From positions 1 to 39,316 of the forward strand of contig JAISAI010000118.1 in NCBI GenBank assembly GCA_031266795.1: a stretch of 39,316 nucleotides of DNA, read 5' to 3'. The translations under genes were made by a program, and so were the position numbers. Below the pieces are notes generated by a model that saw only the letters and a program-made list of their open reading frames with translations, was not told the origin of the DNA and searched no databases. The stretch's first letter is position 1, and every line of letters starts with the position of its first letter. Shown here piece by piece: positions 1-39,316 of the stretch. Source of the stretch: Eubacteriales Family XIII. Incertae Sedis bacterium (lineage in GTDB: Bacteria > Bacillota > Clostridia > Peptostreptococcales > Anaerovoracaceae).

Positions 1-207
1 GGCTTGCCGGCCATCAAGATACACTGCTCCGTGCTCGCGGACTACGCGATCAAGTCGGCCATCTACGACTACGCGCAGAAGCACGGCAAGACGTATAAAG
101 GGCTCGAAGGCTTCGACCCGAACGCGGACGAGGAGGACACCCATCACGGCTGCGATATGGAACACGCCGTCGACGATATGGTGAACGACATCAAGGCGGG
201 GAAGTAA
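1..207 (+). CDS. NifU/IscU-like Fe-S cluster scaffold, C-terminal part (truncated by window edge)
   Basis: The frame is open at the left edge, so only about the last 68 residues are present. The stretch LPAIKIHCSVLA contains the H-C-S motif with the third conserved cysteine of IscU/NifU-type scaffolds, followed by the usual helix AIKSAIYDYAQKHG. Proteins of this family assemble iron-sulfur clusters, normally with a cysteine desulfurase that would lie upstream, outside the window. The tail carries a short acidic, His-containing extension (EEDTHHGCD). Family assignment is from the motif; the function is inferred. Confidence 0.8.
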   Translation, partial: GLPAIKIHCSVLADYAIKSAIYDYAQKHGKTYKGLEGFDPNADEEDTHHGCDMEHAVDDMVNDIKAGK

Positions 208-218
208 GGCTATAGATC

Positions 219-1190
219 TCAGTACAACAGCAGAGCCCGTACAGGGCAGGCCGGCGCGCAATACCCGCACGTCAGGCACACGCCGTGATCTACCACGGCG
301 ACGCCTGAGTCGTCCATGTGTATGGCTTTGTTCGGACACGTGCGTACGCACGCGCCGCAGCCCTCGCAGTCGCCTCGATCCACGCGTATCTTCTTGTGGC
401 TGACGTCGGGCGCGTAGGAACGTTCCATCGTTCCCTCCGCGTAGGACACGAGGTCGTCCACCTCGCTCCGCTTGCCGAGGCCGACCATGATCGAGTCCAC
501 GCCGGGCAGGGCGCTGACGTAGTCGAGGCACGCGACGTAGTCGCCCGTGAGGTTGCCGCCGCCAAAGGCCTTCATAGTAAAGACTCCCTTGCCGCATACA
601 TTATTTTTCAATAGGGCCGCGGCCATACCCTCTTTTGTCCCGAAGCCCTTACCGCGCCGTATGCCGAGACCCGCTTTGTTGATGAGCGGGAAGAGTAGGT
701 CGCTTTCCGGCAGCCCGGCGTTCAGCTCGGCGACGTCCGTGTAGTGAGTGGATATGCCGATGGCTTTCACGACGCCTTTTGCTTTCATGTCGTTCAGGCA
801 GGCCCACGCGCCGGAGCGCAGCTCGAAGTCCGGGGCCTCGCGCACCTCGTGCAGCAGGAAGATGTCCAAAGCGTCGAGGCCTATCTCGCGGCGCATATCG
901 TCTATCGCCGCGGCCATGCCGTCATAGGTGGCGTCAAGCGACTTGGACGCTATGACGGGCGGGCGGAAGCCGGGGGCGCTCCGCCGCGTCCGCAGGGCCT
1001 CGGCTATATAAGGGTAGGTCTGATACCACTCGGCCGTGTCTAAGAAGTCTATGCCGCGGTCGAGCGCGTAGCCGACGACATCCGCGCCCTCCGCGAGCGG
1101 CAGGTCGAGCTGCGTGCGCCCGATGGAGAGCACGCCCATGCCGACAGGCGTGACGTCGATGCCGCTTTTCCCTAACTTCCTTCTTTCCAT
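219..1190 (-). CDS. Aldo/keto reductase with C-terminal 2x[4Fe-4S] ferredoxin domain
   Basis: The N-terminal part has the aldo/keto reductase TIM-barrel pattern: MERRKLGKSGIDVTPVGMG, then LDTAEWYQ with the catalytic Asp and Tyr, a Lys in ASKSLD and a His in FLLHEV. The last 55 residues hold two ferredoxin cysteine clusters (CEGCGACVRTCP and CLTCGYCAPACP). This architecture is common in anaerobic Firmicutes; the substrate is unknown. The start at 1190 is chosen because homology begins there. The frame stays open to 1286, but that extension lies inside the 83-bp repeat array. No clear Shine-Dalgarno precedes the ATG, so the repeats may have altered the leader. Confidence 0.88.
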   Translation of the reverse strand: MERRKLGKSGIDVTPVGMGVLSIGRTQLDLPLAEGADVVGYALDRGIDFLDTAEWYQTYPYIAEALRTRRSAPGFRPPVIASKSLDATYDGMAAAIDDMRREIGLDALDIFLLHEVREAPDFELRSGAWACLNDMKAKGVVKAIGISTHYTDVAELNAGLPESDLLFPLINKAGLGIRRGKGFGTKEGMAAALLKNNVCGKGVFTMKAFGGGNLTGDYVACLDYVSALPGVDSIMVGLGKRSEVDDLVSYAEGTMERSYAPDVSHKKIRVDRGDCEGCGACVRTCPNKAIHMDDSGVAVVDHGVCLTCGYCAPACPVRALLLY

Positions 1191-1220
1191 AGGATGAATT
1201 GTAACACGTCCCGGATATAG

Positions 1221-1438
1221 TTGGCCATCAGAGTCCACTTCGTCGATCAGAGATCGACGAGGAAAAGGTGGATTGGTATGGGTCATTTTCGTGTGACTTG
1301 GAGTTGGCCATCTTAGTCCACTTCGTCGATCAGAGATCGACGAGGAAAAGGTGGATTGGTATGGGTCATTTTCGTGTGACTTGGAGTTGGCTATCAGAGT
1401 CCACTTCGCCGATCAGGTCGACGAGGAAATGGATTGAC
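1221..1438. repeat. 83-bp tandem repeat, about 2.6 copies, with internal hairpin
   Basis: Units begin at 1221, 1304 and 1387, giving an exact 83-bp period. The first two are nearly identical; the third is shorter and diverged. Each unit has an inverted repeat (TCGTCGAT, loop CAGAG, ATCGACGA) flanked by a second pair (TCCAC and GTGGA), so a transcript could fold into a long hairpin. The array fills the gap between the histidine kinase 3' end (1464) and the reductase start (1190), so it lies in the reductase leader region. Confidence 0.9.
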
Positions 1439-1463
1439 ATATGGTAACTTTCCGCCTTGCCTC

Positions 1464-2846
1464 TTATCCCGCCGCCAATCTTACCGCTATTGTCGTCCCG
1501 AAGCCGGGTTCGCTCTGCGCCTCAAGCTCGCCGTCGTGTATTTTCACGATATTGTCAACGATGGACAGGCCAAGCCCCATTCCTCCGCCGGCTCTGCTTC
1601 TCGCTTTGTCGATACGATAGAATCTTTCAAATACATGATCGATGTGCTGTCGGCTCATCCCAATACCGGTATCTTTTATCGCCAACATCGAGGCATCGCC
1701 ATCAGTTCCGCACATAAGGGTAATTGTCCCGCCTTCGGGTGTAAACTTCACGCTGTTGTCAATCAATGCCCGCAACAGCTCACGAATCATCGTTTTGTCC
1801 GCATAAAGCACGCAATCCGCCTGTATATCCCGTCTGTAGATATGCGAAGCATCTGAGGCGGTTTGTTCCTCATACAGTTCGCCCATAAGTTCACCAAGCG
1901 AAAATCTTTCTTTGCACAAACCCTGCTTTGCGCTGTCGCCTCTGGCAAGAAACAGCAGATGCTCCACTAACGCGCCCATATAGGCGGTCTGTCTGCCGAT
2001 AACGGCAATGCTGTCCGCCAGAACCTCTTGATTTTCATGTCCCCAACGCATCAGCATATCCACGTTCCCCTGCAAAATCGACAACGGCGTCCGCAACTCA
2101 TGAGACGCGTTTGCCGTAAACTCGCCTTGCTGCTCAAACGCTCTTTCCACCCGTTCCAACATCCCGTTGATCGTTAGTGCGAGTCTGTGAAGCTCGTCAT
2201 TCGACTGCGGGATCTCCAAGCGCTCTTTCAGGGAGTGGGAATCTATCAGCCCAGCCTTGTCGATCATGTCTTGAATGGGCGAAAGCATACGATAGCTGAC
2301 AACCCGTCCGATCAAGATTACCACCGTCGCTCCGACCGCGTCTGCCAAAGCCAGCAATACCGCGAGCAAGCGCAAAAAATCCACTTCGCGCTGCAAACTC
2401 ACCGCCATATAGAGAGAACCCATCCTATCCCCTCCGTCAATAATCGGCTGTTCATGAACCACCACAAGCAGATTGCCCTGAAACAACAATTGCGGCGTTT
2501 TCGCAGACACCGGCAGTTTTGTTTCGTCCATCGGGAAATTGTATTCCCTGTTGACAATGACGTTTTTTTCATCACGCAAAAACATATTCGTGTACCTATC
2601 GGCGTTTTGGACTTTCAAAATGCCCGCATGATCGAGGGTCTCGCCCTCATGGATTTCCGTCAGAATGTTGTCCGCGATCATGGACGCGGAAATTTTGATG
2701 TTCGACAGCTGATCGTGAACAAGAAATCTGTATGCCATTCCGAATACCGCGATGCTCAGTATCAACAACAAAGCGATAAAAAGCATGATATAAGCACGCG
2801 CAAGCCGCCCGGACAGCTTATGTTTTTTCGCGCAAAACATAGCCAA
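1464..2846 (-). CDS. Two-component sensor histidine kinase
   Basis: 460 residues. The order is: a first membrane segment (about 18-40), an extracytoplasmic sensor region (about 45-155), a second membrane segment (about 158-181), a HAMP linker, a HisKA domain with the phospho-acceptor His249 in ASHELRTPL, and a HATPase_c domain with an N-box (DNSVKFTPEGG) and G-box (DTGIGM). This is a full-length OmpR-partner kinase. It overlaps the upstream regulator gene by 29 bp, so the two are co-transcribed. The signal is unknown; linkage to an FTR1 permease suggests iron or an envelope cue (inference). Its regulator has lost the receiver domain, so the kinase may have no partner here. Confidence 0.93.
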   Translation of the reverse strand: MAMFCAKKHKLSGRLARAYIMLFIALLLILSIAVFGMAYRFLVHDQLSNIKISASMIADNILTEIHEGETLDHAGILKVQNADRYTNMFLRDEKNVIVNREYNFPMDETKLPVSAKTPQLLFQGNLLVVVHEQPIIDGGDRMGSLYMAVSLQREVDFLRLLAVLLALADAVGATVVILIGRVVSYRMLSPIQDMIDKAGLIDSHSLKERLEIPQSNDELHRLALTINGMLERVERAFEQQGEFTANASHELRTPLSILQGNVDMLMRWGHENQEVLADSIAVIGRQTAYMGALVEHLLFLARGDSAKQGLCKERFSLGELMGELYEEQTASDASHIYRRDIQADCVLYADKTMIRELLRALIDNSVKFTPEGGTITLMCGTDGDASMLAIKDTGIGMSRQHIDHVFERFYRIDKARSRAGGGMGLGLSIVDNIVKIHDGELEAQSEPGFGTTIAVRLAAG

Positions 2847-3195
2847 GCCCTCGTATCGTTTCTATACAATGCTTTGCCGCGCCGTTTTTCGTTTTCATGC
2901 GAAGGTATCGAATATAAACGTCAACGACGTTGCTATCACCCGTATAATGATAGCCCCATACCGCGTTGATGAGCTGCTCTCTTGTCAAGGCCGCGTTCTT
3001 GTTACGCATCAGATATTCCAACAAATCATATTCCGTTTTTGTCAAATCAAGCTGCGCTCCGTCAAGAAACGCCGTGTGCTGCAAGACATTCATCGACAAA
3101 GACCCCACGTTTAACGTCTCGCCTTGCGAATCCCGATATGCGCGTGTTACCGAGCGTATACGCGCAAGCACTTCCTCCATGTGAAAAGGCTTTTC
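2818..3195 (-). pseudogene. OmpR/PhoB-type response regulator lacking its receiver domain
   Basis: The ORF from ATG 3180 encodes 120 residues: the C-terminal winged-helix DNA-binding domain (LTKTEYDLLEYLMRNKNAAL, then NVVDVYIRYLRMK and IRGLGYVL). In frame upstream of the ATG, codons at about 3181-3195 read EKPFH. This continues as KPFHMEEVLARIR, the conserved end of a receiver domain. Further upstream the frame becomes that of the permease gene, so some 110 receiver residues, including the phospho-acceptor Asp, are absent. I infer a deletion. The remaining domain could still bind DNA without phosphorylation control if translated from 3180. Confidence 0.75.
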
Positions 3196-3997
3196 TATGA
3201 AGATTCTCTTTGAGAAACAATCGGGAAAACACGATTGTCACAACGACGCTCAATTTGTCAATAGGAACAACCAAACTGACATTTCCCTCTTGCAGCGCGC
3301 GGTAAAAGCAAAGCCATGATACGCCTGTCGCAAGACCGGAAAGTACGATAAAGGCTATGTTCCTTTTGTCAACGGTTCTTATGAGTCTGTGTTTTTTGCC
3401 TCGCAAAACAATTCCCCAGGCCATGATCAATACGACTGTTGTACGGATGGCCGTCCCTGCATTGGATTCTATGTCCTGTATGCCTATTTTGCCGAGCACG
3501 GAAGTCAGCGCGGCGAAAACAGCGGACAGCGCGGCGTAAAAAAACCATGCCCTCTGTTCTCCGCGCGAAGACCCCGGCTTCTGTCGCCAGACAATCAGGT
3601 ATGTCCCGGCTGCGAGCAGCGCCATTCCCGCGCACATCCACATAGTGGGGATTTCCCTTAAAATGAGGACGGCGAAAACAACGGCCAGTATCGTGCTGCT
3701 TTTGTCAATCGTAGTTACCTTGTTGACGTCCCCAAGCTGCAAAGCCTTAAAATAACAAAGCCAGGACGCGCCCGTGGACGCGCCGGAGAGAATGAGGAAC
3801 ACAAGGCTGTATATTGAAATCGTGCGAACGGCATTCTGCGACCCGGCGACGAAAACCATCAGCCATGAAAACAGCCACACAATGACCGTGCGCAATGCCG
3901 TAGCCAAATCGGAATCAACGTTTTTGATTCCGATTTTCGCCAATACGGATGTTATGCCCGCGAATAACGCGGAACTTACAGCATATGCAAGCCACAT
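3062..3997 (-). pseudogene. DMT-family (EamA) permease, C-terminus replaced by out-of-frame sequence
   Basis: Two tandem EamA repeats are visible, each starting with a similar helix (SALFAGITSVLAKIGI and SAVFAALTSVLGKIGI) and each containing SGA/LATGxSWLC. Homology runs to about residue 266 (SRLFLKENLHRKAF). After that the frame enters the response-regulator gene and reads unrelated sequence for some 45 residues. The normal last membrane helix is missing. The start ATG sits directly after the FTR1 stop (TGATATG), so translation is probably coupled. The substrate is unknown. The truncated protein might still insert in the membrane, but I treat it as a broken gene. Confidence 0.7.
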
Positions 3998-3998
3998 A

Positions 3999-5282
3999 TC
4001 AGTTTGCGTCGTCCGGCCGGCGTTCTCCTCTCAGTTTCGCTGTCTTTGATATTTGAACGGCAAAAGTCAATAGTATAATGGTGAGCAAGAGAGCCTGCGG
4101 CATGAGCGTTTCGAGCGTCGGATAGATACCGAGAAGATCGATGGTCGGGATGTTCCGTATGGGCGTCATGCCTACAATATCTCCCAGTTGAAGCCGGTTG
4201 ACTGCCGAACCGGTGAAAGAAATCGCCATCGCCGACAGCAAGACGCTTGTACCGATAAAGAACGGCTTGATCGGCATTTTCATACTCAGCACCCGAATGA
4301 GCAGATAAACCACAACAAGCAAAAGCAGACCTACGGCAAGACCGAGCCATATCATCGACATATTGCTTTTTGTGTTGGACAGCAGTGCCATATAGAACAA
4401 TATTATTTCGGCCCCCTCGCGAAAAACCGCGAGAAAGGCCGCGAAAGCCAGCGAGAACAGGCTGCTTTTGGCGACCGATCCCTGCACCTTTCCCTCTATA
4501 TAACTGTTCCATGCCGACGCCTGTGACTTTGACACCATCCAGTTGCTCACGTAAAAGAGGACGCCTACGGCGATAAGCATGGTGACGCCCTCAATGACCT
4601 CTTGGCCAGCGTTTATTATCCCCGAAAGCGCATTCAGTATGACGGCCAATGCGACGCTTGCGGCCAAGGCAACGAGAATCCCTATGTAGACCGCTTTGAC
4701 GCTCTGCTTGTTGCCGCTTTTCACAAGATACGCGATAATGGCGCCGACAATCAGTATCGCTTCAAAGCCGTCGCGCATTATGATTAGCAATGACTGAAAA
4801 AATGCTGCTGCATTTCCACCCATGCCTCCCGATTGGTCTGCGGCAGTCCCGTCAAGCCTATTGGCGTCCTCCCGCAAGTATGTGATAAGGACATCGAGCG
4901 CATCACGAATCTCATCACTCGGCGCGCCAGCGCGCATGGCCTTTTTGATAAGGCTGAATTGATATTCAACCTGTGCGGCGCGGCTTCCCGATATGGAAGC
5001 CATCACGGTCTTTTCAAAACCGAATTTTTCATAATACCCGAAATATGCGTCGTTGATCCGGTCATGGGCGGCATCTGCGTCGTCAGCCAAATAGAGAGCA
5101 TACGCTTCGTCGCATACGTTTTGCATATCATCGACGATCTCATTCCATGAATCGTATGCCGCGAAGACAGGCATGGGGGATAGGTTAAGGCACAACAAAG
5201 CGAAGAGAATGAAAAGCGTTTTTGCGGGCGTTTTTTTTATTTTTTCCTCCATTTTTTCCTCCATTCCGCACGGTTGCAACAC
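3999..5282 (-). CDS. FTR1-family iron permease with N-terminal periplasmic-type domain
   Basis: 427 residues. A signal-like segment (about 21-41, TLFILFALLCLNLSPMPVFA) is followed by a helical extracellular domain (about 45-160) and a polytopic FTR1 domain. Both iron-binding signatures are visible: RDGFE at 170-174, in place of the usual REGFE, and REGAE at 288-292. Bacterial members (EfeU type) import iron across the cytoplasmic membrane. The GTG at 5282 has a CAGGAG about 8 nt upstream; ATG at 5252 has GGAGG 6 nt upstream and is an equally good start. It is first in a minus-strand series with the permease, regulator and kinase genes. Confidence 0.9.
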   Translation of the reverse strand: MLQPCGMEEKMEEKIKKTPAKTLFILFALLCLNLSPMPVFAAYDSWNEIVDDMQNVCDEAYALYLADDADAAHDRINDAYFGYYEKFGFEKTVMASISGSRAAQVEYQFSLIKKAMRAGAPSDEIRDALDVLITYLREDANRLDGTAADQSGGMGGNAAAFFQSLLIIMRDGFEAILIVGAIIAYLVKSGNKQSVKAVYIGILVALAASVALAVILNALSGIINAGQEVIEGVTMLIAVGVLFYVSNWMVSKSQASAWNSYIEGKVQGSVAKSSLFSLAFAAFLAVFREGAEIILFYMALLSNTKSNMSMIWLGLAVGLLLLVVVYLLIRVLSMKMPIKPFFIGTSVLLSAMAISFTGSAVNRLQLGDIVGMTPIRNIPTIDLLGIYPTLETLMPQALLLTIILLTFAVQISKTAKLRGERRPDDAN

Positions 5283-5298
5283 ATATGAAACTCCTGCT

Positions 5299-5355
5299 GT
5301 TATATCAGACTAATATGAGAGATTGATGATACGAAGATTAGAATCTCATTAGAAT
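5299..5355 (-). promoter_or_regulatory. Candidate promoter and OmpR-type direct-repeat site for the iron operon
   Basis: On the minus strand an extended -10-like TATAAC lies at 5304-5299. Upstream are two identical octamers, ATTCTAAT (plus strand ATTAGAAT at 5337-5344 and 5348-5355), in direct orientation with an 11-bp period. OmpR/PhoB-class regulators typically bind direct half-sites spaced this way next to the -35 region. The two sites end about 10 bp upstream of where the -35 should be. That the local regulator binds here is inference. Confidence 0.4.
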
Positions 5356-5360
5356 TCGGC

Positions 5361-5528
5361 ATGGTTCACACTTGCCTGTCTTCCCTACACCCGGAAGCGG
5401 AAACGATGCGGGAAAGCCGGGAGTGTGAGTGCACAGCGTTGAAACTTACCGTATGCCCGGAGAAATATCTATCCGTCGCAGAGAGAACCATTGACACGGC
5501 GATAAAACTTGACGAGCCGGAGTTATAG
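5361..5528 (+). CDS. Small unrecognised ORF (55 aa), possibly a gene remnant
   Basis: An ATG at 5361, or an internal ATG at 5406, opens a frame ending at TAG 5526-5528. The second half (YLSVAERTIDTAIKLDEPEL) has a protein-like, charged, helix-prone composition. No ribosome site is evident and I recognise no family. It could be the 3' remnant of a longer gene lost when this region was rearranged. It is the only coding-like signal in the 466-bp gap between the FTR1 gene and the toxin gene. Confidence 0.25.
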   Translation: MVHTCLSSLHPEAETMRESRECECTALKLTVCPEKYLSVAERTIDTAIKLDEPEL

Positions 5529-5554
5529 AGCTATACGCAATTTTCAACAGCATA

Positions 5555-5582
5555 TTGACTTTCACCTGATTTTGGGTAAAAT
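5555..5582 (+). promoter_or_regulatory. Promoter of the type III antitoxin RNA
   Basis: TTGACT at 5555-5560 and TAAAAT at 5577-5582 are separated by 16 bp. Transcription would begin near 5588-5591, just before the first hairpin of the repeat RNA. In type III loci one promoter upstream of the repeats drives both the RNA and, by read-through, the toxin. Confidence 0.65.
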
Positions 5583-5612
5583 ATAAGTGTGCCGCAAGGC
5601 ACGAAAATGTCC

Positions 5613-5702
5613 GCCGCGCACCGGAGCGGGGTATAAGAAAAGGCTCGACAAATTTTCGCCGCATACCGGAGCGGGGTACAAGAAAAGGCTCGAAAATCAT
5701 GC
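5613..5702 (+). repeat. Two tandem 45-bp antitoxin repeats
   Basis: The units are 5613-5657 and 5658-5702. The block ACCGGAGCGGGGTA starts at 5620 and again at 5665. Differences are concentrated at the unit ends and in one base of the TAYAAG block. A diverged partial unit precedes them. Confidence 0.9.
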
Positions 5703-5733
5703 CCCCGCCGCCAGTCGGCGGGGGCTTATCGTT
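5701..5733 (+). terminator. Hairpin terminator between antitoxin RNA and toxin
   Basis: A perfect 10-bp GC stem (GCCCCCGCCG at 5701-5710, CGGCGGGGGC at 5716-5725) with a 5-nt loop is followed by TTATCGTT. The T tract is weak. A leaky terminator here is expected, because it sets the RNA:toxin ratio in type III systems. Confidence 0.8.
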
Positions 5734-5748
5734 AAAAGGGGAAAATGA

Positions 5749-6255
5749 ATGAACGAAAGTGATATTAGACCCGGTTACGTCTACCACATCAAAAATACAT
5801 ACTTCGACGCTGTGGAGGATGACAAACTCATGAGGAACCATGAGGGCGGCTCATACCGCCCCACCTATTTTTGCATCAAAGATGAAAAGACAGGCTTGCT
5901 GTGGGTAATCCCTATGAGCCGCCGGGCCGAGAAGTATAGAGCGTATATGCAAAAGGATATTGACCGTTATGGCAAATGCCTGAAAATCGTCATAGGTGAA
6001 TACGCGAGCGTTAACGCCGTTTTTTTGCTTCAAAATATGTTTCCTGTCCTACCGAAGTACATAGACCATATACATTTGGTAAAAAGTAATCCCGTACCCG
6101 TCAACACGCGCCTTAAAATAATCATTGACCGCAATTTCCGCGAGTTGTTGCGCTTGCACCGCAAAGGTATCGGAATCATTTTTCCGGACATTACGCGCCT
6201 TGAAAAACTTATGTTGGACGAATTGGACGCCGAAAGACGGCAATCCCCGCAATAA
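5749..6255 (+). CDS. Type III toxin-antitoxin endoribonuclease toxin (CptN/ToxN-like)
   Basis: 168 residues, the usual size of ToxN-fold toxins. It begins MNESDIRPGYVYHIKNTYFDAV and has the region RPTYFCIKDEKTGLLWVIPMS, resembling the conserved core strands of the CptN/ToxN group. The C-terminal half is helical (NTRLKIIIDRNFRELLRLHRK). Such proteins are sequence-specific ribonucleases inhibited by the RNA encoded just upstream, and they give phage abortive infection or plasmid stability. ATG 5749 is preceded by AAAAGGGG at 7 nt; ATG 5745 is out of frame and stops at once. The sub-family (CptIN rather than ToxIN or TenpIN) rests on remembered similarity plus the 45-nt repeat length and is less certain. 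Confidence 0.83.
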   Translation: MNESDIRPGYVYHIKNTYFDAVEDDKLMRNHEGGSYRPTYFCIKDEKTGLLWVIPMSRRAEKYRAYMQKDIDRYGKCLKIVIGEYASVNAVFLLQNMFPVLPKYIDHIHLVKSNPVPVNTRLKIIIDRNFRELLRLHRKGIGIIFPDITRLEKLMLDELDAERRQSPQ

Positions 6256-6300
6256 TAGGTATAACTGGACTTTCTGTTTGCTTCTATATGTCAGTCTAAC

Positions 6301-6332
6301 AAAATGTGGATTGATCTGGTTATTTTCGTGTG
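6301..6332. repeat. Decayed fragment of the 83-bp repeat upstream of alaS
   Basis: Aligning with 1264-1296, about 28 of 33 positions agree, including GTGGATTG and ATTTTCGTGTG, in the same orientation. It lies in the 149-bp gap between the toxin gene and alaS. AT-rich sequence after it (GATAAAATATATG) may hold the alaS promoter. Confidence 0.55.
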
Positions 6333-6404
6333 GCAGACCCATGTATATGATAAAATATATGTTCGATAAGGTAATACGGTAATAAAGCAGTAGGGAAGTA
6401 GCAT

Positions 6405-9038
6405 ATGAAAAAGACAGGACTCAATGAACTCAGGACTATTTTTCGCGATTTTTTTGTTAGTAAGGGGCATCTCGCGCACAAAAGCTATTCGCTGATACCG
6501 GAGAACGACGAAAGCCTGTTGCTCATCGGCGCGGGCATGGCGCCGCTCAAGCCTTATTTCACGGGTTTCGCGACCCCGCCGTCAAAGCGCATGGTGACGT
6601 GCCAGAAGTGCATCCGCACGGGCGACCTCGACAACGTCGGCCGTACGGCGCGGCACGCTACCTTCTTCGAGATGCTCGGCAATTTCTCATTCGGCGACTA
6701 TTTCAAGAAGGAGTCGCTGACGTGGGGCTGGGAGTTTGTGACGGAAGTGCTGGAAATGCCTGTGGACAAGCTGTGGGCGAGCATATACGAGGAGGACGAC
6801 GAGGCCTACGACATATGGGTGAACGATGTGGGAATAGACCCGTCGCGCGTCGTCCGTCTCGGCAAAGAGGACAATTTTTGGGAGATAGGCGTCGGCCCCT
6901 GCGGCCCGTGTTCCGAAATATACTACGACCGCGGGCCCGGGCACGGCTGCGGCAGCCCGGACTGCAAGCCCGGCTGCGAGTGCGACCGTTTCGTCGAGTT
7001 CTGGAACCACGTATTCACGCAGTTCAACAGGGACGAGGCAGGCAATTACATCCCCTTGGACAATCCGAACATCGACACGGGCCTCGGCATTGAACGGCTC
7101 GCCTGTATCATGCAGGACACGGATTCGATCTTCGACGTCGACACGATCAAGCACGTCCTCGACGGCGTCGTGAAGATAAGCGGAGTGGCGTACGAGGACG
7201 GCGCGAAGCCGACCGACGTGTCAATACGCATCATCACCGACCACATACGCAGCGTGGTGTTCCTCATATCCGACGGCGTCATGCCCTCGAGCGACGGCAG
7301 GGGCTACGTACTGCGGAGGCTGCTTCGCCGCGCCGCCGTGCATGGCAGGAAGATCGGCATCGACAGGATGTTCCTCACGGAGCTCGCAGACCGCGTCATC
7401 ACTATCTCGGCCGAGGAGTACGGTGAGCTGATAGAAAAGCGCGAGTACATCCACAAGATAATAACACTTGAGGAGGAGAGGTTTGCGCTCACGATAGACC
7501 GCGGCGGCGACCTGCTCAGCGAGTACATCGCGGATCTAAAGGAAGACGACAGCAACGTGCTCTCCGGCGGCAGGGTGTTCAAGCTCTATGACGAGATGGG
7601 TTTTTCTCCGGAGCTCACAAAAGAGCTTCTCGCGGAGCACGACATGGACATAGACGAAGACGGCTACCTCGAGGAATTCAGGATACAGCAGGAACGCTCG
7701 CGTCAGGGCAGAAAGACGACAGACGCCGTATCGTGGACGGACAACGACAAGATAGTGTCAGGCCTCGCGGGGACCCTGTTCACAGGCTACGATGCGCTGC
7801 AGGATCGCGCGCGCGTTGTGCGCATACTCGTCGGCGACAAATCCGTGGACGCCGCGTTTGAGGGCGAAACGGCCGGCATTATCCTCGACCGGACGCCGTT
7901 TTACGCCGAGAGCGGCGGCCAGGCGTCGGACGTCGGCGACCTCGTCGGCACAGGCAGCTTCGCCCACACGAGCATGGTTCGCAAGCTGAGCGACGTGTTC
8001 ATCCACCAGTCCAAGATCGAGTCGGGGGAAATACGCGTCGGCGACGAGCTCATAGCCACGGTCGAGGCCACGACGCGCAACCAGACGGCGCGCAACCACA
8101 CGGCCACGCATCTGCTGCACAAGGCCCTGCGCGAGGTCATCGGCGCGCACGTCCAACAGGCCGGATCGAGCGTCAACGCTGAGCAGCTTCGCTTCGACTT
8201 CACGCACTACGAGGGCATAGGCGACTACAAGCTCAAGGAGGTGGAGGTCATCGTCAACCGCGTCATCGACGAGTTCCTGCCTGTCAGCACGACGGAGATG
8301 GACGTGGATGAGGCGCGTAAAAAGGGCGCAACGGCGCTTTTTGAGGAAAAATACGGCGAAAAGGTGCGCGTGGTCGAGGTTGGCGACTTCAGCATGGAGC
8401 TGTGCGGCGGTACGCATGTGAGCAATTCCGGCGACGTGGGAGCGTTCAAGATCATTTCGGAGAGTTCTATCGGCTCGGGCGTCCGGCGCATAGAAGCGAT
8501 AACGGGCACAGGCGTCCTGCAACCGTTGACAGAGGCGGAAGAGATATTATCCACGCTCGGGCGGATGTTCAAAGCGGAGCCCGGCGCTGTGGTCGGCAAG
8601 GTGAACGACGCGCTCGCGGAGATAAAGTCTCTGCGTCGCGAGCTCGGCGAGATCAAGAAAGCGGAGATCGGCTCGTCCGTGGATTCCCTCATAGCGTCCG
8701 CCGACGACGTGGACGGAGGGAAATTCGTGTCGGGCAGCTTCGAAGGGCTCACATCCGACGGCCTGAGGGCGATAACGGACGATATAAGGGCGACGACAAA
8801 GGACGTCATCGCCGCTCTCGCCTCGATAACAGACGGCAAGGTCATCTTTATAGTGGCGGTATCCGACACCATGCAGCAGAAAGGCTACAGGGCGGGGGAC
8901 ATCGTGAAAGCGATGGCTCAGGCCGCGGGCGGCGGCGGCGGCGGCAAGGCGGATATGGCTCAGGCGGGAGCAAAAGATCCGTCGAAGGTGGGTGAGGCGA
9001 TCAAGGCGGCGAGAAACTTCTTGAAAGGTAACTACTAA
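6405..9038 (+). CDS. alaS: Alanyl-tRNA synthetase
   Basis: 877 residues, full length for bacterial AlaRS. It charges tRNA-Ala. The N-terminal class II catalytic core is typical (LRTIFRDFFVSKGHLA, then GAGMAPLKPYF and GRTARHATFFEMLGNFSFGDYFK). The editing domain has its zinc-site motifs HTATHLLH and ELCGGTH, and the C-terminal C-Ala domain has a glycine run before KADMAQAGAKDPSKVGEAI. It heads the alaS-ireB-ruvX gene order common in Firmicutes, though ireB has its own promoter here. No T-box leader is evident in the 149 bp upstream. Confidence 0.98.
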   Translation: MKKTGLNELRTIFRDFFVSKGHLAHKSYSLIPENDESLLLIGAGMAPLKPYFTGFATPPSKRMVTCQKCIRTGDLDNVGRTARHATFFEMLGNFSFGDYFKKESLTWGWEFVTEVLEMPVDKLWASIYEEDDEAYDIWVNDVGIDPSRVVRLGKEDNFWEIGVGPCGPCSEIYYDRGPGHGCGSPDCKPGCECDRFVEFWNHVFTQFNRDEAGNYIPLDNPNIDTGLGIERLACIMQDTDSIFDVDTIKHVLDGVVKISGVAYEDGAKPTDVSIRIITDHIRSVVFLISDGVMPSSDGRGYVLRRLLRRAAVHGRKIGIDRMFLTELADRVITISAEEYGELIEKREYIHKIITLEEERFALTIDRGGDLLSEYIADLKEDDSNVLSGGRVFKLYDEMGFSPELTKELLAEHDMDIDEDGYLEEFRIQQERSRQGRKTTDAVSWTDNDKIVSGLAGTLFTGYDALQDRARVVRILVGDKSVDAAFEGETAGIILDRTPFYAESGGQASDVGDLVGTGSFAHTSMVRKLSDVFIHQSKIESGEIRVGDELIATVEATTRNQTARNHTATHLLHKALREVIGAHVQQAGSSVNAEQLRFDFTHYEGIGDYKLKEVEVIVNRVIDEFLPVSTTEMDVDEARKKGATALFEEKYGEKVRVVEVGDFSMELCGGTHVSNSGDVGAFKIISESSIGSGVRRIEAITGTGVLQPLTEAEEILSTLGRMFKAEPGAVVGKVNDALAEIKSLRRELGEIKKAEIGSSVDSLIASADDVDGGKFVSGSFEGLTSDGLRAITDDIRATTKDVIAALASITDGKVIFIVAVSDTMQQKGYRAGDIVKAMAQAAGGGGGGKADMAQAGAKDPSKVGEAIKAARNFLKGNY

Positions 9039-9062
9039 AACAATCACGCTATTTTTGCGCAT

Positions 9063-9187
9063 TCCGGGACCCAAGACATATTTTGGCTTCCTCACGTACG
9101 TCTGAGTACGCTCCGGTGAGCCAAAATAGGCCTTGGACCCGGACTGCATCAAAACTATCGCGACCGTTTAGTAGTTTTGATTATATA
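9063..9187. repeat. Dispersed palindromic repeat, copy 1 (two nested hairpins)
   Basis: It lies 24 bp after the alaS stop. An imperfect long inverted repeat has outer arms CCGGGACCCAAG and CTTGGACCCGG and inner arms ATTTTGGCT and AGCCAAAAT around a core with CACGTAC and AGTACGCTCCG. A second hairpin follows with perfect 10-bp arms ATCAAAACTA and TAGTTTTGAT, then TATATA. The 9093-9187 part recurs at 38676-38769 with roughly five differences. It could terminate alaS transcripts, but there is no classic T tract. Confidence 0.85.
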
Positions 9188-9217
9188 CTTTTTAATCACG
9201 CACTTTTTAATTAGCAC

Positions 9218-9246
9218 TTGTGAACAGACGTTTATTCTGCTATAAT
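9218..9246 (+). promoter_or_regulatory. ireB-ruvX promoter with a LexA/DinR-like box in the spacer
   Basis: TTGTGA at 9218-9223 and TATAAT at 9241-9246 are spaced by 17 bp. TGAACAGACGTTTA at 9221-9234 matches the Gram-positive LexA box pattern CGAACRNRYGTTYC at 12 of 14 positions and overlaps the -35 and spacer. GGAGG at 9256-9260 is 8 nt before the ireB ATG. The promoter is convincing; SOS control is inference. Confidence 0.65.
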
Positions 9247-9268
9247 TTATGCATCGGAGGTATGATTC

Positions 9269-9520
9269 ATGGAAAATCGCAATACTCAAGTATACGGAGG
9301 ACAGGAGAAATCTGCTCAGAAGTCCACGCTTGAAATACTGTCTACGGTATATGACGCTCTTGAAGACAAGGGCTATAACGCCATAGACCAGATAGTAGGG
9401 TACATACTTTCGGGTGATCCGTCGTATATTACGGGGCATAACAACGCCCGCAATCTCATAAGGCAGATCGAACGCGACGATCTCGTCGAGGAGCTTCTGC
9501 ACAGCTACTTGGGGAAATAG
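9269..9520 (+). CDS. ireB: IreB-family regulatory phosphoprotein (UPF0297)
   Basis: 83 residues, the normal size. The family core is clear: [38 protein letters not shown], followed by [14 protein letters not shown]. In enterococci IreB is a target of the Ser/Thr kinase IreK and affects cell-envelope stress resistance; elsewhere its role is less clear. It sits between alaS and ruvX, the usual neighbourhood, and ends 9 bp before the ruvX start. Confidence 0.95.
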
Positions 9521-9529
9521 CCCGCAACA

Positions 9530-9967
9530 GTGAATAACGTGAAATGTTTGGCCTTGGACGTGGGCGACGCTTCGGTTGGCGTCGCGGTGAGCGATGAGCT
9601 CGGGATCACCGCCCGGGGTCTTTTTACGCTCAAAAGGACGAATAGCAAGGCGGATATACGGGAAATATTGGATACCGCAAGGAAAGAGGGCGTGAGGGCG
9701 GTCGTCGTCGGGCTTCCTATCAATCTCAACGGCACGGACAGTATACAGACCGGCAAGGTCCGGGACTTCGCGACAAGGCTCGGCAACAGTCTGCGCAGCA
9801 ACGCTATGGCCGACGTGGAAGTCATCTTGCACGACGAGCGCTTCACGACGAAGATAGCGGAGCGCGCGCTCATCGAGGCGGACATGAGCCGGAAGAAGCG
9901 GGCGCAGATAATAGACAAGCAGGCGGCCGTTGTGATCTTGCAGAGTTATTTGGAGAGTCGGCGGTAG
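9530..9967 (+). CDS. ruvX: Holliday junction resolvase-like RuvX/YqgF nuclease
   Basis: 145 residues with the RNase H-like YqgF fold. Visible motifs are LDVGDASVGVAVSDELG with the first acidic residue, VVVGLPINLNGT, HDERFTT and DKQAAVVILQSYL. The family is linked to Holliday junction resolution and pre-16S rRNA 5' end processing. The start is GTG at 9530; GTG at 9539 is an alternative. It is co-transcribed with ireB. Confidence 0.93.
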   Translation: MNNVKCLALDVGDASVGVAVSDELGITARGLFTLKRTNSKADIREILDTARKEGVRAVVVGLPINLNGTDSIQTGKVRDFATRLGNSLRSNAMADVEVILHDERFTTKIAERALIEADMSRKKRAQIIDKQAAVVILQSYLESRR

Positions 9968-10234
9968 CGCCGCTATATCATAGATCACAACAATATCCGA
10001 AAAAAACAAATCCCCAGCATACCATATGCGTATCTATTCCGAAAACATAGATTTTAGGAATAGATGGATCGGGGTATGAAATATTCGGTGGCATTATCTA
10101 TTCCGAAAACATGCTTATCGACATATACCTTATCTCAAGATGTTGAAATTTCAACGTTTATTTGCTTACGCCCAAAATGGCGTTCTAAGCGTCTTTCACG
10201 AGGCGCAGGTATCTGCGTACCTGTAAATCCGGTT
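9968..10234. other. 267-bp gene-free stretch with several short palindromes and a repeated 18-mer
   Basis: The 18-mer TATCTATTCCGAAAACAT occurs at 10031-10048 and 10095-10112. The first copy pairs with GGAATAGAT at 10057-10065 to form a 9-bp hairpin. Downstream are a perfect 14-bp palindrome (GTTGAAATTTCAAC, 10142-10155), ACGCC/GGCGT arms around 10170, and CAGGTA/TACCTG arms at 10206-10223. I see no gene. The stretch lies at the converging 3' ends of ruvX and the LysM gene. Confidence 0.5.
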
Positions 10235-10558
10235 TTAATATCCGTTTGATTGGGTGATTGATATGATTTGCCCCGGATAGATTTCCCCCGGGCTTATATC
10301 GTTTATCTCTGTTATCTCGGCTATGTACTGCCTGATGGATATATCCGCGGGTTTGTATTCTTGCGCTATCGACCACAGCGTGTCGCCGGATTTGATCGTG
10401 ACGGTCTTGTACGTCTGCTTTTCCGTGCCGGACACGCCGCCGCTCAGCGCGAATCCGCTTATGATGACCGCCGCCACGATCAGCGCCGTGATGAACGTCA
10501 TAAATCTGGCCTTGGATTTGACCCGGTATCTTTTTCCTCCGATTACGAAAGTGCTCAT
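10235..10558 (-). CDS. LysM-domain membrane protein, probable SOS cell-division inhibitor (YneA-like)
   Basis: 107 residues from the chosen ATG (MSTFVIGGKRYRVK). An upstream in-frame start at 10591 is possible, but the region before 10558 reads GGAGCGAGGCGACG, a fair ribosome site. A single membrane helix (about 19-40) is followed by one LysM module (about 48-103: VTIKSGDTLWSIAQEY to PGQIISI). Size and layout match Bacillus YneA, which blocks division during DNA damage. Two LexA-type boxes around its promoter support this. Other small LysM proteins share the architecture, so the function is inferred. Confidence 0.72.
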   Translation of the reverse strand: MSTFVIGGKRYRVKSKARFMTFITALIVAAVIISGFALSGGVSGTEKQTYKTVTIKSGDTLWSIAQEYKPADISIRQYIAEITEINDISPGEIYPGQIISITQSNGY

Positions 10559-10623
10559 CGTCGCCTCGCTCCTGTGTACCTCTATCCGCAAACCTATTTT
10601 TGAAACGTTTGTTTCTTAAATCA

Positions 10624-10675
10624 AGTTTATACGAACAAGGGTTTACGGTCAAGCGAAAATGCGAACAGATGTTTA
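10624..10675 (-). promoter_or_regulatory. Promoter with two LexA/DinR-type boxes for the YneA-like gene
   Basis: On the minus strand TTGACC (10652-10647) and TAAACT (10629-10624) are spaced by 17 bp. CGAACAAGGGTTTA (plus strand 10632-10645) fills the spacer. CGAACAGATGTTTA (10662-10675) lies just upstream of the -35 and matches CGAACRNRYGTTYC at 13 of 14 positions. Occupancy of both would block RNA polymerase. The lexA gene itself is not in the window. Confidence 0.72.
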
Positions 10676-10736
10676 ATGTTAATGTTTTGGAAATGTTTCC
10701 GTAATGGGATGATTTGATATGTTTATGAAACAGCCG

Positions 10737-11912
10737 CTATACCGCATGGCTTGTCGCCATGTACTCCCTCGGACATACGGATTTGCGTTCGATCACATCC
10801 ATGCTCTCCACCGTGACGCTCTTGGCCTGCCCGCCGTCTATCATCGCGAACAGCCTGCCCATGGCCTCGTCCGCCAGCGTCTGCGGCGATATTGGTATCG
10901 TTGTGAGCGCCGGCTCTATATATTTCGCTTCCGGCACGTCGTCTATGCCCACGAAGCTGATGTCCTCCGGTACGCGATAGCCAAATCCCCGCGCTACGCT
11001 CATCGCGCTGAACGCGAAATTATCCTGCGTGCAGAACACGGCGGTCGGATATGCTCCCGCACGCGCCATCCCCCGCTCTTGCTCCCGCGCCATCCCGCGT
11101 TCCGCTTTGATTCCTCCCGTCAATATCCTGCGCATGGCGTCGGCCGCGCCCTCGGCGCAGTCCGCCTCGCCCCTTATCCACTCGCGGCGCTCCGTCAGGC
11201 CGTTCTCGCGCAGGGCGCGCCGGAAGCCGCGCTTCGTGGCGCTGAAGAAAAACGGCAGGCGCCTCATGCCTATGAACGCTATATCCGCGTGCCCGAGGGA
11301 CGCTATATACGACGTCGCACGGTACGAGAGTTCCTCGAAGTCGATCTTGACGGACACGGCGCGCGGATCCGCTTCAAAGCCCGGATTGATGATCACGTAG
11401 GGCACGCCCTGCCCTTCTAACGCGCCCACTGTATTCGGCATGAGCCCCTGAAAGGCGATCACCCCGTCCGTATCCCCGTTCCGTATGAGCCCGGACAGCG
11501 TGTCGTCGCTCTCATCGTCGGACTGGAACACGGGCACGACGCTGTACGTGCTCTCCGGAAGGGCCGAGGACAGGCGCTCAGCTATACACGCTATGACGCC
11601 GAAGTAAAAGGCCTTGCACGCCGGCGCGGCCTCCTTGCGTATGACGGCGTGGACGGCGTAGCTGCGGCGCGTCTTGAGCCCCTTGGCGCGCAGGTTCTGC
11701 GCGTAGCCCTCGCTATCCAAGACCGCCTTGACGCGCGCCCTGACCGCGTCGGACACGCCGTACTTGTCGTTCAGGACGTAGGACACCGTGGCGCTCGACA
11801 CGCCGCAGAGCCGCGCTATATCCCGAATCGTCGCCGGCGCCGCGCCCTTGCCGCCTCTCCTGGCGTTTGATTCGCTATTCGCTCCATTATTCGACACATC
11901 ATAACCGCTCAT
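10737..11912 (-). CDS. LacI-family transcriptional regulator
   Basis: About 391 residues. The N-terminal DNA-binding domain is classic (TIRDIARLCGVSSATVSYVLNDKYGVSDAVRARV, roughly residues 28-62), followed by a periplasmic-binding-protein-like sensor domain ending ISFVGIDDVPEAKYIEPALTTI. It is divergent from the isomerase-like gene at 12052 and probably represses it through a CG-centred palindrome in that promoter. A strong promoter puts the transcript start within a few bases of the ATG at 11912, so the mRNA may be leaderless; GTG 11918 is an alternative start. The ligand is presumably a sugar or sugar derivative. Confidence 0.92.
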   Translation of the reverse strand: MSGYDVSNNGANSESNARRGGKGAAPATIRDIARLCGVSSATVSYVLNDKYGVSDAVRARVKAVLDSEGYAQNLRAKGLKTRRSYAVHAVIRKEAAPACKAFYFGVIACIAERLSSALPESTYSVVPVFQSDDESDDTLSGLIRNGDTDGVIAFQGLMPNTVGALEGQGVPYVIINPGFEADPRAVSVKIDFEELSYRATSYIASLGHADIAFIGMRRLPFFFSATKRGFRRALRENGLTERREWIRGEADCAEGAADAMRRILTGGIKAERGMAREQERGMARAGAYPTAVFCTQDNFAFSAMSVARGFGYRVPEDISFVGIDDVPEAKYIEPALTTIPISPQTLADEAMGRLFAMIDGGQAKSVTVESMDVIERKSVCPREYMATSHAV

Positions 11913-11919
11913 ACGCACA

Positions 11920-11948
11920 ATTATACTATTTTCCTACAATTCAATCAA
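11920..11948 (-). promoter_or_regulatory. lacI-type gene promoter
   Basis: On the minus strand TTGATT (11948-11943) and TATAAT (11925-11920) are spaced by 17 bp. The expected start point falls about at 11912-11914, on the ATG, leaving no room for a ribosome site. Confidence 0.6.
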
Positions 11949-11955
11949 TAAGCTC

Positions 11956-11984
11956 TTGACTTGCCTTAATCGTTTAAGTATAAT
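11956..11984 (+). promoter_or_regulatory. Isomerase-gene promoter with LacI-type operator
   Basis: TTGACT at 11956-11961 and TATAAT at 11979-11984 have a 17-bp spacer. The spacer holds CTTAATCGTTTAAG (11965-11978), a near-perfect palindrome centred on CG, the form bound by LacI-family proteins. The divergent lacI-type gene is the obvious candidate repressor. Confidence 0.7.
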
Positions 11985-12051
11985 CGCCTTAACAGTTCAC
12001 TTATCTCAAATCGTCGTCATGACGGAGCAATCACGTGAGGAGGAAAACATT

Positions 12052-12900
12052 ATGGGAATCAGACTCGGTATGCACGCGGACAACTGGAGGGGCCAGTCGG
12101 GAAACTTCTGGCAGGCCGTCGACTCGGCGGTCAAACACGATCTCAAATATCTCGAGGCCGGCACGGTCAACGGCCAGTATTTCGTCACGGCGCTCGGCTA
12201 TGACCCGAGCATCTCCATTTTCGAAAATCCCGTCGCGATAAAGCGCAAGCTCGACGAGAAGGGCCTCGCCCTGTCCATGCTCGACGCGTCCTACCCGATA
12301 TTCGGGCCGGACGGCAGCTACTACGGCGTCCAGTATTACACGCAGGTCATCCGCTTCGCGAAGGAGCTCGGCGCGCCGAAGGTCGATAGCGTCGATTCCG
12401 GCCTCGCGCCCGACCTACCGCGGGACGAGATGCTGAGGATCACGATCGGCAACTACACGGAAATACTGAAATGGGCCCACGACTACGACATCACGATCTG
12501 CATCGAGCCGCACGGCCAGTACACGGGCGACGGCGAGTTCATGCTGAAGCTGCTCGGGCACTTCGAGGACGAACACCTGCGCGTCAACTTCGACACGGGG
12601 AACGCTTTCATCCAAGGGCACGACCCCCTCGAATACTACAAGGAGCTCGAAAAGTACATCGTGTCGTCGCACATCAAGGACGTGGACCCCGGCCTCGCGG
12701 CGGCCCTGCGCGGCGAGGAGACCGGCATCGGCATGTCGGCCGTGCCCATCGGCGCGGGCGTGAACGCCGACAACATCCGCAAGGTGCTCGCCTACATGAA
12801 GGAGCGCGATTTCGACGGCGACGTCTCCATCGAGTGCGACGGCTCCGACGAGAACATCCGCCTGTCCGTGGAATGGATCAGGGGCGTTCTGGCGGAATAG
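12052..12900 (+). CDS. Sugar phosphate isomerase/epimerase-like TIM-barrel protein
   Basis: 282 residues from ATG 12052, which has GAGGAGG upstream; the open frame extends further 5' but without homology or a ribosome site. The AP-endonuclease-2/xylose isomerase-like fold is indicated by metal-ligand segments ICIEPHGQ, VNFDTGN, SSHIKDVD and VSIECDGS. Members include hydroxypyruvate isomerase-like, inosose and ketose 3-epimerase enzymes; the substrate cannot be told here. It is a single gene, divergent from and probably controlled by the LacI-type regulator, and ends in a hairpin terminator. Confidence 0.87.
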   Translation: MGIRLGMHADNWRGQSGNFWQAVDSAVKHDLKYLEAGTVNGQYFVTALGYDPSISIFENPVAIKRKLDEKGLALSMLDASYPIFGPDGSYYGVQYYTQVIRFAKELGAPKVDSVDSGLAPDLPRDEMLRITIGNYTEILKWAHDYDITICIEPHGQYTGDGEFMLKLLGHFEDEHLRVNFDTGNAFIQGHDPLEYYKELEKYIVSSHIKDVDPGLAAALRGEETGIGMSAVPIGAGVNADNIRKVLAYMKERDFDGDVSIECDGSDENIRLSVEWIRGVLAE

Positions 12901-13015
12901 CCGTGTGGTTTTTTGTGGAGTAATAACAACTGATGAGCATTATTCCCGAAAATAAATTATCTGATTGAAATGAGTTAGGATAGTGATATAAGGCACATCC
13001 CTGACAGATACATAC

Positions 13016-13057
13016 GAAGCGCCGGCAGTCCCCTTTCGCTGGCGCTTCTCGCTGTTT
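13016..13057 (+). terminator. Hairpin terminator between converging genes
   Basis: GAAGCGCC (13016-13023) pairs perfectly with GGCGCTTC (13041-13048), with partial pairing further in. TCGCTGTTT follows. It serves the isomerase-like gene and perhaps the opposing gene ending at 13076. Confidence 0.6.
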
Positions 13058-13075
13058 ATTACATCTGCGTTTTTG

Positions 13076-14350
13076 TTACGGCAAGGTCAGTAGCCCCTTT
13101 TCCAAGAGCCGTTGCGCGGCCATGAGCGCGCCGAGCTTTGAATACTCGTAGGATAGGCCGCCTTGGAAGTATATGTTGTACGGCTCGCGTTTCGGGCCGT
13201 CGGCCGACATCTCTATGGACGAGCCCTGCACGAAAGCGCCGACGGCCATGATGATCTCGTCTTCGTACTCCGGCATTTCCTCGAATATCGGCTTGACGAA
13301 GCTGTCTATCGGCGAAGCCGCCTGGATCCCCTCGCAGAACGCCTCCATCGCCTCGGGGCTGCCGAGGCATACCGTTTCGATGATGTCGCTGCGCTCGTCA
13401 AGCGGCTCCGGGCTGACGCGGAAGCCGAGCCCGCCAAACAGCGCGGCGCAGAACATCGCGCCTTTTACCGCGCCGTTCACTATCTGCGGCGCGAGAAGAA
13501 GCCCTTGCAGCATCGTCCTCGTCTGCCCGAACATGAGGCCCGTGTCGCCGCCGACGCCGGGACAGGTCATGCGGTAGCTGACCGTCTCGACGAGGTCGCT
13601 TCGCCCCGCGACGTAGCCTCCCGTCAGGGCGATCCCGCCGCCGGGGTTTTTTATGAGCGAGCCGGCCATGATGTCGACGCCGTTCCCCGTCGGCTCCGTC
13701 GTGTCGAGAAACTCCCCGTAACAGTTGTCGGCCATCGTGACGATGTCGGGCCGCATATCCTTCACGAACTTCGCCCACGACGCGATCTCGGGCATCGTCA
13801 GCGCCCTTCTGTCGTTGTATCCCGTCGCGCGCTGTACGGCGGCCATGCGCGTGTTCGGGCCGATGGCGGCGGCTACCGCGTCAAGGTCGATACGGCCGTC
13901 TGTGGTGAAGTCAACCTTGCGGAACGTGACGCCGAAGTCCGCGAGCGAGCCCATCCCCTGCCCTGTCAGCCCTATCGTGTCGTGCAGGCTGTCGTACGGC
14001 GTGCCCGTGCAGTAGAGCAGCTCGTCGCCGGGCCGCAGTATCCCGAGAAAGACGAGCGACAGCGCGTGGGTGCCGCACGTGATGATCGGCCTCACGAGAG
14101 CGGTCTCCGCTCCGAACACGTCCGCGAATACCCTGTCCGTGACCTCCCTGCCCACGTCGCCGTGCCCGTAGCCCGTAGCCCACGCGAAATGGCTCTCCGA
14201 CACGCGGTTCTTCCTGAACGCGGCGAGCGTTTTGGACTGGTTGTGCGCGCATATACGGTCGAGCCTCGCGAAGCCCCCGGAAATCTCCTCCTCGCAGGAC
14301 GCCGCAAGGCGCGTCAGCCCGTCGTCAATATTTAAACCCGGTAGAACCAT
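13076..14350 (-). CDS. PLP-dependent enzyme of the methionine gamma-lyase family (formerly 'aluminium resistance')
   Basis: 424 residues from ATG 14350 (GAGGTG 6 nt upstream; GTG 14359 also in frame). It has the family pattern HFAWATGYGHGDVGRE near the N-terminus, IITCGTHALSLVFLGIL, MADNCYGEFLDT, the PLP-lysine segment GSLIKNPGGGIALTGGY, and GVGGDTGLMFGQTR. These enzymes belong to the Cys/Met metabolism PLP fold; physiological substrates are poorly known. The recombinase gene ends 63 bp upstream on the same strand, so the two may be co-transcribed. Confidence 0.9.
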   Translation of the reverse strand: MVLPGLNIDDGLTRLAASCEEEISGGFARLDRICAHNQSKTLAAFRKNRVSESHFAWATGYGHGDVGREVTDRVFADVFGAETALVRPIITCGTHALSLVFLGILRPGDELLYCTGTPYDSLHDTIGLTGQGMGSLADFGVTFRKVDFTTDGRIDLDAVAAAIGPNTRMAAVQRATGYNDRRALTMPEIASWAKFVKDMRPDIVTMADNCYGEFLDTTEPTGNGVDIMAGSLIKNPGGGIALTGGYVAGRSDLVETVSYRMTCPGVGGDTGLMFGQTRTMLQGLLLAPQIVNGAVKGAMFCAALFGGLGFRVSPEPLDERSDIIETVCLGSPEAMEAFCEGIQAASPIDSFVKPIFEEMPEYEDEIIMAVGAFVQGSSIEMSADGPKREPYNIYFQGGLSYEYSKLGALMAAQRLLEKGLLTLP

Positions 14351-14413
14351 AGCTTTCACCTCATATATCGGTTAATTGAAAATTAAAGCAGTAACATTTT
14401 TATCAAGTCTCAA

Positions 14414-15580
14414 TCAGACTCCGCGATTCTCATCCCATTCCATATCGCCTATAAGCTCGCGTTTGGCGTTCCTGCGGTGGGCCGCGTAGAGCTGCGTCGT
14501 TGTGATGTTGTCGTGGTTTAGGAGCTCCTGCACGTCGAATATGGAGTTGCCGCGCTCGATGAGCGACGTCGCCGTCGTCGCGCGCAGCTTGTGCGGGCTG
14601 TATCCCGCGCTGCGGCCCGTGCCGAGCGCTATGCCCGTGTATTTTTTCACGAGCTCGCGTATCTGGCGCTCCGTCAGGCGCGTCCCGCGTAGCGAGAGGA
14701 ACAAGGCGTCATCATCGACGGACGCGTCGCCGGCGCTTTTCCCCGTCGCCAATCCCGTGCCCACGGCCGCGTGTTCAAGCGCGCTCCCCCGCTCTCCGTC
14801 TATGTATTCGTGCAGCGCCCTCTTCGCCGTGTTGTTCAGCGGCAGCGTCGCCTCCTTGCCGCGCTTGCGGAATATCTTGAACTCGTCGCGCCCGAAGTGG
14901 AACGACGACAGATTCAGCTCGCGCAGCTCCGAAAGCCGCAGCCCGTAGGTCACGAACATGATCAGTATCGCGCGGTCGCGTAGGCGCGTCCGCTGCCAAA
15001 ACGTCAGCTCGCGCTTCGACAGCCCCTTGCCGCTCTCGACCGCGTCGAGCATCACCATGACCTCGTCGTCGTCGAGCCGCTTGATCTCGCGGTCGCCGGC
15101 CTTCGGCAGCCTGATGGGGTCGAAACCGTCCGTGATGTTCTTCGGCGCGAGCTCGTCGCGGTACAGGTATTTGAAAAAGACGGACAGGGACGAGCGTTTG
15201 CGCGCGAGCGACTTGTTGTCATTGCGGTACACGCACACGCCCTTCCCGTTCTCGACCTTGTAGCGCCGGCAGTAGTCGAGGAATATGTTCACGTCCACGG
15301 CGCGGACGCGCGCGAGGTCGGCCTGCCTGATGTCGCCCGTGCGCCCGGCCTCGGTCAGATCCGTCTCGTCTATGAGATACTTGAGGAAAAACCGGATGTC
15401 GCCGAGGTACGCGAGCCGCGTCATGGGCAGCACGCTCCCCTTCAGGTACATAAAAAAACCGCGCATGAAATTCGGCAGCCCGCGCTCGATGGCCGCGCTC
15501 TTCTCGTCGATGAGCACTTCCTTCATGACGACGTTGTCCGGCCTGTCGCTCTTGTTGTGAATGTGCAGTTCGCTCGCCAT
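14414..15580 (-). CDS. Tyrosine recombinase / phage-type integrase (XerC/D-like)
   Basis: 388 residues. An N-terminal SAM-like DNA-binding domain (about 35-155) is followed by the catalytic domain with the first Arg in MFVTYGLRLSELRELNL, HKLRAT (the H-x-x-R box), and LNHDNITTTQLYAAH with the second His and the Tyr nucleophile. All core residues seem present. It could be a chromosomal recombinase rather than an element integrase: no attachment repeats, tRNA or phage genes are seen nearby. Confidence 0.9.
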   Translation of the reverse strand: MASELHIHNKSDRPDNVVMKEVLIDEKSAAIERGLPNFMRGFFMYLKGSVLPMTRLAYLGDIRFFLKYLIDETDLTEAGRTGDIRQADLARVRAVDVNIFLDYCRRYKVENGKGVCVYRNDNKSLARKRSSLSVFFKYLYRDELAPKNITDGFDPIRLPKAGDREIKRLDDDEVMVMLDAVESGKGLSKRELTFWQRTRLRDRAILIMFVTYGLRLSELRELNLSSFHFGRDEFKIFRKRGKEATLPLNNTAKRALHEYIDGERGSALEHAAVGTGLATGKSAGDASVDDDALFLSLRGTRLTERQIRELVKKYTGIALGTGRSAGYSPHKLRATTATSLIERGNSIFDVQELLNHDNITTTQLYAAHRRNAKRELIGDMEWDENRGV

Positions 15581-15693
15581 GGCTACATTTTATCACGAGC
15601 CCGGGCCGCTCCCGGCGATGTAAATGAAATGAGACAGAAATAACATAAGCGGCCGCAATGACAGGCTTTTCACACAGCCTGACGTATCGGCGC

Positions 15694-16257
15694 CTACTTC
15701 AGCAGATAGCAGCTTGTGAACGTGATGGTCTGCGGGCCGTTGTTGTAGGGGACCCCCGACAGTTGGCAGACCTTGCTTACCCACAGGCCGTACGCCTCCA
15801 TGGAGGGGTAGGACTCGCCCGGGTGGCGACAGGGCTCGCCGGGGTAGGAACAGGTTTCGCACAGCGTACAGGTCCCGGCCCCCATGGGCAGTATGTCGTC
15901 ATAGCGCTTTTTCAGATTTTTGATGAGGTGCGAGAAGCTCTCTTTGTGCTTTTCACTCGTGGCCTCGATGGTCTCGTAGTCGAAATCGCCGTCCATCTTC
16001 CCTATCGTCTGCACGAGGATCCCGTAGGAATACCGCGAGGCTTGCTCGGCGGCGTCCTCGATGCCGCCGCAGGCGGGAGGGCAACGCCAGTTTTTCCCGT
16101 AATGGTTGCAGCGGTCGGCGCTACACATATCGCGCACCTCCGGCATGAAAACCAGGGCCTCGACATTCAGCTCCCCGGCCTGTGAAAAACCGGACTCCGT
16201 AGCTTCCTTTATAAGGGCCTCCGTGTCGTATGGCCCATTCGCCGATTTGTTGGACAT
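15694..16257 (-). CDS. DUF2284 metal-binding protein
   Basis: 187 residues from the ATG at 16257, which has GGAGAG just upstream; an in-frame start at 16278 is less likely. It is Cys-rich: CSADRCNHYGKNWRCPPACGG and TCTLCETCSYPGEPCRHPGE, the hallmarks of DUF2284. Such proteins are frequent in anaerobes, often by corrinoid or methyltransferase genes, and are thought to bind a metal or Fe-S cluster; the function is unknown. It lies 64 bp downstream of the RACo-type gene and may be the last gene of the acs operon. Confidence 0.85.
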   Translation of the reverse strand: MSNKSANGPYDTEALIKEATESGFSQAGELNVEALVFMPEVRDMCSADRCNHYGKNWRCPPACGGIEDAAEQASRYSYGILVQTIGKMDGDFDYETIEATSEKHKESFSHLIKNLKKRYDDILPMGAGTCTLCETCSYPGEPCRHPGESYPSMEAYGLWVSKVCQLSGVPYNNGPQTITFTSCYLLK

Positions 16258-16321
16258 AATAACTCTCTCCGTACCCACTACTTTACCACGAATGACTATC
16301 TTATGGAAGCGCTGAAAGCAA

Positions 16322-17932
16322 TCAAAATCCCATATGCGCGAGGAACAGCTCGTTGAACTTTGGGTGCGAGGCGAGGTTGATCTCGCGCCCTATGCCCGCG
16401 ACGCGCACAGCGTCCGCCATCCGCCCCTCGTCTGCGGCGGCGAGGACAGTCCCGGCAAGGCTGCTGTTCCCGACGGGGACCACGCGCCCGCGGAGCGTTT
16501 CCGGCAGCAGGCCTACGGCAAACGCGCTCTCCGGGTCGAGGTTTTGGCCGAAGCCGCCCGCGAGATACAGCGTGTCAGGGGGGATACCCCCAAATTCGCC
16601 TATGAGCACATCCACACCGGTCCTCACCGCGCTTTTGGCAAGCTGGAACTCGCGCACGTCTTTTTGCGTAATAGAAACACCCTTTTCGCCCGGCGTGGGC
16701 CCGTCCGATATCCTGACGCTTTTGTCCTTGACGTAGGGCGAGTCGGCGCACATCTTGCCGCTTCCCGCGATGATCCCCTCGCGGAGAAAACAGGCCATCG
16801 CGTAGAGCAGCCCCGAGCCGCAGACGCTGCGGGCGGGTGCGTTCCCGATGGTGCGGCATTCGAACGACCCTCCACAGGCCGCCACCTCCGATATGGCGCC
16901 TTCGACGCTGCCGCTGCCGCACGATATATTGCCGCCCTCGAACGCCGGGCCCGCGGCGGTCGCGGTGCAGACGATCTCTTCCCCCGAGCAGTACGCTATC
17001 TCGCCGTTCGTGCCCATGTCGACGAGCATGAATGACCGGCCCCCCGGCTGCTCGCTTTGGCGGGGCGTTTCGCCGCGGGCCGCGAGGACGCCGACGAGCC
17101 CCGCCACTATATCCCCGCCGACGTACGCCGACACGAACGGGATCAGCCTCACGGGCGCCGCGAGCGTGTCCGTTCCAAATACTTCCCTATATGAATACCC
17201 TGCCTTGAACGGGTACGCGGCTTTGAACGGGGACACGCCGATGGATCGGCACGGAAGCCCGAGCAGTATATAGCACATCGTCGTATTGCCGGCGAGGACT
17301 ACGCGCTTTATATCGGGCGGCGCTACGCCGCCGCGGCCTACCATACGCCCTATGATGCCGTCGAGCTGCTTCGTTATGATGGCGGACAGCACGGACGCGT
17401 CGTCCATCGACATATTGATGCGGGAGACCACGTCCGCCCCATACGGGCGCTGGTCGTTGAGCTCGGCGGACACCGCCAGCTCTTCGCCGGCGGGGCCTAT
17501 GAGCTTTGCCACGATCGTGGTCGTCCCTATGTCTATGGCGATCGCGGCGCCGCCCTCCGGATCCATGTCGGCGGCGATCGCGGGAGGGGCGGCGGCGCTC
17601 CCGAGAGGAACAGAGCCATTCCGCGCGCCCGCTCCCGCGGCGGTACGCCCCATCACGCCCGTAGAGCCGATAGAATCGATCTGTATCGCGTAGGCGCCGC
17701 TTCCTTCATCCGGGAGGGTCACGGATATATCCGAAACGACCTGCGTTTCACACGCAAGGCGGGGCTCGCCGTCCACGACGACCCGGCATTTCCCGCACTT
17801 GCCCCGTCCGCCGCAGTCGGCCACTATGCCTATCCCGTTTTCCCTTATGACGTCGAGCAGCCGCTCTCCGTGCGATGCGGAAACGCTGACGCCGAGGCCG
17901 GGGAATAAAACCTTGAATAAAGGCTTGCCCAT
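16322..17932 (-). CDS. RACo-type reductive activator of corrinoid protein (2Fe-2S + ASKHA, DUF4445)
   Basis: 536 residues. The N-terminal [2Fe-2S] ferredoxin domain has ligands C40, C46, C49 and C61 (CGGRGKCGKC). The C-terminal part is an ASKHA ATPase domain, with IAIDIGTTTIVAKL near residue 130 and MLVDMGTNGEIAY and LYLAGGFGQN later. Such proteins use ATP and a reduced ferredoxin-type donor to return inactive Co(II) to Co(I). Its place in the acs operon marks the corrinoid iron-sulfur protein (AcsCD) as the probable client. It is 12 bp downstream of the methyltransferase gene. A second, longer paralogue lies at 36358. Confidence 0.92.
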   Translation of the reverse strand: MGKPLFKVLFPGLGVSVSASHGERLLDVIRENGIGIVADCGGRGKCGKCRVVVDGEPRLACETQVVSDISVTLPDEGSGAYAIQIDSIGSTGVMGRTAAGAGARNGSVPLGSAAAPPAIAADMDPEGGAAIAIDIGTTTIVAKLIGPAGEELAVSAELNDQRPYGADVVSRINMSMDDASVLSAIITKQLDGIIGRMVGRGGVAPPDIKRVVLAGNTTMCYILLGLPCRSIGVSPFKAAYPFKAGYSYREVFGTDTLAAPVRLIPFVSAYVGGDIVAGLVGVLAARGETPRQSEQPGGRSFMLVDMGTNGEIAYCSGEEIVCTATAAGPAFEGGNISCGSGSVEGAISEVAACGGSFECRTIGNAPARSVCGSGLLYAMACFLREGIIAGSGKMCADSPYVKDKSVRISDGPTPGEKGVSITQKDVREFQLAKSAVRTGVDVLIGEFGGIPPDTLYLAGGFGQNLDPESAFAVGLLPETLRGRVVPVGNSSLAGTVLAAADEGRMADAVRVAGIGREINLASHPKFNELFLAHMGF

Positions 17933-17944
17933 AAAACCGCCCGC

Positions 17945-18751
17945 TCAGGCGTTTGCGCCGATGATGTTTTTGCGCACCGCCTTCAGGTAGTGCTTGCAGT
18001 TCGGGTCCCTTCCGACGAGGACTTCTGTCGCGTAGATCGCGGCGCGCATATCTTCCGCCGTGGGGTCGACGATCGCGCTATCCATGCCTGCGGCCATCGC
18101 GAGGCTCAGGAATACCCTGTTGATCGCCCTTCGGTACGGCAGGCCGTAGCTGATGTTGCTGAGCCCTGACGTGATATGCACTTCGGGATAGCTTTCCTTG
18201 ATGAGCCGCACCGCGTCGCCGAAGCTCGCGAACGCCTCGCTATTGGCGCCGAGCGTCGTGACGAGCGGGTCGATGAACAGCCGCTCCCGCGCGACGCCGT
18301 ATTTGTCCGCCTTGGCTATGATGTCGCTCGCTATCTTGGCCTTGATCTTCGGGTCGTTCGGTATCCCGCTCTCGTCGTCGCACGTCAGCGCCACTACGTT
18401 CCATTCCGTATCCGCTATGGCGGGGAAGAGCGTGTCGCATTTCTCCCCCTCCCCGGAGACGGAGTTGATGAGGCCAGGCCTTTTCGCGAGCGGTATCATG
18501 TCGAGGATGGTCTGCACGTCAGAGCTGTCGATCGACAGCGGGGTCTCCGTCGTCTCCTGCACGAGCCCTATGAGCCATTCAAGCGTATCGTGCTCGATCT
18601 CGGGCGCGGTGCCGGCGCAGACGTCTATGTACGATGCGCCGTACTCGGACTGTTTCTCCGCGAGCCCTTTGATATACGCGTCGTCCTTGCTTTCGATGGC
18701 TTTCAAGGTCGACGGGATGAATCCGTTGATTTTTTCTCCTATGATTATCAT
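17945..18751 (-). CDS. Methyltetrahydrofolate:corrinoid methyltransferase, second paralogue
   Basis: 268 residues from ATG 18751 (AAGAGG upstream). It is a pterin-binding TIM barrel: MIIIGEKINGF, LSIDSSD, LINSVSGE, FIDPLVTTL and SGLSNISYG, the last holding the catalytic Asn of the MeTr family. It resembles AcsE but also MtgA-type enzymes that move methyl groups between corrinoid proteins and tetrahydrofolate in demethylase systems. With mtaB/mtaC in the window and no other MT2 gene seen, it is a candidate for the step from methyl-MtaC to tetrahydrofolate (inference). It lies 57 bp after acsE. Confidence 0.85.
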   Translation of the reverse strand: MIIIGEKINGFIPSTLKAIESKDDAYIKGLAEKQSEYGASYIDVCAGTAPEIEHDTLEWLIGLVQETTETPLSIDSSDVQTILDMIPLAKRPGLINSVSGEGEKCDTLFPAIADTEWNVVALTCDDESGIPNDPKIKAKIASDIIAKADKYGVARERLFIDPLVTTLGANSEAFASFGDAVRLIKESYPEVHITSGLSNISYGLPYRRAINRVFLSLAMAAGMDSAIVDPTAEDMRAAIYATEVLVGRDPNCKHYLKAVRKNIIGANA

Positions 18752-18808
18752 ATTAACCTCTTTTCTTTTTTCCAAAATGTTCTTTTCAAAGCTGCGCGCG
18801 GCGCCCCG

Positions 18809-19594
18809 TCACAGTTCCAGGTACGAATCCGCGTAGAGCGTGTGGTTCAGGATCACCTCGGCGGTCTTGACGACGTCCATGAGGTGCTTGTCGTTCGGGT
18901 TCAGGATAGCGGACGTGAGCCCGCACTCTATGGCCATCGCGGTCAGCACCGCGTCTACGACGGGCCGGACGTCTTTCGGCATGCCGTTCGAGGCGTTCGA
19001 GAGGCCGGCCGTGGACTTGAGGCCGAGGTCGGACAGCTGGCGGATGAACTCGAGGTATTCCACCTGCTTTTCCTGCATGCCCTTGATGACGAGAGTGAGC
19101 GGGTCGAACCACATATCATCGGACTCCATGCCGAGGGACATCCCGTGCTCGAGCATCTCCTGGCAATACTGCATGCGCTCGTCGTTGTCGCGCGGCACGC
19201 CCTGCTTCGAGCACAGGGCGATGACGATAGCGTCGTTCTCCGCCGCGAGGTCTATGTAGCCGAGCCTGTCGCCCGCGTCGGCGGAGTTGATGATGGGCTT
19301 GCCCTTTGAGCGGTCGTAGACGGCTATGCCGGCCGTGATGGCCTTCTTGTTCGCCGTGTCGAGCGCTACCGGCACATTGTCGAAGTTCTCCTGGAGCAGC
19401 TTGACGCCCCACTGCATGATTTCCTCGCCGTCGCGCTCCGCCGGGCCGATATTCAGGTCGAGATATGTCGCCCCCGAGGCGAGCTGGTCTTTGGCCCGCT
19501 CGAGTATCGGCGCCGGGTCACGGTTTGCGATAGCGTCCCTGATGGCTGGCGAGATGCAGTGTATGCGCTCGCCGATGATGATGAATTTGTCCAT
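18809..19594 (-). CDS. acsE: Methyltetrahydrofolate:corrinoid/iron-sulfur protein methyltransferase
   Basis: 261 residues, the length of Moorella MeTr (about 262). It passes the methyl group of CH3-THF to the corrinoid iron-sulfur protein. Conserved points are MDKFIIIGERIHCISPAI, LDLNIGPAE, VALDTANKKA, IINSADAG, MWFDPLTLV and AGLSNASNGMP with the catalytic Asn, ending HTLYADSY. The ribosome site is GGAGG. It lies 64 bp downstream of acsC in the acs operon. Confidence 0.93.
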   Translation of the reverse strand: MDKFIIIGERIHCISPAIRDAIANRDPAPILERAKDQLASGATYLDLNIGPAERDGEEIMQWGVKLLQENFDNVPVALDTANKKAITAGIAVYDRSKGKPIINSADAGDRLGYIDLAAENDAIVIALCSKQGVPRDNDERMQYCQEMLEHGMSLGMESDDMWFDPLTLVIKGMQEKQVEYLEFIRQLSDLGLKSTAGLSNASNGMPKDVRPVVDAVLTAMAIECGLTSAILNPNDKHLMDVVKTAEVILNHTLYADSYLEL

Positions 19595-19658
19595 TTTGTT
19601 CCTCCGTTTCGCTGAAAGCGTATCCCCTTGTCGCCGGGGATGGTTGTTTGTGGCGGCG

Positions 19659-20996
19659 TCACGCCGCAGCCTGGAACTCCTTCAGGAATTTGACGAGCGA
19701 GATAGCCTCGTTCGGCGCCACTACGATGTTCCAGCCGGGCAGGTTCTCCTCGAGCTCGCCCTTCAACACCGCCACCTTGCCCGGGATGAGCAGGTTGCGG
19801 TTTTTGATCTTGTCCTCTATGCTCTCTTCTTTTATGAACTTCGCGATGGAGCCCGCCGAGAGCTTGCCCGCGGCCCACGCCGTGAGCACCGAATAGCCTC
19901 CGGCGTCCGGTATGAGCAGGTTTGTCGGGACGCCTGAGCGCTCCACCTCCCCCGATATGATGAAGTAGGTGAGCGCGAAGTCCACGGTCAGCGCACAGAT
20001 CGAATTTTCGTCCGCGCCGTTGATCGGGTAGTTGCCGACCTCTACCGTCATGGGCTTTTGCGGGTCCGTGTATATGTTTTGCCTCAGCCCGTAGAGCGGC
20101 AGGGCCTGCGCGTAGCCCATGCCCTCCATGACTATGATGCTGCCGTATTTGAGCGTGAACAACGATGCCAGCGCGCTCTGCATGCGTTCGTCGCCGGGCG
20201 CGAGCTTCGCGACGTTCACGAGCGACGGGTAGCCGAAGCTTCTGTCCTCGGACTTCAGCGCGGAGCGCCTGATCTGGACGGCGTTCTCGAATGCGCTCTT
20301 GACCGACGCCGCTCCCACGTCTATGACGATGTCCTTTACCTCCGCTTTCTCGAGCGCCTGCACCGCGTCGTGCAGGGCGTCGAGGCTGTCCGCCGTGACG
20401 CCGAGCGGCACGCCGTATTCCTTCGCGAGCGCCGCGAACGCGTCGAGGTTTGACGGGTTGGCGCCGTTCAGGACAGGCTTCGCGTCCGCGACGGCCGAAA
20501 GCGCCTCTTTCGCGGCGTCTGCGTCGTCTGTGGCGAGCACGAGCGTCTTTCCCGAATCCGCCGCCTTTTTCGCGGCCTCGGCAAAGGCCGCCTTGTCCCC
20601 TGCGTACTCGAGGTATATGAGCTCGACGCACATACGCTCCCCTATGCGCTCGTAGTCCACTTTGCACGCCTCCGCTATCGCCGTGTCCGCCGCGTCCGGC
20701 GTGGCGCACACTGCGTACAGGGGCTTGGAGACGAATGTCTTGTCATGGCGGAAGAGCACGGTCTCGCCGCCAAGCGCGTATTCGCCGCCCGCTACGCCAA
20801 TCTTGAACGCCTTCATCGGCGGGGCGGTGGCCTCGCTGAGCGCGTCCAGCGCGTCCGGCGACATGTGGGGGCACTGCTCGATCTGGGCGACGCCCTGCGC
20901 GACCTTCATCGCGAAAGCCATGCAGGTCGGCTGGCTGCAGTCCTTGCAGTTTGTTTTGGGTGTGAGTTTGAAAATATCTATTCCCTTGAGAGCCAT
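19659..20996 (-). CDS. acsC: Corrinoid iron-sulfur protein, large (gamma) subunit
   Basis: 445 residues. The N-terminal [4Fe-4S] domain has C17, C20, C25 and C42 (TNCKDCSQPTC, then QCPHMS). The middle is a TIM barrel and the C-terminus a cobamide-binding domain (SGEVERSGVPTNLLIPDAGGYSVLTAW). With AcsD it forms the methyl carrier between AcsE and AcsB. The ribosome site is AAGGAGGT. It is 12 bp after acsD. Confidence 0.96.
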   Translation of the reverse strand: MALKGIDIFKLTPKTNCKDCSQPTCMAFAMKVAQGVAQIEQCPHMSPDALDALSEATAPPMKAFKIGVAGGEYALGGETVLFRHDKTFVSKPLYAVCATPDAADTAIAEACKVDYERIGERMCVELIYLEYAGDKAAFAEAAKKAADSGKTLVLATDDADAAKEALSAVADAKPVLNGANPSNLDAFAALAKEYGVPLGVTADSLDALHDAVQALEKAEVKDIVIDVGAASVKSAFENAVQIRRSALKSEDRSFGYPSLVNVAKLAPGDERMQSALASLFTLKYGSIIVMEGMGYAQALPLYGLRQNIYTDPQKPMTVEVGNYPINGADENSICALTVDFALTYFIISGEVERSGVPTNLLIPDAGGYSVLTAWAAGKLSAGSIAKFIKEESIEDKIKNRNLLIPGKVAVLKGELEENLPGWNIVVAPNEAISLVKFLKEFQAAA

Positions 20997-21008
20997 TGAC
21001 TTACCTCC

Positions 21009-21959
21009 TTACATCAGCTGGTCGACCATGCCTGACACCGTTTTCACGGCGGCCGGATGCCTCAGGATGACGGCGTTCGCGCCGGCCGCGAGGGCCGCGA
21101 CGGCGGTGGATATCTCCATCTCTATGCCGCGCTCCTCCCTCGGCCCCCATTCGGGGAAATCCTCCTCGGAAACGAGCGACTCCTTGACCGCCCACGCGTC
21201 GCTCCCTATGGGTATGATGACGGGCATCTGCAGCGTGTCGTCGTTCTGCGTCAGCGCGGCGAGCTTCACGCGCTCTATCGTCGAGGCGAGGTATTCGAAC
21301 CCGTAGCCCGCGGCCGCGTTGCCGAGCTGCATGACGCAGGAGCCGGGCGCTATGCCCATCTGCGCGATGAGCACGTTGAGCTGCTTCGCGAGGTTGATGT
21401 CGACGGCGGACTCCGCGCCGATCTTTTGGCCGTAGGCCGTGACCGCCGCGACGGCGATGCCCTTGTAGTTTTCCTCCTTGGCGGCTAGGATCAGCACATT
21501 GTGCCCCTGCGCGGCCTCGGCTATCTTTGGTATCAGTTCGCCGTCCTTGTCTGTGTTGCCCGTTGTCTGTATCACGAGCGGCTTGCCGCCCGCCGTCGCG
21601 GCTTCCGCCGCTTCTTTCGCTATGGCCGCCGCGTCTTCCGATGGGATATTGTCCCCATTCGGGTCTGCGCTCTCAAGTATGAGGCTCACAAAGTCCGCTC
21701 CGGGCGCCGTACACGCCCTCGCGGCAATGTCAGCGACGCTTTCCGCGCCCTCGTAAAACGCGGCGAGCTCCGGCAGGCTGCGGTCGGGCCCCTTGTCTGA
21801 AAACTCGATCCCCGTCGCCGGCTTGTGCTCTATCGGCGCGTCGAAGCTGTAGAACGACCATACATTCTCGCCCCCTATCGTCACGGCGGCGTCTCCCGCG
21901 CCTATCACGACCTCGCCTATCTTCGCTTTGAATACCTGCGGTTCCTTCTTGTATCCCAT
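21009..21959 (-). CDS. acsD: Corrinoid iron-sulfur protein, small (delta) subunit
   Basis: 316 residues, the usual size. TIM-barrel protein of the CdhD/AcsD family: IGGENVWSFYSFDAP, DFVSLILESADPNG, GSCVMQLGNAAAGYGFEYL and MPVIIPIGSDAW. It pairs with AcsC and helps bind the cobamide. The ribosome site is AAGGAG. A 98-bp gap separates it from acsB. Confidence 0.95.
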   Translation of the reverse strand: MGYKKEPQVFKAKIGEVVIGAGDAAVTIGGENVWSFYSFDAPIEHKPATGIEFSDKGPDRSLPELAAFYEGAESVADIAARACTAPGADFVSLILESADPNGDNIPSEDAAAIAKEAAEAATAGGKPLVIQTTGNTDKDGELIPKIAEAAQGHNVLILAAKEENYKGIAVAAVTAYGQKIGAESAVDINLAKQLNVLIAQMGIAPGSCVMQLGNAAAGYGFEYLASTIERVKLAALTQNDDTLQMPVIIPIGSDAWAVKESLVSEEDFPEWGPREERGIEMEISTAVAALAAGANAVILRHPAAVKTVSGMVDQLM

Positions 21960-22057
21960 ACTTTTCTCCTTTCCATTTACAGCGCTGCACGGCTGCTTTT
22001 ATATATATCCTCTAAATCAGGGCTCAGGCCCAATTACTGGATCAGGCCTCTGCGGCA

Positions 22058-24187
22058 TCAGAACATCGGGTCCATGCCGAGCGCGGGGTGCTCTTTCCCC
22101 GTGAGGAACTCCATGAGCGCGTCGGGGTCCTCGGCCACCGTCTCGTCGCCTATCATGTCCGTGAAGCCTTCTATGCCGTACAGCTCCTTCGCGGTCGCGT
22201 CGAGCTTGGACCTGACCATATCTTTCAGCGCCTTCGGCATCCAGACTATGCGCGCGGAGCCGCCTTCGGCCTTCATGAACTTCTTCGAGGCGATGAAATG
22301 CTTTCCGTGGCCCATGAATCCCGGGGTCTGCACGCCGCCTCCCGTCATCGAGGCCATCTCGGGGAACGTCATGCCCAGAGGCGTGATGCCGAAATGCTCC
22401 CTGTTGACGATGACTACGCCGTTCGAGTACGGCTCTATGCCGCAGATGCACTCGAAGCAGCCGCAGCTCGTCATCGGATCGACCATGATCGAGTACAGCG
22501 AGACGCTCTCGAGGTTGCCGTGCGACGAAGCGACGACGTTTTCGTTCACATCCTCCCATATGCCTATCTCTGGGTCGAGCGGCCTGTCGCGCGTGACTAT
22601 CTGGCACGGGCCCTGCGGGTTCAGCTGGTTCGTGGCCTTCGCGTCGAGCCACGACACGGCGCCGCACAGGCCGAGCCTCTCGGGGGTCACGATGCAGACG
22701 TGCGACGGCGAGAACGACTGGCAGAGTATGCAGTTGTAAAATACGTCCACGCTCTCGTCCGTCAGGGAGAGGAGGCGCTCGTCCCTTTTGTCGTAGACCT
22801 CGTTCGCCATGGCCTTGAGCGCGGGAAGCTCGTCCTGGTTCGTGTATATCTTCACCTGGCATTTGTCGACGACCGTGTCGTACTCGCTCATGATCTTCGC
22901 GTAGAGTATCTCGCCGAGATGCTTCAGGCGGAAGCCCGCGTCGAAAGCGGCCTTGGATACGCGCAGCCGGATGATGTCGCGCTGCCCCGTGTGCATGACG
23001 CCCTCGGCGCAGTTGATGAAGTAATGGAAATTGCGCTCGAACACGGGCTCGAAGTCCGTCTGCATATTTTTGCCCGCCACCTCCGCGATCATCGCTATGC
23101 CGAGGCTCTCGCCCTCGGGCATATCGTCTATGTCGGGGCCGAACAGCTCGGTGCTGTGGTCCTCGATCTCGTGGGCCTCGAGGGTGCGCACAAGCTCGAA
23201 CGAGGGGAAGCGCGCCCCGTCGAAGTCCACGCGCGTGTCCGCCTTGCGCACGATCTCGCCCTCAAAGGCGCTTGCGAACGCGACGGGTATGTCGACGTTT
23301 GTGATCTTCAGCTTGATGTCGCGCGCCTCGAGCGATGTCTCTATGAACGCCTGCGTGTCTTTCTGTATGAGTATGCTCTTCGGTACGGGCCACATATCCT
23401 TCTCGTCGTCCGTGACGACGGGGAAGCCCATCGCGATCGCGCCCGCCCCGCACGACACCACGATGTCGCTGACAGGCTCGTAGACGTTCACGAAGGCATG
23501 GATGCGCCAGAATGTGTAATCGTCGAGCGCCCACCTGTCGCCGGGCTGCACGGCGCCGAATATCATCGCGGCCCTGTTCACGAAAGATATGATATGCGCC
23601 ACCTGCCATATGTCGGGCCCGACGGCGACGACGCGCACGGGGAACCCCATATTGAGCTCTTTGCGCCTCGCCTGCTCGATGATCTCCCCGAGCAGGAATA
23701 CGAATATGCCGCGCGTCTGGTAGCCCTTGATGATGTCTACGGCCTCGTCGTCCGACGGCGCCTTGCCGTAGACGACGACGAAGCCGGGGATGTCGTTCGT
23801 GACGAGCGGCACGCCGAGCTCACGCACCTCGGCGTCCGAAAGATGCCCGTGGTACTTTCCCTCGTAGGGATCTGGCCCCTTCGCGTATTTGCACGCCTCT
23901 ATGGCCTCGGCGGCCATGAAGACGCCGAAGCCCGTCTTGAACACGGCGCCCATATTCTGGTCATGTATGTTCCACTGCTTCGCTTCCTCAAACGCCTCTT
24001 TCAGTTCTCCTATGGTCGTGACTTTCCGCGTCGTGTACGAAAGGAAATTGGCGAGGTAGTACGCCGTGTTCGGCATGGCGAGCGGGGCGTCCCCGCCAAG
24101 CTCTTCCACCGCGTCGCAAAGCGCTTTTTCGGCGATGGAGTACATCTCGTCCGCTCCGTCGAATACCCTGTCGAATAATTTTTTCAT
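22058..24187 (-). CDS. acsB: Acetyl-CoA synthase (CODH/ACS alpha subunit)
   Basis: 709 residues, full length including the N-terminal CODH-contacting domain. It makes acetyl-CoA from CO, a methyl group and CoA on the nickel-containing A-cluster. The six A-cluster ligands are present as C486, C489, C498, C508, C575 and C577 (NCILCQSFSPSHVC and SCGCFEC). These correspond to the Moorella residues 506, 509, 518, 528, 595 and 597 with a constant offset of 20. Its start overlaps the cooC stop by 4 bp. Confidence 0.97.
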   Translation of the reverse strand: MKKLFDRVFDGADEMYSIAEKALCDAVEELGGDAPLAMPNTAYYLANFLSYTTRKVTTIGELKEAFEEAKQWNIHDQNMGAVFKTGFGVFMAAEAIEACKYAKGPDPYEGKYHGHLSDAEVRELGVPLVTNDIPGFVVVYGKAPSDDEAVDIIKGYQTRGIFVFLLGEIIEQARRKELNMGFPVRVVAVGPDIWQVAHIISFVNRAAMIFGAVQPGDRWALDDYTFWRIHAFVNVYEPVSDIVVSCGAGAIAMGFPVVTDDEKDMWPVPKSILIQKDTQAFIETSLEARDIKLKITNVDIPVAFASAFEGEIVRKADTRVDFDGARFPSFELVRTLEAHEIEDHSTELFGPDIDDMPEGESLGIAMIAEVAGKNMQTDFEPVFERNFHYFINCAEGVMHTGQRDIIRLRVSKAAFDAGFRLKHLGEILYAKIMSEYDTVVDKCQVKIYTNQDELPALKAMANEVYDKRDERLLSLTDESVDVFYNCILCQSFSPSHVCIVTPERLGLCGAVSWLDAKATNQLNPQGPCQIVTRDRPLDPEIGIWEDVNENVVASSHGNLESVSLYSIMVDPMTSCGCFECICGIEPYSNGVVIVNREHFGITPLGMTFPEMASMTGGGVQTPGFMGHGKHFIASKKFMKAEGGSARIVWMPKALKDMVRSKLDATAKELYGIEGFTDMIGDETVAEDPDALMEFLTGKEHPALGMDPMF

Positions 24188-24951
24188 CTGTCCAAGTTCT
24201 CCTTTATCCGCCGCATTTCTTCTGCAAATATCGCGTCAGCTTCTATCGCTGGTTTTCCCGATCTGTCGGCGCCCATCAGATTTGTATGGTAGCCGACGAA
24301 CCCGAGCAGTTCGCTTTGGGGCGCCCTTGCCGCTATGAAATCCTCGTCCGCCAGGCCCGTCACCTTGTTGCCCACCACGCTGACATTCGTCACACCGAGA
24401 TCGGCCGCGAGGCGCTTTATCCGCTCATATGTCTGTATGCTGCGCGAACCCGGCTCGACGACGACGATGAATTTGTCCACCATGCGCGCCGTGCCCCTGC
24501 CGAGGTGCTCTATGCCGGCCTCCATGTCCATGATGACGACCTCGCCCGACTTGACGACGAGGTGTGACACCACCCTTCTCAGGACCACATGCTCGGGGCA
24601 GACGCAGCCGCCGCCCCCCGTATCGACCGTCCCCATGACGAGCAGCTTCACCCCGTCTTTGTCCACGGAGAATCTGGCCGGTATGTCGTCGACGCGCGGG
24701 TTGATCTTGAAGAACGCGCCTGGCCCCCCTGACCCGGACTTCGTGCGCTCCGCGATCAGCTCCGACATATCCGCGATCGGCTTGACGCGCGCCAGCTCAT
24801 GATCAGTGAAGCCGAGCGCGAGGCCGAGGTTCGCGTCCGGGTCGGCGTCCACGGCGAGCACTCGCTCCGCGTCTGCGGCGTACAGCCTTGCGAGCGACGC
24901 AGCGATCGTGGTCTTGCCTACCCCTCCTTTTCCTGTGACAGCTATCTTCAT
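24184..24951 (-). CDS. cooC: CooC/AcsF-type nickel-insertion ATPase
   Basis: 255 residues, MinD/ParA-like P-loop ATPase with a deviant Walker A (TGKGGVGKTT at 6-15), LAVDADPDANLG and the metal-binding C-x-C pair C116/C118 in GGGGCVCPEH. CooC dimers bind nickel and support CODH maturation; the homologue AcsF matures acetyl-CoA synthase. Its position between cooS and acsB, with overlap into acsB, suits either role. The gap from the cooS stop is 1 bp. Confidence 0.93.
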   Translation of the reverse strand: MKIAVTGKGGVGKTTIAASLARLYAADAERVLAVDADPDANLGLALGFTDHELARVKPIADMSELIAERTKSGSGGPGAFFKINPRVDDIPARFSVDKDGVKLLVMGTVDTGGGGCVCPEHVVLRRVVSHLVVKSGEVVIMDMEAGIEHLGRGTARMVDKFIVVVEPGSRSIQTYERIKRLAADLGVTNVSVVGNKVTGLADEDFIAARAPQSELLGFVGYHTNLMGADRSGKPAIEADAIFAEEMRRIKENLDR

Positions 24952-24952
24952 C

Positions 24953-26878
24953 TTATATGTCCAGCAGCTTCCTTTTCGCTTCGATCCCGTCTATTATCGC
25001 CTTTACGAGCTCGTCGGGGTCTGTGTTGATGATGTATCCCGCGCCGCTGATCCCGCGCGTCCCCTCCGTGATGAGCTCCGTCATCTGCTCCGAGCCCTGC
25101 ACCTGCGGCTGTATGCCGAGATAGACGTCGAGCCCCGTCGCGACGACGTAGTTCGCTATCGCGACGGCTTTCTCACTCATCCACTCGGGCGCGCAGCCGA
25201 CGACGGGTATCTTTGTGATGTCCACGCCCCAGTCCTTCGCTATGCCTGTCGCGAGCAGCATCATGCGGCTGATGTCCACACAGGCGCCCATATGCAGCAC
25301 GGGGGGTATGCCTATGAGGGTACAGACCCTTTTTAGCCCGTCGCCGCACAGCTCCTTCGCCTCCTTGTTCATGAAGCCCACCTTTGTGGCGGCCTGCGCC
25401 GCGCAGCCCGTCGTCACGACGAGGATGTCGTGCTCCATGAGCGTGCGCATGATGTCGATATGCGAGTAGTCGGGGCGCACTTTCGGATTGTTGCAGCCTA
25501 CCATCGCGACGGCCCCGCGCAGCACGCCCGCGCGTATCGCGTCTATGGCGGGCTTGTACGAGCCGCGCTCCTCCGTAGCGCCGTTCACGGTCTTGACTTC
25601 GTGGCTGTTTGTGACGTCGTCGAGCTCGAGGATGATCTGCTCGCAGGGGTAGCCCACGGTGGCCTCCTCCTTGGACTTGGGTATGTATACCTTTTCCTTA
25701 TCCCTATTCTTGTAGTTGTCTATAGCCTCTTTGACGAGGCCCTTCGCCTGATCGAACGCCGTCTCCGTCTCGAACTGCACGTATTTCGAGCCCGGTATGC
25801 GCGCGACGGGCGACGACGTGACGAAAATAGTGTGGTAGCAGTCCGTGAGGGGGCCGAGCGCGGGGAATATGCACTGGATGTCGACGCACATCATCTCGAC
25901 GGCGCCCGTCAGCACGGCGTTCTCCTGCTGCAGGAAGTTGCCTACCATGCGCACGCCGTGCCGCATAGCGACCTCGTTCGCCGTGCAGCACAGGCCCGCC
26001 ATATTGACGCCCTTCACCCCTGCGGACTTCGCGTACTCCTGTATCTCCGGCGTCTCCGCCGCGAGCACCATCATTTCCGAGAAAGCGGGGTCATGGCCGT
26101 GCACGACGATGTTCACCATCTCATCCTCGAGCACCCCGAGGTTGCCCTCCGTCGCGCGCGCCGTCGGCGTCCCGAACAGGATGTCCGAGAAGTCCGTGCC
26201 TATCATGCTGCCGCCCCAGCCGTCGGCCATGCCGACGCGCAGGCTCTGGCGCACGAGCGTGGGCGCGTCCGCCGTATTGCCCATATGGGTCATGTGCAGC
26301 GATGTGGACACCTCGCGGTCTATCGCGCGCGGCTCTATTTCCTGCTCCCGCCACACCCTCTGACGCTCGTCCGTGGCTCGCTTCAGGCAGTCGAGCGCGC
26401 CGAAGGGCTTGCCAAACTCGTTCAGCCCGTGCAGCGCCACATCGTGCGCTACGTCGTAGACGTCGCGGCCTTCGCTCTCCACGCCCCACTCCGCCGCGAC
26501 GCGCAGCAGCTTCGCCTCGTCGCGGATCCTGAACTGGCTGTCCGCGCTCGACTTGAGAAGGGCGTGCGCCATCTCGCGCGCATGGTCAGAGTGGGCGGCC
26601 GAGCCCGCCGCAGCCCTGCGCAGGTAGTGCCTGGCCGCGATCGTGTCCACGTCCGCGCCGCATATGCCGCGGTCAGCCTTGGGCGTGATGCGGCACGGCC
26701 CCATCGAGCAGATGCGGCAGCATACGCCCTCCTCCCCAAATTTGCACTGGGGCTTCTGCTTTTCCTTGCGCTCCTGCCACGTGGGGGCGCCGAGCCCCGC
26801 AGCCATCTCGCAGAGCTTGCCCGTATCCGCTTCGAGCTGTTCTATAGTGGTGAAATCCAGTTCTTCCTTACGCATCAC
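24953..26878 (-). CDS. cooS: Ni,Fe-carbon monoxide dehydrogenase catalytic subunit
   Basis: 641 residues. It interconverts CO2 and CO, and as the AcsA equivalent passes CO to AcsB. The D/B-cluster cysteines are in CKFGEEGVCCRICSMGPC and GICGAD. C-cluster segments are VVHGHDPAFSE, GLCCTANE, AMVGCNNPK, TTGCAAQAATK and HMGACVDISR. The catalytic residues expected of an active CODH therefore look intact. The start overlaps the cooC2 stop by 4 bp (ATGA). Confidence 0.97.
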   Translation of the reverse strand: MMRKEELDFTTIEQLEADTGKLCEMAAGLGAPTWQERKEKQKPQCKFGEEGVCCRICSMGPCRITPKADRGICGADVDTIAARHYLRRAAAGSAAHSDHAREMAHALLKSSADSQFRIRDEAKLLRVAAEWGVESEGRDVYDVAHDVALHGLNEFGKPFGALDCLKRATDERQRVWREQEIEPRAIDREVSTSLHMTHMGNTADAPTLVRQSLRVGMADGWGGSMIGTDFSDILFGTPTARATEGNLGVLEDEMVNIVVHGHDPAFSEMMVLAAETPEIQEYAKSAGVKGVNMAGLCCTANEVAMRHGVRMVGNFLQQENAVLTGAVEMMCVDIQCIFPALGPLTDCYHTIFVTSSPVARIPGSKYVQFETETAFDQAKGLVKEAIDNYKNRDKEKVYIPKSKEEATVGYPCEQIILELDDVTNSHEVKTVNGATEERGSYKPAIDAIRAGVLRGAVAMVGCNNPKVRPDYSHIDIMRTLMEHDILVVTTGCAAQAATKVGFMNKEAKELCGDGLKRVCTLIGIPPVLHMGACVDISRMMLLATGIAKDWGVDITKIPVVGCAPEWMSEKAVAIANYVVATGLDVYLGIQPQVQGSEQMTELITEGTRGISGAGYIINTDPDELVKAIIDGIEAKRKLLDI

Positions 26879-27642
26879 ATTATCCTTTCAAGTATCTTCT
26901 CGAACGCCGCGCGGGCGGGCGAGCCCGCAGGCAGCAAGGCCGTCGGCCTTCCCTCCGCGTCGTACTCCGCGACGAGCGGATCCGAGGGGACCACCCCCGA
27001 AAGCGCCAGCCCCTGTGCGGAGATCTCCTCTTCCAATCCTTTTGCAAGCGCCCCTCCGGGCGCCTTATTGACGATAAAATCCATAGATTTCGGAGCGAGC
27101 CCGAGCTCGCGCGTCAGCTCCAGTATCCGCCCGGCGGCCTGAACGCCTCGCCGAGAGCAGTCGCTTACTATGATGATGCGGTCCACGCGCGGCAGGACGC
27201 CGCGGCTCAGGTGCTCCATGCCCGCCTCGTTGTCCACTACGAGGTAGCGGTAGTTCGACGCGTATTCCGCGATATGGCTCTGCAGGAGCCCGTTCACGAA
27301 GCAGTAGCAGCCCTTGCCCTGCGTGCGCCCCATGACGAGCAGGTCGTAGTCGTCTTTTTCCGTGATAGCCGAAAAGAAATGGGCGTCCAGCCACTCCTGC
27401 TTGGATACGCCCGGAGGTATCGTCCCGCTTTCGTCCATGCCCGACGAATTGATCTCGTCGCGCAGGTCGGCGAGGGCCGCCCCCGCCTCCACGCCGAGCA
27501 CGTCCGCGAGATTCGCGTTCGCGTCCGCGTCGACCGCGAGGGCTGGCGTCAGCCTTTTGCGCACGAGATAGCCTATGAGCCAGCCCGAAAGGGTGGTCTT
27601 GCCAGTGCCCCCTTTGCCTGAAATCGCAATTATCTCCTCCAT
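26875..27642 (-). CDS. Second CooC-like nickel-insertion ATPase
   Basis: 255 residues from ATG 27642, where homology begins (MEEIIAISGKGGTGKTT); a TTG at 27678 extends the frame without support. It has a deviant Walker A, AVDADANANLADVLG and a C-x-C pair C112/C114 in GKGCYCF. It is distinct in sequence from the CooC at 24184. It is the promoter-proximal gene of the acs operon. The two ATPases may each serve one of the two nickel sites, CODH C-cluster and ACS A-cluster (inference). Confidence 0.9.
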   Translation of the reverse strand: MEEIIAISGKGGTGKTTLSGWLIGYLVRKRLTPALAVDADANANLADVLGVEAGAALADLRDEINSSGMDESGTIPPGVSKQEWLDAHFFSAITEKDDYDLLVMGRTQGKGCYCFVNGLLQSHIAEYASNYRYLVVDNEAGMEHLSRGVLPRVDRIIIVSDCSRRGVQAAGRILELTRELGLAPKSMDFIVNKAPGGALAKGLEEEISAQGLALSGVVPSDPLVAEYDAEGRPTALLPAGSPARAAFEKILERIM

Positions 27643-27698
27643 TCCTGCATTATCCGGCAAACCATACCCTGATTTCAATATTACACAGAGTGCAATTT

Positions 27699-27718
27699 TG
27701 TACTATTAATTTCGTACA
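27699..27718. promoter_or_regulatory. Inverted repeat TGTAC-N10-GTACA upstream of the acs operon
   Basis: TGTAC (27699-27703) and GTACA (27714-27718) form a perfect 5-bp dyad with a 10-bp spacer. It lies about 57 bp upstream of the first acs-operon start and about 140 bp upstream of the metF promoter, so one regulator could control both. I could not define a convincing -35/-10 pair for the acs operon. Confidence 0.35.
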
Positions 27719-27855
27719 GGTTGTAGTAAGGTTTTTTTTGCCGCCGTGCGAAACACGCCTTTACTTCGGCCCTCGGGCGTCACGGTAGGATACTTCGCGT
27801 CAAACCCTCTTTCGAGTTTTCCGGGAAAAGTCCAAAAAACAGCGATAAATGTGCA

Positions 27856-27884
27856 TTGACGCTGATCCCGTACGATCATAGAAT
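27856..27884 (+). promoter_or_regulatory. metF promoter
   Basis: TTGACG at 27856-27861 and TAGAAT at 27879-27884 are spaced by 17 bp. GAGGGAGAG precedes the ATG at 27927. Confidence 0.65.
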
Positions 27885-27926
27885 ATAGGATTGTGGGACT
27901 ATTCATGGTTGCGGCAAGAGGGAGAG

Positions 27927-28805
27927 ATGAGGATATCGGACATACTGAACACAGGGGGATTGACCCTCTCCTTTGAAATGTTTCCGCCAAAAGAGCGGAG
28001 CGGCCTTGAAAAGTCTTACGGCATCGCGGACCGTATCGCGAGGAACAGGCCGTCCTTCATCAGCGTCACCTATGGCGCGGCGGGCGGGGCGAGCGAGTAT
28101 ACGGTCAATGTGGCCGACAATATACAGAAGCATTCGGGGGTCCCCTCTCTTGCGCATCTGACGTGTATAGTTTCGAGCAAGGACAAGATAAACGCAGTCT
28201 TGGATGATCTTGAGGCAAGGGGGATCGAAAATATCCTTGCGCTCAGAGGGGATATCCCGCCCGGCCAGGCCTTCCCAGGGTCAGGCCATTTCATGCACGC
28301 GAGCGATCTGATGGCCGCCGTCGGGGAACGCGGGTGCTTTTGCGTCGGCGGCGCCTGTTATCCTGAGGGCCATCCCGAGTCCGCTTCCCGCGCCAAAGAT
28401 ATAGACGCGCTGAAAATCAAGCGGGAAAACGGCTGCTCCTTCCTGACGACGCAGATGTTTTTTGACAACGACGCATTCTACAATTTTATGTTCAGAATGC
28501 TGCGCGGCGGCGTGGACATCCCCGTGATCGCGGGTATCATGCCCGTGGTGGACGCGCTCAGTATCCCCCGGATCATCGCCCTCTCCGGAGCGACGCTTCC
28601 CAGGCGTTTCACGGCGGCCATCGACAGGTTTGCGGACGATCCCGAGGCGATGAGGCAGGCCGGCGTCGCGTACGCGACAGACCAGATAATAGACCTGGCC
28701 TCAAACGGGGTGGGCCATGTCCACGTCTACACGATGAACAACCCGGACATAGCGGACGATATAGCAAGAAACCTTTCCCACATCTTTATCCCGCCGCGCC
28801 CGTAG
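27927..28805 (+). CDS. metF: Methylenetetrahydrofolate reductase
   Basis: 292 residues, MetF size. It reduces CH2-THF to CH3-THF, the last step of the methyl branch before AcsE. Visible segments are LSFEMFPPKERSGLEK, SVTYGAAGG, LAHLTCIVSSKDKI, NILALRGDIPPG, FLTTQMFFDN and VIAGIMPV, all in family order. It is divergent from the acs operon. No metV-like partner is adjacent. The stop lies 4 bp from the end of the converging PucR-type gene. Confidence 0.93.
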   Translation: MRISDILNTGGLTLSFEMFPPKERSGLEKSYGIADRIARNRPSFISVTYGAAGGASEYTVNVADNIQKHSGVPSLAHLTCIVSSKDKINAVLDDLEARGIENILALRGDIPPGQAFPGSGHFMHASDLMAAVGERGCFCVGGACYPEGHPESASRAKDIDALKIKRENGCSFLTTQMFFDNDAFYNFMFRMLRGGVDIPVIAGIMPVVDALSIPRIIALSGATLPRRFTAAIDRFADDPEAMRQAGVAYATDQIIDLASNGVGHVHVYTMNNPDIADDIARNLSHIFIPPRP

Positions 28806-28809
28806 GCGC

Positions 28810-30378
28810 TCAATCCCCGCCGCGGCCCTCTCTCAGAAGCTCAATGGAAAGCAGATAGTGCCAGGGGTCGTCTATATCCCGGAAGTCTATGCCTGTGATT
28901 TTCTCGACCCTGTTCAGCCTGTATAGGAACGTGCTTCTCGATACGTAAAGCTCTTTGGCGCTTTTCAGCTGTTGGAAATCGTTTTTCAGGTACACGACTA
29001 CTGTGTTGTAGAAGTCTGTGCCGTGCTTTTCGTCGAATTCCCTGAGCCGCTGCAGCCCCGGGGCGCATACCATCGACGCGGGCAGCCTACTCGTGCAGAC
29101 GTCAAGCAGATGCTGCCTTATGACCTCGCCAAACATGTGCAGTTGCTTGTATTTGTTGACCTTCGGCCCGATTTCATGCGATATTTCCGCCTGTACGCAG
29201 CACATAGCGAATTTGGAAAACCCGGAAAACAGCTCGCTCCTGCCCGCCCGCAGGAAGTTGTCGCGAAGGAAGCCGAGCATGGTCGAGTCGAGCCACGCCT
29301 CGCCGCCCGGGCAGCGCCGCATATTGAATACCGCCACGATGCCCTCATCATATTCGAATACGCATTTGTTATCGAAAAGCTCTATGATGCGGTTCACGAA
29401 AAATTTCAGGTTCCCTCCGTTCCTCTCGCGTATTTCAGGGTAGATGCGGTACAGGACGAACTCGTCGTCCTCCGACCATCCGAAACCCGAGAGCTGCTGC
29501 GTGATATACTCCCTGTTCGTCGTATCCCCCGATATGGCGCCCGCCATGATATCCGAAATCCCGAATACCCCTACGTCGTCATCGCGCACGAGGCCCAGGC
29601 ATATCCTCACGTAGCCGGACAGATGGTTGAGCAGCGCCGCGTCCCCCTGCTTCATCTCCTTAGACGCCTCGATGGCTATGAGCCGGTACGCGAGTTTGCC
29701 CCTTTTGTACAGCTTGACCCCGATCGCGGGAGACTCGCCCATCAGGAGCCGCTGCACGTCGCCGGATGGGCCGTCCTCCGCATCTCTGGACTTGTCGTTC
29801 TTCATAATGAACGGGAGCTTCCCGCTGTCGAGGAATGGGATCAGCCTGACGTCGTCCCTGTATTCAGACGAGGCGGCCACCGCCGTGTAATTGTTGTCGT
29901 GCAGCAGCAGGGGGTTGCCGAATATAGGGGTGCTCTCGTCTATGAGCGCCTGTACGTTCGCGTTCTCGCCCAATATGCGCAGAAGGCCCTCGTTCCAGTC
30001 GTCGTAACGTTCGAAAACGCCCTCGACGGCGTCGCGTATCTTCGCGTATGGCGCCCTGCCCCTGACGAGTACCACCGTCTCAAAACTGACAAGCAGCAGC
30101 TTTGCGGCCTCATGGTCGTTTGCCACCGCCACGGCGTGGGTTTTCGTCCCGCCCGCGGCGTGTACGCCGCTTTCATTTTCATCGCTCCCGTCCGAGAGGG
30201 CCTCCGCTACGCGCCTCGCGTCGTTGTCCGCGAGCCATACGCAGCCCTCATGGGGAGGCTCGCCCATACGCAGGGATTTCACCTTGCCAAGGGGCGCCGC
30301 AAGCGAAGCGGACCCGAGGACCTCAGTGTCCAAGCATCCGTTCAGGCCGTCCATCAGTGTGTCAAAATTGATTTTCAT
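28810..30378 (-). CDS. PucR/CdaR-type transcriptional regulator
   Basis: 522 residues. The C-terminus is the PucR helix-turn-helix domain (VVVYLKNDFQQLKSAKELYV, then SRSTFLYRLNRVEKITGIDF). The N-terminal ~200 residues look like a sensor region with no motif I can name, and the middle resembles the GGDEF-like linker of CdaR proteins. Its place between mtaBC and metF/acs suggests control of one-carbon genes (inference). Confidence 0.85.
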   Translation of the reverse strand: MKINFDTLMDGLNGCLDTEVLGSASLAAPLGKVKSLRMGEPPHEGCVWLADNDARRVAEALSDGSDENESGVHAAGGTKTHAVAVANDHEAAKLLLVSFETVVLVRGRAPYAKIRDAVEGVFERYDDWNEGLLRILGENANVQALIDESTPIFGNPLLLHDNNYTAVAASSEYRDDVRLIPFLDSGKLPFIMKNDKSRDAEDGPSGDVQRLLMGESPAIGVKLYKRGKLAYRLIAIEASKEMKQGDAALLNHLSGYVRICLGLVRDDDVGVFGISDIMAGAISGDTTNREYITQQLSGFGWSEDDEFVLYRIYPEIRERNGGNLKFFVNRIIELFDNKCVFEYDEGIVAVFNMRRCPGGEAWLDSTMLGFLRDNFLRAGRSELFSGFSKFAMCCVQAEISHEIGPKVNKYKQLHMFGEVIRQHLLDVCTSRLPASMVCAPGLQRLREFDEKHGTDFYNTVVVYLKNDFQQLKSAKELYVSRSTFLYRLNRVEKITGIDFRDIDDPWHYLLSIELLREGRGGD

Positions 30379-30437
30379 ATGTCGTCCGCCCGGCTCTGCG
30401 CAAGCTCTTGGGAAACGCTGATTCCCTTACCGTCGAC

Positions 30438-30468
30438 AGGGCTTATCCGACTGAGTCGGATAAGCCCT
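30438..30468. other. Perfect 14-bp inverted repeat with 3-nt loop downstream of mtaC
   Basis: GGGCTTATCCGAC (30439-30451) and GTCGGATAAGCCC (30455-30467) pair fully, plus one flanking A-T pair, with loop TGA. There is no T tract on either strand, so it may be an mRNA 3'-stabilising hairpin or a protein site rather than an intrinsic terminator. Confidence 0.6.
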
Positions 30469-30513
30469 TGCCGTAACATAATGGAAATTTCAGCGCCGCC
30501 TTGCGCGCCTTCG

Positions 30514-31146
30514 TTAAATAAGCTGCTTCGCCAGGTCCGCCGCGGCGGCTGCGTTGCTCGCCGTGCCGTCGGCCCCTATCTCGTCCGCAAAGCCCTGCGT
30601 GATGGGAGAACCGCCGATGAGTATCTTGACCTGGTCCCTGATCCCCGCTTCCTCGATCGCCTTCACGACGTTGCCCATCTCGGCCATAGTCGTAGTCAGC
30701 AGGGCCGACAGGGCGATGATGTCCGCGTTGTTGTCCTTCGCCGCCTGCACGATGCTCTCCTGCTTGACGTCCGTGCCGAGGTCGAAGACCTCGAAGCCGT
30801 TCGCCTCAAGCATGAGCTTCACGAGGTTCTTGCCTATGTCGTGCAGATCGCCGTTGACCGTGGCGATCACGGCTTTGCCCGTCGATGTGACGCCCTCCTC
30901 AATGAATTTTTCCTTGAGCACGGCCGTGGCGCCGTTCAGCGCGTCGGCGGCCGACATGACCTCGGGTACGAAAGCGTCGCCGCTCGTGAAGCGCTCGCCC
31001 ACGATCCCCATGCCGTGAAGCAGCCCTTCGTCGAGTATCTTCTGGGCGGATATGCCTTCGCCCAGCGCTTCGTCCACGTGTTCGAGCACTTCGTCCTCTT
31101 CGCCTTCCTGTATAGCCAATGAAATCTTTTCAAGTATGTCAGACAT
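30514..31146 (-). CDS. mtaC: Methanol corrinoid protein (MtaC-like)
   Basis: 210 residues. The B12-binding N-terminal cap helices (LLHGMGIVGERFTSGDAFVPEVM) precede the cobamide domain with GDLHDIGKN, His102 being the lower axial cobalt ligand, then SALLTTT and IGGSPITQGFADEIGAD. It accepts the methyl group from MtaB. It lies 63 bp downstream of mtaB with a strong GAGGAGG site, so it is the direct partner. Related MtbC/MttC proteins are similar; neighbourhood decides the call. Confidence 0.92.
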   Translation of the reverse strand: MSDILEKISLAIQEGEEDEVLEHVDEALGEGISAQKILDEGLLHGMGIVGERFTSGDAFVPEVMSAADALNGATAVLKEKFIEEGVTSTGKAVIATVNGDLHDIGKNLVKLMLEANGFEVFDLGTDVKQESIVQAAKDNNADIIALSALLTTTMAEMGNVVKAIEEAGIRDQVKILIGGSPITQGFADEIGADGTASNAAAAADLAKQLI

Positions 31147-31209
31147 TTTTTGTTACCTCCTCATTTGTCCGGTCCTTGTACGCTTTTTCGCCTTGCATAG
31201 AAGGCCCGG

Positions 31210-32598
31210 CTACGCCAGATCGTAGACCTCGGGGCGCAACGCCTTTGTTTTTGCGATGCCGTTTTTGACGAATTCCTGCTCGTCTTCCGTGATGGAGTCA
31301 ATGGTCTTCCTGATCTTGTCGAGCTGCTTGACCTCCTTGTCGGAAAGCGCGAGCCTGCCCGCGTCGTAGCCCTTGCGGAGCGCGTCCGCCGCAAGCATGG
31401 CCGCGGCCTTCGTGCGCTTGAAGTAGTTGTCCTCCACCTTGACGAGCTCCTTTGATATTTCGAGGACTATGTCGGGCCTCAGGATGTAAGCTGTGGCGTT
31501 GATCGGGCTGTCCGTGTCCGCGTTCAGGTCGCGTAGGAGGAGCGCCGTATCCTTGCCGCGCTTCGTCCCCTCGTTCATGAGGCGGCAGTCGTAGGCGAGC
31601 TGCTCGAATGAGCAGACCTCCGAATATGCGGCCAGCAGCTTGATGTGCTGTATGGACTCGTTCGACCAGAGGTCAGCCAGGCTGATAGCGACATTGCCCA
31701 CGTGGGACAGATGCGCGACGGCCGCAATACGGCCTTCCATGGATATAGGCGTCCCCGTGATTGCCTTCAGGTAAACGCCCTCGTAGCCGCAGTCCTTGTC
31801 TGGGCCTTTCGCCCCTACCTGCACCGCCACCAATGTCCTCACCGCGCTGCAGACGCGGTCGATCGCCGCAAAGACCTCCGGGATCATCTTGCCGTCGGCA
31901 AGCACCATGGACGTGTTCGCAAACCCGCACGCCGTGTCGCCGGCCGCCACGACGTCGTTCTCGTCGGCTATCCTCACGATCTCCGTCCAGAGCCTCTCCA
32001 TGTCGGGGCAGCCAAGCGTGGCGTATGAGAAGATCACCTTCTCTATGTCCGCGTACATGAGCCCTTCGTCATGGACATACTTGCCCCCGATAGATTCGAT
32101 GGCGAGGAGCTCCGTGCCGGCTTTGGCGCTGCCCTCGAAGGTCTCGAGGACGGAGTCCCAATGCTTCCCATGCCACATATGCTCGAGCTCGCGGCCCTCG
32201 CGTATGTCCACAGGCGTCTGGCGCACCGCGCCCTTCGTCCCTGTCTTCGCCTCATTCTCCTTGATGATGTCGTTCACCACCTTCGCTATCTCGATGCCCC
32301 ATTTGGGCACAAAGGTGGTCTGCGGCAGAAGCTCGATCTCCGCGACGAACCCCGGCACCTGCAGGATGTTCGCGCGCTCGGATATGCCCGTCGCGATCTC
32401 CTTGTAGATATTGATGACCTCGGGGAACGTGCCTTCGTTGACGAGCATCGTCGGCAGTGTGAAATTGACTTCGGGGTACATAGTACCGCCTCCGATAGAT
32501 ATCCCGTTTTTCAGCGTAACGGGATGAACGGCGTGCGCATAGACAAAATCGTCGAGATTGTCGTACGCGGTCTTGGTATATGAGATTTTTCCCATCAT
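31210..32598 (-). CDS. mtaB: Methanol:corrinoid methyltransferase (MtaB-like)
   Basis: 462 residues from ATG 32598 (ATG 32595 also possible; AAGGAGG just upstream). It activates methanol on zinc and methylates MtaC. The expected zinc-site regions are present: LAIESIGGK (Glu), AAGDTACGFANTSM (Cys) and GPDKDCGYEGVYLKAITGTP (Cys). SLADLWSNESIQ and FEQLAYDCRLMN also match the methanogen enzyme. Length agrees with Methanosarcina MtaB (about 461). It is followed by mtaC and preceded by an AraC-type regulator. Confidence 0.93.
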   Translation of the reverse strand: MMGKISYTKTAYDNLDDFVYAHAVHPVTLKNGISIGGGTMYPEVNFTLPTMLVNEGTFPEVINIYKEIATGISERANILQVPGFVAEIELLPQTTFVPKWGIEIAKVVNDIIKENEAKTGTKGAVRQTPVDIREGRELEHMWHGKHWDSVLETFEGSAKAGTELLAIESIGGKYVHDEGLMYADIEKVIFSYATLGCPDMERLWTEIVRIADENDVVAAGDTACGFANTSMVLADGKMIPEVFAAIDRVCSAVRTLVAVQVGAKGPDKDCGYEGVYLKAITGTPISMEGRIAAVAHLSHVGNVAISLADLWSNESIQHIKLLAAYSEVCSFEQLAYDCRLMNEGTKRGKDTALLLRDLNADTDSPINATAYILRPDIVLEISKELVKVEDNYFKRTKAAAMLAADALRKGYDAGRLALSDKEVKQLDKIRKTIDSITEDEQEFVKNGIAKTKALRPEVYDLA

Positions 32599-32620
32599 AC
32601 TCCTCCTTCCAGTCCAGTGC

Positions 32621-32637
32621 GCCGCCAAGAGGGCGGC
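32621..32637 (-). promoter_or_regulatory. Small hairpin in the mtaB leader
   Basis: GCCGCC and GGCGGC arms of 6 bp flank a 5-nt loop, about 20 nt upstream of the mtaB ribosome site. It may stabilise the 5' end of the mRNA. I found no convincing promoter in this 171-bp gap. Confidence 0.35.
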
Positions 32638-32723
32638 ATGAAAATGAACCATCCGCCGTTAGATTACCTTGCGCGGGCGCCGGCTGTCTTGTAAAAGAAC
32701 ATCAAGTTTTTGAAGTTTTCTCC

Positions 32724-32752
32724 GAAAAACGAAAACGGCGCCCATCCGGGCC
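32724..32752 (-). terminator. Possible terminator of the AraC-type gene
   Basis: On the minus strand a GC-rich imperfect stem (GGCCC and GGGCGCC around loop GGAT, plus-strand 32737-32752) is followed by GTTTTCGTTTTTC. The T-rich tail fits an intrinsic terminator for the regulator, separating it from mtaB. Confidence 0.45.
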
Positions 32753-32769
32753 GGCTGAGGGAACACTGG

Positions 32770-33993
32770 TCAATCATATGCTGCGCGCGCCTTTTTCATC
32801 ACGCAGCCGCGGTAATGGTTTGGGGATTTCCCTTCGAGCTTCTTGAATACCCTCGTGAAATAGCTCTGGTCCGTATAGCCTACCATGCTCGCGATGTCCG
32901 CGAGGCTGACGGCGGGGTTTTGCATCAATATCTTGCTCTGCTCTATGCGCACCTTGTTCAGGTATTCCTTGAAGCCGCACCCCGTCTCAGCCTTGAACAG
33001 CGTGCTGAAATGCGATGAGCTCAGGTATATCCGGTTTGCCAGGAGATCCACGTCCAGGCGCCTGTTGTAGTTTCTGTTGATGTAGTTGATCGTGTCGCAC
33101 AGAGCGCTCGCGTGCTTGCCTGACGGATTGTTCAGCGACAGTATGGAGAACTCGCCGAGCATGTCGTTCAGCCATGAGACTATGCTCTTCATATTGTCGA
33201 TGTCATGTATCCTCTTCGAGTAGTTGTACGTGATGTCCGTTATGGCTTTGGCGTCGTCGCCGCTCCTGAGCGCGGCGGTGGAGAGTATCCCTATGAGCTC
33301 GACGGCCCTGATCTTCACGAACTCCACGTTCTTGCCGCTGTGGAAGAGTATATGCCCGACGATCTCGTTGAGTATCACCCTGGCCGGCGCATTGTCCATG
33401 ATCGAAAGCGTGTTCACAAGCCGCCGCTCGTTGGCGTAGCCCTGCCTCGGCGCGTCGTGCCCGCCCTTGTCGAAAAACTCCCTGAGCTTTGCCACCGCCG
33501 CGTCCGTGGCCTCGATGCGCACGTTGTCCGAAAGATGCATGGAGTTCACGAACAATTGCTCTGAGAGGGAATTGACCATATTCGGCTTCACGACGGGCAC
33601 GGCGGCAAGTATCTTGGTGAGCTCCTGCCTGTCGTAGTCAGGCGCTCTGCCGTCTATGTCCATATCTATGTAGTCCTTATGGCTTTTCATGAGTACGGGC
33701 CCGCCGACGGCGGTGAGATGGTGCTCCCCCCTGAGGAAGATCGGCGACGCGAAAAATACAAAACTCCGGGGATCCAGGAAAACATACCTGTTCCCGTAGT
33801 TGTGGGCGAACTCCCCGCTCTGCCTCATCGCGTTTTTGCACTTTCCGCGCACATTCAGCAGCTTCGCCACATAGTCGAGGCATTCCTGCGCGCCGCTGTA
33901 CAGGGGCGTACAGAATTGCTCGTCGCCGCTCCTGTCTATAACGCTGATCCCAACGCCTGTAACGCCTGAAAAATCCTCCAGAGTGTAAAATTT
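32770..33993 (-). CDS. AraC-family regulator with N-terminal PocR sensory domain
   Basis: 407 residues from ATG 33993 (AGGCGAGG upstream). The N-terminal ~165 residues match the PocR ligand domain (FSGVTGVGISVIDRSG, CxxAMRQSG, FVFFASPIFLRGEHHLTAVGGPV). A helical linker follows, then two AraC helix-turn-helix units (LDVDLLANRIYLSSSHFSTLF and SLADIASMVGYTDQSYFTRVF). It sits between mtaBC and the divergent second corrinoid operon and probably activates one or both, with methanol or a related C1 signal as ligand (inference). Confidence 0.9.
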   Translation of the reverse strand, partial: KFYTLEDFSGVTGVGISVIDRSGDEQFCTPLYSGAQECLDYVAKLLNVRGKCKNAMRQSGEFAHNYGNRYVFLDPRSFVFFASPIFLRGEHHLTAVGGPVLMKSHKDYIDMDIDGRAPDYDRQELTKILAAVPVVKPNMVNSLSEQLFVNSMHLSDNVRIEATDAAVAKLREFFDKGGHDAPRQGYANERRLVNTLSIMDNAPARVILNEIVGHILFHSGKNVEFVKIRAVELIGILSTAALRSGDDAKAITDITYNYSKRIHDIDNMKSIVSWLNDMLGEFSILSLNNPSGKHASALCDTINYINRNYNRRLDVDLLANRIYLSSSHFSTLFKAETGCGFKEYLNKVRIEQSKILMQNPAVSLADIASMVGYTDQSYFTRVFKKLEGKSPNHYRGCVMKKARAAYD

Positions 33994-34159
33994 CATCGTT
34001 TCGCCTCGCCTTGCCCCCAAGGCGGCCGGGATAGCCCAAACCTGCCTACAATCCCACCGCCCTATAGCCGGTTATCACTTTTTTTATTTCAATTATTCTA
34101 CTACGAAATGGGGCGGATTGGCAAAGGCTAAACCCCGGATAAGGCTACAATCGGAGAAA

Positions 34160-34225
34160 AGTGCAAAAAACCGGAATATAAGTGCAAAATACATGCTGAC
34201 TACCGCGCACTATATGGGGTACAAT
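34160..34225 (+). promoter_or_regulatory. Promoter of the second corrinoid operon with AraC-type direct repeats
   Basis: TGACTA (34197-34202) and TACAAT (34220-34225) are spaced by 17 bp. Immediately upstream AGTGCAAAA occurs at 34160-34168 and 34181-34189, direct repeats exactly 21 bp apart, the two-turn spacing used by AraC-family activators beside the -35. The divergent PocR/AraC-type gene starts at 33993. The rest of the 337-bp gap (33994-34330) holds only a weak candidate promoter for that regulator (TTGAAA and TATAGG, minus strand) and no gene. Confidence 0.55.
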
Positions 34226-34330
34226 ATCGTTGACGATGTTGTGGGCGTCACGGCGGGCGGGGAAACCGCGGTTTGGCATTCTTTAGTGGTGGGACAGGCC
34301 CCAAGGGGCTGAGGCCAGAGGAGGACACAA

Positions 34331-34981
34331 TTGTCGGATACGGCGCGTGAGCTGGTGGAGGCCGTCAAGTGCGGCGATGAGAACAAGACTATTTCCCTTG
34401 TCAGGCGGATGCTTTCCGAGGGCGCCGACCCCTATGAGATACTCTACGGCAGCCTGTTGCTCGCGATGAGGGAGATCGGGGACAACTTCAATGACGACGC
34501 GGTATTCATCGCGGAGGTGCTCAACGCCGCCCAGGCTTGGAAAAAAGGGTATTCACTTCTCAAGAGCATCATTGTGGACGAAAAAACCCCGCTTCTCGGC
34601 CGCGTCGTGATAGCGACCGTCGAGGGGGACGTGCACGATATAGGCAAAAACCTCGTGAGCGTGTTCCTCGACGCGGCGGGCTTCGAGATCGTCGATCTCG
34701 GCGTGGACGTGTCGGCGGACATGATAGTCGACGCCGTGAGGGAGCACCGCCCGGACATCCTCGCCCTCTCGTCCCTGCTCACCGTGACGATGACATACCA
34801 CGAAGTGATCATACAGGCCCTCAAGGACGCGGGGCTCAGGGACGGCCTCATCATTTTCGTCGGGGGGGCGCCCATCACAAGGGAGTACAGCATAGAAATC
34901 GGGGCGGACTATTACGAGAAGGACGCCGCGTCCACGGCGGAACACGCGCGCAGGCTGTTCGCGAAAAAGGGCTATGGGTAA
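34331..34981 (+). CDS. Second methyltransferase corrinoid protein (MtaC-like paralogue)
   Basis: 216 residues, TTG start at 34331 with GAGGAGG 6 nt upstream; no better start exists. It has the same layout as the MtaC at 30514: cap helices, then EGDVHDIGKN with His102, SLLTVT, and VGGAPITREYSIEIGADYY. No substrate methyltransferase is adjacent, so it may share MtaB or serve another one elsewhere. It leads an operon with a CobW-like GTPase, a His-rich protein and a RACo activator. Confidence 0.9.
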   Translation: MSDTARELVEAVKCGDENKTISLVRRMLSEGADPYEILYGSLLLAMREIGDNFNDDAVFIAEVLNAAQAWKKGYSLLKSIIVDEKTPLLGRVVIATVEGDVHDIGKNLVSVFLDAAGFEIVDLGVDVSADMIVDAVREHRPDILALSSLLTVTMTYHEVIIQALKDAGLRDGLIIFVGGAPITREYSIEIGADYYEKDAASTAEHARRLFAKKGYG

Positions 34982-34999
34982 TATTACGCAAATGATTGC

Positions 35000-35096
35000 G
35001 GGTAATTGCTTGGGGTGAATGTTTGTGGGCAAATGGCCGTGAGTAATTGGTTGGGGTAAATGTTTGTGGGCAGAATTGTGGGTAAAGGATTGTGAG
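35000..35096. repeat. Degenerate ~40-bp repeats between corrinoid and CobW genes
   Basis: Similar blocks start at 35000, 35041 and 35080 (GGGTAATTGCTTGGGG, GAGTAATTGGTTGGGG, GGGTAAAGG), each of the first two followed by TGTTTGTGGGCA. The 118-bp gap is otherwise featureless, and no normal ribosome site precedes the next ATG. Confidence 0.55.
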
Positions 35097-35099
35097 TCT

Positions 35100-35705
35100 A
35101 TGAAGTATATAGTTTTTTCTGGGTTTCTCGGCGCGGGCAAGACGATGGCGGTCAGTTCTTTTGCGGGGCATTACCTGAAAAAGCCGCGCAAGGATCCCGA
35201 TCGCGCGGACAGGATAGTGATAATAGAGAACGAGATCGGCGAGACGAACTACGACGACGAGCTTCTGGGCAGCGAGGGCTATTCCGTCAGCGGCATGCTG
35301 TCGGGATGCATCTGCTGCTCGCTCGCCTCGGAGCTGTCGGCCGCCGTAAAAGGCGTCATACGCGACTATTCGCCCGAATGCATTATTATCGAGCCGACGG
35401 GCCTCGCCTCCCCCGGCAAAGTGCTCGAAACGCTGAACGGCTTCATCTCGCATGAAGACGAGGTGAAGGTCGTTTCCGTCATCGACGCGACCCGTTACCG
35501 CGAACTGGCGGGGATCATGCCGAAGATGCTCGCGGACCAGATGGAGAGCGCAGACCTGCTGCTGCTCAACAAGACGGACGCGGCGGCGAAGGATGAGGTG
35601 CGTGTGATGCTGCAAGAGATAAGGGGCTTCGGCTACAAAGCGTGTGTAAAGCCGGTATCGCTGTCGGAGGGCGTGGACGCGTCCATATGGAAGGGGTTGC
35701 TATGA
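35100..35705 (+). CDS. Small CobW/HypB-type (G3E) GTPase, candidate metallochaperone
   Basis: 201 residues from ATG 35100, where homology starts. It has P-loop GFLGAGKT (8-15), IIENEIGE, the metal-site motif GCICC (69-73), IIIEPTG and the guanine-specificity motif NKTD. It is about two-thirds the length of classical CobW proteins because the C-terminal CobW_C domain is absent. G3E GTPases insert or deliver Zn, Co or Ni. The stop overlaps the His-rich gene by 4 bp, so a chaperone pair serving the corrinoid or methyltransferase enzymes is likely (inference). Confidence 0.85.
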
Positions 35706-36310
35706 GCGGGAATAGACAAGATGGCCATCACAAAACGGAGGGGAGCGGCCGCTGGGACGACCACGGGCATGGGCATGGGCATGGCAGCGAGCACGACCGC
35801 TGGCACAGCCACGAGTACGGCCATAGGCATGAACATGACGGCGAGCATGACGACGGCCACGGGCATAGCCACGGCCATGGACATGACCACGGCCACGGCT
35901 GCGATCACGATCACGGGCACACGCACGGCTGTGATCACGATCACGGGCATGAACACGCGCACGAACACGACGATCTGTACTCGGCCGACGGTGTCAGCGC
36001 CACCGTGGCGTCGCTCAGCGCAAAGCTGAGCGTATCGTCCGCGAGGAAGCTTGCGAGGCTTCTGGCGAACTGGGCTGCGGACGGCGGCTACATCGTCGGC
36101 CATATCAAGATAAAGCTCGAAGCGGGCGTATCGAGATACTGGGTCTCGTCCACAGGCTCATCCCTTGGGGAGAGAGCCTCGCGCACGTGGGAATCGCCCG
36201 ACGATAGGCCCACGGAAGCGGGCGTCACGGCGATCATCATAGGCCCTTCGGAAAGCGAACTCTTGAAGGCCTTGGAAACATCACTGCGGGCGGTCCGACA
36301 TCCGGCGTAG
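35702..36310 (+). CDS. His-rich protein with unrecognised C-terminal domain
   Basis: 202 residues from ATG 35702, overlapping the GTPase stop as ATGA. The first ~90 residues hold about 30 His, largely as HGHGH and DHDHGH runs, with the unit [18 protein letters not shown] repeated. This is a strong metal-binding tail. Residues from about 95 onward form a folded-looking domain ([52 protein letters not shown]) that I do not recognise. By analogy with His-tailed HypB, UreE or CooJ it may store or hand over nickel, cobalt or zinc; it is unlikely to be a membrane protein. Confidence 0.8.
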
Positions 36311-36357
36311 GCCGGCCGGGGCACTCTATTATCGGCTTGGAAAATGGGGGAATACAG

Positions 36358-38280
36358 ATGGCGGAAAAAGAATACAGGATAGTCTTCAGGCCCGAGAACG
36401 GGGCCGAGCACGAGGCGTATGCGCGGGAAGGCGCCACGCTCCTCTCGGTCGCGCGGAGCGCCGGAGTCGCGATAGACGCGCCCTGCGGCGGCGCGGGCAC
36501 ATGCGGCAAATGCAAGGTACGGCTCGTATCCGGCGACGTGGCGTCCGCTCGGGGCAGGCATATCTCCGAGGAGGATTTCGCTTCGGGCTACCGGCTCGCC
36601 TGCGAAAGCTCCGTGATCGCGGACGCGTATGTGTTCGTGCCGGCCTCAGCCCTCGCGTGGCAGTCGCAGATACGCGTCGACATCTCGGACAGCGAAAGCT
36701 CCCGCGAGAAGATAGACCGCATCAGGAGAGGTTTCGCTGACGCAGGTTTCGCCGTTGACGGCGGCGTCCGGAATGTGCGCGCCCTTCTCACCCCGCCCAG
36801 CCTCGACGACGCGGAGGCGGACAGGGAGCGCCTGCTCCGCGCCCTGGGCGGGAGTGCATCCTCCATATCCCTTCACGCCCTCCGCAAGCTGCCGACGGCC
36901 TTGCGGGACGGCGGGTTCTCCGTGGATTGCCTTGTCCTTGGGGGCGGCGCCGTCATCGACGTGGGCAATGAAGCCATGCGGCCCGTGGGCGTCGCCATAG
37001 ACATAGGCACGACGACGGTATCGGCGCTCGCCGTGGATCTCGACACCGGAGAGGTACTCTCCGCCGGGAGCGCCGGCAACGGCCAGATACGCTACGGCGC
37101 CGACGTGATCAACAGGCTCATAGAGAGCGCGAGGCCGGGCGGCGCGGAGCGGCTCAGGAAAGCCATAGCGTACGAATGCCTCGCGCCGCTTACCGCGAAC
37201 ATCTGCGAGAGCGCGGGCGTAGAGCCGTCCCGCGTCGCGAGGCTGTCCATAGCCGGCAACACGACTATGATGCATCTCCTGCTCGGGGTTTTCGGCAACC
37301 ATCTCAGGATGGAGCCGTATGTACCCGCGTTTTTCTCCGCCTGCGGCCTGACGGGAGCGGATATCGATATAGGCGTCAACCCCGGCGCCGAGGTATTCGT
37401 CGCGCCGTCCGTCGGCAGCTATGTGGGCGGGGACATCACGGCGGGGGCGCTTGCCTCCGGCATATACCGGACGGCGCTCGGCATGGACGGCGGCGGCGAG
37501 GGCGCGTCCCTGTTCATCGACCTCGGCACAAACGGGGAGATAGCCCTCTCGGGCGAGGGATTTCTCATGTCCTGCGCATGCTCCGCGGGCCCGGCCTTCG
37601 AGGGCGGCGATATCCGCTGCGGGATGCGCGCCATGGACGGGGCGATCGAGGCTGTGCGCATAGACGCCGACACCATGGCGCCCGATCTGTCCGTGATAGG
37701 CGGCGCCGAGCCCATAGGCATCTGCGGATCAGGGCTGATCGACCTCATAGGCGAGCTTTTTCGCTGCCGCATCATCGACGCGCGGGGCAAGTTTGTCCGT
37801 GACGGCGACAGGATAGGCGTGGATGAATGGGACGACGGGAAGTATTACGTACTCGCGCGCGGGGACGACGACGCCCCGGACATCATACTATCCGAGGTAG
37901 ACATCGACAATTTCATCAGGGCAAAGGGATCTGTCTACTCCGCCATACGGACGATGCTCGAGGTCACAGGCATGGAAGCCGGCGATCTCGGCCGTGTTTT
38001 CATAGCGGGCGGCATCGGCAGCGCGATAGACATCACGAGCGCGATCCGCATCGGCATGCTTCCCTCCCTGCCGCAGGAGCGCTACGAGTATATCGGCAAT
38101 ACATCGCTCACAGGGGCGTATATGACGCTGCTGTCGAAAGAGGCGCGAGACCGGCTCGAGGAGATACGGGGAAGCATGACGTATATCGAGCTTTCCGCGC
38201 ACCCGGGGTATATGGACGAATTCGTGGCGGCCTGCTTCCTGCCGCATACCGACGCGTCGCTGTTCCCGGCGGCGCCGTAA
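36358..38280 (+). CDS. RACo-type reductive activator of methyltransferase corrinoid protein (DUF4445)
   Basis: 640 residues from ATG 36358, preceded by GGGGG. The [2Fe-2S] domain has C43, C49, C52 and C82 (APCGGAGTCGKC). A linker domain of about 110 residues follows, then the ASKHA domain (VAIDIGTTTVSALAVD, LSIAGNTTMMHLLLG, LFIDLGTNGEIAL, VFIAGGIGSAIDI). It is about 100 residues longer than the paralogue at 16322, mainly in the linker. Operon position points to the corrinoid proteins of methanol metabolism as clients. An intrinsic terminator follows. Confidence 0.92.
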   Translation: MAEKEYRIVFRPENGAEHEAYAREGATLLSVARSAGVAIDAPCGGAGTCGKCKVRLVSGDVASARGRHISEEDFASGYRLACESSVIADAYVFVPASALAWQSQIRVDISDSESSREKIDRIRRGFADAGFAVDGGVRNVRALLTPPSLDDAEADRERLLRALGGSASSISLHALRKLPTALRDGGFSVDCLVLGGGAVIDVGNEAMRPVGVAIDIGTTTVSALAVDLDTGEVLSAGSAGNGQIRYGADVINRLIESARPGGAERLRKAIAYECLAPLTANICESAGVEPSRVARLSIAGNTTMMHLLLGVFGNHLRMEPYVPAFFSACGLTGADIDIGVNPGAEVFVAPSVGSYVGGDITAGALASGIYRTALGMDGGGEGASLFIDLGTNGEIALSGEGFLMSCACSAGPAFEGGDIRCGMRAMDGAIEAVRIDADTMAPDLSVIGGAEPIGICGSGLIDLIGELFRCRIIDARGKFVRDGDRIGVDEWDDGKYYVLARGDDDAPDIILSEVDIDNFIRAKGSVYSAIRTMLEVTGMEAGDLGRVFIAGGIGSAIDITSAIRIGMLPSLPQERYEYIGNTSLTGAYMTLLSKEARDRLEEIRGSMTYIELSAHPGYMDEFVAACFLPHTDASLFPAAP

Positions 38281-38292
38281 GGGATGCGGCGA

Positions 38293-38337
38293 CCCGCGCG
38301 CTCTTCACATATAGTCAGGGATGCGCGGGATTTTTTT
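38293..38337 (+). terminator. Intrinsic terminator after the activator gene
   Basis: CCCGCGC (38293-38299) pairs with GCGCGGG (38323-38329) and is followed by A and seven T (38331-38337). The loop is long (23 nt). Confidence 0.65.
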
Positions 38338-38341
38338 GCAG

Positions 38342-38451
38342 AGCGCGTGCTTTTGCGCAGGTTCCGAGCGGAGCGTACTTCGAGGTACGTGCGCATGGGA
38401 TGAGAGCCGCTTTGCTCCCAGCTACACGGGTTCTGTGTAAAAGTGCGCGCT
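38342..38451. repeat. Imperfect ~110-bp palindromic element abutting cooT
   Basis: The ends match in inverted orientation (AGCGCG/CGCGCT, then CTTTT/AAAAG and CAG/CTG). At 38369-38391 it contains, on the minus strand, CACGTAC then CTCGA then AGTACGCTCCG, the same core as the repeats at 9093 and 38676. It runs from just after the activator terminator to the cooT stop codon. Confidence 0.55.
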
Positions 38452-38647
38452 ATGCGGAAAAGAGACAAGCATCCGCTATTGTTATCACGTTCTTCACGAG
38501 GTCAATGCTCGATATGCCGCCGCGACAGGCGACCTCGTTGCCCGTGATGTCCGTGAGCGTGATTTCTTCCCCCTTGACCTTCACCCTCGTCACGTATTCC
38601 GCTAAGGGAGCGTCGTCGCCGGCTTTATAGACGGTGGACAGGCACAT
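38450..38647 (-). CDS. cooT: CooT-family nickel-binding protein
   Basis: 65 residues, the CooT size. It starts MCLSTVY with Cys2, the nickel ligand of the Rhodospirillum protein, and continues with a small beta-barrel pattern (VTRVKVKGEEITLTDITGNE, ISSIDLVKNVITI). CooT binds nickel as a dimer and aids CODH maturation. The ribosome site is GGAGGG. It stands about 10 kb from cooS, beside a His-rich CooJ-like gene. Confidence 0.9.
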   Translation of the reverse strand: MCLSTVYKAGDDAPLAEYVTRVKVKGEEITLTDITGNEVACRGGISSIDLVKNVITIADACLFSA

Positions 38648-38675
38648 TTTTCCCTCCTTTCTTTAGTGGTTACTA

Positions 38676-38769
38676 CACGTACTCTGAGTACGCTCCGGGG
38701 AGCCAAAATCGGCCTTGGACCCGGACTGCATCAAAACTACCGCGACCGTTTAGTAGTTTCGATTATATA
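38676..38769. repeat. Dispersed palindromic repeat, copy 2
   Basis: 94 bp matching 9093-9187 with one indel and about four substitutions, in the same orientation. The 3' hairpin (ATCAAAACTA and TAGTTTCGAT, one mismatch) is kept. The left arm ATTTTGGCT of the 5' hairpin is absent. It lies between the cooT start and the end of the His-rich gene, so it could separate their transcripts. Confidence 0.88.
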
Positions 38770-38800
38770 AACCCTTGAGTAACAAGAAAACTCTGATTCC

Positions 38801-39100
38801 CTAAGAATTCGCAAGCAACTCTATGGCTATCTCGATGTTGTCGGCGGCCTCGTCGATGGACGTGGCGCCGTTCTCTACGAGATCCGCAATATCGAGCGAG
38901 CCAAGCTCCCCGGCGGAGTCAAGCAGGCCGCGCAGCTCGCGCGCGTGCTCGCGGTTGTGGTCTTTCATATAGGAAAGTACCTTCGTGAGCTTCTCCTTGT
39001 CCATGCCGGACGACGCGCCGAGCCCGTTCATGGGGTCATGCGTATGGCCCTCGTCGCCGTGCGCGTGCGAATGCCCGTGAGGATGTATACCGTCATGCAT
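38801..39100 (-). CDS. Small His-rich protein, CooJ-like nickel-binding candidate
   Basis: 99 residues. The N-terminal ~22 residues are His-rich (MHDGIHPHGHSHAHGDEGHTH). The rest is a helical bundle (KLTKVLSYMKDHNREHARELRGLLD, ADNIEIAIELL) with further His, a pattern I have seen in small proteins beside cooT in CODH-containing Firmicutes. In Rhodospirillum the cooCTJ genes encode CODH nickel chaperones and CooJ is His-rich, though that protein has its His tail at the C-terminus. The ribosome site is AGAGG. Nickel handling is inference. Confidence 0.75.
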   Translation of the reverse strand: MHDGIHPHGHSHAHGDEGHTHDPMNGLGASSGMDKEKLTKVLSYMKDHNREHARELRGLLDSAGELGSLDIADLVENGATSIDEAADNIEIAIELLANS

Positions 39101-39263
39101 GTTTTGCCTCTTTTCTGCTTCCGTCAGGAAAACGCTGATTCGTTAGTCGTCATGCTAACACGCGCATAGCGGGCGTGTCAATGCTGCAATGTGTATCAAC
39201 AGGACAAACGCATCAATTTTCTTCCATAACCTCTTGACAATTTGATTACATCGAGAGAAAGGC

Positions 39264-39316
39264 TTGCACAAGGCTATCTTTTGGTATAGAATGTATTGTA
39301 TACTATGTAATACATT
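39264..39316 (+). promoter_or_regulatory. Rightward promoter with overlapping palindromic operator at the window edge
   Basis: TTGCAC (39264-39269) and TAGAAT (39287-39292) are spaced by 17 bp. AATGTATT (39290-39297) and AATACATT (39309-39316) form a perfect 8-bp dyad with an 11-bp spacer covering the -10 end and expected start point. The controlled gene lies outside the window. The dyad resembles GntR-type operators, but I cannot name the regulator. Confidence 0.5.

Follow-up and report, generated by a model that had tools for sequence, protein, structure and literature searches.

In this acetogen-like bacterium, a small COG0523-type GTPase and the His-rich protein encoded directly downstream of it very likely constitute a single COG0523 protein that is split over two genes. 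On balance, we favor the view that this split protein is a GTP-gated chaperone of two subunits that supplies zinc methyltransferases with Zn(II), its targets being of the URO-D type and here perhaps including MtaB; both the metal and the client are what we infer. The window, that is, the whole stretch of DNA that was analyzed, is the entire contig C23 (39,316 bp), and the visible gene context ends at 39316.

Layout of the locus and the GTPase

ORF calling confirmed the gene order described earlier. Four ORFs run in the same direction, encoding a corrinoid protein, a small G3E GTPase, a His-rich protein (hereafter the partner) and a RACo-type activator. The GTPase and partner genes overlap by 4 bp, with ATGA shared by the stop codon of the former and the start codon of the latter, and the spacing is 118 bp between the corrinoid protein and GTPase genes and 50 bp between the partner and RACo genes. 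The corrinoid protein was rightly counted as the second one, since an MtaC-like protein is encoded on the other strand. The features are as follows.

30514-31146, opposite strand to the pair: first corrinoid protein, MtaC-like
31210-32652, opposite strand to the pair: MtaB
34331..34981, + strand: second corrinoid (B12-binding) protein, encoded at the start of the presumed operon; TTG start, 216 aa; Pfam B12-binding 4.3e-25, B12-binding_2 2.5e-12
35100..35705, + strand: small G3E/COG0523 GTPase, G-domain only; ATG at 35100 with AGGA upstream; Pfam cobW 1.8e-35; PDB sequence matches to YjiA only
35121..35144, + strand: P-loop GFLGAGKT of the GTPase, read off the sequence and kept in relatives
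35304..35318, + strand: GCICC, the CxCC metal-binding motif of COG0523 proteins, in the GTPase, read off the sequence; GCxCC invariant among aligned relatives
35702..36310, + strand: partner, with a His-rich N-terminus and a divergent CobW_C-like domain; 4-bp overlap with the GTPase; domain directly downstream of GTPases in 43/43 loci
35723..35971, + strand: His-rich stretch of the partner, from the translation; about half of the relatives are without it
35975..36307, + strand: CobW_C-like domain of the partner, b-a-b-b-b-b-a, from AlphaFold (pLDDT 87.4, pTM 0.80), Foldseek and hhalign
36098..36109, + strand: GHIK signature of the partner domain; G, H and K invariant in 22 sequences; at or beside the RAKG segment of CobW_C in the profile alignment
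36361..38280, + strand: RACo/AcsV-type protein for reductive activation of corrinoid proteins, with which the presumed operon ends; Pfam Fer2, RACo_linker, Raco_middle and RACo_C_ter in one protein

The GTPase is of the COG0523 (CobW/YjiA) type, with a G3E GTPase domain, a P-loop and the EPTG, NKTD and CxCC motifs. On its ORF, Pfam called the cobW nucleotide-binding domain only and no CobW_C domain, which is typically, though not universally, part of the same polypeptide in COG0523 proteins. The RACo-type protein scored 796 bits against the NCBIfam AcsV model, just below the cut-off of 800. The genome contained 10 URO-D-family genes in addition to MtaB, none of the URO-D genes being inside the window, and one clear COG0523 GTPase. 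Within the window, we regard the corrinoid protein and RACo as neighbors in the operon that serve the same pathway, and not necessarily as clients of the pair.

The partner and its CobW_C-like domain

The partner had no family match in Pfam or NCBIfam, and neither it nor any of the relatives that were scanned matched the Pfam CobW_C model at E<=1. The CobW_C hypothesis was set beforehand from the sequence layout, and the PDB fold search was run afterwards. When the AlphaFold model of the partner domain was compared with 350,542 PDB chains using Foldseek, three matches were obtained at E<=0.001, all of which were E. coli YjiA with a probability of 1.00 and moderate TM-scores (TMq ~0.5). The hhalign score of the partner against CobW_C was 22.4 over 103 columns, compared with at most 10.9 in 64 control profile slices and at most 10.7 in 40 column shuffles. 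By fold and by profile, the partner domain resembles CobW_C, in a form divergent from the Pfam model. The earlier note had called the domain unrecognized, and after these comparisons the reading of it as an unknown domain was dropped. The same note had listed the GTPase as being without CobW_C; this is correct for the GTPase ORF itself, but the C-terminal domain is not absent, because it is encoded by the next gene.

An order-level search for relatives with a 3-row profile found almost none, whereas the phylum-level search succeeded. In all 43 loci, the partner gene was directly adjacent to and downstream of the GTPase gene on the same strand, indicating that the arrangement is not due to chance and that the two proteins are, as proposed, a true conserved pair. 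The distance matrices of GTPase and partner co-varied (r = 0.87), and in the common subset the correlation was 0.92 between GTPase and partner versus 0.79 between GTPase and corrinoid protein. GTPase and domain were also found together in single ORFs at two loci, L041 (archaeal) and L042, and in L042 a His-rich linker sits between the two domains. The top match of the model of the fused L042 protein was full-length YjiA over 379 columns, in a model that is weak (pLDDT 69) because few alignment rows cover its C-terminal half.

About half of the partners lacked a His stretch and kept the domain, indicating that the stretch is optional and not the core of the partner, contrary to the emphasis placed on it at first. 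It corresponds, in our view, to the His-rich linker that joins the two domains when a COG0523 protein is a single chain. Partners with as many as 27 (window) or 117 (L031) His residues before the domain would suit a mere metal store or buffer whose folded domain is unrelated to CobW_C, but this is highly improbable considering the partners without the stretch, the fold and profile matches and the one-ORF forms.

Genomic neighborhood, metal and candidate clients

The neighborhood, defined as within 10 kb, was analyzed in a phylum sample of 32 pair loci from the phylum of the window. A corrinoid protein gene was present at 26 of them, with approximately 8% expected per locus, and a corrinoid or URO-D methyltransferase gene at 28. 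Among the first 17 loci, corrinoid genes were observed at 15 versus 1.4 expected (P ~3e-15), and when counted by genus the linkage was seen in 8 of 10 genera (P ~4e-8). Homologs of the pair are thus mainly found with corrinoid genes rather than without them, and their link to operons of corrinoid methyltransferases is strong. At the genome level, RACo was present in 25 of 26 genomes with the pair, versus 14.2 expected, and MtaB in 7 of 26, versus 2.0 expected. Since it mostly lies among the genes of B12-dependent methyl-transfer enzymes, the pair is probably their zinc loader. Of the 43 URO-D proteins near these GTPases, one group kept HxC (22/22) and the other HxD (15/21), and most also had a downstream GC, a pattern that we take to be compatible with zinc sites of the MtaA/MtbA type.

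In the proposed mechanism, the product of the first gene would bind GTP and hold metal at its CxCC site, and that of the second would recognize the client through its CobW_C domain and, where a His-rich tail is present, collect metal with it. The two chains would form a complex. In the GTP-bound state, CxCC would pick up metal, Zn(II) being the most likely ion, with either the His tail or the cytosol as its source. Docking on an apo methyltransferase, of the URO-D type in most genomes and possibly MtaB here, would then fall to the CobW_C-like subunit, and GTP hydrolysis would release the metal into the active site. Several observations speak against this explanation. Four of the 32 loci had no corrinoid or URO-D gene nearby, as was also the case for L027, L029, L031 and L032, and one genome with the pair (G092, incomplete) had no URO-D match. 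Not every corrinoid methyltransferase of acetogens requires zinc; CdmB, for one, does without it (PMC13222342).

The cargo could instead be cobalt or the corrinoid itself, in which case the split chaperone would help to load the corrinoid protein or to guard it, with a role like that of MeaB or CobW. Corrinoid protein genes are indeed the commonest neighbors (26/32). Among COG0523 proteins, the one best studied for cobalt is CobW, which handles Co(II), and the loading of B12 is gated by MeaB (PMC7689651). However, the conserved CxCC is indicative of a bare metal ion rather than a tetrapyrrole, and at L025 of Acetobacterium paludosum and at L026, L028, L158 and L162 a URO-D gene lies beside the pair with no corrinoid gene. 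Moreover, anaerobes generally use the early cobalt route to cobamides, for which CobW is not needed (PMC10206600). We therefore consider this explanation unlikely.

General allocation of zinc or another metal, with the pair simply being common in anaerobes that have many corrinoid methyltransferases, is quite unlikely. It would fit the housekeeping contexts of some loci, with purine genes (L115), a tRNA synthetase and MgsA (L029) or a topoisomerase (L027). But the physical linkage at 26 of 32 loci against the ~8% expected far exceeds what genome-wide abundance explains.

The earlier note had proposed that the GTPase pair and RACo form a dedicated module for corrinoid protein maintenance in methanol acetogenesis. 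The gene order in the window and the frequency of RACo in pair genomes (25/26) are in keeping with it. The proposal proved too narrow and is very improbable, because RACo was beside the pair at only 4 of the 32 loci and MtaB at none, so the emphasis on methanol and RACo does not generalize. MtaB occurred in 31 of 398 genomes, seven of which also had the pair; adjacency was seen in the window only, and in the six other genomes the two either lay on different contigs or were separated by at least tens of kilobases. MtaB and RACo were accordingly dropped as a conserved link of the pair, and maintenance of corrinoid proteins is less likely than metalation of methyltransferases.

Relation to known systems and implications

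The pair shares the P-loop, CxCC, EPTG and NKTD with COG0523 proteins of the CobW/YjiA type (YjiA, PDB 1NIJ and 4IXM), as well as a CobW_C-like second domain and an optional His-rich stretch between the domains. Unlike these one-chain proteins, it is encoded by two separate genes, and its second domain is too diverged for Pfam CobW_C and has GHIK in place of RAKG. The CobW-related selenoprotein family NCBIfam NF041053 (195 aa) is a CobW relative similar in size to the window GTPase, but has Sec where the latter has Cys, and the GTPase scored 70.3 bits against it, below the cut-off of 180. UreG is likewise a small G3E GTPase working with separate proteins (UreE, UreF and UreH), one of which is sometimes His-rich, but that system serves nickel and urease and its partners are not known as CobW_C relatives. 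A full RACo/AcsV protein ends the window operon, but its presence next to the pair is not conserved elsewhere (4/32).

The suggestion of an undescribed system needs qualification. In the passages found of Haas et al. 2009 (PMC2770081), COG0523 GTPases of subfamily 13 are already described as clustering with mtaA, mtaB, mtaC, ramM and MeTr genes in methanogens and clostridia, a co-localization with corrinoid-dependent methyltransferase genes that the pair shares (26/32 loci here), whereas the split form and the partner domain do not appear in those passages. The one-chain archaeal form L041 may belong to this subfamily. Our literature search on split COG0523 proteins, or on CobW with corrinoid proteins and RACo, found only this paper, with a 2021 COG0523 review (PMC8360895) lying outside its scope, and papers on mlp gene clusters and cdmBCA did not mention a CobW-type GTPase.

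With the split form, the domain that would bind clients can be purified, swapped and tested separately from the GTP switch, and the partner is a small protein family missing from Pfam and NCBIfam. To our knowledge, only a few COG0523 chaperones have a known client, and we know of no account of how methyltransferases obtain their zinc in acetogens and methylotrophic methanogens. The operon context names URO-D methyltransferases and MtaB as candidate clients. We tentatively propose that this undescribed two-subunit COG0523 form could be a zinc-loading system of corrinoid-dependent methyltransferases in anaerobic bacteria and some archaea.

Gene layout of the window

The parent genome is a 1.8-Mb draft of 142 contigs, one of which is the window (complete contig C23). 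MtaC, MtaB and a PocR/AraC regulator lie on its minus strand beyond an ACS/CODH cluster, and four plus-strand genes diverge from the regulator.

16322-27678: ACS/CODH, corrinoid-iron-sulfur protein and pterin-methyltransferase cluster
34331-34981, +: corrinoid protein
35100-35705, +: small G3E GTPase
35702-36310, +: His-rich protein (the partner)
36361-38280, +: RACo

The ACS/CODH cluster and MtaC/MtaB indicate that the genome is acetogen-like, with methanol genes. The 4-bp overlap of the GTPase and His-rich protein genes described in the earlier note was confirmed. A ~40-bp imperfect direct repeat (34980-35085; GGTAATTGCTTGGGGTGAATGTTTGTGGGC / GAGTAATTGGTTGGGGTAAATGTTTGTGGGC) separates the corrinoid gene from the GTPase. 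Inside the ACS/CODH cluster, a second RACo-like ORF (16322-17932, -) has the middle and C-terminal domains only, with no Fer2 domain reported. Near the contig end, a CooT-like gene (38450-38647, -; Pfam CooT 6e-15) and a 99-aa protein of no family with a His-rich N-terminus (38801-39100, -), both convergent with RACo, look like a second, nickel-related accessory set.

The GTPase and its partner

The His-rich protein had no family match in Pfam or NCBIfam. A profile of its C-terminal 110 residues was used to search for relatives, and those retrieved sit directly downstream of small GTPases, with a G-H-x-K (GHIK) motif invariant in the domain. Since the domain layout resembles that of CobW_C, this identity was tested. 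AlphaFold modelled the domain from the window with confidence (pLDDT 87, pTM 0.80; topology b-a-b-b-b-b-a), and this model had only three matches at E<=0.001 among 350,542 PDB chains, all to E. coli YjiA, a COG0523 protein with a solved structure. Against CobW_C domains cut from full-length CobW proteins, the profile-profile score was 22.4 over 103 columns. The highest control scores were 10.9, from 64 comparisons with slices of unrelated proteins encoded nearby, and 10.7, from 40 column shuffles. The absolute hhalign probability was only 18-51%, varying with settings, so the identity is weak on sequence alone.

GTPase and partner domain form a single ORF in Methanohalobium (L041) and in a clostridial MAG (L042). 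In the latter, a His-rich linker joins them, and the model, poorly resolved in its C-terminal half, best matches full-length YjiA (379 columns). From the fold match, the profile match and these one-ORF forms, we conclude that GTPase and partner are very probably two halves of one COG0523 protein encoded by two genes. Thus the GTPase ORF does lack CobW_C, as first described, but the "unrecognised domain" next to it is CobW_C-like.

In all 43 loci having both genes, the partner follows the GTPase on the same strand. Their distance matrices correlate (r=0.87, 40 loci); when the comparison was restricted to the 26 loci that have a corrinoid gene nearby, r was 0.92 for GTPase-partner versus 0.79 for GTPase-corrinoid, a difference that weighs more than the level because shared genome ancestry inflates all r values. 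About half of the partners lack the His stretch, which is therefore accessory.

Several variants were observed. A 475-aa partner protein (L031, 10587-12011) carries about 117 histidines ahead of the CobW_C-like domain, and a 392-aa ORF in L009 (G656 C1:2087675) joins the partner domain to DUF2284, which is predicted to bind metal. CobW GTPases consisting of the G domain alone, for which no partner was detected, occur in L036 (3328-3921) and L030 (10001-10594); the one in L030, with an ABC permease-like ORF just downstream and URO-D genes nearby, is perhaps a related GTPase that uses another partner.

Gene neighbourhoods across genomes

Phylum-sample loci were chosen by the partner profile alone, which found the partner in 26 of 398 genomes. 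Within 10 kb of the pair, 26 of the 32 loci with both genes have a corrinoid protein gene and 28 a corrinoid or URO-D-type methyltransferase gene; DUF1638 and pterin-binding (MtrH/MeTr-like) genes are also common. Among the first 17 loci, 15 had a corrinoid gene nearby versus 1.4 expected from each genome's real corrinoid gene number (P about 3e-15), and when each genus contributed a single locus, 8 of 10 did (P about 4e-8); both values assume that the loci are independent and that corrinoid genes do not cluster. Among the named genomes, Acetobacterium paludosum, a Blautia and an Oscillospiraceae MAG also have the pair next to URO-D genes. Exceptional contexts include purine genes (L115), tRNA synthetase/MgsA (L029) and topoisomerase (L027), among others.

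The proposal that the pair forms one module with methanol genes and RACo did not generalise: RACo was near the pair in 4/32 loci and MtaB in 0/32 phylum-sample loci. MtaB is present in 31/398 genomes, sharing 7 with the pair (2.0 expected), and outside the window the two lie at least tens of kilobases apart or on different contigs. Thus, the methanol/RACo link is a feature of the window contig. In G452, G477, G526, G299, G379, G656 and other genomes, the matched frame of several RACo homologues is interrupted by one or two stop codons (TGA, TAA or TAG), which may reflect recoding, pseudogenes or an artefact of read-through past the natural stop.

A COG0523 link to corrinoid methyltransfer chemistry is not new, because Haas et al. 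2009 reported that in methanogens and clostridia subfamily 13 adjoins mtaA, mtaB, mtaC, ramM and MeTr genes (PMC2770081). No description of the split form or of the partner domain was found in the literature covered.

Candidate metal and clients

The URO-D proteins near pair GTPases, proposed zinc enzymes, keep HxC in 22/22 of one neighbour group and HxD in 15/21 of the other, most with a downstream GC, a pattern compatible with MtaA/MtbA-type zinc sites. The window genome holds ten URO-D-family genes, MtaB and one clear COG0523 GTPase. A role of the pair in cobalt or corrinoid handling is possible, and zinc is not used by every corrinoid methyltransferase (PMC13222342). We infer that the metal is zinc and the clients are methyltransferases. 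COG0523 proteins bind metal at CxCC in the GTP-bound state and, on the current view, hand it over to a client protein that their C-terminal domain recognises (PMC7689651, PMC9164220). By analogy, the GTPase subunit would act as the metal switch, while the partner would serve as adaptor to the client and could carry a His stretch as an antenna. Zinc methyltransferases are candidate clients.
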